This document shows positions 1 to 36,464 of a stretch of 36,464 nucleotides of DNA, piece by piece. The notes below the pieces were generated by a model that did not search any database, had not been told where the DNA came from, and was given only the letters and a program-made list of their open reading frames with translations. A program made the translations under genes and the position numbers. How positions within the stretch are numbered: position 1 is the first letter of the stretch; each line of letters begins with the position of its first letter. The DNA is from a virus: positions 1 to 36,464 of the IMG/VR virus record IMGVR_UViG_3300028920_000164; one strand, written 5' to 3'.

Positions 1-15
1 AGCTCAGTGTAAATT

Positions 16-57
16 TGCACGCTATCTCAGAAAAGTTGCACGCTATCTCAGAAAAGT
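16..57 (+). repeat. Left end: two tandem 21-bp transposase-site-like repeats
   Basis: Two identical 21-bp units, TGCACGCTATCTCAGAAAAG plus T, lie head to tail at 16-36 and 37-57 with no spacer. Inverted copies lie at the right end, so these are the likely binding sites of the prophage transposase, equivalent to Mu L1/L2. A 21-bp period is two DNA helical turns, which would place both sites on one DNA face. The assignment to the transposase is inference from position and symmetry. Confidence 0.85.
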
Positions 58-81
58 TTTTTTGGCTAAAATTCAGGGCGC

Positions 82-126
82 AAAATACCTGCCCGAATTC
101 GCGGTTATCGATTCGACAGGTATTTT
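82..126. terminator. Long hairpin closing the leftward operon, probable bidirectional terminator
   Basis: AAAATACCTG (82-91) pairs perfectly with CAGGTATTTT (117-126), and an inner CGAAT/ATTCG pair (94-98/111-115) extends the stem. The A-rich and T-rich sides give U-tracts on both strands, stronger rightward (six T) than leftward (four T). It lies between the last leftward gene and the left end, so it could stop prophage transcription entering host DNA and host transcription entering the prophage. The rest of 58-250 holds nothing I can assign. Confidence 0.55.
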
Positions 127-250
127 TTAAATTTTTTCCGGACCAGCTTGCCGCTTATGCGGTCACCACCAGCTCCTTGTCTTTAGTTGGTTGGTTGTGG
201 CCCACCGTGCAAAGCAGTGTGCTGCGCTACCGTTGCCGGCGGCGGAAACC

Positions 251-601
251 CTACTCTACTTTAATTGTGATTTTCACCGGCTGTTGGGGCATTTCGATTA
301 CGATGTCTTCCTGATACGTCATGCGAAGCATGATCTTCTTGCTTTCGCCGGCGGCGTTCCAGGCCGAAACGCCGAATAGATACTCCTGGCCGACTGTCAG
401 CGGAGGCAGCACATACTCTCGATCCAATGGCGATGCCTCGCCGGCGGGGGTGTCCATATCGTCAATGTAAATACGATAACCGTTCAGGGATCCCTGGTAT
501 TCATGTTCCCAAACGAGCCTGGCCTGGTCTGCGATCGCTGGAGAGATCGCCGCGATAAAAAGAAGCAATGAGACAGCACACCCGATAAATGTCTTTTTCA
601 T
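251..601 (-). CDS. Secreted fibronectin type III-like small protein (probable moron)
   Basis: A 116-aa protein using the ATG at 599-601, which has GGAG about 9 nt upstream; an in-frame start at 637 lacks this support. Residues 1-24 form a clear Sec signal peptide (MKKTFIG, a hydrophobic stretch rich in L/A/I, then a PAIA cleavage-like site). The rest, with 'RLVWEHEY', 'GYRIYIDD' and 'VSAWNAAGES' segments, fits one fibronectin type III domain. It is the last gene of the leftward string, next to the left end, a position where transposable phages often carry non-essential cargo. A periplasmic or surface role in the lysogen or in adsorption is possible. No catalytic residues are evident. Confidence 0.6.
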   Translation of the reverse strand: MKKTFIGCAVSLLLFIAAISPAIADQARLVWEHEYQGSLNGYRIYIDDMDTPAGEASPLDREYVLPPLTVGQEYLFGVSAWNAAGESKKIMLRMTYQEDIVIEMPQQPVKITIKVE

Positions 602-709
602 TTTCAATTTCTCCAATTTGCCGCGATTGCGCGTCAAGGGTCATGCGGCACCTATTTATTAATGCTCTAAAGTTTTCTGGCTTCATTTATTATCCCCTGC
701 TTTGATTCC

Positions 710-784
710 CTATGAATCCGTATCCAGGAGCATGATCCCCAAGCCGATCAGAACCGCCGCCGTCAACAAGACTCTCTTCAGCAT
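710..784 (-). CDS. 24-aa single-pass membrane peptide
   Basis: A very short reading frame with a strong Shine-Dalgarno (GGAGG, 5-6 nt before the ATG at 782-784) placed 10 nt after the upstream gene's stop. The product begins MLKRVLLTAAVLIGLGIMLL and ends DTDS: positively charged start, about 16 hydrophobic residues, acidic tail, as in one-pass N-in membrane peptides. No homologue is recognised. The ribosome site and close spacing to the operon argue for translation. It could be a lysis accessory, a leader peptide, or an anti-superinfection peptide. Confidence 0.5.
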   Translation of the reverse strand: MLKRVLLTAAVLIGLGIMLLDTDS

Positions 785-794
785 GGCGCCTCCG

Positions 795-1514
795 TTATAT
801 CTGCCGCAGGTTTTTGGGGACGAACAGCCGGCGGCCGTCGTCGTATTCGTAGGCGTTCATGGCGTCGATCAGGACCTGGCCGTCGGCCTTGGCCCGATCC
901 TGGATCTCCTCGATCAAAGCGCGCTCGGTTTTAAACAGCGCCACGGCGTCGAAGTCGTCCGGGTTTTTCGGGAGGACCGGCCACTCGAAGTCCTCGGGCG
1001 CCTCGTCCAGCCCCCAGTAGCCTTCGGGCGGATCGTCGGCCATCCACACGTGGTCGATCGCCCCGGTTTTCTTGTCGATCAGGGCGAAAATAAAGGGCTC
1101 GTCCGTGGACGTAATGTAGCGGTAGTAAATCGAATAGGCTTTAAAGTTAGTGCTGGACTCGTTATAGAGTCTATGGCGGTCTATGTACGTTGCCGACGCG
1201 TACGTGGCGGGGCGCCAGCGTATTAATCCATCCTGCCCGTGAATGTTTTTAGCGAACTGGTACGCTTGCAGATTGACGTCCAGGTAATCTTCCGGGCCCA
1301 GGTTTCCGCTGGTCGATCCCGTCGCCGTCTTGAGCGCGTTGCGGCCCACCGACCCGGCCGCATACATGGCCTCCACCACGTAGCCGTTTTTAAGCACGGG
1401 CGCGCCGCTGTCCTTGTTGAAGGCCGCGGCGATGTTGTCGCGCAGCTGCTGCATCTGGACGCTGGTCAGCTTGGTGCCGTAGCCGAACGCGGACGAAAGA
1501 TTCACCCAGGTCAT
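795..1514 (-). CDS. Predicted tail or tail-fibre-associated protein
   Basis: 239 aa. The ATG at 1512-1514 overlaps the TGA of the upstream gene (ATGA) and is preceded by GGAGGAGG. The N-terminal 45 residues ('NLSSAFGYGTKLTSVQMQQL') look like the opening of tail-tip or fibre proteins in related prophages. The middle is Tyr/Ser-rich and the C-terminal third is charged and helical ('ALFKTERALIEEIQDRAKAD'). It follows the tail tip genes in the operon, so a distal tail role is the best guess. No catalytic motif was seen. Confidence 0.5.
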   Translation of the reverse strand: MTWVNLSSAFGYGTKLTSVQMQQLRDNIAAAFNKDSGAPVLKNGYVVEAMYAAGSVGRNALKTATGSTSGNLGPEDYLDVNLQAYQFAKNIHGQDGLIRWRPATYASATYIDRHRLYNESSTNFKAYSIYYRYITSTDEPFIFALIDKKTGAIDHVWMADDPPEGYWGLDEAPEDFEWPVLPKNPDDFDAVALFKTERALIEEIQDRAKADGQVLIDAMNAYEYDDGRRLFVPKNLRQI

Positions 1515-1756
1515 ATCGCGTCCTCCTCCTGTAGCAGGTGGTCGAGTTCGCCCCTGAACAGCGACCGCACGATCCGCGCGTGCCGCGGGCACACGAACGC
1601 CCGGTCCACCGTGTGGGACTGGCCCGTGGCCGGGTCCTGCCAGGTGCCGGCCAGGCCGCTCACGTCGCACCACCCCGGAAAGCCCTGGTTGTAGTGAGCC
1701 TCGGTGTGCGCAGCCCCGCAGCCGCTCACCATGCAATGCACCGTGCGCAGTATCAT
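1511..1756 (-). CDS. Small cysteine-rich protein of the tail operon
   Basis: 81 aa, start and stop both within 4-nt ATGA overlaps with its neighbours, so translationally coupled. Four cysteines (two near residues 8 and 13, one in 'GWCDV', one in 'FVCPRHARIV') plus histidines suggest a metal-binding fold, but the spacing matches no family I can name. Comparable small genes of unknown role often follow tip genes in siphovirus operons. Confidence 0.6.
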   Translation of the reverse strand: MILRTVHCMVSGCGAAHTEAHYNQGFPGWCDVSGLAGTWQDPATGQSHTVDRAFVCPRHARIVRSLFRGELDHLLQEEDAI

Positions 1757-2046
1757 GGCGCCCCCCAGTCGAGGTGGCCGATCCCCAGGGCCTCCTTGGT
1801 AGACGCGTCCAGCGCCGCGATCGCGGCCAGCAGCAGGTCGCGCGCCTCGGCCTGGAGCTTGGCCTCATATTCAGTGTCGGCCTCCATATGCGCCTGCGCG
1901 TCCAGAAACATCGCCCGGTAGGTGTCGCGGCGGGGAAAGGCGGGCACGGCCTGCCCGGCCTCCACCAGGCCGGCGCGCACCTCGTTGTGGATCTTCTCCC
2001 TTAGCTTCGCCGTCACAGCCATTTCGACCTCGGTTAGGTCCGCCAT
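1753..2046 (-). CDS. Conserved-type helical tail-module protein, function unknown
   Basis: 97 aa from the ATG at 2044-2046 with GGGAGG upstream. A longer frame extends upstream but overlaps the preceding gene in Arg/Gly/Pro-rich shadow sequence, so it was not used. The protein is acidic and helical ('EVEMAVTAKLREKIHNEV', 'EYEAKLQAEARDLLLAAIAAL'). Its stop overlaps the next ATG. The position suggests a tail tip accessory or chaperone; nothing in the sequence fixes the function. Confidence 0.6.
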   Translation of the reverse strand: MADLTEVEMAVTAKLREKIHNEVRAGLVEAGQAVPAFPRRDTYRAMFLDAQAHMEADTEYEAKLQAEARDLLLAAIAALDASTKEALGIGHLDWGAP

Positions 2047-2057
2047 CTGCGCCTCCC

Positions 2058-3245
2058 TTAAAGCAGCACGTCGTCGCCGTCCAGAAACGACACGTCTAAA
2101 TAAAATCCGTTCATCACCGCGGCCCCGTCCAGCTCGCGGGTCAGCCGCCCGCCGTCCAGGTCGCACTCGAACTCCACCAGTCGCCACCCCTGGGCGCTCG
2201 TGATGTTGTAGAAGCTGTTGTGTAAGCGCACGGTGTCGCCGATCTGCAGGTGCGCGGCCGCCAGGCCGGTCTCCACCTGGAAGCGCGACGGCGGGTCGTT
2301 CAGCAGCAGCGTGCGCCGGGTGGCCAGGTTGATCGCCGCCGGGCTGTCCACGTACCACACGCTTTCGTCGCGGGCTAGGGCCTCGTGCACCCCGAAACTT
2401 TCGACCGAGAGCGAGCGCACGCTGGTCACCGTGTCCAGCCAGTAGTCGCTCTTGGGCGCGTAGTTAAAACTCACCTTTTGCCGGTTGACCATCCGCGTGG
2501 TGTCCACGTCGATCACCATTGCGGCGTAGTGCTCATCCGAAAGGGTCGTGTCCAGGCTGCTGGCCTCCTCGAATCTCATAAAGCGCAGCCGCCCGTCGCC
2601 CTCCACCACCACCGCGCTGTCGGCCATCTGCGCCAGCGCCTGCAGGGCCTCGCTCACGCGCTCGCCCGTGTAGCGGGTATGGATCAGTATCGTGTCGGAG
2701 GAGAACGCCGCGGCCCAGGCGCCGAAGGCCTCGTAGTCGATGTCCGGGTTGCTCGTGCTGGCCACCGCCGAGAGCCCCCCGTAGCAGGTGCACAGCGTCC
2801 AGGCCACGTCGCTCACCAGCTGCCCGCCGCTGGTCGGGATTTCCACCGGGTTGTCCGTGTCGCCCACCGTTCGCTCGGTAAATGCCCACAGGCGGTCGCG
2901 AAGTCGCACCTCGCACTCGGTGGCGCTGTAGGCCACCGTTTTCAGCTCGCCCGTGTAGAGCGGCATCCACTCGGTGCCGCTGTTTGGGTGGGTGAACCCT
3001 ACGGCCAGCTCGGCCGAGGCCACCATCGTGATCGCCGTAGTCCAGAAATTGTTCAGCGCGCCGTCGTCGTTGGCCAGCCGCACCGTGGCCTCCACGCTTT
3101 TCAGCTCGTTGGCCGTTCGAACGAACCTCGGCCAGCGGGTCACCCGCGCGGTGTGATCGCTGCCCGCCAGGAGGAAGCGGCGCCTCGCGGGCGGGCGCAG
3201 CGCGAAGCTTTGGTCCACGAACCAGCTGCTAACGTCATTCGCCAT
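2058..3245 (-). CDS. Tail tip / baseplate-hub-like protein
   Basis: 395 aa, ATG at 3243-3245 overlapping the upstream stop as TAATG. It begins MANDVSSWFVDQSF and is beta-rich with repeated 'VEATVRLANDDG', 'YTGELKTVAYSATECEVRLRD' and 'IGDTVRLHNSFYNI' segments, the style of hub and tip proteins that assemble below the tape measure. Two adjacent cysteines occur in 'WTLCTCYGG'. It lies two genes downstream of the tape measure, the standard place for such proteins in siphoviruses. Identification rests mainly on gene order. Confidence 0.55.
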   Translation of the reverse strand: MANDVSSWFVDQSFALRPPARRRFLLAGSDHTARVTRWPRFVRTANELKSVEATVRLANDDGALNNFWTTAITMVASAELAVGFTHPNSGTEWMPLYTGELKTVAYSATECEVRLRDRLWAFTERTVGDTDNPVEIPTSGGQLVSDVAWTLCTCYGGLSAVASTSNPDIDYEAFGAWAAAFSSDTILIHTRYTGERVSEALQALAQMADSAVVVEGDGRLRFMRFEEASSLDTTLSDEHYAAMVIDVDTTRMVNRQKVSFNYAPKSDYWLDTVTSVRSLSVESFGVHEALARDESVWYVDSPAAINLATRRTLLLNDPPSRFQVETGLAAAHLQIGDTVRLHNSFYNITSAQGWRLVEFECDLDGGRLTRELDGAAVMNGFYLDVSFLDGDDVLL

Positions 3246-3613
3246 TAGAGGTAGCCCTCCAGCTCGATCGTGCCCTTCAGTCGCGTGGCCGAGGGTTTCA
3301 CGTACTGCCGCAGCGGGGTCTCGTCGTTGACGATGTAGACGCTGTGCGTGGCGGTCACCCCGCCCGAGGTCACGAAAAGAAGAAGCGGCGTTGCCGTGCC
3401 CCACCAGGAGTTGACCAGCGCCGCCGCGCTGCCCGGGATGTCCTCGGCCTGCAGGCTGAAGCGCTCGTAGGCGCCCCACACGTAGCGATAAAGGTTTCCG
3501 GCCTTGGCGCGGTGTTCGCTCTTGATCTGCTTCTCGCCAAACCGCGAGGACCAGCCCAGGGTCAGCTCCACGGCCGTGGCGCTCGTCGGCCCGAGCTCGA
3601 ATTTCAGGCTCAT
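3245..3613 (-). CDS. Probable distal tail protein
   Basis: 122 aa; its ATG overlaps the tape-measure stop (ATGA) and its stop overlaps the next start (TAATG). It is a compact beta-rich protein ('SLKFELGPTSATAVELTL' and 'RLKGTIELEGYL') with a Trp/Tyr-rich centre. The gene immediately after the tape measure in siphoviruses usually encodes the distal tail or tip attachment protein, and the length fits a small version. No specific family motif could be verified. Confidence 0.5.
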   Translation of the reverse strand: MSLKFELGPTSATAVELTLGWSSRFGEKQIKSEHRAKAGNLYRYVWGAYERFSLQAEDIPGSAAALVNSWWGTATPLLLFVTSGGVTATHSVYIVNDETPLRQYVKPSATRLKGTIELEGYL

Positions 3614-5499
3614 GGCGCCACCCCCGCGGCCTTCAGGTTCCTAAGCGCCGGCACGATTTTCTCTTCGGCCAGGCTGCGCCAGTCGTGGCGCCCCATCGAA
3701 AGCAGCACTCCCAGCGTGGGGATCTCCACGTGCACGTGCACCTCCTGGTGCGCCACCGATATGGCCCCGCCGCCCGCGCCGCCTTCCAGGTAGTCGGTCA
3801 GGTCGCGGTTTTGCCGCGGAGAGAGCACGCGCTCGCCGCGGTCCAGCAGGTAGGTCTGCTCGCGCGGCACATAGCCCAGCCCGCCGTGGGCCTCACCCCC
3901 GTATTCGGCGCTTTTAATCGCCGCCACCCGCGCGGTGCCGTAGGCGATCGCCGCGGCCGCCGCGGCCACGCCCAGCGCCGGGCCGATGATCGGAATGCCG
4001 GCCATCGCCTTGTAGGCCGCGATCGCCGCCTCGTGGGTGTCCATCACGGCCTGGGCCGCCTGGATGCCCTTGGCCAGCTGGAAGCCCTTCTCCCCGAAAG
4101 CCTGCATATGCGTGTGCATGTCGGCCAGCGCCTTTTTCTGGTCATCCTGGCGCTTTTTGGTGTCCACGGCCTCGGCCTTGGCGTCCTTCTGCTTGGCGCG
4201 CTCCTGCTTCTCGGCCTGCTCTTCTTTGAAGGCCTCGAGCCATTCCAGGTAGCTCGCCGCGTTTTCCTGGCTGCGCGCGATCTCCTCGCCGGTGAAGGGG
4301 TAGATGCCCCGCTGCTCCTCGTCCATCTCCAGCTGCGGCTGGGCCGCCAGCTGCAGGTCGGCCAGCCAGCCCTTGGCCTGGTCCACGAACGCGCCCACGC
4401 GCTCCACGGCCAGGCCCTGGTTGGCCAGCCGGTCCAGCTCGGTGTAGGCCGTATCGCCCAGGCGGCGCATGTCCTCGATCGCCGCGGACGCGTCGCCGCG
4501 GAAGCGGTCCACCCCGGCCAGGGCCTCGTCGAACATGCCCCGGAAGTTGAGCGCCGCCATCATGTCGCGGGTCTTTTCTATCAGCCAGTCGATGCCCGTG
4601 ACCACGGCCTCCACCAGCGCCGCGAAGCCCAGCCGCAGCACCTGCCACACCATCTGCAGGCCCCGCCAGCTGTCCACCAGCAGCGCCCCGGCATAGGCCC
4701 CGTACTCGGCCAGCTTGGCCATCATCTCCACCCCCACCCGCGCCCAGTCCGCTATCTTCTCGCGGTTGTCCGCGATCCAGTAGGCGAAGTTGTTGAAAAA
4801 GCCCGAGAGCGTCGGCATCAGCCGCTCGGCGATCGTGTTGCGCACCCCTGCGAAGGCCATCTGCATGCGCGTCAGGCTGTCGTTGAACAGGGCCGCGCTC
4901 TGCCCGGCGTTCTCGCCCACCACCGTGCCGAAGCGGTCGGCCTCGGCCATCATGGCGGCCAGCCCCGCGGCGCCGCCCACGAAGAGCCGCTGCAGTTGGG
5001 CGCCCTCCTCGCCCAGGAGGGCCGCGGCCACCGCGCTGCGCTCGGTGGCGTTCTCCATGCCGGCGAACCCGTTGGCCATTTGGGGCAGGATCTGATCCAC
5101 GCTTCTTAGCTGCCCGTCGGCGTCGCGGGTCTCGATCCCCAGCCGCGCAAACGCCGCCGCTGCTTTAATGTTGCCGGCCTCGGCCTCCACCATCTGGATG
5201 GCGATCTTCTCCACGGCTTTCGCCGTGGTCTCGAACTTGACCCCCGAGAACTCGCTGGCCGCGGCCATGCGCGAAAGAAATCGCGTGCTTTGCCCGGTCT
5301 GGTCGGAGAGCTTCTGGATTTTGTCGTTGGCCTCGGCCGTCTGCTTGGCCAGGGCTAACACGGCCGCGCCGGCCGCGGTGATGCCGCCGGCCAGCGCCAG
5401 GAAGCTGGTTTTAAGGCCGGGCAGCTGCTCGCGGACACTCCCGAACACGCCCGAAAACTTGTCCCGCGCCTGAATTATGATTTCGACCTTGTCGCTCAC
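3610..5499 (-). CDS. Tail tape measure protein
   Basis: 629 aa starting at a GTG (5497-5499) with GAGGG 7 nt upstream. It opens with 'VEIIIQARDKFSGVF', typical of tape measures, then a hydrophobic segment at about 34-50, long helical stretches, another hydrophobic Ala/Gly-rich segment near 500-525, and a C-terminal 'YLLDRGERVLSPRQNRDL' module common in this family. It sets tail length and is ejected with DNA. Using the usual 0.15 nm per residue, the tail would be about 95 nm. It sits directly after the frameshifted chaperone pair, as in lambda. Confidence 0.9.
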   Translation of the reverse strand: MSDKVEIIIQARDKFSGVFGSVREQLPGLKTSFLALAGGITAAGAAVLALAKQTAEANDKIQKLSDQTGQSTRFLSRMAAASEFSGVKFETTAKAVEKIAIQMVEAEAGNIKAAAAFARLGIETRDADGQLRSVDQILPQMANGFAGMENATERSAVAAALLGEEGAQLQRLFVGGAAGLAAMMAEADRFGTVVGENAGQSAALFNDSLTRMQMAFAGVRNTIAERLMPTLSGFFNNFAYWIADNREKIADWARVGVEMMAKLAEYGAYAGALLVDSWRGLQMVWQVLRLGFAALVEAVVTGIDWLIEKTRDMMAALNFRGMFDEALAGVDRFRGDASAAIEDMRRLGDTAYTELDRLANQGLAVERVGAFVDQAKGWLADLQLAAQPQLEMDEEQRGIYPFTGEEIARSQENAASYLEWLEAFKEEQAEKQERAKQKDAKAEAVDTKKRQDDQKKALADMHTHMQAFGEKGFQLAKGIQAAQAVMDTHEAAIAAYKAMAGIPIIGPALGVAAAAAAIAYGTARVAAIKSAEYGGEAHGGLGYVPREQTYLLDRGERVLSPRQNRDLTDYLEGGAGGGAISVAHQEVHVHVEIPTLGVLLSMGRHDWRSLAEEKIVPALRNLKAAGVAP

Positions 5500-5512
5500 G
5501 CCTCCGCCCTCA

Positions 5513-6126
5513 CTATCTGCGCATGCCCTCGTACTCGTCCCGCAGAACGGCCAATATCCCCACCACCCGGTTGTCCTGCGCCATCACGCCGCCGGGTCCG
5601 GGCCACTCGCGCCGGGTGTAGCACTCGCCCCGTCTTTCGTAGCAGTCGTGGAACACGGCCAGCCACCAGTCGGCGGGCCGTCCGCAGACCGGCTCGCGCT
5701 GCGGCCGCCCGATGGTGGCGAAGCGGGCGGCCTGTTTGAGTTTTTTAGGTCGGCCGGGGTCAGCGCGCTGATGTCCGCCAGCCGGCTGGCGATATCGATG
5801 GCCAGCGGCATGCACGCGGCCGCCTCGAATACGGCCGCCGCGGAGGGCGTCTCGCCGTCGATCGTGAAACCCTCGATCCCTCGCACGTGATCGCCCACGT
5901 GTGGGGCGATGTCGTCCAGCAGCCGCCCCACCCCGGCGTAGACGGCGGCCACCGCGCCCTGGTCCGCCAGTCCGTTTGCGTCCATCTGGGCCAGCGCCGC
6001 GAACGTCTCCTGGTGGGCCATCAGCAGCAGAAACGCGCCGCGCGTCAGCGGGCGCAGCTGCATGCGAACCTCCGCCCCGTTGAAAGTGGTGGCGTAGTCG
6101 CGCCACTCCGTGACAATGTCAACCAT
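5513..6126 (-). CDS. Tail assembly chaperone GT-type, -1 frameshift product
   Basis: Ribosomes starting at 6126 read 129 codons, slip -1 on A AAA AAC (plus-strand 5740-5746), and continue in a second frame from 5740 to the stop at 5513, giving about 204 aa. The second frame ('LKQAARFATIGRPQ' to 'LRDEYEGMRR') has no start of its own near the site and ends 13 nt before the tape measure start. The stimulatory hairpin is a perfect 9-bp stem, 5703-5711 with 5724-5732, beginning 7 nt after the slippery site. This matches the conserved G/GT arrangement, in which the fusion recruits tube subunits to the tape measure. Slippage is predicted, not shown. Confidence 0.85.
5584..6126 (-). CDS. Tail assembly chaperone G-type, unshifted product
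   Basis: 180 aa in the zero frame from the ATG at 6124-6126. Residues 1-129 ('MVDIVTEWRDYATTFNGAEV', 'LTRGAFLLLMAHQETFAALA', 'ACMPLAIDIASRLADIS') form the helical chaperone domain shared with the frameshift product. Residues 130-180 are Pro/Ser/Arg-rich and probably unstructured. It binds the tape measure during tail assembly and is absent from virions in studied phages. Its place between the tube gene and the tape measure gene supports the call. Confidence 0.8.
   Translation of the reverse strand: MVDIVTEWRDYATTFNGAEVRMQLRPLTRGAFLLLMAHQETFAALAQMDANGLADQGAVAAVYAGVGRLLDDIAPHVGDHVRGIEGFTIDGETPSAAAVFEAAACMPLAIDIASRLADISALTPADLKNSNRPPASPPSGGRSASRSADGPPTGGWPCSTTATKDGASATPGASGPDPAA
5703..5746 (-). 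promoter_or_regulatory. Programmed -1 frameshift signal (slippery heptamer plus hairpin)
   Basis: On the coding strand the order is AAAAAAC (5746 down to 5740) in frame CTA AAA AAC, a 7-nt spacer, then GGCCGCCCG pairing with CGGGCGGCC across a 12-nt loop. Heptamer, spacing and GC-rich stem all fit known -1 signals. It joins the two chaperone frames at the point where both show coherent protein sequence. Confidence 0.9.
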
Positions 6127-6146
6127 TCAGCACCCCCTGGCGTCGG

Positions 6147-7112
6147 TTAGTAGGCGGCCATCGTATTCACCAACGTGAACTGGGCCGCGTAGCTGCTCGT
6201 CGTGTCGTACGTGGCCTTGGCCGAGAATCCCACCTCGATCAGACCCACCCCGCCGATATTGGCCGGGAATTCGGTGTAGCGCATGGCCGGGAAGTCCCCC
6301 GCGAGCTGATTGTGGGCGCCCATCACCGTGGACGGATCCGTGGCCGTGATCACCATGCGCTGGGCCTCGCGGTCGCGGTACTTGCGCGCCTGGGTGTCGC
6401 CCTCCAGGAGCATCGTGCCCGCGATCTCAACCGTGCGGCTGCCGTTGCGCAAAATGCGGTTGTAGCTCCGCGTCGTGTCCAGGTAGGCCTTGCCTTCGAG
6501 CGCGTTGTTCATCGTGATCGTGAAGTTGCCCACCCCGTCCACGGCCGCCTGTGCCAGCGACACCGAGCAGGTGTCCCACGTGTAGTAGCTGCCCGGCAGG
6601 TAGCTTGGGGTCAGCTTGTTGCCCCAGGCGAATCCCGCCCCCATCAACCCCAGGGTGCATTTGTAGAAGGCCCCCTGGGCGATCTCGAGGGTCAGCTGGT
6701 TGGCCACCACGTCGTAGTAGCGGTAGGCGCTGCCCGTGTCGCGATAAATCTCCAACGTCATGGGCGGCACCGCGCAGCGCCCCGCGTCCCAGTCGTCCTC
6801 CAGGCCCACGAAGATGTGGCGGTAGCAGCTGCCCACGTAGCCGTCCTGCGAACTCTGGCCGAAATAGGCTTTAAGAAGCTTACCCACCAGCAGCGGGTGC
6901 ACCTCCATCACGATGTCGCCCTCCACCGAGGCCATGCCCGGGTACTCGTCCGGCTCGTCGATCCGCGCCGTGATGCCCTCGCTGACCAAACTTTCGATCT
7001 TCTCGGTCACGCTCTCGCTGATGAACGGAACGTAATCCATCGAAGACACGTTCAGCGTGCCGAACGAGTCCTGGAAGCTGATCCCTATATGCCCACCCTG
7101 TCCGTAAGCCAT
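6147..7112 (-). CDS. Major tail tube protein
   Basis: 321 aa, ATG at 7110-7112 with AAGGAG 7 nt upstream. It begins 'MAYGQGGHIGISFQDSFGTL', contains 'SESVTEKIESLVSEGITARI' and ends in a beta-rich 'VGLIEVGFSAKATYDTTSSY' region, matching the tube proteins of siphophage-like Mu relatives. It lies between the tail terminator and the chaperones, the expected slot. It polymerises around the tape measure to form the noncontractile tube. No sheath gene accompanies it. Confidence 0.75.
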   Translation of the reverse strand: MAYGQGGHIGISFQDSFGTLNVSSMDYVPFISESVTEKIESLVSEGITARIDEPDEYPGMASVEGDIVMEVHPLLVGKLLKAYFGQSSQDGYVGSCYRHIFVGLEDDWDAGRCAVPPMTLEIYRDTGSAYRYYDVVANQLTLEIAQGAFYKCTLGLMGAGFAWGNKLTPSYLPGSYYTWDTCSVSLAQAAVDGVGNFTITMNNALEGKAYLDTTRSYNRILRNGSRTVEIAGTMLLEGDTQARKYRDREAQRMVITATDPSTVMGAHNQLAGDFPAMRYTEFPANIGGVGLIEVGFSAKATYDTTSSYAAQFTLVNTMAAY

Positions 7113-7131
7113 TTTAACTCCTTGCCTGGTG

Positions 7132-7560
7132 TTAGGTCCGGGCCTCGCAGATCACCGTGATCATGGCCCGGTGCCACCATTTGTCGTCCTCGACGTTGAC
7201 CTCGTAGGCCACCTCGTAGCCCAGGGTCGTCCCCACCGTGCCGCCCAGCTTGCGGTCGGCCATCAGCAGCGTCATTACGGCCACCTTACTGTCCTCCAGC
7301 AGGTCCTCGGCCGCCGCCGCGCTTTCCATGCTGGCGCGCTGTACCTCCACAACCGGCCGCGCGATCAGGCGCCAGGGCGAAGCGCCGCCCACGGCCAGCG
7401 GCTCGTAGGCCTCGTCCCCGCGGTAGATCCCCACCCATCCGCGGTAGGCCTTGCCCGCCGACTCGTTGCGCCGCGGGTTGCGCACCACGGTGTGCTCCTG
7501 CGGAAGCCCGGCCGCCAGAATTGTCTCGATCGCCGCCGTCACCTGGCCCTGGTCAAACAT
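7132..7560 (-). CDS. Tail terminator-like / head-tail connector protein
   Basis: 142 aa, ATG at 7558-7560 behind GGGAGGG. An alpha/beta protein opening 'MFDQGQVTAAIETILAAGLP', with a central 'LIARPVVEVQRASMES' strand-helix and a beta-rich C terminus ('GYEVAYEVNVEDDKWW'). Size, fold style and position between the gpG-like protein and the tube gene fit lambda gpU / Mu gp37-type terminators that cap the tail and join it to the head. Confidence 0.6.
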   Translation of the reverse strand: MFDQGQVTAAIETILAAGLPQEHTVVRNPRRNESAGKAYRGWVGIYRGDEAYEPLAVGGASPWRLIARPVVEVQRASMESAAAAEDLLEDSKVAVMTLLMADRKLGGTVGTTLGYEVAYEVNVEDDKWWHRAMITVICEART

Positions 7561-7581
7561 CCGGCCCTCCCATCGTTACGG

Positions 7582-7746
7582 TCAGCCCGCAGTGCGGGCA
7601 GTGGCGCCGGGGATCCACAAACCCGCCCCGCGGCAGGCCGGGCACACCTCGCGCCTCCAGATGCGCCACCAGGCCGCCTCGGGGGCTCGCATGTGGCCCC
7701 TTCCGCGGCAGCGCTTGCAGCGCCAGTAGAATCGCTCACTTTTCAT
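7582..7746 (-). CDS. 54-aa DnaJ-type zinc-finger protein
   Basis: The ATG at 7744-7746 overlaps the upstream stop (ATGA). The protein holds two CxxCxGxG elements, 'CKRCRGRG' and 'CPACRGAG', separated by 25-26 residues, so it should fold as one zinc site like half of the DnaJ cysteine-rich domain. Overlapping longer frames here are Gly/Arg/Pro-rich shadows. Its position among head-tail joining genes suggests an assembly accessory or a small regulator; the partner is unknown. Confidence 0.7.
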   Translation of the reverse strand: MKSERFYWRCKRCRGRGHMRAPEAAWWRIWRREVCPACRGAGLWIPGATARTAG

Positions 7747-8201
7747 CGGATGCTCACCCCCACGAAGCGCTTGAAGATCTTGACCAGCACCGGCGCGATC
7801 TGCTCCTCGCTCGGCAGGATCGCGCGCCGGGGCATTTTTTGGGTGCCCGTCTGGTGGTAGCGCGCGTAATCCACCCCGCTCTGAATGCTGGCCCGCGTCG
7901 CCGTCCAGGTGCGCTTCCATCGGCTGCGCATCTGTCCACTGTCCTGGAGGATGCGCTGGCCCGCGTCCGTGTTGGCCCCGCGCCGCCGCGCCCGCCGCGT
8001 GGCCGGCGCCAGCGGCGCCCACCCGCCGTCCTGGGCCAGGCCGCCCTCTTGTTTAAAATTCTGCTGGACCCAGCGGTCTACGGCCGCCACCGCACGGGCG
8101 TTTGTGGCCCGCCGGTTGGCCAGGCGCTGGCGGCGGGCGGCCATTGCGCGCTGCAGCGCCGGCAGCCCCAGCAGGGTCATATGGATGGGCCCGGTCGCCA
8201 T
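7743..8201 (-). CDS. Phage virion morphogenesis protein (Mu gpG-like, Phage_tail_S)
   Basis: 152 aa, ATG at 8199-8201 overlapping the upstream stop (TGATG). The Arg-rich N-terminal half is followed by 'ASIQSGVDYARYHQTGTQ' and 'MPRRAILPSEE', the signature of the virion morphogenesis family acting in tail completion or head-tail joining. The C-terminal 'APVLVKIFKRFVGVSIR' helix is also typical. Length is normal for the family. Confidence 0.8.
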   Translation of the reverse strand: MATGPIHMTLLGLPALQRAMAARRQRLANRRATNARAVAAVDRWVQQNFKQEGGLAQDGGWAPLAPATRRARRRGANTDAGQRILQDSGQMRSRWKRTWTATRASIQSGVDYARYHQTGTQKMPRRAILPSEEQIAPVLVKIFKRFVGVSIR

Positions 8202-8650
8202 CAGTCGCGCTCGTCCGCCTCGTCGTCCAGCCGGTCCGGGTCGACGAACTCGTCCTCCGCGTCGCCCATCCCCCGCACCGGGTGGTAGTCCTGGGTCGTG
8301 CTCCAGATCTCATCGCCCGGCGCCTCGGGCACGATCACCGTGCCGCTGCCCGTCATCAGCTGCTCGTCGCCGTTCTTGATCGCCGCGATGCGCCCCTCGA
8401 TCGCGTCCTTGATCAGGGCCGCCCGTTTGGGGTCCTGGGTGCGCAGGCTGCGGTAGTAGGTCAGGTCGATCACCAGGTCCATCACCGTGGGGTGCGCGGC
8501 CGAAAAGGGCACGCTGAAATGGCTGGCCATGCGGCTGTTGAGTTCGTGCGCGGCGTAGTAGATCAGATCGCTGTTGACCGACGTTGCCATCCCCGGCCAG
8601 CCTTCCAGCTCGGGGTAGCGCCGGACCGCGTCTTCATAGGTGATATACAT
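8201..8650 (-). CDS. Mu gp36-like head-completion protein (DUF1320)
   Basis: 149 aa from the ATG at 8648-8650, which overlaps the glycosyltransferase stop as TAATG. 'MYITYEDAVRRYPELEGW', 'VNSDLIYYAAHELNSRMASH' and 'VIDLTYYRSLRTQDPKRAAL' match the DUF1320/gp36 family of helical head-tail connector proteins. The acidic C terminus ('EDEFVDPDRLDDEADERD') is unremarkable. In Mu this gene closely follows the major capsid gene; here the large transferase gene is interposed. Confidence 0.75.
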   Translation of the reverse strand: MYITYEDAVRRYPELEGWPGMATSVNSDLIYYAAHELNSRMASHFSVPFSAAHPTVMDLVIDLTYYRSLRTQDPKRAALIKDAIEGRIAAIKNGDEQLMTGSGTVIVPEAPGDEIWSTTQDYHPVRGMGDAEDEFVDPDRLDDEADERD

Positions 8651-11538
8651 TAGTAATATTTCTCCCCGTAGGGTTTGAGCTTCGCGCCCACCAGGTGCGC
8701 GGCCAGGCCCTCGGCGTCCTGTGGGTCCAGGAACACCGCGACCAGCGGCTTGCGCCCCAGCTGCGGGCCGCCGTTGCCGGCCGCCGTGGCCTCCAGATCG
8801 AGCGCGAACTGCAGCCGGCCGCCCAGCGCCGCAGCCACCGTCGAGTAGTAGGGCAGGCCCTCCACCACCAGGCGGGTCTCGCCCGCCGCCAGCAGGTCGC
8901 GCCAGATTTTGACGGCCTCCTGGGCCTGCGCGATGTCGGCCGCCCGGCCGCGCTCGGCGTCGTAGCACGATAGCTGGGCGATGTCGCGCAAGTACAAAAA
9001 CTGGCCCAGGCGCCGCTCCGGGAAGCGCCGCCGGTCCTCCTGCATCAAAGGCCAGTTGCGCTCGAAGCGCTGCCGGCGCACGGCCTCGGTGGCGTAGCCC
9101 GTGTGCATGATCCACACGTCCGGCAGGATCATCACCTTGCCCGGCCCCTGGTTCAGGGCCGTCTCGGGGTGCTCGTGCACGTGGCCGAAAAACGTGATGC
9201 CGCGACAGTTGCGAAACAGGCGCGCCGGAAAGTCGGTCTTGACCAGGCCGGCCGGCTCGGCCGAGTGGTGCTGCTGGGGCACCCCGTAGGCGTCGTAGCA
9301 GTTGGGCCGCAGCCATTTCGCGAGTTCGTCCGCGTTTTCCAGGGTCTCGTCGCAGTCCAGCCACAGAATCCAGTCCATGCGGGCTTTCTCGATCGTGGCG
9401 TTGCGGGCGCGGTCGAAACCGGTCGCCAGCGGGCTCGCGATCGGGAAGCATTGCGCCCCGAATTCGCGGGCCACCTCGGCCGTGGCGTCCGTGGTCTCAT
9501 AGTCAACCCCCACGATGATCTCGTCCGCGATATCGGCAACCTTCTCCAGGCATCGGCCGATGTTGTGCGCCTCGTCGCGCGCGATCAGGCACACGCTTAC
9601 GGTCTCCCGCGGGGCCTGCTGCCGGTGCTTGCGCGCGTAGTCGACCGCCCCGATCCGGGCCGCGCCATTCTCCGGGCGCCGGAAGGTGGTGATGAAGTGC
9701 CCCAGCCCGGCCGCGCGGGGCAGCGCCATTGTTTTGTAGTCCGGCAGCTGGCCGAACAGCTCGAAGAGATCCGCGCGCTCCATGTGGTGCACGTGCGCCC
9801 GCCAGCCCGGGTGTCGCGCGTAGCCGATGGCCTCCCACGGCCCGTAGGGTGTCGTGACCACCAGAGTGCCCCCGGGCTTGAGCCGCCGCAGCAGCCGGCT
9901 CACGGTGGCCGCCGGGTCGGCCACGTGTTCCAGCACCTCGCAGGCCAGCACGCAGTCGAACTCCTTCCCGATGCTCTCCAGCGCGGACTCATCGCCCACG
10001 TGGAAGCGCACCCGGTCGCCCAGCCCGGCGTCCTTGGCCCAGCGGCGGGCCGTGGCGATGTTGCGCTCGGAGATGTCCACGCCCACCAGCTCGACGCCGG
10101 GCAGGCGCGCCGCCAGGTTGATCGTGTAGTGCCCGTGGGCGCAGCCGTAGTCCAGGATGGTGGCCGCCTCCGGGATGGCTGCCTGCACGATCGCCGCGGT
10201 CTGCTCGAAGCGCGGCTCACCCGCGAGATCCTCGGGGCCGTAATCGGCCCCGCGCGCGGCCTCGTAGGCGTAATAAGCCGCATAGTGCCCGGTGTAGTCG
10301 CCCGACAAAAAAAAGTTATAGTTGCGCGCAAAACCCGGCAGCCGCGCCTCGACCGCCTCGGGGTCGTCTCCGGCGCTGTGCAGCAGCGCGCGGACGTCGC
10401 TCATCCGCTCGTAGTGGCGCGCCAGCCGCACGGGGTTGTCGCTCTTGGCCGCCAGCAGCGCCTCGAACTGGCCCTCCCACTCCTCCGCGATCGCGTCCCA
10501 GCCCTGCCTTTTCTCCAGCGCCCGGCGGTGCATTTTACGCCAAAGGTCGTCGTCGCCGCACACCTGCCGGATCTCATTGATAACGGCCTTGATGTCCACC
10601 GCCCCGTTCCGTAGCGGCACCAGCGCGGCCCCGCCGCCGGCGGCCGTCTCCGGGATGGCCGCGTGCGCGCAGCCGATCACGGGTGTGCCAGCGGCGAGGG
10701 ACTCCAGCACCAGGATGCAGCTCGTGTCCTCGAACACCGTCGGGTAGCAGTAGACCTGACAGCTGGCCAGCAGCTTGTAGAGTTCGCGCTTGCCGAGCGC
10801 CCCGTGGCGCGTCACGTTGGCCATCGCGTCGCATCGGCCCCACACCCAGCGGTAGAATTCCGCCATCGCCGGCACGGTGTTGTCGTAGCCCGCCACGTGC
10901 AGATGATAGTGGCTCCCCAGGCGCTCCATGATCCCGTCCGGCCCCACCAACTCGGTCAGGCCGCGCTCGGGCCGCGCCGCGAAGCAAATATGCTTGCGCC
11001 GTCGTGGCCGTCTACGGCCCATGAAGACCTGGTAGTCCACCCCGTTGGCCGTGGCGTGGATGTGGTTCTCCGGGATGCCGTAGACCGCGCCCACCTGGTG
11101 CTTGTGAAACTGCGAAACCGTGAACACCCGGTCGATATTGGCCAGCGCGCCGGCCACCGCGGCCGCGTGCCGGCCCAGGGCCAGGTCGTGCAGCCACCAG
11201 ATGTTGACTTTGGTGTTGTACTCGCTCCGGAAGGCCAGCGGGTGGCGCTGGCAGATCAAAACGTCGTGCGGCGCCTGCAACACGAGGGCGAAGCGCTCGC
11301 CCAGCGGGAAGCGTTCGCTGACCGGCCCGTGCCAGGCGTAGGTCACCCCATCCGTGCGCTTCCCGGTTTCGAGCCAGGCCGCACTCGTGAACACGGTCAC
11401 GTGGTGGCCGCGCGCGGCCAGCGCGCGGGCCATGTAGTAGGCGGCGGACTCGCTCCCACCCAGGCTTTTCCCGGAGCGGATCGTCTCCCCGTCGAACGGC
11501 ATCCCCCCGGCGTAAATGGCAATAAACATGATCGGCAC
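8650..11538 (-). CDS. Trifunctional glycosyltransferase GT4 - methyltransferase - glycosyltransferase GT2
   Basis: 962 aa. Residues 1 to about 385 are a GT4-type GT-B glycosyltransferase ('GGSESAAYYMARALAARGHH' near the start, 'CILVLESLAAGTPVIG' in the nucleotide-sugar region near 272). About 430-600 is a class I SAM methyltransferase ('ILDYGCAHGHY' motif I near 458, 'LACEVLEHV'). About 640-860 is a GT2 domain ('VSVCLIARDEAHNIG', with DxD-like 'WLDCDETLE' near 725). The last 100 residues are helical, then basic. Its stop overlaps the gp36-like start, so it is embedded in the head operon rather than a separately transcribed insert. Substrate is unknown: capsid or tail protein glycosylation or host surface glycan change are both possible. 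Confidence 0.85.
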   Translation of the reverse strand: MPIMFIAIYAGGMPFDGETIRSGKSLGGSESAAYYMARALAARGHHVTVFTSAAWLETGKRTDGVTYAWHGPVSERFPLGERFALVLQAPHDVLICQRHPLAFRSEYNTKVNIWWLHDLALGRHAAAVAGALANIDRVFTVSQFHKHQVGAVYGIPENHIHATANGVDYQVFMGRRRPRRRKHICFAARPERGLTELVGPDGIMERLGSHYHLHVAGYDNTVPAMAEFYRWVWGRCDAMANVTRHGALGKRELYKLLASCQVYCYPTVFEDTSCILVLESLAAGTPVIGCAHAAIPETAAGGGAALVPLRNGAVDIKAVINEIRQVCGDDDLWRKMHRRALEKRQGWDAIAEEWEGQFEALLAAKSDNPVRLARHYERMSDVRALLHSAGDDPEAVEARLPGFARNYNFFLSGDYTGHYAAYYAYEAARGADYGPEDLAGEPRFEQTAAIVQAAIPEAATILDYGCAHGHYTINLAARLPGVELVGVDISERNIATARRWAKDAGLGDRVRFHVGDESALESIGKEFDCVLACEVLEHVADPAATVSRLLRRLKPGGTLVVTTPYGPWEAIGYARHPGWRAHVHHMERADLFELFGQLPDYKTMALPRAAGLGHFITTFRRPENGAARIGAVDYARKHRQQAPRETVSVCLIARDEAHNIGRCLEKVADIADEIIVGVDYETTDATAEVAREFGAQCFPIASPLATGFDRARNATIEKARMDWILWLDCDETLENADELAKWLRPNCYDAYGVPQQHHSAEPAGLVKTDFPARLFRNCRGITFFGHVHEHPETALNQGPGKVMILPDVWIMHTGYATEAVRRQRFERNWPLMQEDRRRFPERRLGQFLYLRDIAQLSCYDAERGRAADIAQAQEAVKIWRDLLAAGETRLVVEGLPYYSTVAAALGGRLQFALDLEATAAGNGGPQLGRKPLVAVFLDPQDAEGLAAHLVGAKLKPYGEKYY

Positions 11539-11560
11539 CCCTTCCGTTGGTCTGGTCGTT

Positions 11561-11638
11561 TTACTTCTTGTCGTCGGCCTTCTTCTTGTCGTCGGCCGGC
11601 CCCTTGTCTTTTTTCTTGGGCTTGTCCTGGGTCAGCAT
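11561..11638 (-). CDS. 25-aa lysine/aspartate-rich peptide
   Basis: The ATG at 11636-11638 has AGGAGGG about 6 nt upstream and the stop is at 11561-11563, 22 nt before the transferase start. The product begins MLTQDKPKKKDKG and continues with a repeated DDKKKADDKK-type tail: nearly all Lys and Asp, no hydrophobic core. It lies where Mu carries gp35, whose relatives have Lys-rich stretches, so it may be a reduced gp35 remnant. It could also be a decoration or substrate peptide for the adjacent modifying enzyme. Both ideas are inference. Confidence 0.5.
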   Translation of the reverse strand: MLTQDKPKKKDKGPADDKKKADDKK

Positions 11639-11699
11639 CGTCACCCTCCTTTGCTTTTGGCTTTCAGCTTTGAGCTTGGCGCTCGTCAAACCGTGTAAG

Positions 11700-11730
11700 G
11701 GGCGGGGCGGCAGGGAGGCCCGCCCCGCCC
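11700..11730 (-). terminator. Strong GC hairpin after the capsid gene (attenuator or mRNA stabiliser)
   Basis: GGGCGGGGCGG (11700-11710) pairs perfectly with CCGCCCCGCCC (11720-11730) across 9 nt. No U-tract follows on the coding strand, so it is not a standard intrinsic terminator. A smaller ACCCC/GGGGT hairpin lies just before it, near 11740. Placed 36 nt after the major capsid stop, it could protect the abundant capsid mRNA 3' end or reduce downstream expression. Confidence 0.5.
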
Positions 11731-11766
11731 GGTGGCTTCACCCCGTGGGGGTTCGGCCGGGTGCCG

Positions 11767-12720
11767 CTACTGGCTGGAGCCCACCCCGGTGATCAGGAAC
11801 CCGAGGCTTGCGCCGGTGAGCTTTTCGTCCTGGTAGTAGCCCAGGTGGATTTCCTCACCCTTCTGGCGAGGAAGTTGGTGAACTTCCGCCTGCATCGCCA
11901 TCACCTTGGCCCAGCGCATGGCGTACATGAAGCTGGGCTTGTCGATCCGCGGCTGCATGGGCGCGTAGTAGGCCAGGCAGTTGTCGTTCCAGATCTGCGA
12001 GAGGCTCATGGTCAGCCCCTCGTCGGCGGTGTTGATGTAGCCCCCGCCCACCAGGAAGCGCTCCATCTCGAAGAGGGCCGCGGCCTGCTGGCGGCTCACC
12101 ATGCGCGCGCTCTGGCCCTTGTCGACGTCCCCGAACACCCGGCCGATAACGGTCGAGTGCTCGCGGAACAGCCGCCAGGCGTAGTTGCCCATCACGATCG
12201 AGTTGGGCCGGATCCCCGTCAGGTCGTGCACGTTGTTGATGCCCGTGTTCACGTCGGCCACCGGGTCGGCGCCCGCGCCGGCCCAGGAGCTGGCCGTGGC
12301 CGAGTAGCTGCCCACGTTGGATCCGCTGGTCACCTGGTTGGCCACGCGAAGCTCCGCGTTGAGCATCAGTTTGTCCTTGATGGCCTCGGCGCGCATGTTG
12401 CGCGCGGTGATCACCGTGCCCGCGTCCGCGTTTTCGATGTCTTCGTAGGGAATCACGTCGCGCAGGGCGTAGTTCTTGGCGAAAAAGGTCCCGCTCGAAA
12501 TGTCCTTGGTCAGCAGGTTGGGCAGGGCGCCCGGGCTGCGCAGGTCCTGCTGGGTGCGGAAGGCGTCCGCCGCCAGAAATTCCCAGTAGGTCCCGCTCTG
12601 TTTGGGTACGGACACGATGGGCGCGATCAGATCCGCGATCATGCCCTCGGGCCGGTAGGCGATGGCCACATTCGTCAGCGGCACATCGACGTGGATATCT
12701 CGTCCGGTTGCTTGAGGCAT
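11767..12720 (-). CDS. Major capsid protein
   Basis: 317 aa, ATG at 12718-12720 with GAGGAGGAG upstream. 'VDVPLTNVAIAYRPEGMIAD' and 'APIVSVPKQSGTYWEF' near the N terminus match a siphovirus major capsid family presumed to have the HK97 fold. The central 'VNTGINNVHDLTGIRPNSIV' and C-terminal 'KGEEIHLGYYQDEKLTGASL' segments agree. It is not recognisably the Mu gpT type, so the head is mosaic. It follows the protease/scaffold and decoration genes, the usual order, and is followed by a strong RNA hairpin. Confidence 0.8.
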   Translation of the reverse strand: MPQATGRDIHVDVPLTNVAIAYRPEGMIADLIAPIVSVPKQSGTYWEFLAADAFRTQQDLRSPGALPNLLTKDISSGTFFAKNYALRDVIPYEDIENADAGTVITARNMRAEAIKDKLMLNAELRVANQVTSGSNVGSYSATASSWAGAGADPVADVNTGINNVHDLTGIRPNSIVMGNYAWRLFREHSTVIGRVFGDVDKGQSARMVSRQQAAALFEMERFLVGGGYINTADEGLTMSLSQIWNDNCLAYYAPMQPRIDKPSFMYAMRWAKVMAMQAEVHQLPRQKGEEIHLGYYQDEKLTGASLGFLITGVGSSQ

Positions 12721-12779
12721 TTGGTCTCCTCCTCAGTTGGTGTTCAAATCGTCGTGCAAATCGTTGGGCCGCCGGTCCG

Positions 12780-13157
12780 CTACCAGGCGAATTCGGATCT
12801 GAAGGCGTAAGCGGGTTTGGCAAAGTCGAAAAAGCCGCGCCCGATCCCGCCGCTGGACACGGCCGAAGCGGCCCGGCCCAAGATGAAGTCGCCGCTGTCG
12901 GCCTCCGTGAAATAGCCGGAGGTGGTTACGGTGAGCGGCGCGTCCTTGGTCACGGCGCCGCCCGCCCGGAACTTGATCTCCCCGGCATAGGCCGCCGTGC
13001 CGCCCTCTCCGGCCTTGGGCTTGGTCAGCAGGATGCCCAGGGCCTCGGCCCCGTTGTTGGCGACCTTGCCGTCGTCCAGGGCGATGGCCTGGTATTGGTG
13101 GCCGTCGGTGTCAAGATCTTCGCCGGCCTCGAAAGTGGTGCTCATGAATTCGCGCAT
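12780..13157 (-). CDS. Capsid decoration / cement-like protein (DUF2190-like)
   Basis: 125 aa using the ATG at 13155-13157, preceded by AGGAGG at 6 nt; an upstream in-frame start at 13196 lacks such a site. The small beta-rich protein has 'FEAGEDLDTDGHQYQAIALD' and 'GILLTKPKAGEGGTAAYAGE' and ends 'RSEFAW'. A short Gly/Ala/Val-rich protein between protease/scaffold and major capsid is typically the head decoration protein. The family match is by style, so moderate confidence. Confidence 0.6.
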   Translation of the reverse strand: MREFMSTTFEAGEDLDTDGHQYQAIALDDGKVANNGAEALGILLTKPKAGEGGTAAYAGEIKFRAGGAVTKDAPLTVTTSGYFTEADSGDFILGRAASAVSSGGIGRGFFDFAKPAYAFRSEFAW

Positions 13158-13207
13158 GGGTTCCTCCTGTGCGTTGCGTTCGGAAAAGGGTTCCATCCGC
13201 CGCGGGG

Positions 13208-13693
13208 CTACCCGCGGCTGATGTCCTGCCGGTAGGCCTCGGCCAGCTCGGGGTCGGCCGCCAGCACCTCGCTCATGGCCGCCGCGTAGGTCGCCCCCTG
13301 GTGCTCGGCCACGTACTTGCGCGTGCGCTGGTCCACTTCCCGGCCCGGGTCGTCGAAGTTCTTCTGTCCGTGGGCGCTGCCGGCGTCGCCGTCGTCCAGC
13401 ACCTTGCCCTGCTTCTCGCAGAAGGCCTTGAAGGTGTCGAAGCCGATGGTGAAGCCCTCCGCCTCGCTGTAGACGTGCTGGTCCATCCGGCCCGTGATCA
13501 CCTCGCGCGCCGCCGGGGTCATCTTGCCGGCCTTCACCTGGTCCTCGCAGAAGGCCTTCAGGCCCGTCTCGGCCGCCTGCTTCCGCTCGGCCGCGCGCTC
13601 TTCGGCGTGTTGCGTGGCCCGGTTTTCGGCCGCCACCCGCGCCGCCTTTTCTTTTTCGAGCTCGCGCTGGAGCTCTTCCGCCGTCTTAGGCAT
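13208..13693 (-). CDS. Nested scaffold protein (gpZ-like), in-frame internal start
   Basis: An in-frame ATG at 13691-13693 within the protease gene has its own AAGGAG about 6 nt upstream, giving a 161-aa protein starting 'MPKTAEELQRELEKEKAA'. It consists only of the charged coiled-coil scaffold region. This repeats the Mu I/Z and lambda C/Nu3 arrangement, in which a separate scaffold is made from the protease gene's 3' part. Translation from this site is predicted from the ribosome site alone. Confidence 0.7.
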   Translation of the reverse strand: MPKTAEELQRELEKEKAARVAAENRATQHAEERAAERKQAAETGLKAFCEDQVKAGKMTPAAREVITGRMDQHVYSEAEGFTIGFDTFKAFCEKQGKVLDDGDAGSAHGQKNFDDPGREVDQRTRKYVAEHQGATYAAAMSEVLAADPELAEAYRQDISRG

Positions 13694-14413
13694 AGCGTCT
13701 CCTTCAATGTTGTGTTTTTTGGTTTTTATCGTTTCCGTCTCCATCGCGAACACGGCCATCTTCTCAAACGCCGGGTCCCCCGGGTGTTGGGAGAGATAGG
13801 CCTCCAGGTCCGCCAGGTTCGTGACGGCGGGGACGTCCGCCCCCAGTACGGCAACACCGGCCAGGACCCGTCTCAGGGTCTGCCCCGCGTGCTTGTAGTT
13901 CCAGTAGATCTCAGCCGAGACGCGCTTGAAGCGCCCCGACTTGATGGCCCGGTAGACGATGTCCGGTACCTGCGAGAAGCGCGCGATCAGTTTCTCGCCC
14001 GCGCGCCTCAGCCCCGTCACCCAGCCGAAGGAAATCTGCCCGGGCTTGCCGATCCCGCCCGTGTGGCCGGGCTTAACCGGCGGCTTGACCGTATCGCGCA
14101 GGGCCTCGAAATTGCGCACCATGTCGTCCAGGTCGGCCAGGCTGTAGCGGTCGCCGTTCCAGGTCCCCACCGCGAAAATCTCGGCCTCGAACTCGTGCAT
14201 CTGGCCGCCGGCCTTTTGCCACTTGCCGTCCGCGCCCTTCTCGAATCCGGCGTTCTTCACCGCGCCCCATCCGGCCGCGATGGCCGCCTCCTCGCTCTTC
14301 TCCTCGGCCAGGGCCGCGTTGGCCGCCTTCAGCCAGATCCCGGCCGCCGCTTCGGGCAGGGCCTTCTTCGCCGCTTCCGGCAGGGTCTCGTTGGTCCAGG
14401 GCATGGTCGTCAC
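13208..14413 (-). CDS. Prohead protease gpI-like with N-terminal ChaB-like domain
   Basis: 401 aa. Residues 1-68 resemble a ChaB domain ('LPEAAKKALPEAAAGIWLKA', 'AAIAAGWGAVKNAGFEKG', 'KWQKAGG'). About 70-215 is the Mu gpI-type protease region ('FAVGTWNGDRYSLADLDDMV', 'PVKPGHTGG', 'RFKRVSAEIYWNY'). From about 240 the protein is a charged coiled coil that can act as scaffold ('ELQRELEKEKAARVAAENRA'), ending 'MSEVLAADPELAEAYRQDIS'. The ChaB-like N terminus is an unusual addition. The gene lies between radical SAM and decoration genes. Confidence 0.8.
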   Translation of the reverse strand: MTTMPWTNETLPEAAKKALPEAAAGIWLKAANAALAEEKSEEAAIAAGWGAVKNAGFEKGADGKWQKAGGQMHEFEAEIFAVGTWNGDRYSLADLDDMVRNFEALRDTVKPPVKPGHTGGIGKPGQISFGWVTGLRRAGEKLIARFSQVPDIVYRAIKSGRFKRVSAEIYWNYKHAGQTLRRVLAGVAVLGADVPAVTNLADLEAYLSQHPGDPAFEKMAVFAMETETIKTKKHNIEGDAMPKTAEELQRELEKEKAARVAAENRATQHAEERAAERKQAAETGLKAFCEDQVKAGKMTPAAREVITGRMDQHVYSEAEGFTIGFDTFKAFCEKQGKVLDDGDAGSAHGQKNFDDPGREVDQRTRKYVAEHQGATYAAAMSEVLAADPELAEAYRQDISRG

Positions 14414-14420
14414 TCCTCGT

Positions 14421-15101
14421 TTACGGTATGTGGTGGCAGTCGCGGCACAGATCGAACGGCTTCAGATCCACCGCGGCCAGGTCGTCGTCCAGGGTGGCGC
14501 ACACCCCGCGCCCGAAAGCGTCGATGCAGCAGCGCGTCACGGCTCCGCTGCTCATCACCATCACCTGGCCGCGCCTGAGCCAGGGGCACTCCATGCCGGC
14601 CCCCTTGAAGTAGTCCGGCGCGAACCAATCCACCTGTCCGGCCCAGTTGTTGGGCGCCGTGATGGGGTCGATCGAGATCCGCCCCGCGATCCCCGCCGCC
14701 CGGAAGATCCGGAGGGTCCTGGCCGCCGCGCGGGCCTTGTGGGCCGTGATGTCGACCGAGTCGATCCCGGCGCCCTTGAGCGCCCGGGCCAGCTCGATCG
14801 TCATGCGGTTGCCGTTCGTGTTCAGGTGCAGCCGCTGGCGCGCGGGCAGGTGCTCCCGAGCGTAGGCCACGAAGTCCACGAGCGCCGGGTGCAGCGTCGG
14901 CTCGCCCACGCCGAACAGGTTGAGCTCGCGCTGGGTGCCGGCCTGGGCGAACTTCCGCACCCACCCGATGGCCTGCTCGAACACGGCGTGCTCCATCAGC
15001 CCGGTCTCCCGATGCTGCCCCTGGTCCGGCGCCGGGCAGTAGTCGCAGGCGTTGTCGCACAGCGAGCTGATTTCAATCGAGTTGATCGTCGCGATTTTCA
15101 C
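14421..15101 (-). CDS. Radical SAM protein with C-terminal SPASM-like cysteines
   Basis: 226 aa starting with GTG at 15099-15101, overlapping the portal stop (GTGA). The radical SAM cluster motif is C15-x3-C19-x2-C22 ('SLCDNACDYC'). 'NLFGVGEPTLHP' follows as the usual glycine-rich/GEP motif. The C terminus has C172, C191, C192, C201, C219 and C222 in a SPASM/twitch-like pattern that could bind a second cluster. SPASM enzymes usually modify peptides or proteins. Translational coupling to the portal gene makes a virion protein or small phage peptide a plausible substrate, but this is inference. It is shorter than most SPASM proteins. Confidence 0.85.
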   Translation of the reverse strand: MKIATINSIEISSLCDNACDYCPAPDQGQHRETGLMEHAVFEQAIGWVRKFAQAGTQRELNLFGVGEPTLHPALVDFVAYAREHLPARQRLHLNTNGNRMTIELARALKGAGIDSVDITAHKARAAARTLRIFRAAGIAGRISIDPITAPNNWAGQVDWFAPDYFKGAGMECPWLRRGQVMVMSSGAVTRCCIDAFGRGVCATLDDDLAAVDLKPFDLCRDCHHIP

Positions 15102-17317
15102 TTGAACCCCTTTTGCGGCTCGATCCGCGGCGCCGGGCTTTCCTTGCCGTCCCAGTCGTCCACGGCCGTCACCGGCACCAGCAGCGAGCGGCACATGTGA
15201 TGGTTCGGCGGGGTCCAGGGGCCGAAGTCCTTCAGAATCTTGCCGTCCAGATGCTCGCAGATCTCGCTCGTGCGCGCATCCAGGATGGCCGCGTACTCGA
15301 AGGCCAGCACGAACCCCTTGAACTCGGGCTGGTTGAAAAGCGCCTGGCGCGCCTGGTTGACCGCGTCGGCCGTGTTCGTGCGCGCGATGTTCTCCAGGCG
15401 TCGGGGCACGTTCACCGCCCGGCCCTGGGCGTCAATCTCGGGCAAAAGCGCGGTCAGCACCGTGTCCTCTGAGATGGCCAGGATGGTCTCGCGCAGGGTC
15501 TTGTCGTACTTGATCGAATTTTCCAGCACCTGCTGAACGGCCTTGAGCACGTCGGCCTCGACCACCCCGCCGATCTTCATGGCCTTGCGGGCCAGGTAGC
15601 GCTCGGCCTGGTCTTTGTCCATCCCCGGCCGGATCACGGCCGCGAACTTGCGCGGCAGCTCTTTCCGGGCCTGAGCGTAGCCCGCCGCCAGCGACTGCTC
15701 CAGGTGCTTGCGCAGCGCCTGCTGGAGCTTCTTCTTGATCGCCTTGGGGAATGTCAGCTTGTCGATCTCCGCGAAATCCACGTTGCCGAAGGAGCGCTCC
15801 CCGGCGATCTCCGCCACCTGGGTTTCGATGGACTCGCGCGCCTCGGCCATCACGTCCTGCAGTGCGGCCAGCAGCATTTGGTCGTCCGCGTTGAACTGGT
15901 CCTCGATGCGCGCAAAGTCGCAGCGCTTGAGCCAGGGCCGCTCGGCAAAGGCCCGCGCCAGCTGCGCCCGCGCCGCCGCGGATTGCTTCTCGATCCAGGC
16001 CTCGTTGTCGGGCATCCCGTCCGGCGGCAGGGCCGCGTCGGGGTCGGGGTCGTCCGTGGGCGGCGGGGGCGCGGGGTCGTCCGCGCTCTTTTGCGGCGCG
16101 CCCACCAGCTGCCGGATCCAGGCCTCGTCGCTGTCGCTGCGCTGGACCGCGTTCTTGGAGACCAGCTCGCCCCACACCCGCGCGATCTTCTCCTTCTGCT
16201 GCTCGGAAATCGGCTCGAATGTAAAGGGCGGGAAATCTTCCGCGCCGAAGTTCACCCGCGCCAACCCGCGGAAGAGCTGCTCGTTCAGCGCGTCCTCCAG
16301 GTCGCCCGCGATCGCGTCCAGGATCCAGAAGAACACCTCCAGCTGGGTCGTGCTCTGGGAGTAGCTCCCGGTCTGGCCCTGCTCGGAGAGCCCCAGCAGG
16401 TTGGGCACCAGGATCGACTTGGCGATGGCCTTGTCGTACTGGGCGATGGCCCGGTCGTAGGCGTCCGTGCGCATCGGCTGGAACTGGTTCAGGTCCACCC
16501 CCGCGGGCAGAATCGCCCCCATGCGCGCGGAGATGTTGCGGATCAGGGCTTTCAGGTCCTCCTTCTGCGCGCTGGAGAGCTGGCCTGTCACCTGGGCGTA
16601 GGCAAATCCCGAGGCGTGGCGCTCCAGGTGGATGTTCTGGAACTTGATCACCACGTCCTTGCTCCACCACGGCCGGTAGGCCGCGCGCAGGTCGCTCTCC
16701 CCGTAGTGGGGGTCCACGTCCGGTTGGTAGACGAAGTGGATCACTTTATCCATCGGGATCGGCGCCCGTTTCCCGTTCTGGTCCTGGGAGAGCTTCAGCA
16801 CGTTGCCGTGCGGGTCGCATTCGAAGCCCTGGTTGAAGGTTTCCCAGGGCCGGAGCTTCAGGCGCTTCAGCCCCCACCAGGTCTTGCCCTCCCACGCGAT
16901 CAGGCCGAAGATCTTCTCCACGATCGAAAACCCGTTGGGCAGGGCGGAGAGGATCATCAGCAGGTTCTGGGAGAAGCTCCCCGCCAGCTTGGCGATCACC
17001 GTGGCGAAAAAGTCGCCCATGCGGGCCTGCTCCGGGTCATCGTCGCCATTTTCGTCCTTGGGGACGTCGAAAAACCACCCGCGGCTGATCACCGCGTGCT
17101 GCTTGAATCGCATCACGCTCTTAACCTGGTCGTCGCGCATCATCTTGCGGTAGATGTCCGCCCCCCGGCGGCTCACGAGGTCGTCCGGGTTGTACTTGGC
17201 GAAGTCGCGCGCACCGTAGAGCACCGAGTTTTCCCAGCCGATCTCGCCCGTGGGCGGGGCCGGCGGTTTGTCCGCCATCGCGATCGGGCGGCCCGTGTGG
17301 TCGAGTAGTTGCGTCAT
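15098..17317 (-). CDS. Portal protein (DUF935, Mu gp29-like) fused to a gpF / SPP1 gp7-like head protein
   Basis: 739 aa. Residues 1 to about 410 are the DUF935 portal ('DFAKYNPDDLVSRRG', 'VMRFKQHAVISRGWFFDVP', 'MDKVIHFVYQPDVDPHYGES', 'LGLSEQGQTGSYSQSTTQLE'). A Pro/Asp-rich linker near 410-425 ('PPPPTDDPDPDAALPPDG') joins it to a helical region and a terminal gpF-like module ('AILDARTSEICEHLDGKIL', 'PPNHHMCRSLLVPVTAVDDW') with the conserved Cys/His residues. In Mu these are separate genes (29 and 30). The fusion would place one minor head domain on each portal subunit. Confidence 0.9.
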   Translation of the reverse strand: MTQLLDHTGRPIAMADKPPAPPTGEIGWENSVLYGARDFAKYNPDDLVSRRGADIYRKMMRDDQVKSVMRFKQHAVISRGWFFDVPKDENGDDDPEQARMGDFFATVIAKLAGSFSQNLLMILSALPNGFSIVEKIFGLIAWEGKTWWGLKRLKLRPWETFNQGFECDPHGNVLKLSQDQNGKRAPIPMDKVIHFVYQPDVDPHYGESDLRAAYRPWWSKDVVIKFQNIHLERHASGFAYAQVTGQLSSAQKEDLKALIRNISARMGAILPAGVDLNQFQPMRTDAYDRAIAQYDKAIAKSILVPNLLGLSEQGQTGSYSQSTTQLEVFFWILDAIAGDLEDALNEQLFRGLARVNFGAEDFPPFTFEPISEQQKEKIARVWGELVSKNAVQRSDSDEAWIRQLVGAPQKSADDPAPPPPTDDPDPDAALPPDGMPDNEAWIEKQSAAARAQLARAFAERPWLKRCDFARIEDQFNADDQMLLAALQDVMAEARESIETQVAEIAGERSFGNVDFAEIDKLTFPKAIKKKLQQALRKHLEQSLAAGYAQARKELPRKFAAVIRPGMDKDQAERYLARKAMKIGGVVEADVLKAVQQVLENSIKYDKTLRETILAISEDTVLTALLPEIDAQGRAVNVPRRLENIARTNTADAVNQARQALFNQPEFKGFVLAFEYAAILDARTSEICEHLDGKILKDFGPWTPPNHHMCRSLLVPVTAVDDWDGKESPAPRIEPQKGFK

Positions 17318-17318
17318 C

Positions 17319-18770
17319 TCACCCCGTCTGGTGGGCCATGTCGTCGGCCCCGCTCTCGGTTTCTCCCTGTCCCATCGCTTCGTCCCAGTTGCCGGCCGGC
17401 CCGCTGGCCGCGTGAATCGCCAGGGCCAACGCCCAGAAGCGGTCCGCGTGCCCGCCCGGCCCCCGGTCGGCCTCGAAGCGCAGGTTGCCGGCCGCCGTGG
17501 TGGTCTTTTTGATGCTACGCAGGTCCGCCCGGATCGCGTCGGACCGCGGGATCCGGATCGCCTTGTCCTCGAAGGCCGCGCGCACCGGGTAGGCCAGGGC
17601 CTCCTTGACCGGCCCTAAAAAGTTGACGCCCTCCACCCGGTAGGCCCCGAACTTCTCCTGGGCGCGCTCGGCGAACTGCCGCCCGAGCCCGGTTTCGTCG
17701 ATGCAGGCCCGCCGCATGTTTTCAAGCCCCAGCAGGGGATAGAGCTCGCCCTCCTGGGTCGAGAATTTCTGGTTCTGCAGCTCCGCCACCAGGCGCGTGA
17801 AATACATCCCGCCGGTCTTCTCCAGAACCCAGATCACGGTCAGGTCCGTGGTGCGCCCGATGTCCACCCCCGCGTACAGGCCGTCCAGCACGCGCCGGTC
17901 GTCCATCGTGCCGTCGCGCCCCATCTCCCAGGCCGTGGTCGCCGCATACTCGCACCCCGCGATCAGGTCGTAGGAGAGGAAGGCCCCGGCGTCGTCGGCC
18001 GCCACGCACTGGAACTCCTGCAGGAACTGCTCCTCGCTGGCGCAGCCCGCGCGGATGAAATCGAAATAGGCGGCCTCGTCCATCGCCAGCCGCTCGTCGT
18101 CGGCCGGCAGCGCCTGCTGCAGCTTGTAGAGAAAACCCTGGTCCAGGGCGTCGGCCAGCGTCACCGTGTGCAGGGAGAATCCCTTGGGGTTGCCCCGGTG
18201 CTTCGCGTCCTCCACCAGCTCGTTGAAAAAGTTGGCGCTCCCGCGGTGGGTGGAGAAGATCTCCAGCTGCCCGCCCCAGGTGATGCCGGGGTAGGCGATG
18301 GAATAGAGCTGGCGCGGGTCCGGGTGCAGCGCGAACTCGTCCAGCACGCGCCCGCCGCGCTTGCCCGCCTGGGCGTTGGGATTCGAGCTCATGGAGTGGA
18401 TCCGCTTGCCGTTGGCGAACTGCAGCACGTAGGCCGAGATTTTGCGCTCCGGGTCGATCACCACCGCCCCCAGGTCCTGGGCCGCCGTGTCCAGGATCTG
18501 CGCGAAATACTTGCAGTCCTCCAGGAACAGCCGCGCCTGGATCTCGTCGCGCGAGGAGATCCACTGGTCGTTCGTGTTCTCGCGCGGGGCCGTGCGCTCC
18601 ACCGTGGCGTAGCCCGAGCACCAGGTCCACCCGATCTGGCGGCTCTTCTCGCCCAGCTTGAGCCGGCTTTTATCCTCGATCCAGCGCCGCTGGAAGGGCA
18701 GAAAAAGCCGCTCCGGATCGGGGGGCAGGATCTTGGCGTTGCCGCGTTTATGGGTGCCGGTGGCCGTCAA
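17319..18770 (-). CDS. Terminase large subunit (Mu gp28-like)
   Basis: 483 aa starting with TTG (18768-18770). The N-terminal ATPase has 'LGEKSRQIGWTW' as the Walker A-like motif near 38-50 and 'GGRVLDEFALHPDP' as Walker B near 143. The C-terminal nuclease has acidic residues in 'GVDIGRTTDLTVIW' (about 299), 'ACIDETGLG' (about 356) and 'GGHADRFWALALA' (about 449). It packages phage DNA into heads. Its start and ribosome site lie within the left copy of a 38-bp direct repeat; at the right copy the same TTGA is the stop of TerS, so the two genes were formerly contiguous. Confidence 0.9.
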   Translation of the reverse strand: MTATGTHKRGNAKILPPDPERLFLPFQRRWIEDKSRLKLGEKSRQIGWTWCSGYATVERTAPRENTNDQWISSRDEIQARLFLEDCKYFAQILDTAAQDLGAVVIDPERKISAYVLQFANGKRIHSMSSNPNAQAGKRGGRVLDEFALHPDPRQLYSIAYPGITWGGQLEIFSTHRGSANFFNELVEDAKHRGNPKGFSLHTVTLADALDQGFLYKLQQALPADDERLAMDEAAYFDFIRAGCASEEQFLQEFQCVAADDAGAFLSYDLIAGCEYAATTAWEMGRDGTMDDRRVLDGLYAGVDIGRTTDLTVIWVLEKTGGMYFTRLVAELQNQKFSTQEGELYPLLGLENMRRACIDETGLGRQFAERAQEKFGAYRVEGVNFLGPVKEALAYPVRAAFEDKAIRIPRSDAIRADLRSIKKTTTAAGNLRFEADRGPGGHADRFWALALAIHAASGPAGNWDEAMGQGETESGADDMAHQTG

Positions 18771-18794
18771 AGTTTAAGCTGCTCCCGGATGCTC
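18757..18794. repeat. 38-bp direct repeat, left copy (boundary of inserted cassette)
   Basis: A perfect 38-bp copy of 22714-22751, starting CCGGTGGCCGTCAAAG and ending CCCGGATGCTC. It contains the TerL start codon and ribosome region, and remnants of the TerS C-terminal codons that are no longer used here. The last cassette gene stops 1 nt outside the repeat. Confidence 0.95.
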
Positions 18795-18795
18795 A

Positions 18796-19074
18796 TCATG
18801 ATAGGATACCACCAACGGTTACGGATACGATCTCGGACGACCCGCGCCACGTAGCTATATCAACGTAGGCCTGCACCGTCCATCTGCCCTCGATGTCAAT
18901 ATCTCCATCAACCGTGATGTACTCCACGGCACCGTCAACTATCGCGGCATCTCGGGTGATAACTGTGCGGTTCGGCTTTTTGAGTCGCAGTTGTACATCG
19001 GTAGCGCCCGACAAGCTGGTGCCGTCATCAGGAACAATACGTATTTTCGTCCCAACGTCTCCAACGTGTATCAT
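18796..19074 (-). CDS. Fibre/baseplate accessory protein (BppU-N-like)
   Basis: 92 aa, start overlapping the fibre stop (ATGA at 19071-19074), last gene of the inserted cassette. 'MIHVGDVGTKIRI', 'SGATDVQLRLKKPNRTVIT' and 'EYITVDGDIDIEGRWTVQAY' match the small Ig-like beta-sandwich fold seen in tail-associated proteins such as the BppU N-terminal domain. It probably caps or links the fibre. Lower GC than the surrounding phage genes. Confidence 0.6.
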   Translation of the reverse strand: MIHVGDVGTKIRIVPDDGTSLSGATDVQLRLKKPNRTVITRDAAIVDGAVEYITVDGDIDIEGRWTVQAYVDIATWRGSSEIVSVTVGGILS

Positions 19075-21701
19075 GTGTTTACTCCCGCAAATTGCGCTTC
19101 TAGCTCTACCGTTTGCGTGAACGATGCACTCAGGTTGACCACCTCGTATACTGCGCCGATGATTAATGAAGGGGCACTGATGTCTGATAGCGCTGCGATC
19201 CCGCTGACTGTAAGTAGATGGGTCTGCCCAAAAGTAGGCAAATCTATTACAACTTCACCGATCAGGTCGGCGCCGTCGATGACATGTACCTGGCCGATAG
19301 TCGGATCGTCTACGGTTGACGCAGAAGCTAAATCCTGCCCGGTCAGCGGATCAACATCAGCAACAGCCAGGAGCACCGGGAGGTCGACAGCAGTCAAAGA
19401 AGCGAGGTCTGCGCCGGTCAATTGGTGTTCCTGCTCGATGGTCGGCGCGTCGATTGCGGTCAGCGCCACAAGATCAACGCCGGTCAGCGGGTCCACACCG
19501 GCCACGTCCTCAACAGTTGGCGAATCAAATATCGTGGCGCAAGCAATTTCGGTCCCGGTAAGCGCGTGCTCCTGTCCTATCGCAGGCGCGTCAAGGGCCG
19601 ATTCCGCAGAAACGTCTTCGCCAGTTAGTGCGTGCTCCTGGCCGATTGTCGGGCTATCGATGCTGGTAACAGAGGCGAGGTCCGTTGCGGTAAGTTCGTC
19701 GGTACCCCCACCAATATCAGTGATCGACCCCCACGTCAGGAAACCGGAAGTGTTTAGCTGATTGTGGTAGTTTGCCTTGATCCAGGCCGAACTGCGCGCC
19801 ACCGTGCTAAAGCGCATCTCGTCAATGGTACCGTCAAGATCCCTTTCGCCAACACCGGCGTTCCCCCATTTAAGCGTATCGGCAGTATCTTCTGGAACCT
19901 GAGATTGATCCACGAAAGATGTGCTAAACACAGACTCTGAGCCGTCTAAATAAATAGACCGCCTAACGTTGTGATCCCACCGCGCTACGCAGTGACGCCA
20001 ATTAGTGTTATTCATACTGTCAGTCGGCGTCGATATTAAATTTTCGCCAGCGATGCTGCCTTGGTGTTGCACCATAAACGACAATACATTCTCGTTTCCT
20101 GACTGGGGACCATCACCGACAAGGTTATCGTGCCAAAACAAAATCGGCGCACCCCAGTAGTGTTCCGCGCCCTTCAGCGCAATATCATTGTCGTTTTCGA
20201 GGTCGTTAAGCTTGACTAACGCCTCAACCGTGAAATCTATTTGAGGGACAATTTCGGTTACATCGGATGGCGTGTCGTACGTCTGCGAAGTGCTCCCCGC
20301 AAAACTCTGCCCTTTCCCTACTTGCGCATCGACTTCCGTGCCTTGATTTTCGCTGGGTTGTGAGTAGCTCGCACTGCACCGGTTGTATCCAGCCGCGCCG
20401 TCAGTACCCGGATAAACGATAACATGATCCGAGTCATAAGCATTGTACTGGCCGTAAGTGCTGTTTGCCAACGGTTGCGATTTCCCCGCCTTGCCCCACC
20501 ACATGTAAATCGTGGTGCTGGCGCTGGACGAAACCAATGGAACCTTGACCGCTACTTCACAGGCTGCATTGCCGGGCGTGTTGTCTGTTGACCAACTTCG
20601 GATATCGACAGGCAGTTGATTCGATCCGTCACTGTCCGAAGAAAAGCGAATGTCTCCCCCGCCGTCGATCGACGCCCTAGTGCCGTCGGCGTCCAGAGGT
20701 CCGTTGACCTGCGTGAGTACAGCGTCGAACCCTTCATCGAAAACGAGAGTCCAGTCGGTAAGGTCCGCGTCAATATCGGTGTGATCTATGGTTATCGCAA
20801 CTTTATGCAACCATCCGGTGGGGAAGTCCTCGTTCAGTGCCGGCGCGCCAAAAGAAGTCGCCGAGGCAAGGTCCGTCCCGGTAAGCGCGTGCTCCTGGCC
20901 GATAGTCGGCGAGTCAACGGCCGTGACCGACGATAGGTCTGCGCCTGTCAGCTCATCGTCACCACCCCCGGTTGTCGGCGGTGCGTCCTTGTAGGGGTGA
21001 TCGACCGGCAGGTTGCCTTCCAGCCCGAACAGATGCGCGAAATAGCCCTCATAATTTTGCCGACTTGCGGTATCAATGCTGGTTGTCATCCACATGGTGC
21101 CGCATGCGCCGTCAAGTGATCTGTTGTCGTTCCTGTTCTCAAACATCCTTAAAGGTACTGGCGTACTAAGGTCTATTAGATATGTTGTCGAACCGACTTG
21201 CACGCCATCAATGTGCATCGACACAAGGTTATTAATTCTGTCAAAAGTGAAAGTAAGAATATGCGGTCCATTGTATGGCCCGCCGCTTGGAGTGAAATTA
21301 GACATGCACTGTCTAGCTGATATTGCCGCAAGGAAATTTGAAGCGTTACCAGCTTGGATTTGCCAATCACTAGAGCCACTAACAGACATAATTGGCTCAT
21401 ATATGCTGCTAATACTGTCTACACGGTAGACAATACCAAACATTACCTCGGTCGGAATTGGTGTGCTTAGACGTTCTAAACCGTCATCCGCACCATCAAA
21501 TGCTAAAACATCAATGCCGCCGATGCTTTGGTCTACGGTCGGTTGTGCAGCGGCAACCACTTGCGACAGATCAAGCCCGTTGCCAGACTTGTCTGCAATA
21601 GCCTCGACAGTCCCGCCGTTCATTGTCAGCGTCGTGGCGTCAGACGGCAGCCAGTAGCCTTCGAGTCCCGCATCATCGTTTTCCGGGAGCCATACTGCCA
21701 T
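19071..21701 (-). CDS. Tail fibre / adhesin with LamG-like and DUF2341 domains and a repeat array
   Basis: 876 aa. About 1-240 is a LamG/concanavalin-like domain ('AIADKSGNGLDLSQV', 'LTFTFDRINNLVSMHIDGVQ'). About 293-440 is DUF2341 ('WLHKVAITIDHTDIDADLTD', 'TTIYMWWGKAG'). About 455-655 is a second LamG ('IDFTVEALVKLNDLEND', 'HCVARWDHNVRRSIYLDGSE'). A degenerate 22-25-residue unit, LTGxDLASxTxxDxPTIGQEHA-like, occurs twice at about 248-290 and about eight times at 666-850, so the second domain pair appears inserted into the array. No signal peptide. It probably binds a surface glycan as a receptor-binding protein. GC is visibly lower than in the rest of the phage. Confidence 0.75.
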   Translation of the reverse strand: MAVWLPENDDAGLEGYWLPSDATTLTMNGGTVEAIADKSGNGLDLSQVVAAAQPTVDQSIGGIDVLAFDGADDGLERLSTPIPTEVMFGIVYRVDSISSIYEPIMSVSGSSDWQIQAGNASNFLAAISARQCMSNFTPSGGPYNGPHILTFTFDRINNLVSMHIDGVQVGSTTYLIDLSTPVPLRMFENRNDNRSLDGACGTMWMTTSIDTASRQNYEGYFAHLFGLEGNLPVDHPYKDAPPTTGGGDDELTGADLSSVTAVDSPTIGQEHALTGTDLASATSFGAPALNEDFPTGWLHKVAITIDHTDIDADLTDWTLVFDEGFDAVLTQVNGPLDADGTRASIDGGGDIRFSSDSDGSNQLPVDIRSWSTDNTPGNAACEVAVKVPLVSSSASTTIYMWWGKAGKSQPLANSTYGQYNAYDSDHVIVYPGTDGAAGYNRCSASYSQPSENQGTEVDAQVGKGQSFAGSTSQTYDTPSDVTEIVPQIDFTVEALVKLNDLENDNDIALKGAEHYWGAPILFWHDNLVGDGPQSGNENVLSFMVQHQGSIAGENLISTPTDSMNNTNWRHCVARWDHNVRRSIYLDGSESVFSTSFVDQSQVPEDTADTLKWGNAGVGERDLDGTIDEMRFSTVARSSAWIKANYHNQLNTSGFLTWGSITDIGGGTDELTATDLASVTSIDSPTIGQEHALTGEDVSAESALDAPAIGQEHALTGTEIACATIFDSPTVEDVAGVDPLTGVDLVALTAIDAPTIEQEHQLTGADLASLTAVDLPVLLAVADVDPLTGQDLASASTVDDPTIGQVHVIDGADLIGEVVIDLPTFGQTHLLTVSGIAALSDISAPSLIIGAVYEVVNLSASFTQTVELEAQFAGVNT

Positions 21702-21716
21702 TTTGGTTTTTACTCC

Positions 21717-22310
21717 TTAGACCTGTGTCCATCCGAACACGCCGGGTTCAAACACATTGTTACCAGCGCCATCGGCTTGAGTGACTTCCCAAGTCTGACC
21801 ATTGTGAGTCACTCGATCAGGTTCACCCGTAAAGGGGTTTACCAGCTTGTAAGCGCCAAATTGGTCTAACGGCTGAACCCACGGCGCGATCTCCCCAGGC
21901 ACCATAGCCCGCCTGACAAGGGCAGGCACGGCAGTTGGATCAGGCCAGATAGCGGTGTCATATTGCTGGATCACTAACCAGTAAGCGCCATCGTCATCAA
22001 CATGGAGGCCGGGATTGACCAATCCTTCCAGCGGCAATGCATTGCCCGCCCACTGGCCCTGTATCGCGGTCAGAACATCGTTCACGCGGTCTTTCGGATT
22101 GCCCGTCGTTTCGGACCATGAGACCCCGGTTATTCCTTTCACGGCGTCGGCAAAGCCAAGCGGCTCCCACGCATGCAACGTCGCGTGGGTCGGACCCGCG
22201 CTTGTGGTATACACCTCGACGCCAAAATTACGCGGGCCGAAACCTGCCGCCTCAAGCGCGGCGTTAACCGCATCCATCTGATCAATAGTAACACGTGCGG
22301 AAATGGCCAT
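21717..22310 (-). CDS. Receptor-binding accessory protein with CBM5/12-like C-terminal domain
   Basis: 197 aa with AGGAA 6-7 nt before the start. The N-terminal part ('TIDQMDAVNAALEAAGFGPR') resembles small tail proteins of unknown role. The C-terminal 55 residues ('VQPLDQFGAYKLVNPFTGEP', 'RVTHNGQTWEVTQADGAGNN', 'FEPGVFGWTQV') match the Trp/Tyr-rich chitin-binding-like CBM5/12 fold found at the tip of phage fibres. It belongs to the inserted cassette and probably supplies glycan binding. Confidence 0.7.
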   Translation of the reverse strand: MAISARVTIDQMDAVNAALEAAGFGPRNFGVEVYTTSAGPTHATLHAWEPLGFADAVKGITGVSWSETTGNPKDRVNDVLTAIQGQWAGNALPLEGLVNPGLHVDDDGAYWLVIQQYDTAIWPDPTAVPALVRRAMVPGEIAPWVQPLDQFGAYKLVNPFTGEPDRVTHNGQTWEVTQADGAGNNVFEPGVFGWTQV

Positions 22311-22320
22311 TTGTTATTCC

Positions 22321-22680
22321 TTACGTCGGGTCACGCAGCTCAATGTCGATCGCCGTCAAAGTGAACGTGTTGCCACTCGTCACGGACTGCGATGAGTCCA
22401 GCGCACCGGCCGCCAGCAAAGTCGCGCCATCATCCAACGCCCAATGGCTAGCCGTTCCTGTTGCAGTGACGCTCCCGTCGGTGATTGCGTCGATGGTGAT
22501 TTTCCGCCCGCTGGTGGTGCCGTCCGCCGGTCCCGTGAAACTCGGAGACGATTTACTGCCAAGCGCTACGCCGGAAATACCAGCGTAGTTTGCCGGCTCG
22601 GATGAACAGATCGTCAACGTCGTTCCGTTGTCAATTTCGCCAAGTGCTGCGTCGAATACTGAATCGCCTAATTTTCCCAT
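22321..22680 (-). CDS. Small beta-rich phage structural protein of the fibre cassette
   Basis: 119 aa, first gene of the cassette, with GGGAGG 6 nt before the ATG. 'MGKLGDSVFDAALGEIDNGT', 'RKITIDAITDGSVTATGTAS' and 'SGNTFTLTAIDIELRDP' are characteristic of a small protein family that accompanies fibre genes in many tailed phages. It is probably a virion or tail-tip component. No enzymatic motif. Confidence 0.65.
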   Translation of the reverse strand: MGKLGDSVFDAALGEIDNGTTLTICSSEPANYAGISGVALGSKSSPSFTGPADGTTSGRKITIDAITDGSVTATGTASHWALDDGATLLAAGALDSSQSVTSGNTFTLTAIDIELRDPT

Positions 22681-22713
22681 TTGTTCCTCCCTATGGCGTT
22701 TTGTTTGATCAAA

Positions 22714-22751
22714 CCGGTGGCCGTCAAAGTTTAAGCTGCTCCCGGATGCTC
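22714..22751. repeat. 38-bp direct repeat, right copy (boundary of inserted cassette)
   Basis: Identical to 18757-18794. Here it encodes the functional last eight codons and stop of TerS; the TTGA inside it would have been the TerS-TerL overlap before insertion. Distance between copies is 3957 bp. Confidence 0.95.
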
Positions 22752-23260
22752 TTGATCGTGGCCGCGTCCAGCGCGCCGCCGCCCGTGGTTTCGCGCAGCT
22801 TGTCGAGCTCTTTCCGCAGGCGCTTGCGCTCGTCCTTCCGGGCCTGCTCGGCCAGGTCTTTTTTAAGCCGCTCGCGGTTCACGCTGGCCGTCTGCAGCTT
22901 GGCGAAGTCGGAGATGATCCGCGGCAGCTCGGTGATGTCCAGGTCCCCCGCGAGCTGGGCCTCGATGATCATTTGGGCGAAGATCTTGCTGGCGGCCTCC
23001 TCCAGCACCAGGCCCTCGCCGGCGTCCGAGACCAGGGCCTTGCTCTTGTCCTCGATGATCCGCAGCCGCTGGTAGTTGGCCATGAATTCCTGGCCGTAGC
23101 GGCCGATCGCGCTGCGGCTGATGTCGTGGCCGCGCTCCTCCAGATAGGCCCGGATGTCGTCGTAGGTCACCTGGGGCTCCAGCAGAAGCCGGTTGACCGC
23201 CGCGCGCACCTCGTGCGGCAGCTCGTCGTAGATGCGGCCGTGGCGCCGGCGGGTCTTCAT
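22724..23260 (-). CDS. Terminase small subunit-like protein (DUF3486, Mu gp27-like)
   Basis: 178 aa from the ATG at 23258-23260 (TGATG overlap with the upstream stop; a GTG one codon earlier is also in frame). 'RRHGRIYDELPHEVRAAVNR' and 'VTYDDIRAYLEERGHDISRS' form the DNA-binding N terminus of DUF3486. A helical middle and a charged C-terminal coiled coil follow ('ARKDERKRLRKELDKLRETT'). The final codons lie in the 38-bp repeat. It should recognise phage DNA and deliver it to TerL, from which it is now separated by the fibre cassette. Confidence 0.85.
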   Translation of the reverse strand: MKTRRRHGRIYDELPHEVRAAVNRLLLEPQVTYDDIRAYLEERGHDISRSAIGRYGQEFMANYQRLRIIEDKSKALVSDAGEGLVLEEAASKIFAQMIIEAQLAGDLDITELPRIISDFAKLQTASVNRERLKKDLAEQARKDERKRLRKELDKLRETTGGGALDAATIKSIREQLKL

Positions 23261-23505
23261 CACCCCACCTCGCGAATCAGCTTCTCGACCTCGGCCGACA
23301 CCTGCACATATTCCCGGTGGATATCGGCCAGCTCGCCCGCAGCCTCGACGATCGCCAGCGGGTCGATCTGCGCCAGCGGGCGCATGTGTCCGGGCAGCGC
23401 CTCGTTTCTGAGCGTCCGGATCCGGTTTTCCGCCCTCGTCGTCAGTTGCATCAGGCGCTGTTTCTTTTCCGCCAGCGCCCCCTTCATCATCAGTCGGTCA
23501 TTCAC
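23260..23505 (-). CDS. Mu gp26-like small helical protein
   Basis: 81 aa, overlapping both neighbours. Entirely helical and charged ('KKQRLMQLTTRAENRIRTLR' and 'VSAEVEKLIREVG') with no signal peptide or membrane segment. Mu-like phages usually carry one or two such small genes between lysis and TerS genes; the function is not established. Confidence 0.6.
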   Translation of the reverse strand: MNDRLMMKGALAEKKQRLMQLTTRAENRIRTLRNEALPGHMRPLAQIDPLAIVEAAGELADIHREYVQVSAEVEKLIREVG

Positions 23506-23968
23506 TGGTCCGCGTCCCTCTCTCCCGGATCACCGGGCAAAACATGTTGTTGTCAATGCGCTCCACCATCCGGGTCTGCACCTGGGTGTTCAGATGGATC
23601 ACCTGCATCAGTTCGCCGGCCAGCTTCTCGTAGTTCTTCACCAGGTCCACGTTGGCCTCGTAGAAGCGCGTCACCCGGGTCACGTCCTTCTCGTACTGGT
23701 CCAGGATCCCGTCCAGCGCCCGCCGGTCGTCCGCGCGACGCTGGAAGCGCTCCTTGCGGTCCAGGTCGATCTGGGCCAGGACCTTGTCCAGGTTCTGCTT
23801 GTCGAACTCGCGCTGGCGTTCGAGCGCCTGTTTGTCGGCCTCGCGCTGGCGACTCAGGCGCCGGTGGTCCACGAACCACATCACCAGCACCACGCCCGGC
23901 GTTCCCAGCGTGCCGATCACCGACCCCACGAACCACATCGGAATCCCTTCGAGAATCGGTATCGGCAT
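23498..23968 (-). CDS. Membrane-anchored coiled-coil protein, candidate inner-membrane spanin
   Basis: 156 aa. One membrane segment near residues 11-33 ('MWFVGSVIGTLGTPGVVLVM') is followed by a long charged coiled coil ('RQREADKQALERQREFDKQN') to about residue 140. This topology and the position after endolysin and holin fit an Rz-like i-spanin, but no matching outer-membrane lipoprotein gene is visible. A structural Mu gp25-like role is an alternative. Confidence 0.5.
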   Translation of the reverse strand: MPIPILEGIPMWFVGSVIGTLGTPGVVLVMWFVDHRRLSRQREADKQALERQREFDKQNLDKVLAQIDLDRKERFQRRADDRRALDGILDQYEKDVTRVTRFYEANVDLVKNYEKLAGELMQVIHLNTQVQTRMVERIDNNMFCPVIRERGTRTSE

Positions 23969-23969
23969 G

Positions 23970-24383
23970 TCAGTCGGCCTCCTCTCCGCGCTTGAGCGCG
24001 ATCAGGCTGCGTTCGATCCGCGCGTTCATGAAGCCGTCCAGGTCGGCCACGGCCAGCCGCGCGTCCTTCAGAACCTTCGGGGTCAGGGTGGTCTTGACGA
24101 TGGTGCGCACCATCGCCCGCAGCCGTTTCTGCTGGAAGTCCGAGAGCTTGCCGTGCGCCATGTCCGCGATGGCCTGGGGCTTCACCAGCCGCTCCACCAG
24201 GGCCACGGCGGAGGTCACCGTGTGGCACAAACGGTCCATCGCGTTGGCCACGGCCTCGTTTTTGGTTCGAGCGCGCACGTAGCGCGCCGCCTCGGCCGCA
24301 ATCCAGGAGACCAGGGCCGTCACCAGCGTGCCGGCCGCCGGTACCAGAATATCGGCGATCTGGGCGGTTAAATCGGGTGTCAT
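23970..24383 (-). CDS. LLH-family holin
   Basis: 137 aa from the ATG at 24381-24383 with AGGAG 7 nt upstream. One hydrophobic segment near residues 7-30 ('ADILVPAAGTLVTALVSWIA') is followed by 'RARTKNEAVANAMDRLCHTV', the hallmark of LLH-type holins, then a soluble charged tail. It should permeabilise the inner membrane or release endolysin at lysis. It sits between the M15 endolysin and a membrane coiled-coil protein. Confidence 0.75.
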   Translation of the reverse strand: MTPDLTAQIADILVPAAGTLVTALVSWIAAEAARYVRARTKNEAVANAMDRLCHTVTSAVALVERLVKPQAIADMAHGKLSDFQQKRLRAMVRTIVKTTLTPKVLKDARLAVADLDGFMNARIERSLIALKRGEEAD

Positions 24384-24393
24384 GATTTTTCTC

Positions 24394-24834
24394 CTATACC
24401 AGGAAGTAGATGTACTCGCCGTCGATGCGCTTCCAGATCTGCGGGCGGTGGCGCTGGTCCACATGAAATCCGATCGCCAGGCGCCGGCCTGCCCAGTGCC
24501 AGTCGTAGTAGATGCCCACCCCCGCAAACCCGCTGCCCAGGACAGCCATCGCCTGGGCCCGGGGTGCGGCCTGGGTCGCGAAGTGAAAGTCCACGGCTGA
24601 GGCGCCGTTTTCCACATAGTGCAGCGAGCCCGTGCTGTGCCCGGCCGGGCGCACGCACACGCAGCCGCGCAGTCCGAAGCGGTTGTGGGTCACGATTGGC
24701 CAGCCGGTCTTGTGCCGCAGGTTGTCCAGGGCGTACACCGTGGCCGCGTCCTGGTGCACGTGGGAGCCCGGCGCCTCGGGATCGTCGAACTCACTGGGCT
24801 TGAAATGCCGGATCTTGTTCCAGTCGATCGTCAT
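24394..24834 (-). CDS. M15-type peptidase endolysin
   Basis: 146 aa from the ATG at 24832-24834; the nearest purine-rich site, AAGGAG, is about 14 nt upstream, so translation initiation may be weak. 'FKPSEFDDPEAPGSHVHQDA', 'TGSLHYVENGASAVDFHF' and 'IGFHVDQR' give the His/Asp/His zinc-binding pattern of VanY/M15-like D,D-peptidases used as phage endolysins. It cleaves peptidoglycan cross-links at lysis. No signal peptide, so it depends on the adjacent holin. Confidence 0.75.
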   Translation of the reverse strand: MTIDWNKIRHFKPSEFDDPEAPGSHVHQDAATVYALDNLRHKTGWPIVTHNRFGLRGCVCVRPAGHSTGSLHYVENGASAVDFHFATQAAPRAQAMAVLGSGFAGVGIYYDWHWAGRRLAIGFHVDQRHRPQIWKRIDGEYIYFLV

Positions 24835-24874
24835 GGTCGGCCGAGATGCTCCTTGTTTGCGCGGGCCCCAAACG

Positions 24875-24918
24875 AAAAAAGCCCGACCCGACGGATACTT
24901 TCTCCATCGAATCGGGCT
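24875..24918 (-). terminator. Intrinsic terminator upstream of the lysis/late genes
   Basis: On the minus strand AGCCCGA (24918-24912) pairs with TCGGGCT (24886-24880), with partial pairing inside, followed by six T (24880-24875). It lies 41 bp before the endolysin start, in the largest intergenic gap of the leftward gene string, and so separates early/middle from late genes. Confidence 0.75.
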
Positions 24919-24967
24919 GCGAGAGCCGCTGGGGGTGCTTATCTGGCGGGCGCGCCGCGCTGAATGT

Positions 24968-24997
24968 AATTTACTGCTACACAAATCAGGCCTTCAA
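24968..24997 (-). promoter_or_regulatory. Candidate leftward late promoter
   Basis: On the minus strand TTGAAG (24997-24992), 18 nt, then TAAATT (24973-24968); an overlapping TTGACT (25002-24997) is an alternative -35 box. Transcription would start near 24960 and meet the terminator at 24918-24875 before the endolysin gene. A phage activator rather than strong consensus boxes may drive it. Confidence 0.4.
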
Positions 24998-24998
24998 G

Positions 24999-25175
24999 TC
25001 AAGCCCTCTCTACCGATACCCACCGGCGGCAGCTCCGGCAGCGGATGACCATCCGCCCCAGGGACGCCTCGGCGATCACGCAATGGCATTTGGGGCATCG
25101 TATCAAGGCTAGACCGCTAACGTCCGGTTTTGCCTCGTTCGCCGTCGCACTGAGGGCTTTGTTGCGCTTCGTCAT
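24999..25175 (-). CDS. Com-like zinc-ribbon protein
   Basis: 58 aa from the ATG at 25173-25175 (a GTG two codons upstream is closer to AGGA). The second half, 'LIRCPKCHCVIAEASLG' then 'VIRCRSCRRWVSVERA', is a CxxC-x14-CxxC zinc ribbon matching Mu Com, a translational activator of the mom DNA-modification gene. The first half is basic and variable. No mom-like gene is visible, so its target here is unknown. It ends the early/middle gene block. Confidence 0.65.
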   Translation of the reverse strand: MTKRNKALSATANEAKPDVSGLALIRCPKCHCVIAEASLGRMVIRCRSCRRWVSVERA

Positions 25176-25407
25176 CGTCACGATATTCCTGCAGTATTTT
25201 CAATTTAAACCCGGGCTGCCGCCAGCCGGGGAGAAGCAGCGCCGTCACGGCGCTCATGGTATTGTGGGAACCCACCGCCACCGTGATCAGCCCTTCGCAG
25301 ATGGCATTGACGCCCCACAAGTGACCCGTCCTGTCGTTCATGTAGCACCGCACGCCATAAAAAGAGACTTTATGGGTCGGCTTCAGATCTGGCTTTTTCG
25401 CCATCAT
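25117..25407 (-). CDS. Hypothetical protein upstream of the Com-like gene
   Basis: 96 aa, ATG at 25405-25407 behind GGGGG. 'VSFYGVRCYMNDRTGHLWGV' and 'GLITVAVGSHNTMSAVTALL' suggest a small beta-rich domain; the C-terminal 30 residues are polar and overlap the Com-like gene by about 59 nt in another frame. No family recognised. It is placed with the late-early small genes. Confidence 0.5.
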   Translation of the reverse strand: MMAKKPDLKPTHKVSFYGVRCYMNDRTGHLWGVNAICEGLITVAVGSHNTMSAVTALLLPGWRQPGFKLKILQEYRDDDEAQQSPQCDGERGKTGR

Positions 25408-25437
25408 ACCCCCGCCCCGTTGTTTTGTCTTCTCGCT

Positions 25438-25971
25438 TTACTTCTCGAATTTACTTCTGCGTCCGGTCCTGATCTCACGGCGAATCGCGTCAAAGTCAGG
25501 CTTGACAGGCAATTCCTGCGTTTGTCTTCTCGATTCGGAAGCAATCCGCCCGGCGCGCTCGTCCGCGTTGTGGCGCCGCTCGCGCGCCCGGTCGGCCTCG
25601 TCGGCGCGCTCGTAGGCAATGGCCTTCAGGTAGCCGTGGCTTTTGAGCGGCAGCCGCGGCGGCGGGTTTTCGACCACCTGGGCCAGGGCCGCACCCCAGG
25701 CCGCCACGCTGTTGGGCCGCGCCGCCTGGGCCTGCCATTGGATATCCGGCGCCTTGATCTCGGCCTCCAGCGCGGCCAGCAGCTTGAGCGCCCGGGACCA
25801 CTTGATCCCCCGCCCCGACCCCGGCCGGAACAGCGCCAGGTAGGCCAGCACGTGCCCCTTGACCGCGGCCGGCAGCTCCGCCACCAGCCGCAGGCACTGG
25901 CGCGCGTCCGCATCCGCCGACCATGCCTCGGCCGACGCAATGGCCCCGCAGGCCGGGCAGGTCAGTCGCAT
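25438..25971 (-). CDS. Zinc-ribbon replication-associated-type protein, function unknown
   Basis: 177 aa from the ATG at 25969-25971 with GGAGGG 8 nt upstream; the longer frame is shadow sequence. It begins 'MRLTCPACGAIASAEAW' (one CxxC), followed by a conserved-looking helical domain ('CLRLVAELPAAVKGHVLAYL', 'IKWSRALKLLAALEAEIKAP') and 'LPLKSHGYLKAIAYERADEA', then a basic tail. Proteins of this style occur in the early regions of other transposable prophages, but I cannot name a function. Confidence 0.65.
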   Translation of the reverse strand: MRLTCPACGAIASAEAWSADADARQCLRLVAELPAAVKGHVLAYLALFRPGSGRGIKWSRALKLLAALEAEIKAPDIQWQAQAARPNSVAAWGAALAQVVENPPPRLPLKSHGYLKAIAYERADEADRARERRHNADERAGRIASESRRQTQELPVKPDFDAIRREIRTGRRSKFEK

Positions 25972-26177
25972 GTCTCGCCCTCCGCGATCCGCACCACCGT
26001 CACCAGCCCGGTTAGCGTCACGATCCCGCAGGCCAGGTTGCCGTTCCAGCACCACACCGTTCCGGCCGCGCTGTCGGCCGTGGCGCAGTCGTCCAGCTCG
26101 TGGCCGTCGAGCAGCACCCGGTAGTTCCACGGGTCGGACACGTAGCCCGGGTCCCAATCGAAAATCGAGACCCTCAT
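25962..26177 (-). CDS. Hypothetical small protein
   Basis: 71 aa from the ATG at 26175-26177, overlapping the upstream stop (ATGA) and with GGGGAG upstream. It is acidic with aromatic residues ('FDWDPGYVSDPWNYRVLL') and four cysteines spread through 'DDCATADSAAGTVWCWNG', 'LACGIV' and 'GETCD'. No recognised family. Confidence 0.55.
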   Translation of the reverse strand: MRVSIFDWDPGYVSDPWNYRVLLDGHELDDCATADSAAGTVWCWNGNLACGIVTLTGLVTVVRIAEGETCD

Positions 26178-26263
26178 ACCTGCTCCCCATCGATCTCCGC
26201 CAGCACCCGGGCCGCGATCAGGCCGCGGATACCGCCGCCGCAAATTGAAATGACTACGCGCAT
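26174..26263 (-). CDS. 29-aa ORF matching the N-terminal motif of patatin-like phospholipases
   Basis: ATG at 26261-26263 with GGAGG 5-6 nt upstream; stop in an ATGA overlap with the next gene. Residues 4-22, ISICGGGIRGLIAARVLAE, correspond to the beta strand and oxyanion-hole GGGxRG segment of patatin-like lipases (consensus near SIDGGGIRG), but the protein ends before any GxSxG nucleophile or Asp. It is either the relic of a lost lipase or a small peptide in its own right. The intact ribosome site and stop-start coupling favour continued translation. Confidence 0.45.
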   Translation of the reverse strand: MRVVISICGGGIRGLIAARVLAEIDGEQV

Positions 26264-26472
26264 GCCGCCCTCCAATCGATATGGGTGGGCAACTTGAGCG
26301 CCTGCCGCCGCCTGGCGACCTGTTCCACCTCGGCCGCCGTGAGTACCCCGATCCGGGCGTAACACAAGCCGCAGGTGCCGTAATAGCGCCCGTTTTGCCA
26401 CGACAGCCGGGGAATGACCTGGCGGCTGCATTTCGCGTTGGGGCAGGTCCAATATTTCTGGTTGGCGTTCAT
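26254..26472 (-). CDS. Small zinc-binding protein
   Basis: 72 aa, ATG at 26470-26472 in an ATGA overlap, GGGAGG upstream. Two cysteine pairs, 'WTCPNAKCSRQV' (C-x4-C) and 'GTCGLCYARIG' (C-x2-C), form a zinc ribbon; a helical C terminus follows ('VEQVARRRQALKLPTHI'). Probably nucleic-acid or protein binding; no named family. Confidence 0.6.
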   Translation of the reverse strand: MNANQKYWTCPNAKCSRQVIPRLSWQNGRYYGTCGLCYARIGVLTAAEVEQVARRRQALKLPTHIDWRAACA

Positions 26473-27527
26473 GGTCGACCTCCCGCGGATGCCATTTTAA
26501 TCAGCCGCACGGACGGCTGCCGGGCATTCCACCGTCGCATAAGGCGCAACGCCTTGATCGGGATGTCGGGCCCGCCAGCGGCCATCCAGGCGGCCACCGT
26601 TTTCCTTTTGCTGCGGCCGGTGATTCCGGCCACGTTTTCGGCCGTCAGGCCATGCCGCTGGACGATGGCCAAAAACTCCTCCTGCGCGGCCGAAACGACC
26701 GGCGTTTTCGTTTTGGCCGCGTTTCGGCCGTTTTGGCCGTTTTCGGCCGTTTCAATACTGGTGCGGGTTGGCCGCGTTTCGGCCGTTTTCGGCCGCGCAC
26801 TTTCGGCCGGATCGGCCGATCCGGCGGCCGTTTGGATTTCGGCCGTTTTGGCCGTTTTCGGCCGTCCGGCCGGCCAGGCGGCCGACGCGGCCACGGCCAG
26901 GCCGAGCCCCAGGGGCTCCATCACGCAGACCAGGATCGCCACCAGCATGAGCATGGCCCGATCGGCGGGTACGCCGGCCAGGTGGGCCAGGGCGGCCACG
27001 GGACCGGCCTCGGCCCTGGCGGACACCTGGCCGGTGCGCAGGTCCTGCAGGCGACCTGTGACCGACAGGAGCTCGGCCTGCAGCGCGTCGTAGCCCGCGG
27101 CCTCGCGCTCGCGGATCCGCCGGGTGACGTATCCCGGCGGAAGGCCGGCCAGGGTGCTGTCGATCGTTTCGATGCGGTCCCGGAGAATGGTCTGGCGGGC
27201 CGCGAGGCCGTCGATTTCGGCTGAAGCCCGCGCCAGCCCGGCGACCCCCTGCTGGTGGCCCTGGATGAGATACCCGGCCGCTTCGATGGCCGTGAGGCCC
27301 ACCAGGACCGCGATCACCGCCATGTAAAAGGCGCGCCCACCGATCGGCAGCCGGTCCCAGGCGCGGTGCAGGTGGATCACGCAGGCCAATTTGCCCAGCT
27401 CCATACCGGTCGCCAGGCAGGCGATGACAGCCGATGCCCCGAACAGCGCCATCAGGCCGCCAACCGACATATACGCGGTCGTGCCCCAAACGAGGGTCAG
27501 TGACAGGGATAGTAAAATGCGATGCAT
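26469..27527 (-). CDS. Multi-pass membrane protein with coiled coil and low-complexity TAE-rich region
   Basis: 352 aa. Hydrophobic segments near 5-24, 27-45, 66-90 and 192-215 flank a coiled coil at about 100-175 ('ASAEIDGLAARQTILRDRIE'). Residues 220-275 are low complexity (KTAKTAEIQTA, KTAETRPTRTS, ETAENGQNGRNAAKTKT). The C-terminal 75 residues look like a small HTH-like domain ('GLTAENVAGITGRSKRKTVA'). A membrane sensor or exclusion protein is conceivable. No family recognised. Confidence 0.6.
   Translation of the reverse strand: MHRILLSLSLTLVWGTTAYMSVGGLMALFGASAVIACLATGMELGKLACVIHLHRAWDRLPIGGRAFYMAVIAVLVGLTAIEAAGYLIQGHQQGVAGLARASAEIDGLAARQTILRDRIETIDSTLAGLPPGYVTRRIREREAAGYDALQAELLSVTGRLQDLRTGQVSARAEAGPVAALAHLAGVPADRAMLMLVAILVCVMEPLGLGLAVAASAAWPAGRPKTAKTAEIQTAAGSADPAESARPKTAETRPTRTSIETAENGQNGRNAAKTKTPVVSAAQEEFLAIVQRHGLTAENVAGITGRSKRKTVAAWMAAGGPDIPIKALRLMRRWNARQPSVRLIKMASAGGRP
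26690..26880. repeat. CGGCCG/GGCCGTTTT-rich simple repeat inside a gene
   Basis: GGCC recurs around twenty times in this stretch, largely as TTTCGGCCGTTTTGGCCG-like units, encoding the TAE/KTA-rich region of the membrane protein. The repeat is degenerate and in frame. It is probably a slippage-prone coding repeat. Confidence 0.7.
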
Positions 27528-27528
27528 G

Positions 27529-27660
27529 TCAGATCCTTTTCTGGTTCTGCCGAGCCCTCTCCGCGTCGGCGATCTTGCTCGAGGACAGTATGGAGCACGT
27601 CAGGAAACCGAGCGTTGCGCCGGCCATCAACCCGATCCCTAAGCCCACAAAAAATGCCAT
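27529..27660 (-). CDS. 43-aa single-pass membrane protein
   Basis: ATG at 27658-27660 preceded by GGGAGG at 6 nt; a longer in-frame start at 27726 overlaps the upstream gene and lacks this site. 'MAFFVGLGIGLMAGATLGFL' is a transmembrane segment, followed by a short charged tail. It stops 1 nt before the start of the larger membrane protein gene, so the two may act together. Confidence 0.6.
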   Translation of the reverse strand: MAFFVGLGIGLMAGATLGFLTCSILSSSKIADAERARQNQKRI

Positions 27661-27697
27661 GATCAACCTCCCTTCGGGTGTGCAGATTTTAAGTTTT

Positions 27698-27919
27698 TCA
27701 GACACGCGCCCAATTTTGCCATGCATGACGCAAGCCCTTTAAATCTTTAAGCTTGCCGCCCGCTTCCCGGCTCTCGTGGTGCAGCATGTGCTCTAGACAA
27801 AAGGCGCGCACAACCTGCCAGGCGCGACCCCGCGATTTTCCGTATGCGCGGGCCGCCGTCGTGAGGCTTGCGCCGTTTAGCACCATCCGCGCCAGTTGCC
27901 GGTTTTCGCGTGTCATCAT
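27698..27919 (-). CDS. Small helix-turn-helix protein
   Basis: 73 aa, ATG at 27917-27919 overlapping the Gam stop. 'NRQLARMVLNGASLTTAARA' and 'YGKSRGRAWQVVRAFCLEH' form a resolvase/sigma-4-like HTH. The remainder is a basic helix. It occupies roughly the region where Mu encodes its middle regulator, so a role as transcription activator is possible, but it is shorter than Mor/C. Confidence 0.6.
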   Translation of the reverse strand: MMTRENRQLARMVLNGASLTTAARAYGKSRGRAWQVVRAFCLEHMLHHESREAGGKLKDLKGLRHAWQNWARV

Positions 27920-28419
27920 CGATCCGTGCCTCCGGTTTTCTTCAGGCTGTAAGAAAAGACGGTTTTCGACTTCCGGGCGGTCCCCAACAGCGTGAGCAGC
28001 GCGTCGTCAAATCCGTTGACGATATCCCAGTCCACCGCCTCGGTTTTGCGGATGGCGTAGGTCAGGCCCTGTTTTTTTAAGGCCCGCAGCATGGTGCGCA
28101 CTTGGCGCACGCGGCGCTCGACCTTGAGCAGGACCGACCCGGGCTTGAAATCCGCCCGGTCGCGATCGCCCGCGAAGATGGCCTCCCGGTGGGCCAGGAC
28201 GTGCTTGCGCAAGTCCTTCTCGGCGCGCTGCAGGTAGCCGGCCAGTCGGGAGATAACGGTCTGGTGGCGGTCGCGCACGGCGGCCAGCTCTTTATTGGCG
28301 GTCTCTTGGGCCGCCGCAAGGGCTTCGGCCAAATCCGCGACCCGGACGAGGAGATCCTCGGTTTTCCCCAGGACGTCGACGTTGGCCATGACCTCGGTGC
28401 CCGCGGACCGGTCAGTCAT
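27916..28419 (-). CDS. gam: Gam-like host-nuclease inhibitor
   Basis: 167 aa. Coiled-coil N terminus ('LAEALAAAQETANKELAAVR'), then 'RLAGYLQRAEKDLRKHVLAH', and the C-terminal 'GLTYAIRKTEAVDWDIVNGF', a typical Mu Gam pattern. Mu Gam binds DNA ends, resembles Ku and blocks RecBCD-type exonuclease. Length fits the family (about 170). Located in the early block with GemA-like and winged-helix genes. Confidence 0.8.
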   Translation of the reverse strand: MTDRSAGTEVMANVDVLGKTEDLLVRVADLAEALAAAQETANKELAAVRDRHQTVISRLAGYLQRAEKDLRKHVLAHREAIFAGDRDRADFKPGSVLLKVERRVRQVRTMLRALKKQGLTYAIRKTEAVDWDIVNGFDDALLTLLGTARKSKTVFSYSLKKTGGTDR

Positions 28420-28801
28420 CGCGCGCCTCCAGCTCGAGCTGCAACTGCCCCAGGTACTCGGGCAGGGCGATTTGTTTGATTGCCGCCGCGCGCCGCAATA
28501 TCCCCAGGGCGCGGGATTTCATGCGGTTGCAGTAGTCCGTGATCTCGGACTGCGAGGCCGCAATCCAGTAGCCCCCGCCGGCGCTGGTCGATGTGCTCAT
28601 CACGGGCAGGCCCTCGGCCCGCAGGTCGGTGATGAGCACGCGCAGGGCCTTGGTGTCGTTGATCCGGTGGTTGAACGCCTGGCCGAACACCGCCCGGTAG
28701 AGTGCCCCCATGCCCACCTTTTTCTCCGGTCCCACGTGCCCCAGCAGGATCTTGTACAACCTGATCCTGGCCGTATCGCGGTCGATCTGCTCGGTTGTCA
28801 T
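28412..28801 (-). CDS. Winged-helix-like early protein
   Basis: 129 aa from the ATG at 28799-28801 with AGGGGG upstream; a GTG three codons earlier is also possible. 'RIRLYKILLGHVGPEKKVGM' and 'RINDTKALRVLITDLRAEGL' followed by 'GGGYWIAASQSEI' form a winged-helix motif. The C terminus is helical ('YCNRMKSRALGILRRAAAIK'). Such proteins commonly precede gam in Mu relatives; the target is unknown. Confidence 0.6.
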   Translation of the reverse strand: MTTEQIDRDTARIRLYKILLGHVGPEKKVGMGALYRAVFGQAFNHRINDTKALRVLITDLRAEGLPVMSTSTSAGGGYWIAASQSEITDYCNRMKSRALGILRRAAAIKQIALPEYLGQLQLELEARDD

Positions 28802-28824
28802 CTTTAACACCCCCTTTCGTTCCC

Positions 28825-29064
28825 TTATCCGACGTTCAGAAACTGCACCGCCGCGTCATAGGCCGCCTCGTAGCCCTGGCCCATCTTCCGGTAGAGGTCC
28901 CGGCGCATGGCCCGGGGCAGCCGCCAGTAGCACTTGCTGCACAGGGAGTTGCCGCGCTGCTTCACGCGCCCGCATTGGCACTTCAGTCTGTCCAGCGCCT
29001 CCAGGTAGACCCGCCGCGCCTCATCCGCCTTGATCGCCTCGATCGCATTATTGCACAATGGCAT
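28825..29064 (-). CDS. Small zinc-ribbon early protein
   Basis: 79 aa from the ATG at 29062-29064 with AAGGAGG 6-7 nt upstream. The centre, 'DRLKCQCGRVKQRGNSLCSK' followed by CYWRLPR, gives C-x-C and C-x2-C pairs. 'DEARRVYLEALDRL' precedes it and 'RKMGQGYEAAYDAAVQFLN' follows. A larger frame upstream is a shadow of the neighbour. Function unknown. Confidence 0.65.
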   Translation of the reverse strand: MPLCNNAIEAIKADEARRVYLEALDRLKCQCGRVKQRGNSLCSKCYWRLPRAMRRDLYRKMGQGYEAAYDAAVQFLNVG

Positions 29065-29701
29065 GATCGCCCTCCTTATTGGCGGCCCGGTACCCGCAGT
29101 CCACCAGGTAGAATAGCTGCTGCACCGGCGTGCGGTATTGGCCGGCGGCCAGGCGATTGAGCTTGTCCAGCAGGCCCGGCTGGTCGGCAAACAAGGCCGC
29201 CAGCGGATCGGCCGCACCGGCTGTTGCCGGCGCCGGTGCGGCCTGCCTCTCCGCGTGGGCCGCGGCCCCTGCCGGGTCCGGGATCGCCTCGTTCTTGCGG
29301 TTTTGGTGGTAATCGCGCACGCATTCTTTGCAGTAATCCTGCAGGCCGTCTGGCCGGGCCTTGTTTTTGTTGAAATTTTCAATCGGCTGCGGGTTCCCGC
29401 CGTGCCTGCAGGCCTTCCGCCGGCACACCTTGGTTTTCGCTGTCGTCATGCGTTGCTCCTTTTTCCCGGCAAGCTTTCGGTGCCAGGACCGGTCCCGCAC
29501 CCCCTTGAGGCCGGCCTTGTAATCTCTCACCGCCTCGGGATCCGTGGCCGCAGCGACTGCGCGGCCCTGGTCGCAGTCCTTGCAGTTGATGTCCCCGTAA
29601 CCCGGCGCGGATAGCCGGTCCCCGTTGGCGTTTTCCTGCCGGATCACGCAGGCCTCGGGCCGCATGGTGGTGTGGTAGGTCTGGCAGTGCATCGTTTTCA
29701 T
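29048..29701 (-). CDS. Zinc-finger protein with endonuclease VII-like CxxxxC...CxxC module
   Basis: 217 aa, ATG at 29699-29701 in an ATGA overlap. The N terminus has its own cysteines ('ACVIRQENANG', 'INCKDCDQG'). Residues around 100-145 ('KVCRRKACRHGGNPQPIENF', 'ARPDGLQDYCKECVRDYHQN') resemble the zinc module preceding HNH/endonuclease VII domains in phages, but no catalytic HNH follows. The C terminus is an Ala/Pro linker and a helical domain ('DPLAALFADQPGLLDKLNRL'). Confidence 0.6.
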   Translation of the reverse strand: MKTMHCQTYHTTMRPEACVIRQENANGDRLSAPGYGDINCKDCDQGRAVAAATDPEAVRDYKAGLKGVRDRSWHRKLAGKKEQRMTTAKTKVCRRKACRHGGNPQPIENFNKNKARPDGLQDYCKECVRDYHQNRKNEAIPDPAGAAAHAERQAAPAPATAGAADPLAALFADQPGLLDKLNRLAAGQYRTPVQQLFYLVDCGYRAANKEGDHAIVQ

Positions 29702-29976
29702 CGGGGATTCGCCTGGGTCCGCGCCCGGCCCCGGCGGCACATGGGGCTCAACACCGTTACGGCCACCTCGCGGGCGTGGTCTACCTTGAGGATCAGGTCG
29801 CGGTCCGGGTTCCAGTAAATGGCCAGGCGCCGGTAGCGCTGGCCGTGGGCTATGCGGAAGTCGCGCGCCGGCTGCACCAGGATAGACTCGGCCATCACCC
29901 TTTCGACCGCCTCGGGCGAAACTTCGCCGCCCACGCGCAGCGCCCAGTTTTCGACAAAATGTTTGGAAAGCCGCAT
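29698..29976 (-). CDS. Hypothetical early protein (DUF4258/RelE-like fold style)
   Basis: 92 aa. 'MRLSKHFVENWALRVGGEVS', then 'YRRLAIYWNPDRDLILKVDH' and 'VAVTVLSPMCRRG' resemble the alpha-beta pattern of DUF4258/toxin-like proteins, but no antitoxin partner lies next to it. Start and stop overlap the neighbouring genes. Function uncertain. Confidence 0.5.
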   Translation of the reverse strand: MRLSKHFVENWALRVGGEVSPEAVERVMAESILVQPARDFRIAHGQRYRRLAIYWNPDRDLILKVDHAREVAVTVLSPMCRRGRARTQANPR

Positions 29977-30365
29977 TATGCTCGCCCCTTTCGCCGCTGG
30001 TGGTAGGTCAGCGCCGCCACCAGGCGGTGGAGCTGGTCGGCGTCAAGCCAGCGCCAGCAGTCCACCCTGAACATGTGCCGCGCCATCGCATCGGCGTAGG
30101 CCTGGGGCAGCGACAGGTCGGCCAGCACCGCCTCCACCTTGGATGCCAGCCGCTTTTTGCTCTCCGGCGGTTTTTTGAATTTGCGCCGGGGTACGAAACC
30201 CAGCGCCTTGAATTCCTGCATGACGCGATCCAGGGTTTTGGGGGTGAGGTCGCGCGAGGACGAAACGCCGGATTCCGCCAGCAGCGTGCGGTAGTCCGCG
30301 TCCGTCATGCCCACCTGGTACTTGGCCACGTGGATCAGGGCGATCTGGCGCGGGCTGATCGTCAC
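29976..30365 (-). CDS. GemA-like protein (DUF1018, Mu gp16-like)
   Basis: 129 aa starting at GTG (30363-30365) in a GTGA overlap. 'QIALIHVAKYQVGMTDADYR' and 'DRVMQEFKALGFVPRRKFKK' are typical of DUF1018. The C terminus 'MFRVDCWRWLDADQLHRLVA' completes the family. In Mu, GemA affects host gene expression, possibly through gyrase or topology. Length fits. Confidence 0.8.
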   Translation of the reverse strand: MTISPRQIALIHVAKYQVGMTDADYRTLLAESGVSSSRDLTPKTLDRVMQEFKALGFVPRRKFKKPPESKKRLASKVEAVLADLSLPQAYADAMARHMFRVDCWRWLDADQLHRLVAALTYHQRRKGRA

Positions 30366-30592
30366 GTCCGCCGCCGGGCCGGATCCACGATCCGCTCGCA
30401 CAGCCGGAATTTCGGCACCCAGCGGGCCACCGGCAGCGTGGCCGCCGAGCCGCAGTGCGGGCAGCGGTGACGGGCCAGTTTGTCCATGATCACCTCGCAG
30501 TCCACGCAGATCATGGCCGCCTCCAGCGGGATGCCCTCGCGATAGGGCGGGGGCTCCATATCCTTCCTCAGAAACGAGCACGGGATTTTCAT
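30362..30592 (-). CDS. Small zinc-ribbon protein
   Basis: 76 aa, ATGA overlap with the upstream gene and GTGA overlap with GemA. Two cysteine pairs, 'MICVDCEVIMDKLARHRCPH' plus CGSAA, form a zinc ribbon. Basic C terminus 'WVPKFRLCERIVDPARRRT'. Probably nucleic-acid binding. Confidence 0.6.
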   Translation of the reverse strand: MKIPCSFLRKDMEPPPYREGIPLEAAMICVDCEVIMDKLARHRCPHCGSAATLPVARWVPKFRLCERIVDPARRRT

Positions 30593-31176
30593 ACCTCATC
30601 CTCCGGAAAATCGTTGATATACATCCGCAGACGGGAAAGCTCCTGGGCCGCCGATACCAGGGCCGGCCCCACCTCGTCGATAACGGCCAAAGCCTTTTTC
30701 TTCTCCGCCCGGATCCGCCGCAGACGCTCGGTTTTCTGGTTGTCCACCGGCGGCTCGACAGGCGTTTGGAGCATTACCCAAACGGCCGGCGCGCGGTGCC
30801 CGGGCAGTTTTTGGGCGATATTCTGGCGAACGAGCAGGCCCAGAAACTCCTTGGCGTATGCCCAACTGGCGCCGGCGAGCTCCTGGAGATCGGCGATCGT
30901 CACCCGTCCCCTGGCGCGGCAGATGGCCCACATCCGCTCCCTGATCTGAGGATCATCTGTCTTGCCCCGGTAAACGTAGACGCCGGGTTTGACACGCTCC
31001 AGCTCCCCGGCCGCACACAGCTCGCGGATTGCCCGAAAGAGTTTTTGTTTGCCTTTGTTCGTGACCAGGTCGAAAAGAGGGTGCGCCGCCACGTCCTGCT
31101 GGCGCACGGGCACACCGCCCGCGCCCAGCTCCTTGAATACCCGCCGGATCGTGCCGGCCATGCCGTTCTGGGCCAT
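30589..31176 (-). CDS. Double winged-helix early protein
   Basis: 195 aa, start overlapping the MuB stop (TGATG). Residues 1-70 ('GTIRRVFKELGAGGVPVRQQ', 'RAIRELCAAGELERVKPGVY') and 75-135 ('RERMWAICRARGRVTIADLQ', 'AYAKEFLGLLVRQNIAQKL') look like two winged-helix domains. The C terminus is a helical charged region. Co-transcribed with transposition genes, so probably a regulator. Confidence 0.65.
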   Translation of the reverse strand: MAQNGMAGTIRRVFKELGAGGVPVRQQDVAAHPLFDLVTNKGKQKLFRAIRELCAAGELERVKPGVYVYRGKTDDPQIRERMWAICRARGRVTIADLQELAGASWAYAKEFLGLLVRQNIAQKLPGHRAPAVWVMLQTPVEPPVDNQKTERLRRIRAEKKKALAVIDEVGPALVSAAQELSRLRMYINDFPEDEV

Positions 31177-31904
31177 CAGCTCCTCCCCGAAAGGCCCACC
31201 TTGCAGGCCTGCTGCGCGAGTTTTTCGTCGACGTCGGTGGTCTGTTTGGCGTTGGCCAATTGGACCAGGTTCACGATATCCCGGCGCACCAGCCGGAAGT
31301 CGCCGCCGGAGGCGTTAATGAAGATCTGCGCCACCGCGGGGGAAAACGCCAGGCCGGTTGTTTCGCGGGCATAGGTGATGGTGTCCGCCGCGGTGATGGG
31401 CTCGAATTCCAACTGCTGCCAGGTGCGGCTCCACACCCGCCGGCTGGACTTCATATGACTGTAGATGCCCTCTTCGCCCACCAGAATGATGGGCGCCGTG
31501 GTCATGTCCGTGATGTCGCGGACGATGCCCAGGAATTTCCGGGGCAGCTTTTCGAGCTCGTCGATGAAGATCGGCCGCGGACTGGGCAGGAGCCGGTCGA
31601 CGATCGCCTGGAAGCAGGGGCCCTTGCGGTGGGGGATCGAGGACTCCCGGGCGCCCAGCTCGCGCAGGAGGCTGCGCAGGAAATCCAACTGGCTGGTGTC
31701 CCACACTTCGCGCACCCTTAAGTAAACGCACCCCTTGCGGGCGGCGTACCACTGGGCCGTCCGGGTCTTGCCCCGGCCCGCGCGGCCGAACACCACGCCG
31801 AAGCGGCCCTCGCCTTCGCCCATCGATAGGCCGTCCATCAGCACTAGGAAATTGCGCACGTTGCGGGTCTGGCTGAATTTGGGCATGATCGTAATCGGCT
31901 TCAC
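31176..31904 (-). CDS. MuB-like transposition ATPase
   Basis: 242 aa starting at GTG (31902-31904) in a GTGA overlap with the transposase. Walker A 'GRAGRGKT' at residues 40-47 and Walker B 'PIFIDELEKL' near 115 define a AAA+ ATPase. 'TAPIILVGEEGIY' supplies a sensor-like segment. In Mu, MuB selects target DNA, gives target immunity and activates MuA. It lacks a long N-terminal HTH extension and is shorter than MuB (312 aa). Confidence 0.85.
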   Translation of the reverse strand: MKPITIMPKFSQTRNVRNFLVLMDGLSMGEGEGRFGVVFGRAGRGKTRTAQWYAARKGCVYLRVREVWDTSQLDFLRSLLRELGARESSIPHRKGPCFQAIVDRLLPSPRPIFIDELEKLPRKFLGIVRDITDMTTAPIILVGEEGIYSHMKSSRRVWSRTWQQLEFEPITAADTITYARETTGLAFSPAVAQIFINASGGDFRLVRRDIVNLVQLANAKQTTDVDEKLAQQACKVGLSGRS

Positions 31905-34096
31905 GTCGCGGCCTCCTCCATCGTGTTGGTTTGGTACATCGTGGCGAACACCACCCGGCGCTCTTCCCAGTAATCCCGGGCGCTTTCGAACTCCGGCGTG
32001 GTTTCGTAGTAGCGCAGGAATGCGCGCCACTGCTTGGTGATCAGGTGGCCCTGGGCCTCCATCTCCAGGATGGCCTCGTAGCGGTCGATCTCGCTCATGG
32101 CCTCCAGCCGGGTGCGCTGGTCGGTCGCCGTCGCCTCGGTGGATTCGGCCAGGTTGGCTTCGGCCTCGGCCATGATTTGCTGTTCGTCGGCGGGGGTCAG
32201 TGGTGCGGGCAAAGACTTTTTCTTGACCGGCAGCAGCTTCGCCTGGCCGGCCTCGATGCCGATCGCCGCCAACTGCCGGCGGTGCTCGGGCAGCACTTCC
32301 TTCTCCAGGAATTCGCAGGCCACGCTGGAGGCGGACTTCTCCTGGAGCTTCTTGTGCTCGATATGCCAGGCGAGCCGCTCGCGGTCTGCGTCCGTGCCCA
32401 GGGTTGTGGCCGCCGGGTGGGCTTTTTCCGTGGCCGGGGCCGTGCAGAGATATTCGCCGTCGCGGGTGAATACATGCACGGCTGTTTTATCCTGCAGGTC
32501 GTAGCGCACCGTGACCGGATGCCGCCGGCCGTAGAGGGCGGGATGGTAGTAATTCCGTCCCAATAGCGAGATGCCGTTGCGGTGGATCCGCCGGATCTCG
32601 ACACTCATCATCAGCAGGCGCAGCTCGTCCGGATCCACGCCGGGGCCTTTTTCGGCCTCGAAGAGCTCGGCCGGGGCGCGGCCGTCCAGGTGCCCCGCCT
32701 GGGGCCTTTGGACATATTCGTCGAACCAGGCCGCGATCGCCATGTGCGCCTGCGCCATCGTCAGCGCCTCACCGCCCATGATTTTCTCGTACACCCGGCG
32801 GTGCAGGCGCTCGCCGCGCATCATCCGCGGCGGTTTTTTCGCGATCGACGTGCCGCTGTAGGTCGGGCAGAAGCGCTCCAGCTCCGCGAACGTGCCGAAA
32901 AACCGTTCCACCGTCTTGGATTGGCCGTGGTAGGGCCAGGCGAAGATCGTTTTCATCCCCAGGCGCTCGAAGGCGCCGCTGATGCCGGACTGTGATAGGT
33001 CGGAGTTTTTGAAAAATCGGCTCTTAAACGCCCGACCGTTATCCAGGTAGGCCACGGCCGGGATTTTGCCCAGCCGCAGGATCGCGCGGCGCAGCGCGCT
33101 GGCAATGGCCTGGGTGTTTTCCGTCGGCATGATCTCCCAGCCCAGGGGATAGCTCGATTTCATGTCCTGCCACACGATGAGCGTCATGCGCTTGGGCTTG
33201 CCGGTCCAGGGATTGAGGATCTCGAAATTCAGCGCGTGGCCGTCGGCCACGGCGATATCGCCCACATTGATCAGGGCATAATCCCGCTCGATGTAGTAGG
33301 CGCACTCGTCGTTCCAGGCTTTAGCCCCCCGCCGCGTGAAGACCCAGATGTGATGGTTGTGGGATTTCCAGTCCCTGAGCCAGCGCCGGTAGGTGGCCTC
33401 GGAATAGCCGTTCTCGATGCCCATCTCCCCCATCACGGCCTTGGCCCGGCGGACCACTTCGGCGATCTTGCGGCGGTTGGGATGCAGGGCGATTTTTAAA
33501 AGGATTTGGCCCTGCTGCTCGCTGATGAGCGATTGTCCCCTGCACCAGGCGCCGCGACGATCGGCGAGCTGCAGGGTTTCGCCTTTAGCGCTTGCGACGT
33601 CCCGCTTCCATCCCTCGATCGTCTTCCAGGACACCGCCCCCAGCTTCTCGAACAGCGTCGGGTAGGCGATCCCGGAGTTGTAGGCCGTCATGAAATCCCT
33701 GCGCGCGCGGGCCTTCTGGCCATATTGGGCCTGCCGCATCCGCCCCATATAGATGCGAAGGAGGTCCGCCTTGGCCAGGGCCTTGTTGATCTGCCGCTGG
33801 CCAAGGGGTTCGGTGGCGGATTGGGGCGGGGTAGTAGGTAGGCTTGCAGGCTGGGCGTGCGGCGCGGGTGAATGGGTGGGTTGGAGCTGCTCCTTATAAT
33901 AAAGGCGCCGGATATCCTCGGGCAGGGTGTCGACCGGGAAATCCTTCCGGCATCCGCCGCGGACACATGTTTCGGTGTGAGGCCAGGATTCGCGGGCGGC
34001 TCGCTTCCTTACTGCCCGCTCGCTAACACCCGTAAGCGCTGCAATGGCGCTGGAATCCAGGACGTCCGGTGCGATGTTTAGCGCGGCCTGCGTCAT
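31901..34096 (-). CDS. MuA-like DDE transposase
   Basis: 731 aa from the ATG at 34094-34096 (ATGA overlap). An N-terminal HTH ('SSAIAALTGVSERAVRKRAA') with 'WPHTETCVRGGCRKDFPVDT' matches MuA's end-binding region. The catalytic core has D285 ('VADGHALNF'), D352 ('AYLDNGRAF') and E397 ('SKTVERFFG'); the D-D spacing of 67 equals that of MuA. The beta-barrel region and a MuB-interacting helical C terminus follow. It should bind the 21-bp end repeats and drive replicative transposition. No disruption seen. Confidence 0.95.
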   Translation of the reverse strand: MTQAALNIAPDVLDSSAIAALTGVSERAVRKRAARESWPHTETCVRGGCRKDFPVDTLPEDIRRLYYKEQLQPTHSPAPHAQPASLPTTPPQSATEPLGQRQINKALAKADLLRIYMGRMRQAQYGQKARARRDFMTAYNSGIAYPTLFEKLGAVSWKTIEGWKRDVASAKGETLQLADRRGAWCRGQSLISEQQGQILLKIALHPNRRKIAEVVRRAKAVMGEMGIENGYSEATYRRWLRDWKSHNHHIWVFTRRGAKAWNDECAYYIERDYALINVGDIAVADGHALNFEILNPWTGKPKRMTLIVWQDMKSSYPLGWEIMPTENTQAIASALRRAILRLGKIPAVAYLDNGRAFKSRFFKNSDLSQSGISGAFERLGMKTIFAWPYHGQSKTVERFFGTFAELERFCPTYSGTSIAKKPPRMMRGERLHRRVYEKIMGGEALTMAQAHMAIAAWFDEYVQRPQAGHLDGRAPAELFEAEKGPGVDPDELRLLMMSVEIRRIHRNGISLLGRNYYHPALYGRRHPVTVRYDLQDKTAVHVFTRDGEYLCTAPATEKAHPAATTLGTDADRERLAWHIEHKKLQEKSASSVACEFLEKEVLPEHRRQLAAIGIEAGQAKLLPVKKKSLPAPLTPADEQQIMAEAEANLAESTEATATDQRTRLEAMSEIDRYEAILEMEAQGHLITKQWRAFLRYYETTPEFESARDYWEERRVVFATMYQTNTMEEAAT

Positions 34097-34581
34097 CGTT
34101 CCGCCCCCCGCGATTCCATTTCGCTCAACAGCGCCCGCCGCCGCCGGATCTCCGCCGCGGTCTGGCGCTTGCGCTCGTCGAGCTTCTGGATCTCGGCCCG
34201 CAGCGCTTCCGGCCCGGGCATCACGAACAGCCCCACCAGGCGTCCCATCACCACCAGGGGAGCGTTGCTTTCGGTCGCATGGCAGAACGCCGGCAGGTAT
34301 TCCGCCGGCACGTAGCGCGCCGGTCCCGATTCCGGCCGCCGCGTCCACGAGTAGATCTGCTCCGCCGTGATCGAGGTGTCGCAGGCATGGCTCATCTCCC
34401 CCGCGATCTGGTGCACCGATAGCGGACTTTTCTTGATCGCACCGCGCATCGCGCTGCGAAGCCGCTCCGCGCATGCGAATTGCCCCTCGGGCGCCTTCTC
34501 GGCTGTCTGCCGCTCCAGCTCCCGCAGGTAATCGAAAATCGATATCTGCCGATTGTCTAATTTTTCCCGTCGTCTGGACAT
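34093..34581 (-). CDS. Early regulator-like protein preceding the transposase
   Basis: 162 aa from the ATG at 34579-34581 with AGGG upstream; a GTG two codons earlier is possible. 'NRQISIFDYLRELERQTAEK' leads into an HTH-like region ('SPLSVHQIAGEMSHACDTSI', 'AEQIYSWTRRPE') and a C-terminal coiled coil ('EIQKLDERKRQTAAEIRRRR'). It overlaps the transposase start and probably regulates the early operon or transposition. Confidence 0.6.
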   Translation of the reverse strand: MSRRREKLDNRQISIFDYLRELERQTAEKAPEGQFACAERLRSAMRGAIKKSPLSVHQIAGEMSHACDTSITAEQIYSWTRRPESGPARYVPAEYLPAFCHATESNAPLVVMGRLVGLFVMPGPEALRAEIQKLDERKRQTAAEIRRRRALLSEMESRGAER

Positions 34582-34609
34582 TGACACCCTGCCGCGTTTT
34601 GGATTATTG

Positions 34610-34846
34610 CTAAACCTTGGCGGGCCTGCGCGCCGACGGGCGCTTGGGGCGCAGGTAATAGTCCGGCCACAGCGCCTCGGGACGTTTCTCGATGGCCTTG
34701 GCGATCGCCGTCATCGTGCGGTGGCTCGTGCTGCGGCCCAGGATCACCTGGCCCACGTGTTGCTCGCTGCGGCCGATCCCGTCCGCAATGGCTCGCTGGG
34801 TGATTCCGCGCCTCTTGAGTTCGTACTGGATTTTTGCCGGTGTCAT
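34610..34846 (-). CDS. Cro/Ner-like HTH regulator
   Basis: 78 aa from the ATG at 34844-34846 (GGAGAGG upstream; a GTG two codons earlier is an alternative). 'QYELKRRGITQRAIADGIGR' and 'SEQHVGQVILGRSTSHRTMT' form the HTH. 'EALWPDYYLRPKRP' resembles the Ner C-terminal WP.RY motif. First gene of the leftward string and divergent from the repressor, the position of Mu ner, which shuts down early and repressor transcription. Confidence 0.75.
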   Translation of the reverse strand: MTPAKIQYELKRRGITQRAIADGIGRSEQHVGQVILGRSTSHRTMTAIAKAIEKRPEALWPDYYLRPKRPSARRPAKV

Positions 34847-34982
34847 GATCACACCTCTCCTCTGAGCCGTTTGGATATTTTAATAAAAGGTGGCGGGAAC
34901 GGTGACAAGAAAGACGATTGAATAGCCGATCGCTGTCATTTGGCTCCCCTGTCGAATTTCTGAAATTGTTTAGGCATAACGT

Positions 34983-35012
34983 TTAAATTACCTGAATGCG
35001 CAATTAAGTCAA
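34983..35012 (-). promoter_or_regulatory. Candidate early leftward promoter in the divergent control region
   Basis: On the minus strand TTGACT (35012-35007), 16 nt, then TAATTT (34990-34985). It overlaps the region just upstream of the repressor start, so repressor and Ner-like binding here could control both directions. The 34847-35027 gap is AT-rich and should hold the operators, but no clean operator palindrome was resolved. Confidence 0.45.
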
Positions 35013-35027
35013 TAGAAAAATATCTAA

Positions 35028-35582
35028 ATGCGAAACTTTTTTGAACGGCTATCTTGGCTGATTGATCGGTATGCTGCCGGAAAGCACACGGTTTTCGCCA
35101 AAAAGGCCGGCATACCAGTGAGCACCTTTCAAAAATATTTAGCTGACAAGATGCCGGTCGCAGAGCATCTCATTCGTATTCACGAAACCTATGGTGTTAG
35201 TATTGACTGGTTGCTTACAGGGTCGGGCGACCCAAGTCTTGATAGTTCCGAAGCAGACAGGGGCGTTGTAAGATGTTCAACCAACGTGGTCGAACTTGAT
35301 CACGCCGACATTATCAGCCGCTTCCGCGACAAGCCTTTTGCCCGGGACCTTAATTTCGACCTGGTCGAATTGGAAAACTTGAACGACGACGCCTACCGCA
35401 AGGTGGCGTCTTATATAAAAGGTATACTCGATGGTATCCGGATGGCGTCAGAACAGGGTGCCGGGTATGATGAACCCGAGCGCCGCAAGCGCGAGCGCCG
35501 TGTGCGTGGGGACCCCAACTACGATTCGGACCGCGACCGCCGATCCGGATCCGACCGCCGGCGTGCGGTTGGGGGAAATTAG
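35028..35582 (+). CDS. CI-like phage repressor
   Basis: 184 aa, the only rightward gene of the prophage. The XRE-type HTH lies near residues 15-45 ('GKHTVFAKKAGIPVSTFQKY') with 'VSIDWLLTGSGDP', the standard end of CI-type HTH domains. A helical region follows ('AYRKVASYIKGILDGI') and there is no S24 peptidase, so LexA-like self-cleavage is not expected. The C terminus is very basic ('RRKRERRVRGDP', 'RDRRSGSDRRRAV'). No Shine-Dalgarno precedes the ATG, so translation may be leaderless or weak, as for lambda cI from PRM. Confidence 0.8.
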   Translation: MRNFFERLSWLIDRYAAGKHTVFAKKAGIPVSTFQKYLADKMPVAEHLIRIHETYGVSIDWLLTGSGDPSLDSSEADRGVVRCSTNVVELDHADIISRFRDKPFARDLNFDLVELENLNDDAYRKVASYIKGILDGIRMASEQGAGYDEPERRKRERRVRGDPNYDSDRDRRSGSDRRRAVGGN

Positions 35583-35807
35583 CGCCTGCTGGCAGGAAAA
35601 GCGGCCCCGCCAGACAGGCGCACGGCCGCGGGCCGCCCAGTCGGCACAGCTATCGGCGGTTGAAGCACAGCAACGTCATTTCAATAGACTTCGCGAAATG
35701 AATCTCGACCGGACGGACAGGGCATCCTTTATATAAGACGACTAATGTGCTGTGGTTTATCGCTAAATCATAAACCTGTTCGTTTTTCATTTTTTTTCGC
35801 GCCAGGC

Positions 35808-35942
35808 GGTTCCGACTTATTTTTTTAGTCAAAACTTTAAGTGTGGTCGCTTCTATTTGATATAACTACATTTATCTGAAGCCGGAACCAACAATTCCTG
35901 GTTCCGACTTAAGTTCCGACTTTCGCAATGAAAGCCGGAACC
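35808..35942. repeat. Five copies of a GGTTCCG(A/G)CTT repeat in both orientations
   Basis: Plus-strand copies at 35808-35818, 35900-35910 and 35912-35922 (GGTTCCGACTT, the last with AGTTCC), and minus-strand copies at 35879-35889 and 35932-35942 (AAGCCGGAACC). Spacing is uneven. They could be operator or accessory protein sites of the right end, or form cruciforms. Outside these, 35583-36030 holds no supportable gene. Confidence 0.6.
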
Positions 35943-36030
35943 AGGCGCAAGCCAAAATTTCACCTCTAAGCCGGCACAATTCACCGACCACCCACAGGCC
36001 CGGACACCCCTGCTCCGGTCGCCCGAGCTA

Positions 36031-36132
36031 CCTGTATCCTTCAGGAGGGATAAGGGTTTACCGACAATTTGATAGGGAAATGGACATTGTACTGCAGGAT
36101 GAAGCGAGCGGGGTGCGAATCCCCAATACAGG
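36031..36132 (+). ncRNA. Candidate tRNA-like structured RNA
   Basis: CCTGTAT (36031-36037) pairs perfectly with ATACAGG (36126-36132), enclosing about 88 nt. Just inside the 3' strand lies a T-arm-like element: GGGG, 7-nt loop TGCGAAT, CCCC (36110-36124), one nucleotide before the closing stem. CCTT/AAGG (36038-36041/36052-36055) and ACAAT/ATTGT (36064-36068/36086-36090) could form the other arms. There is no 7-nt anticodon loop and no CCA, so it is not an ordinary tRNA. A terminator follows at once. Function unknown; a non-coding transcript is inferred. Confidence 0.4.
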
Positions 36133-36134
36133 CC

Positions 36135-36155
36135 GTGATCAAGCCGATCACTTTT
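36135..36155 (+). terminator. Intrinsic terminator overlapping an end repeat
   Basis: GTGATC-AAGCC-GATCAC followed by TTTT. The 6-bp stem and T-run would end rightward transcription of the structured RNA. The last two stem bases and T-run are also the first bases of the inner right-end repeat (36150-36170). Confidence 0.6.
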
Positions 36156-36170
36156 CTGAGATAGTGTGCA
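36150..36170 (-). repeat. Inner right-end transposase-site-like repeat
   Basis: Inverted copy of the 21-bp left-end unit with one difference (GTGTGCA for GCGTGCA), 180 bp inside the outermost right copy. Confidence 0.8.
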
Positions 36171-36201
36171 AATTTTTGATTTTTAAACCCCAAATCCGGC
36201 A

Positions 36202-36211
36202 ACTTTTCTGA
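36202..36211 (-). repeat. Partial right-end repeat
   Basis: ACTTTTCTGA matches the first 10 bases of the inverted end unit and then diverges. It lies between the two complete right-end copies and may be a degenerate third site. Confidence 0.4.
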
Positions 36212-36280
36212 TTTTTAGTATACACAAAACCTTCGGTCGCAGAATCCAAGGCAATAGATTGTAAGCCGATGTAATCTCAG

Positions 36281-36310
36281 CCAATCCAGCCCAATCCCAG
36301 CCAATCCCAT
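36281..36310 (+). repeat. Three 10-bp CCAATCC repeats
   Basis: CCAATCC begins at 36281, 36291 and 36301, exactly one helical turn apart, 20 bp inside the outermost right-end repeat. Such phasing suits a DNA-bending or architectural protein site; it may also be chance. Confidence 0.5.
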
Positions 36311-36329
36311 CCCAAAACACACCAAATCA

Positions 36330-36350
36330 ACTTTTCTGAGATAGCGTGCA
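36330..36350 (-). repeat. Outermost right-end repeat
   Basis: Perfect inverted copy of the 21-bp left-end unit, ending GCGTGCA at the boundary with host coding sequence. AATT follows outside, as it also precedes the left end. Confidence 0.9.
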
Positions 36351-36351
36351 A

Positions 36352-36464
36352 ATTAATAGCAAGCACGCCTTCTCGATCGCGGACAATGCCCTGCATATCG
36401 AACAGGACGGCAAGATCGCCAAGTTTGTGGAGCGGGTCGACCAGTTGACCTTCAGCGGCAAGCA
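36352..36464 (+). CDS. Interrupted host gene, 3' fragment: YdiF-like acyl-CoA:acetate CoA-transferase
   Basis: The frame reads LNSKHAFSIADNALHIEQDG then KIAKFVERVDQLTFSGK to the window edge without a stop. Family members of the YdiF/propionate CoA-transferase type have a similar 'GKLxIxxEGKxxKFxxxVEQITFxG' segment in the C-terminal half. The frame begins at the prophage edge, so the prophage probably interrupts this gene. The 15 bp left of the prophage are too short to confirm the 5' part. Confidence 0.6.
   Translation, partial: MNSKHAFSIADNALHIEQDGKIAKFVERVDQLTFSGK

Follow-up and report, generated by a model that had tools for sequence, protein, structure and literature searches.

Organization of the phage and of the terS-terL locus

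The window, by which we mean the whole stretch of DNA analyzed, is one IMG/VR contig of 36,464 nt and comprises a B3-like transposable phage of the Mu type that is almost complete. It encodes a Mu-type transposase and its ATPase, Gam, GemA, a Mu-type portal and a B3-type large terminase (TerL) that is 62% identical to that of phage B3. Apart from the insert described here, the gp27-gp28-gp29 order of B3-like phages is kept. The end site expected for such a phage is present in four copies, two per end, with inverted copies of GCACGCTATCTCAGAAAAG at both ends. Because inverted end sites stand at both ends, the window essentially corresponds to the whole phage, and the tail module at 1-8200 is therefore complete and not cut off. 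Host DNA probably makes up the final ~110 bp of the contig. The structural genes are oriented leftward. Among the head genes of the late operon, terS and terL are separated by a cassette of 3.9 kb with four genes of low GC. The features that we refer to are the following.

11-56, plus strand: phage end, two tandem copies of the end site (TTGCACGCTATCTCAGAAAAG), from the sequence
17319-18770, minus strand: terL, B3-type terminase large subunit with Terminase_6N/6C domains, intact, TTG start within the repeat
18757-18794, no strand: direct repeat, terL-side copy, 38 bp, with the terL upstream region, TTG start and first codons, and an orphan terS tail
18767-18799, minus strand: mini-ORF MMSIREQLKL, whose ATG overlaps the P0001 stop (ATGA); the orphan terS tail read in frame, stopping on the terL start (TTGA)
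18796-19074, minus strand: P0001, 92 aa, last cassette gene, predicted beta-sandwich (structure model)
19071-21701, minus strand: P0002, 876 aa, fibre-like, with a Laminin_G_3 (lectin-like) domain and repeated LTG/PTIGQEH units
21717-22310, minus strand: P0003, 197 aa, whose C-terminal part recurs in several other phages; a carbohydrate-binding hint is weak and below threshold
22321-22680, minus strand: P0004, 119 aa, first cassette gene, PHROG 240 neck-whisker-like (profile and predicted fold)
22668-22727, minus strand: 19-codon frame from the orphan terL start to the beginning of P0004, from the sequence
22714-22751, no strand: direct repeat, terS-side copy, 38 bp, with the last 8 codons of terS and TGA, and an orphan TTG start with the first terL codons
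22724-23263, minus strand: terS, Mu gp27-type terminase small subunit, intact (domain/profile match)
36150-36354, minus strand: other phage end, two inverted copies of the same site, from the sequence

The composition of the cassette differs from that of its neighbors. Its genes have a GC content of 0.53-0.58 and a GC3 of 0.55-0.65, compared to a GC3 of 0.93 in terS and terL, in line with the lower GC described in the initial annotation. Likewise as described there, neither a transposase nor a recombinase, as a transposon or insertion element would carry, was seen among the four cassette genes. No reverse transcriptase, as a diversity-generating retroelement would need, was present among the genes scanned, which were part of the window's ORFs. 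Promoter and terminator scans of the cassette gave no signal above chance. The repeated units of P0002 are terminal, and a search with P0002 yielded no match in viral contigs or plasmids. Sequence searches against solved structures returned no match for P0002, P0003 and the P0004 profile and a non-significant one for P0001; for the whole cassette no donor was found at the DNA level. Elsewhere in the window, a small ORF at 251-637, located between the tail module and the phage end, has a signal-peptide-like start and no PHROG match, and the stretch 26713-26866 contains exact direct repeats of the TTTCGGCCGTTTTGGCCG type, 29 and 22 bp long.

A 38-bp direct repeat spans the terS/terL junction

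The cassette had been described as bounded by a perfect 38-bp direct repeat. Indeed, the two copies are exact and lie 3957 bp apart. No other exact direct repeat in the window is as long, the longest repeats in 20 Markov controls were 14-19 bp, and the 38-mer was unmatched in shuffled sequence. The repeat contains the last terS codons, TGA, the overlapping terL TTG and the next terL codons, and both the stop codon of terS (22724-22726) and the TTG start of terL (18768-18770) fall within it. It thus spans the whole terS/terL junction and both genes are therefore intact, as had been claimed from the repeat's content. Joining the flanks in silico gave the expected empty site, at which terS and terL overlap by TTGA. 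The flanking repeat is direct, and the cassette is not bounded by an inverted pair, as a Mu G-type invertible segment would be. Judging from the sequence, the two short frames at the cassette borders may serve to keep translation coupled across them; an in-frame start at such junctions could equally be a chance product.

The contig stems from an assembly-based virus collection and the composition changes sharply at the cassette ends, so that one might suspect an artefact in which the cassette of another phage was joined at a common 38-bp word. However, the 38-mer is found on both sides with different outer flanks, and the flanking genes are intact and in phase. An artefact would moreover require a foreign piece that ends in the phage's own terS-terL junction, and repeats of 38 bp are resolved by modern assemblers. 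We regard faulty assembly as very improbable.

The insertion is a derived state among related phages

Relatives were collected via terL and comprised 80 viral and 53 genomic loci, plus two phage records. terS and terL were directly adjacent in 100 of the 125 measured pairs, the largest gap being 760 bp. The two genes overlapped by 1 bp in 50 and by 4 bp in 40 of 128 pairs (together 90/128). No cassette was found between terS and terL in the relatives' pairs examined, and P0004 and P0002 were absent from the 50 relative contigs searched whole, bar one weak P0004 match. Since the relatives' pairs are adjacent and free of a cassette, the insertion is derived in this lineage. So far it is unique among the relatives examined, even the nearest of which reach no more than 76% TerL identity; records highly similar to the window may be outside the searches. 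The empty site that the initial annotation had proposed to look for in relatives is hence the rule, mostly with overlapping genes, which agrees with its view of a module acquired through a junction-duplicating event. At one locus (L001, 1361-1475) low-complexity AAACGCGA/AAACGCAA-like units part terS from terL.

The same annotation had regarded the cassette as a swappable host-range module, perhaps reversible through the 38-bp repeats; on this reading the cassette would be exchanged repeatedly at the site. The cassette is a self-contained adhesion-type gene set, and its identical, directly oriented 38-bp copies could recombine; recombination between direct repeats through short homology is established. 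The search for different cassettes at the same site did not bear this idea out, because no alternative cassette was found in the relatives' terS-terL pairs examined. Furthermore, the 24-bp core of the repeat had no match in any other viral contig, and the cassette has no recombinase. At 54 other loci with a P0004 relative, a set that includes near-duplicates and some loci clipped at contig ends, no flanking direct repeat above chance was found, the longest exact repeat being 16 bp. Because these 54 loci have no flanking repeats, the repeat belongs to this insertion and not to the module. Recurrent exchange at this site therefore appears quite unlikely.

P0004 resembles neck-whisker proteins in family and predicted fold

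In a profile search P0004 matched PHROG 240 (E 1.7e-6). Its structure model (pLDDT 91) matches the neck chain 9c39_K of phage Sf14 (E 9e-5, TM 0.72/0.78), and connector chains of Bas63 also match the model. Chain 9c39_K is Sf14 FDI99_gp126, which falls in PHROG 240 as P0004 does and is listed as the whisker protein gp31 of Sf14 (PMC11821841). The whisker reading rests on the common PHROG and the fold, because the P0004 profile gave no significant match when compared directly with the single Sf14 gp31 sequence. Given the family and the predicted fold of P0004, the cassette is better described as a neck-whisker module than as a set of tail receptor-binding genes. P0004 would accordingly be predicted to assemble at the neck, and family and fold suggest that the cassette may bind sugars. 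The label "receptor-binding", under which the cassette was initially described, is plausible but putative, and the best-supported attachment site is the neck and not the tail tip.

These genes might also encode extra tail-tip or baseplate fibres instead of neck whiskers. P0001 weakly resembles baseplate beta-sandwich domains (80alpha, NF5), P0002 is fibre-like, and the fiber I chain of phage GP4 is a weaker fold match for P0004. In addition, the related module in an unrelated phage contig (L213, see below) comes after a large possible tail gene. However, neck and connector chains are the best fold matches of P0004, and the phage has its own short tail-tip genes, which are related to those of sister phages that showed no such module. 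We consider a location at the tail tip or baseplate rather unlikely.

Two sister phages, G051 and G052, were compared with the window. G051 has the portal, capsid, tail and a glycosyltransferase-methyltransferase gene in common with it (about 38-66% identity), and its contig gave no cassette match. Despite the homologous portal, capsid and tail, its terS-terL pair (L154, 3810-5826), which is overlapping, is unrelated to that of the window; this points to an exchange of the whole terminase module. G052 has the window's tail module, which likewise ends in a short tip gene. The idea that the cassette stands in for a missing tail fibre was rejected, since the same tail module of the sisters also ends in a short tip gene. 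Going by this comparison, the cassette is an addition and not a substitute for a lost fibre.

The window encodes a 962-aa fused glycosyltransferase-methyltransferase-glycosyltransferase gene (8650-11538) between capsid and adaptor (8201-8650), inside the head genes. It is an older resident, because it is also found in G051 (52%) and G052 (37%). A duplicated junction like that of the cassette was found neither around this inserted gene nor around the spacer in L038. The G052 relative of the tail protein P0008 (L152, 8456-10948) is twice as long and has an extra internal stretch, which resembles a lectin-type domain that was inserted into a tail hub protein.

Relatives of the module in other phages

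P0004 relatives occur in many unrelated phages, where their upstream neighbors include portals, head-tail adaptors and fibres. A B3-type terminase was found in none of the 28 records with a P0004 relative that were examined. The contig L213 has the same four-gene layout, with 67% identity for P0004 and 44-45% for P0001. In a second contig, L212, the end of P0002 and P0001 are found at 74% DNA identity directly ahead of tail genes, and the similarity stops before the repeat. The tube genes of L212 and of the window both belong to PHROG 290. Directly after the P0001 relative, L212 carries an apparent broken start of a tape-measure gene (476-720). We take the L212 fragment as a sign of another recombination at the module edge.

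The closest characterized counterparts in terms of P0004 are the neck whiskers of the Shigella phage Sf14 (gp30/gp31; PMC11821841) and the connector of phage Bas63. P0004 and gp31 have PHROG 240 and the predicted fold in common, and both are encoded in the head-gene region. Sf14 is a myophage, however, with its whisker genes directly after the portal gene, whereas the module in the window has a lectin-like fibre and sits between terS and terL of a Mu-type phage. The Anabaena phage A-1(L) likewise has a small neck-fibre unit of several genes, which in its genome is set apart from the remaining structural genes (PMC10966104). Its neck fibres are chains of beads and their distal module showed no host binding (PMC10966104). 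The likeness to the window considered here is one of arrangement. In Octadecabacter DB virus 2 and Roseobacter phage CRP-6, P0004 relatives also lie directly ahead of fibre or tailspike genes, but these are native modules that adjoin tail-tubular or portal genes and have no flanking repeat.

As foreign low-GC genes between two conserved phage genes, the cassette genes also resemble phage morons. Classical morons bring their own promoter and terminator. The cassette, in contrast, has neither of them above chance, and its junction is duplicated. A literature search found no description of the arrangement reported here.

A junction-copying recombination as the likely origin of the cassette

Taken together, we propose, with a probability of roughly 0.62, that a B3-like transposable phage acquired this four-gene neck-whisker (collar-fibre) module from a different phage group by a recombination that copied the gene junction. 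A single duplication-forming event would have left 38 bp on each side, such that terS retained its tail with the stop, while terL retained the region upstream of it, the TTG start and its first codons. Selection would account for the exact extent of the repeat, because an insertion without copying would break one of two essential genes. The repeat thus probably reflects selection together with one duplication-forming recombination. Illegitimate recombination, template switching and integration of a circle through 38-bp homology would all be suitable routes, and these are indistinguishable from one sequence. The module would then be transcribed together with the neighboring genes, with P0004 rooted at the neck and the lectin-like P0002 as the exposed, probably sugar-binding part. 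The cassette appears to be an instance of genes acquired by a phage, and not a mobile element of a new kind.

A far-reaching extension would be that neck-whisker modules in general are mobile, self-contained cassettes that enter overlapping gene pairs by junction duplication, with the orphan gene ends acting as coupling ORFs that keep the operon translated. We give little credence to this generalization. What this work adds is the identification of the cassette as a neck-whisker module and the argument that selection accounts for the duplicated junction. Capture by junction copying would show how foreign genes can be taken up as a block between two tightly overlapping essential genes without damage to either. 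It would furthermore connect a family of phage neck fibres that has received little study with the exchange of modules among unrelated phages, and the duplicated gene junction would provide a simple signature to seek in other phage genomes.
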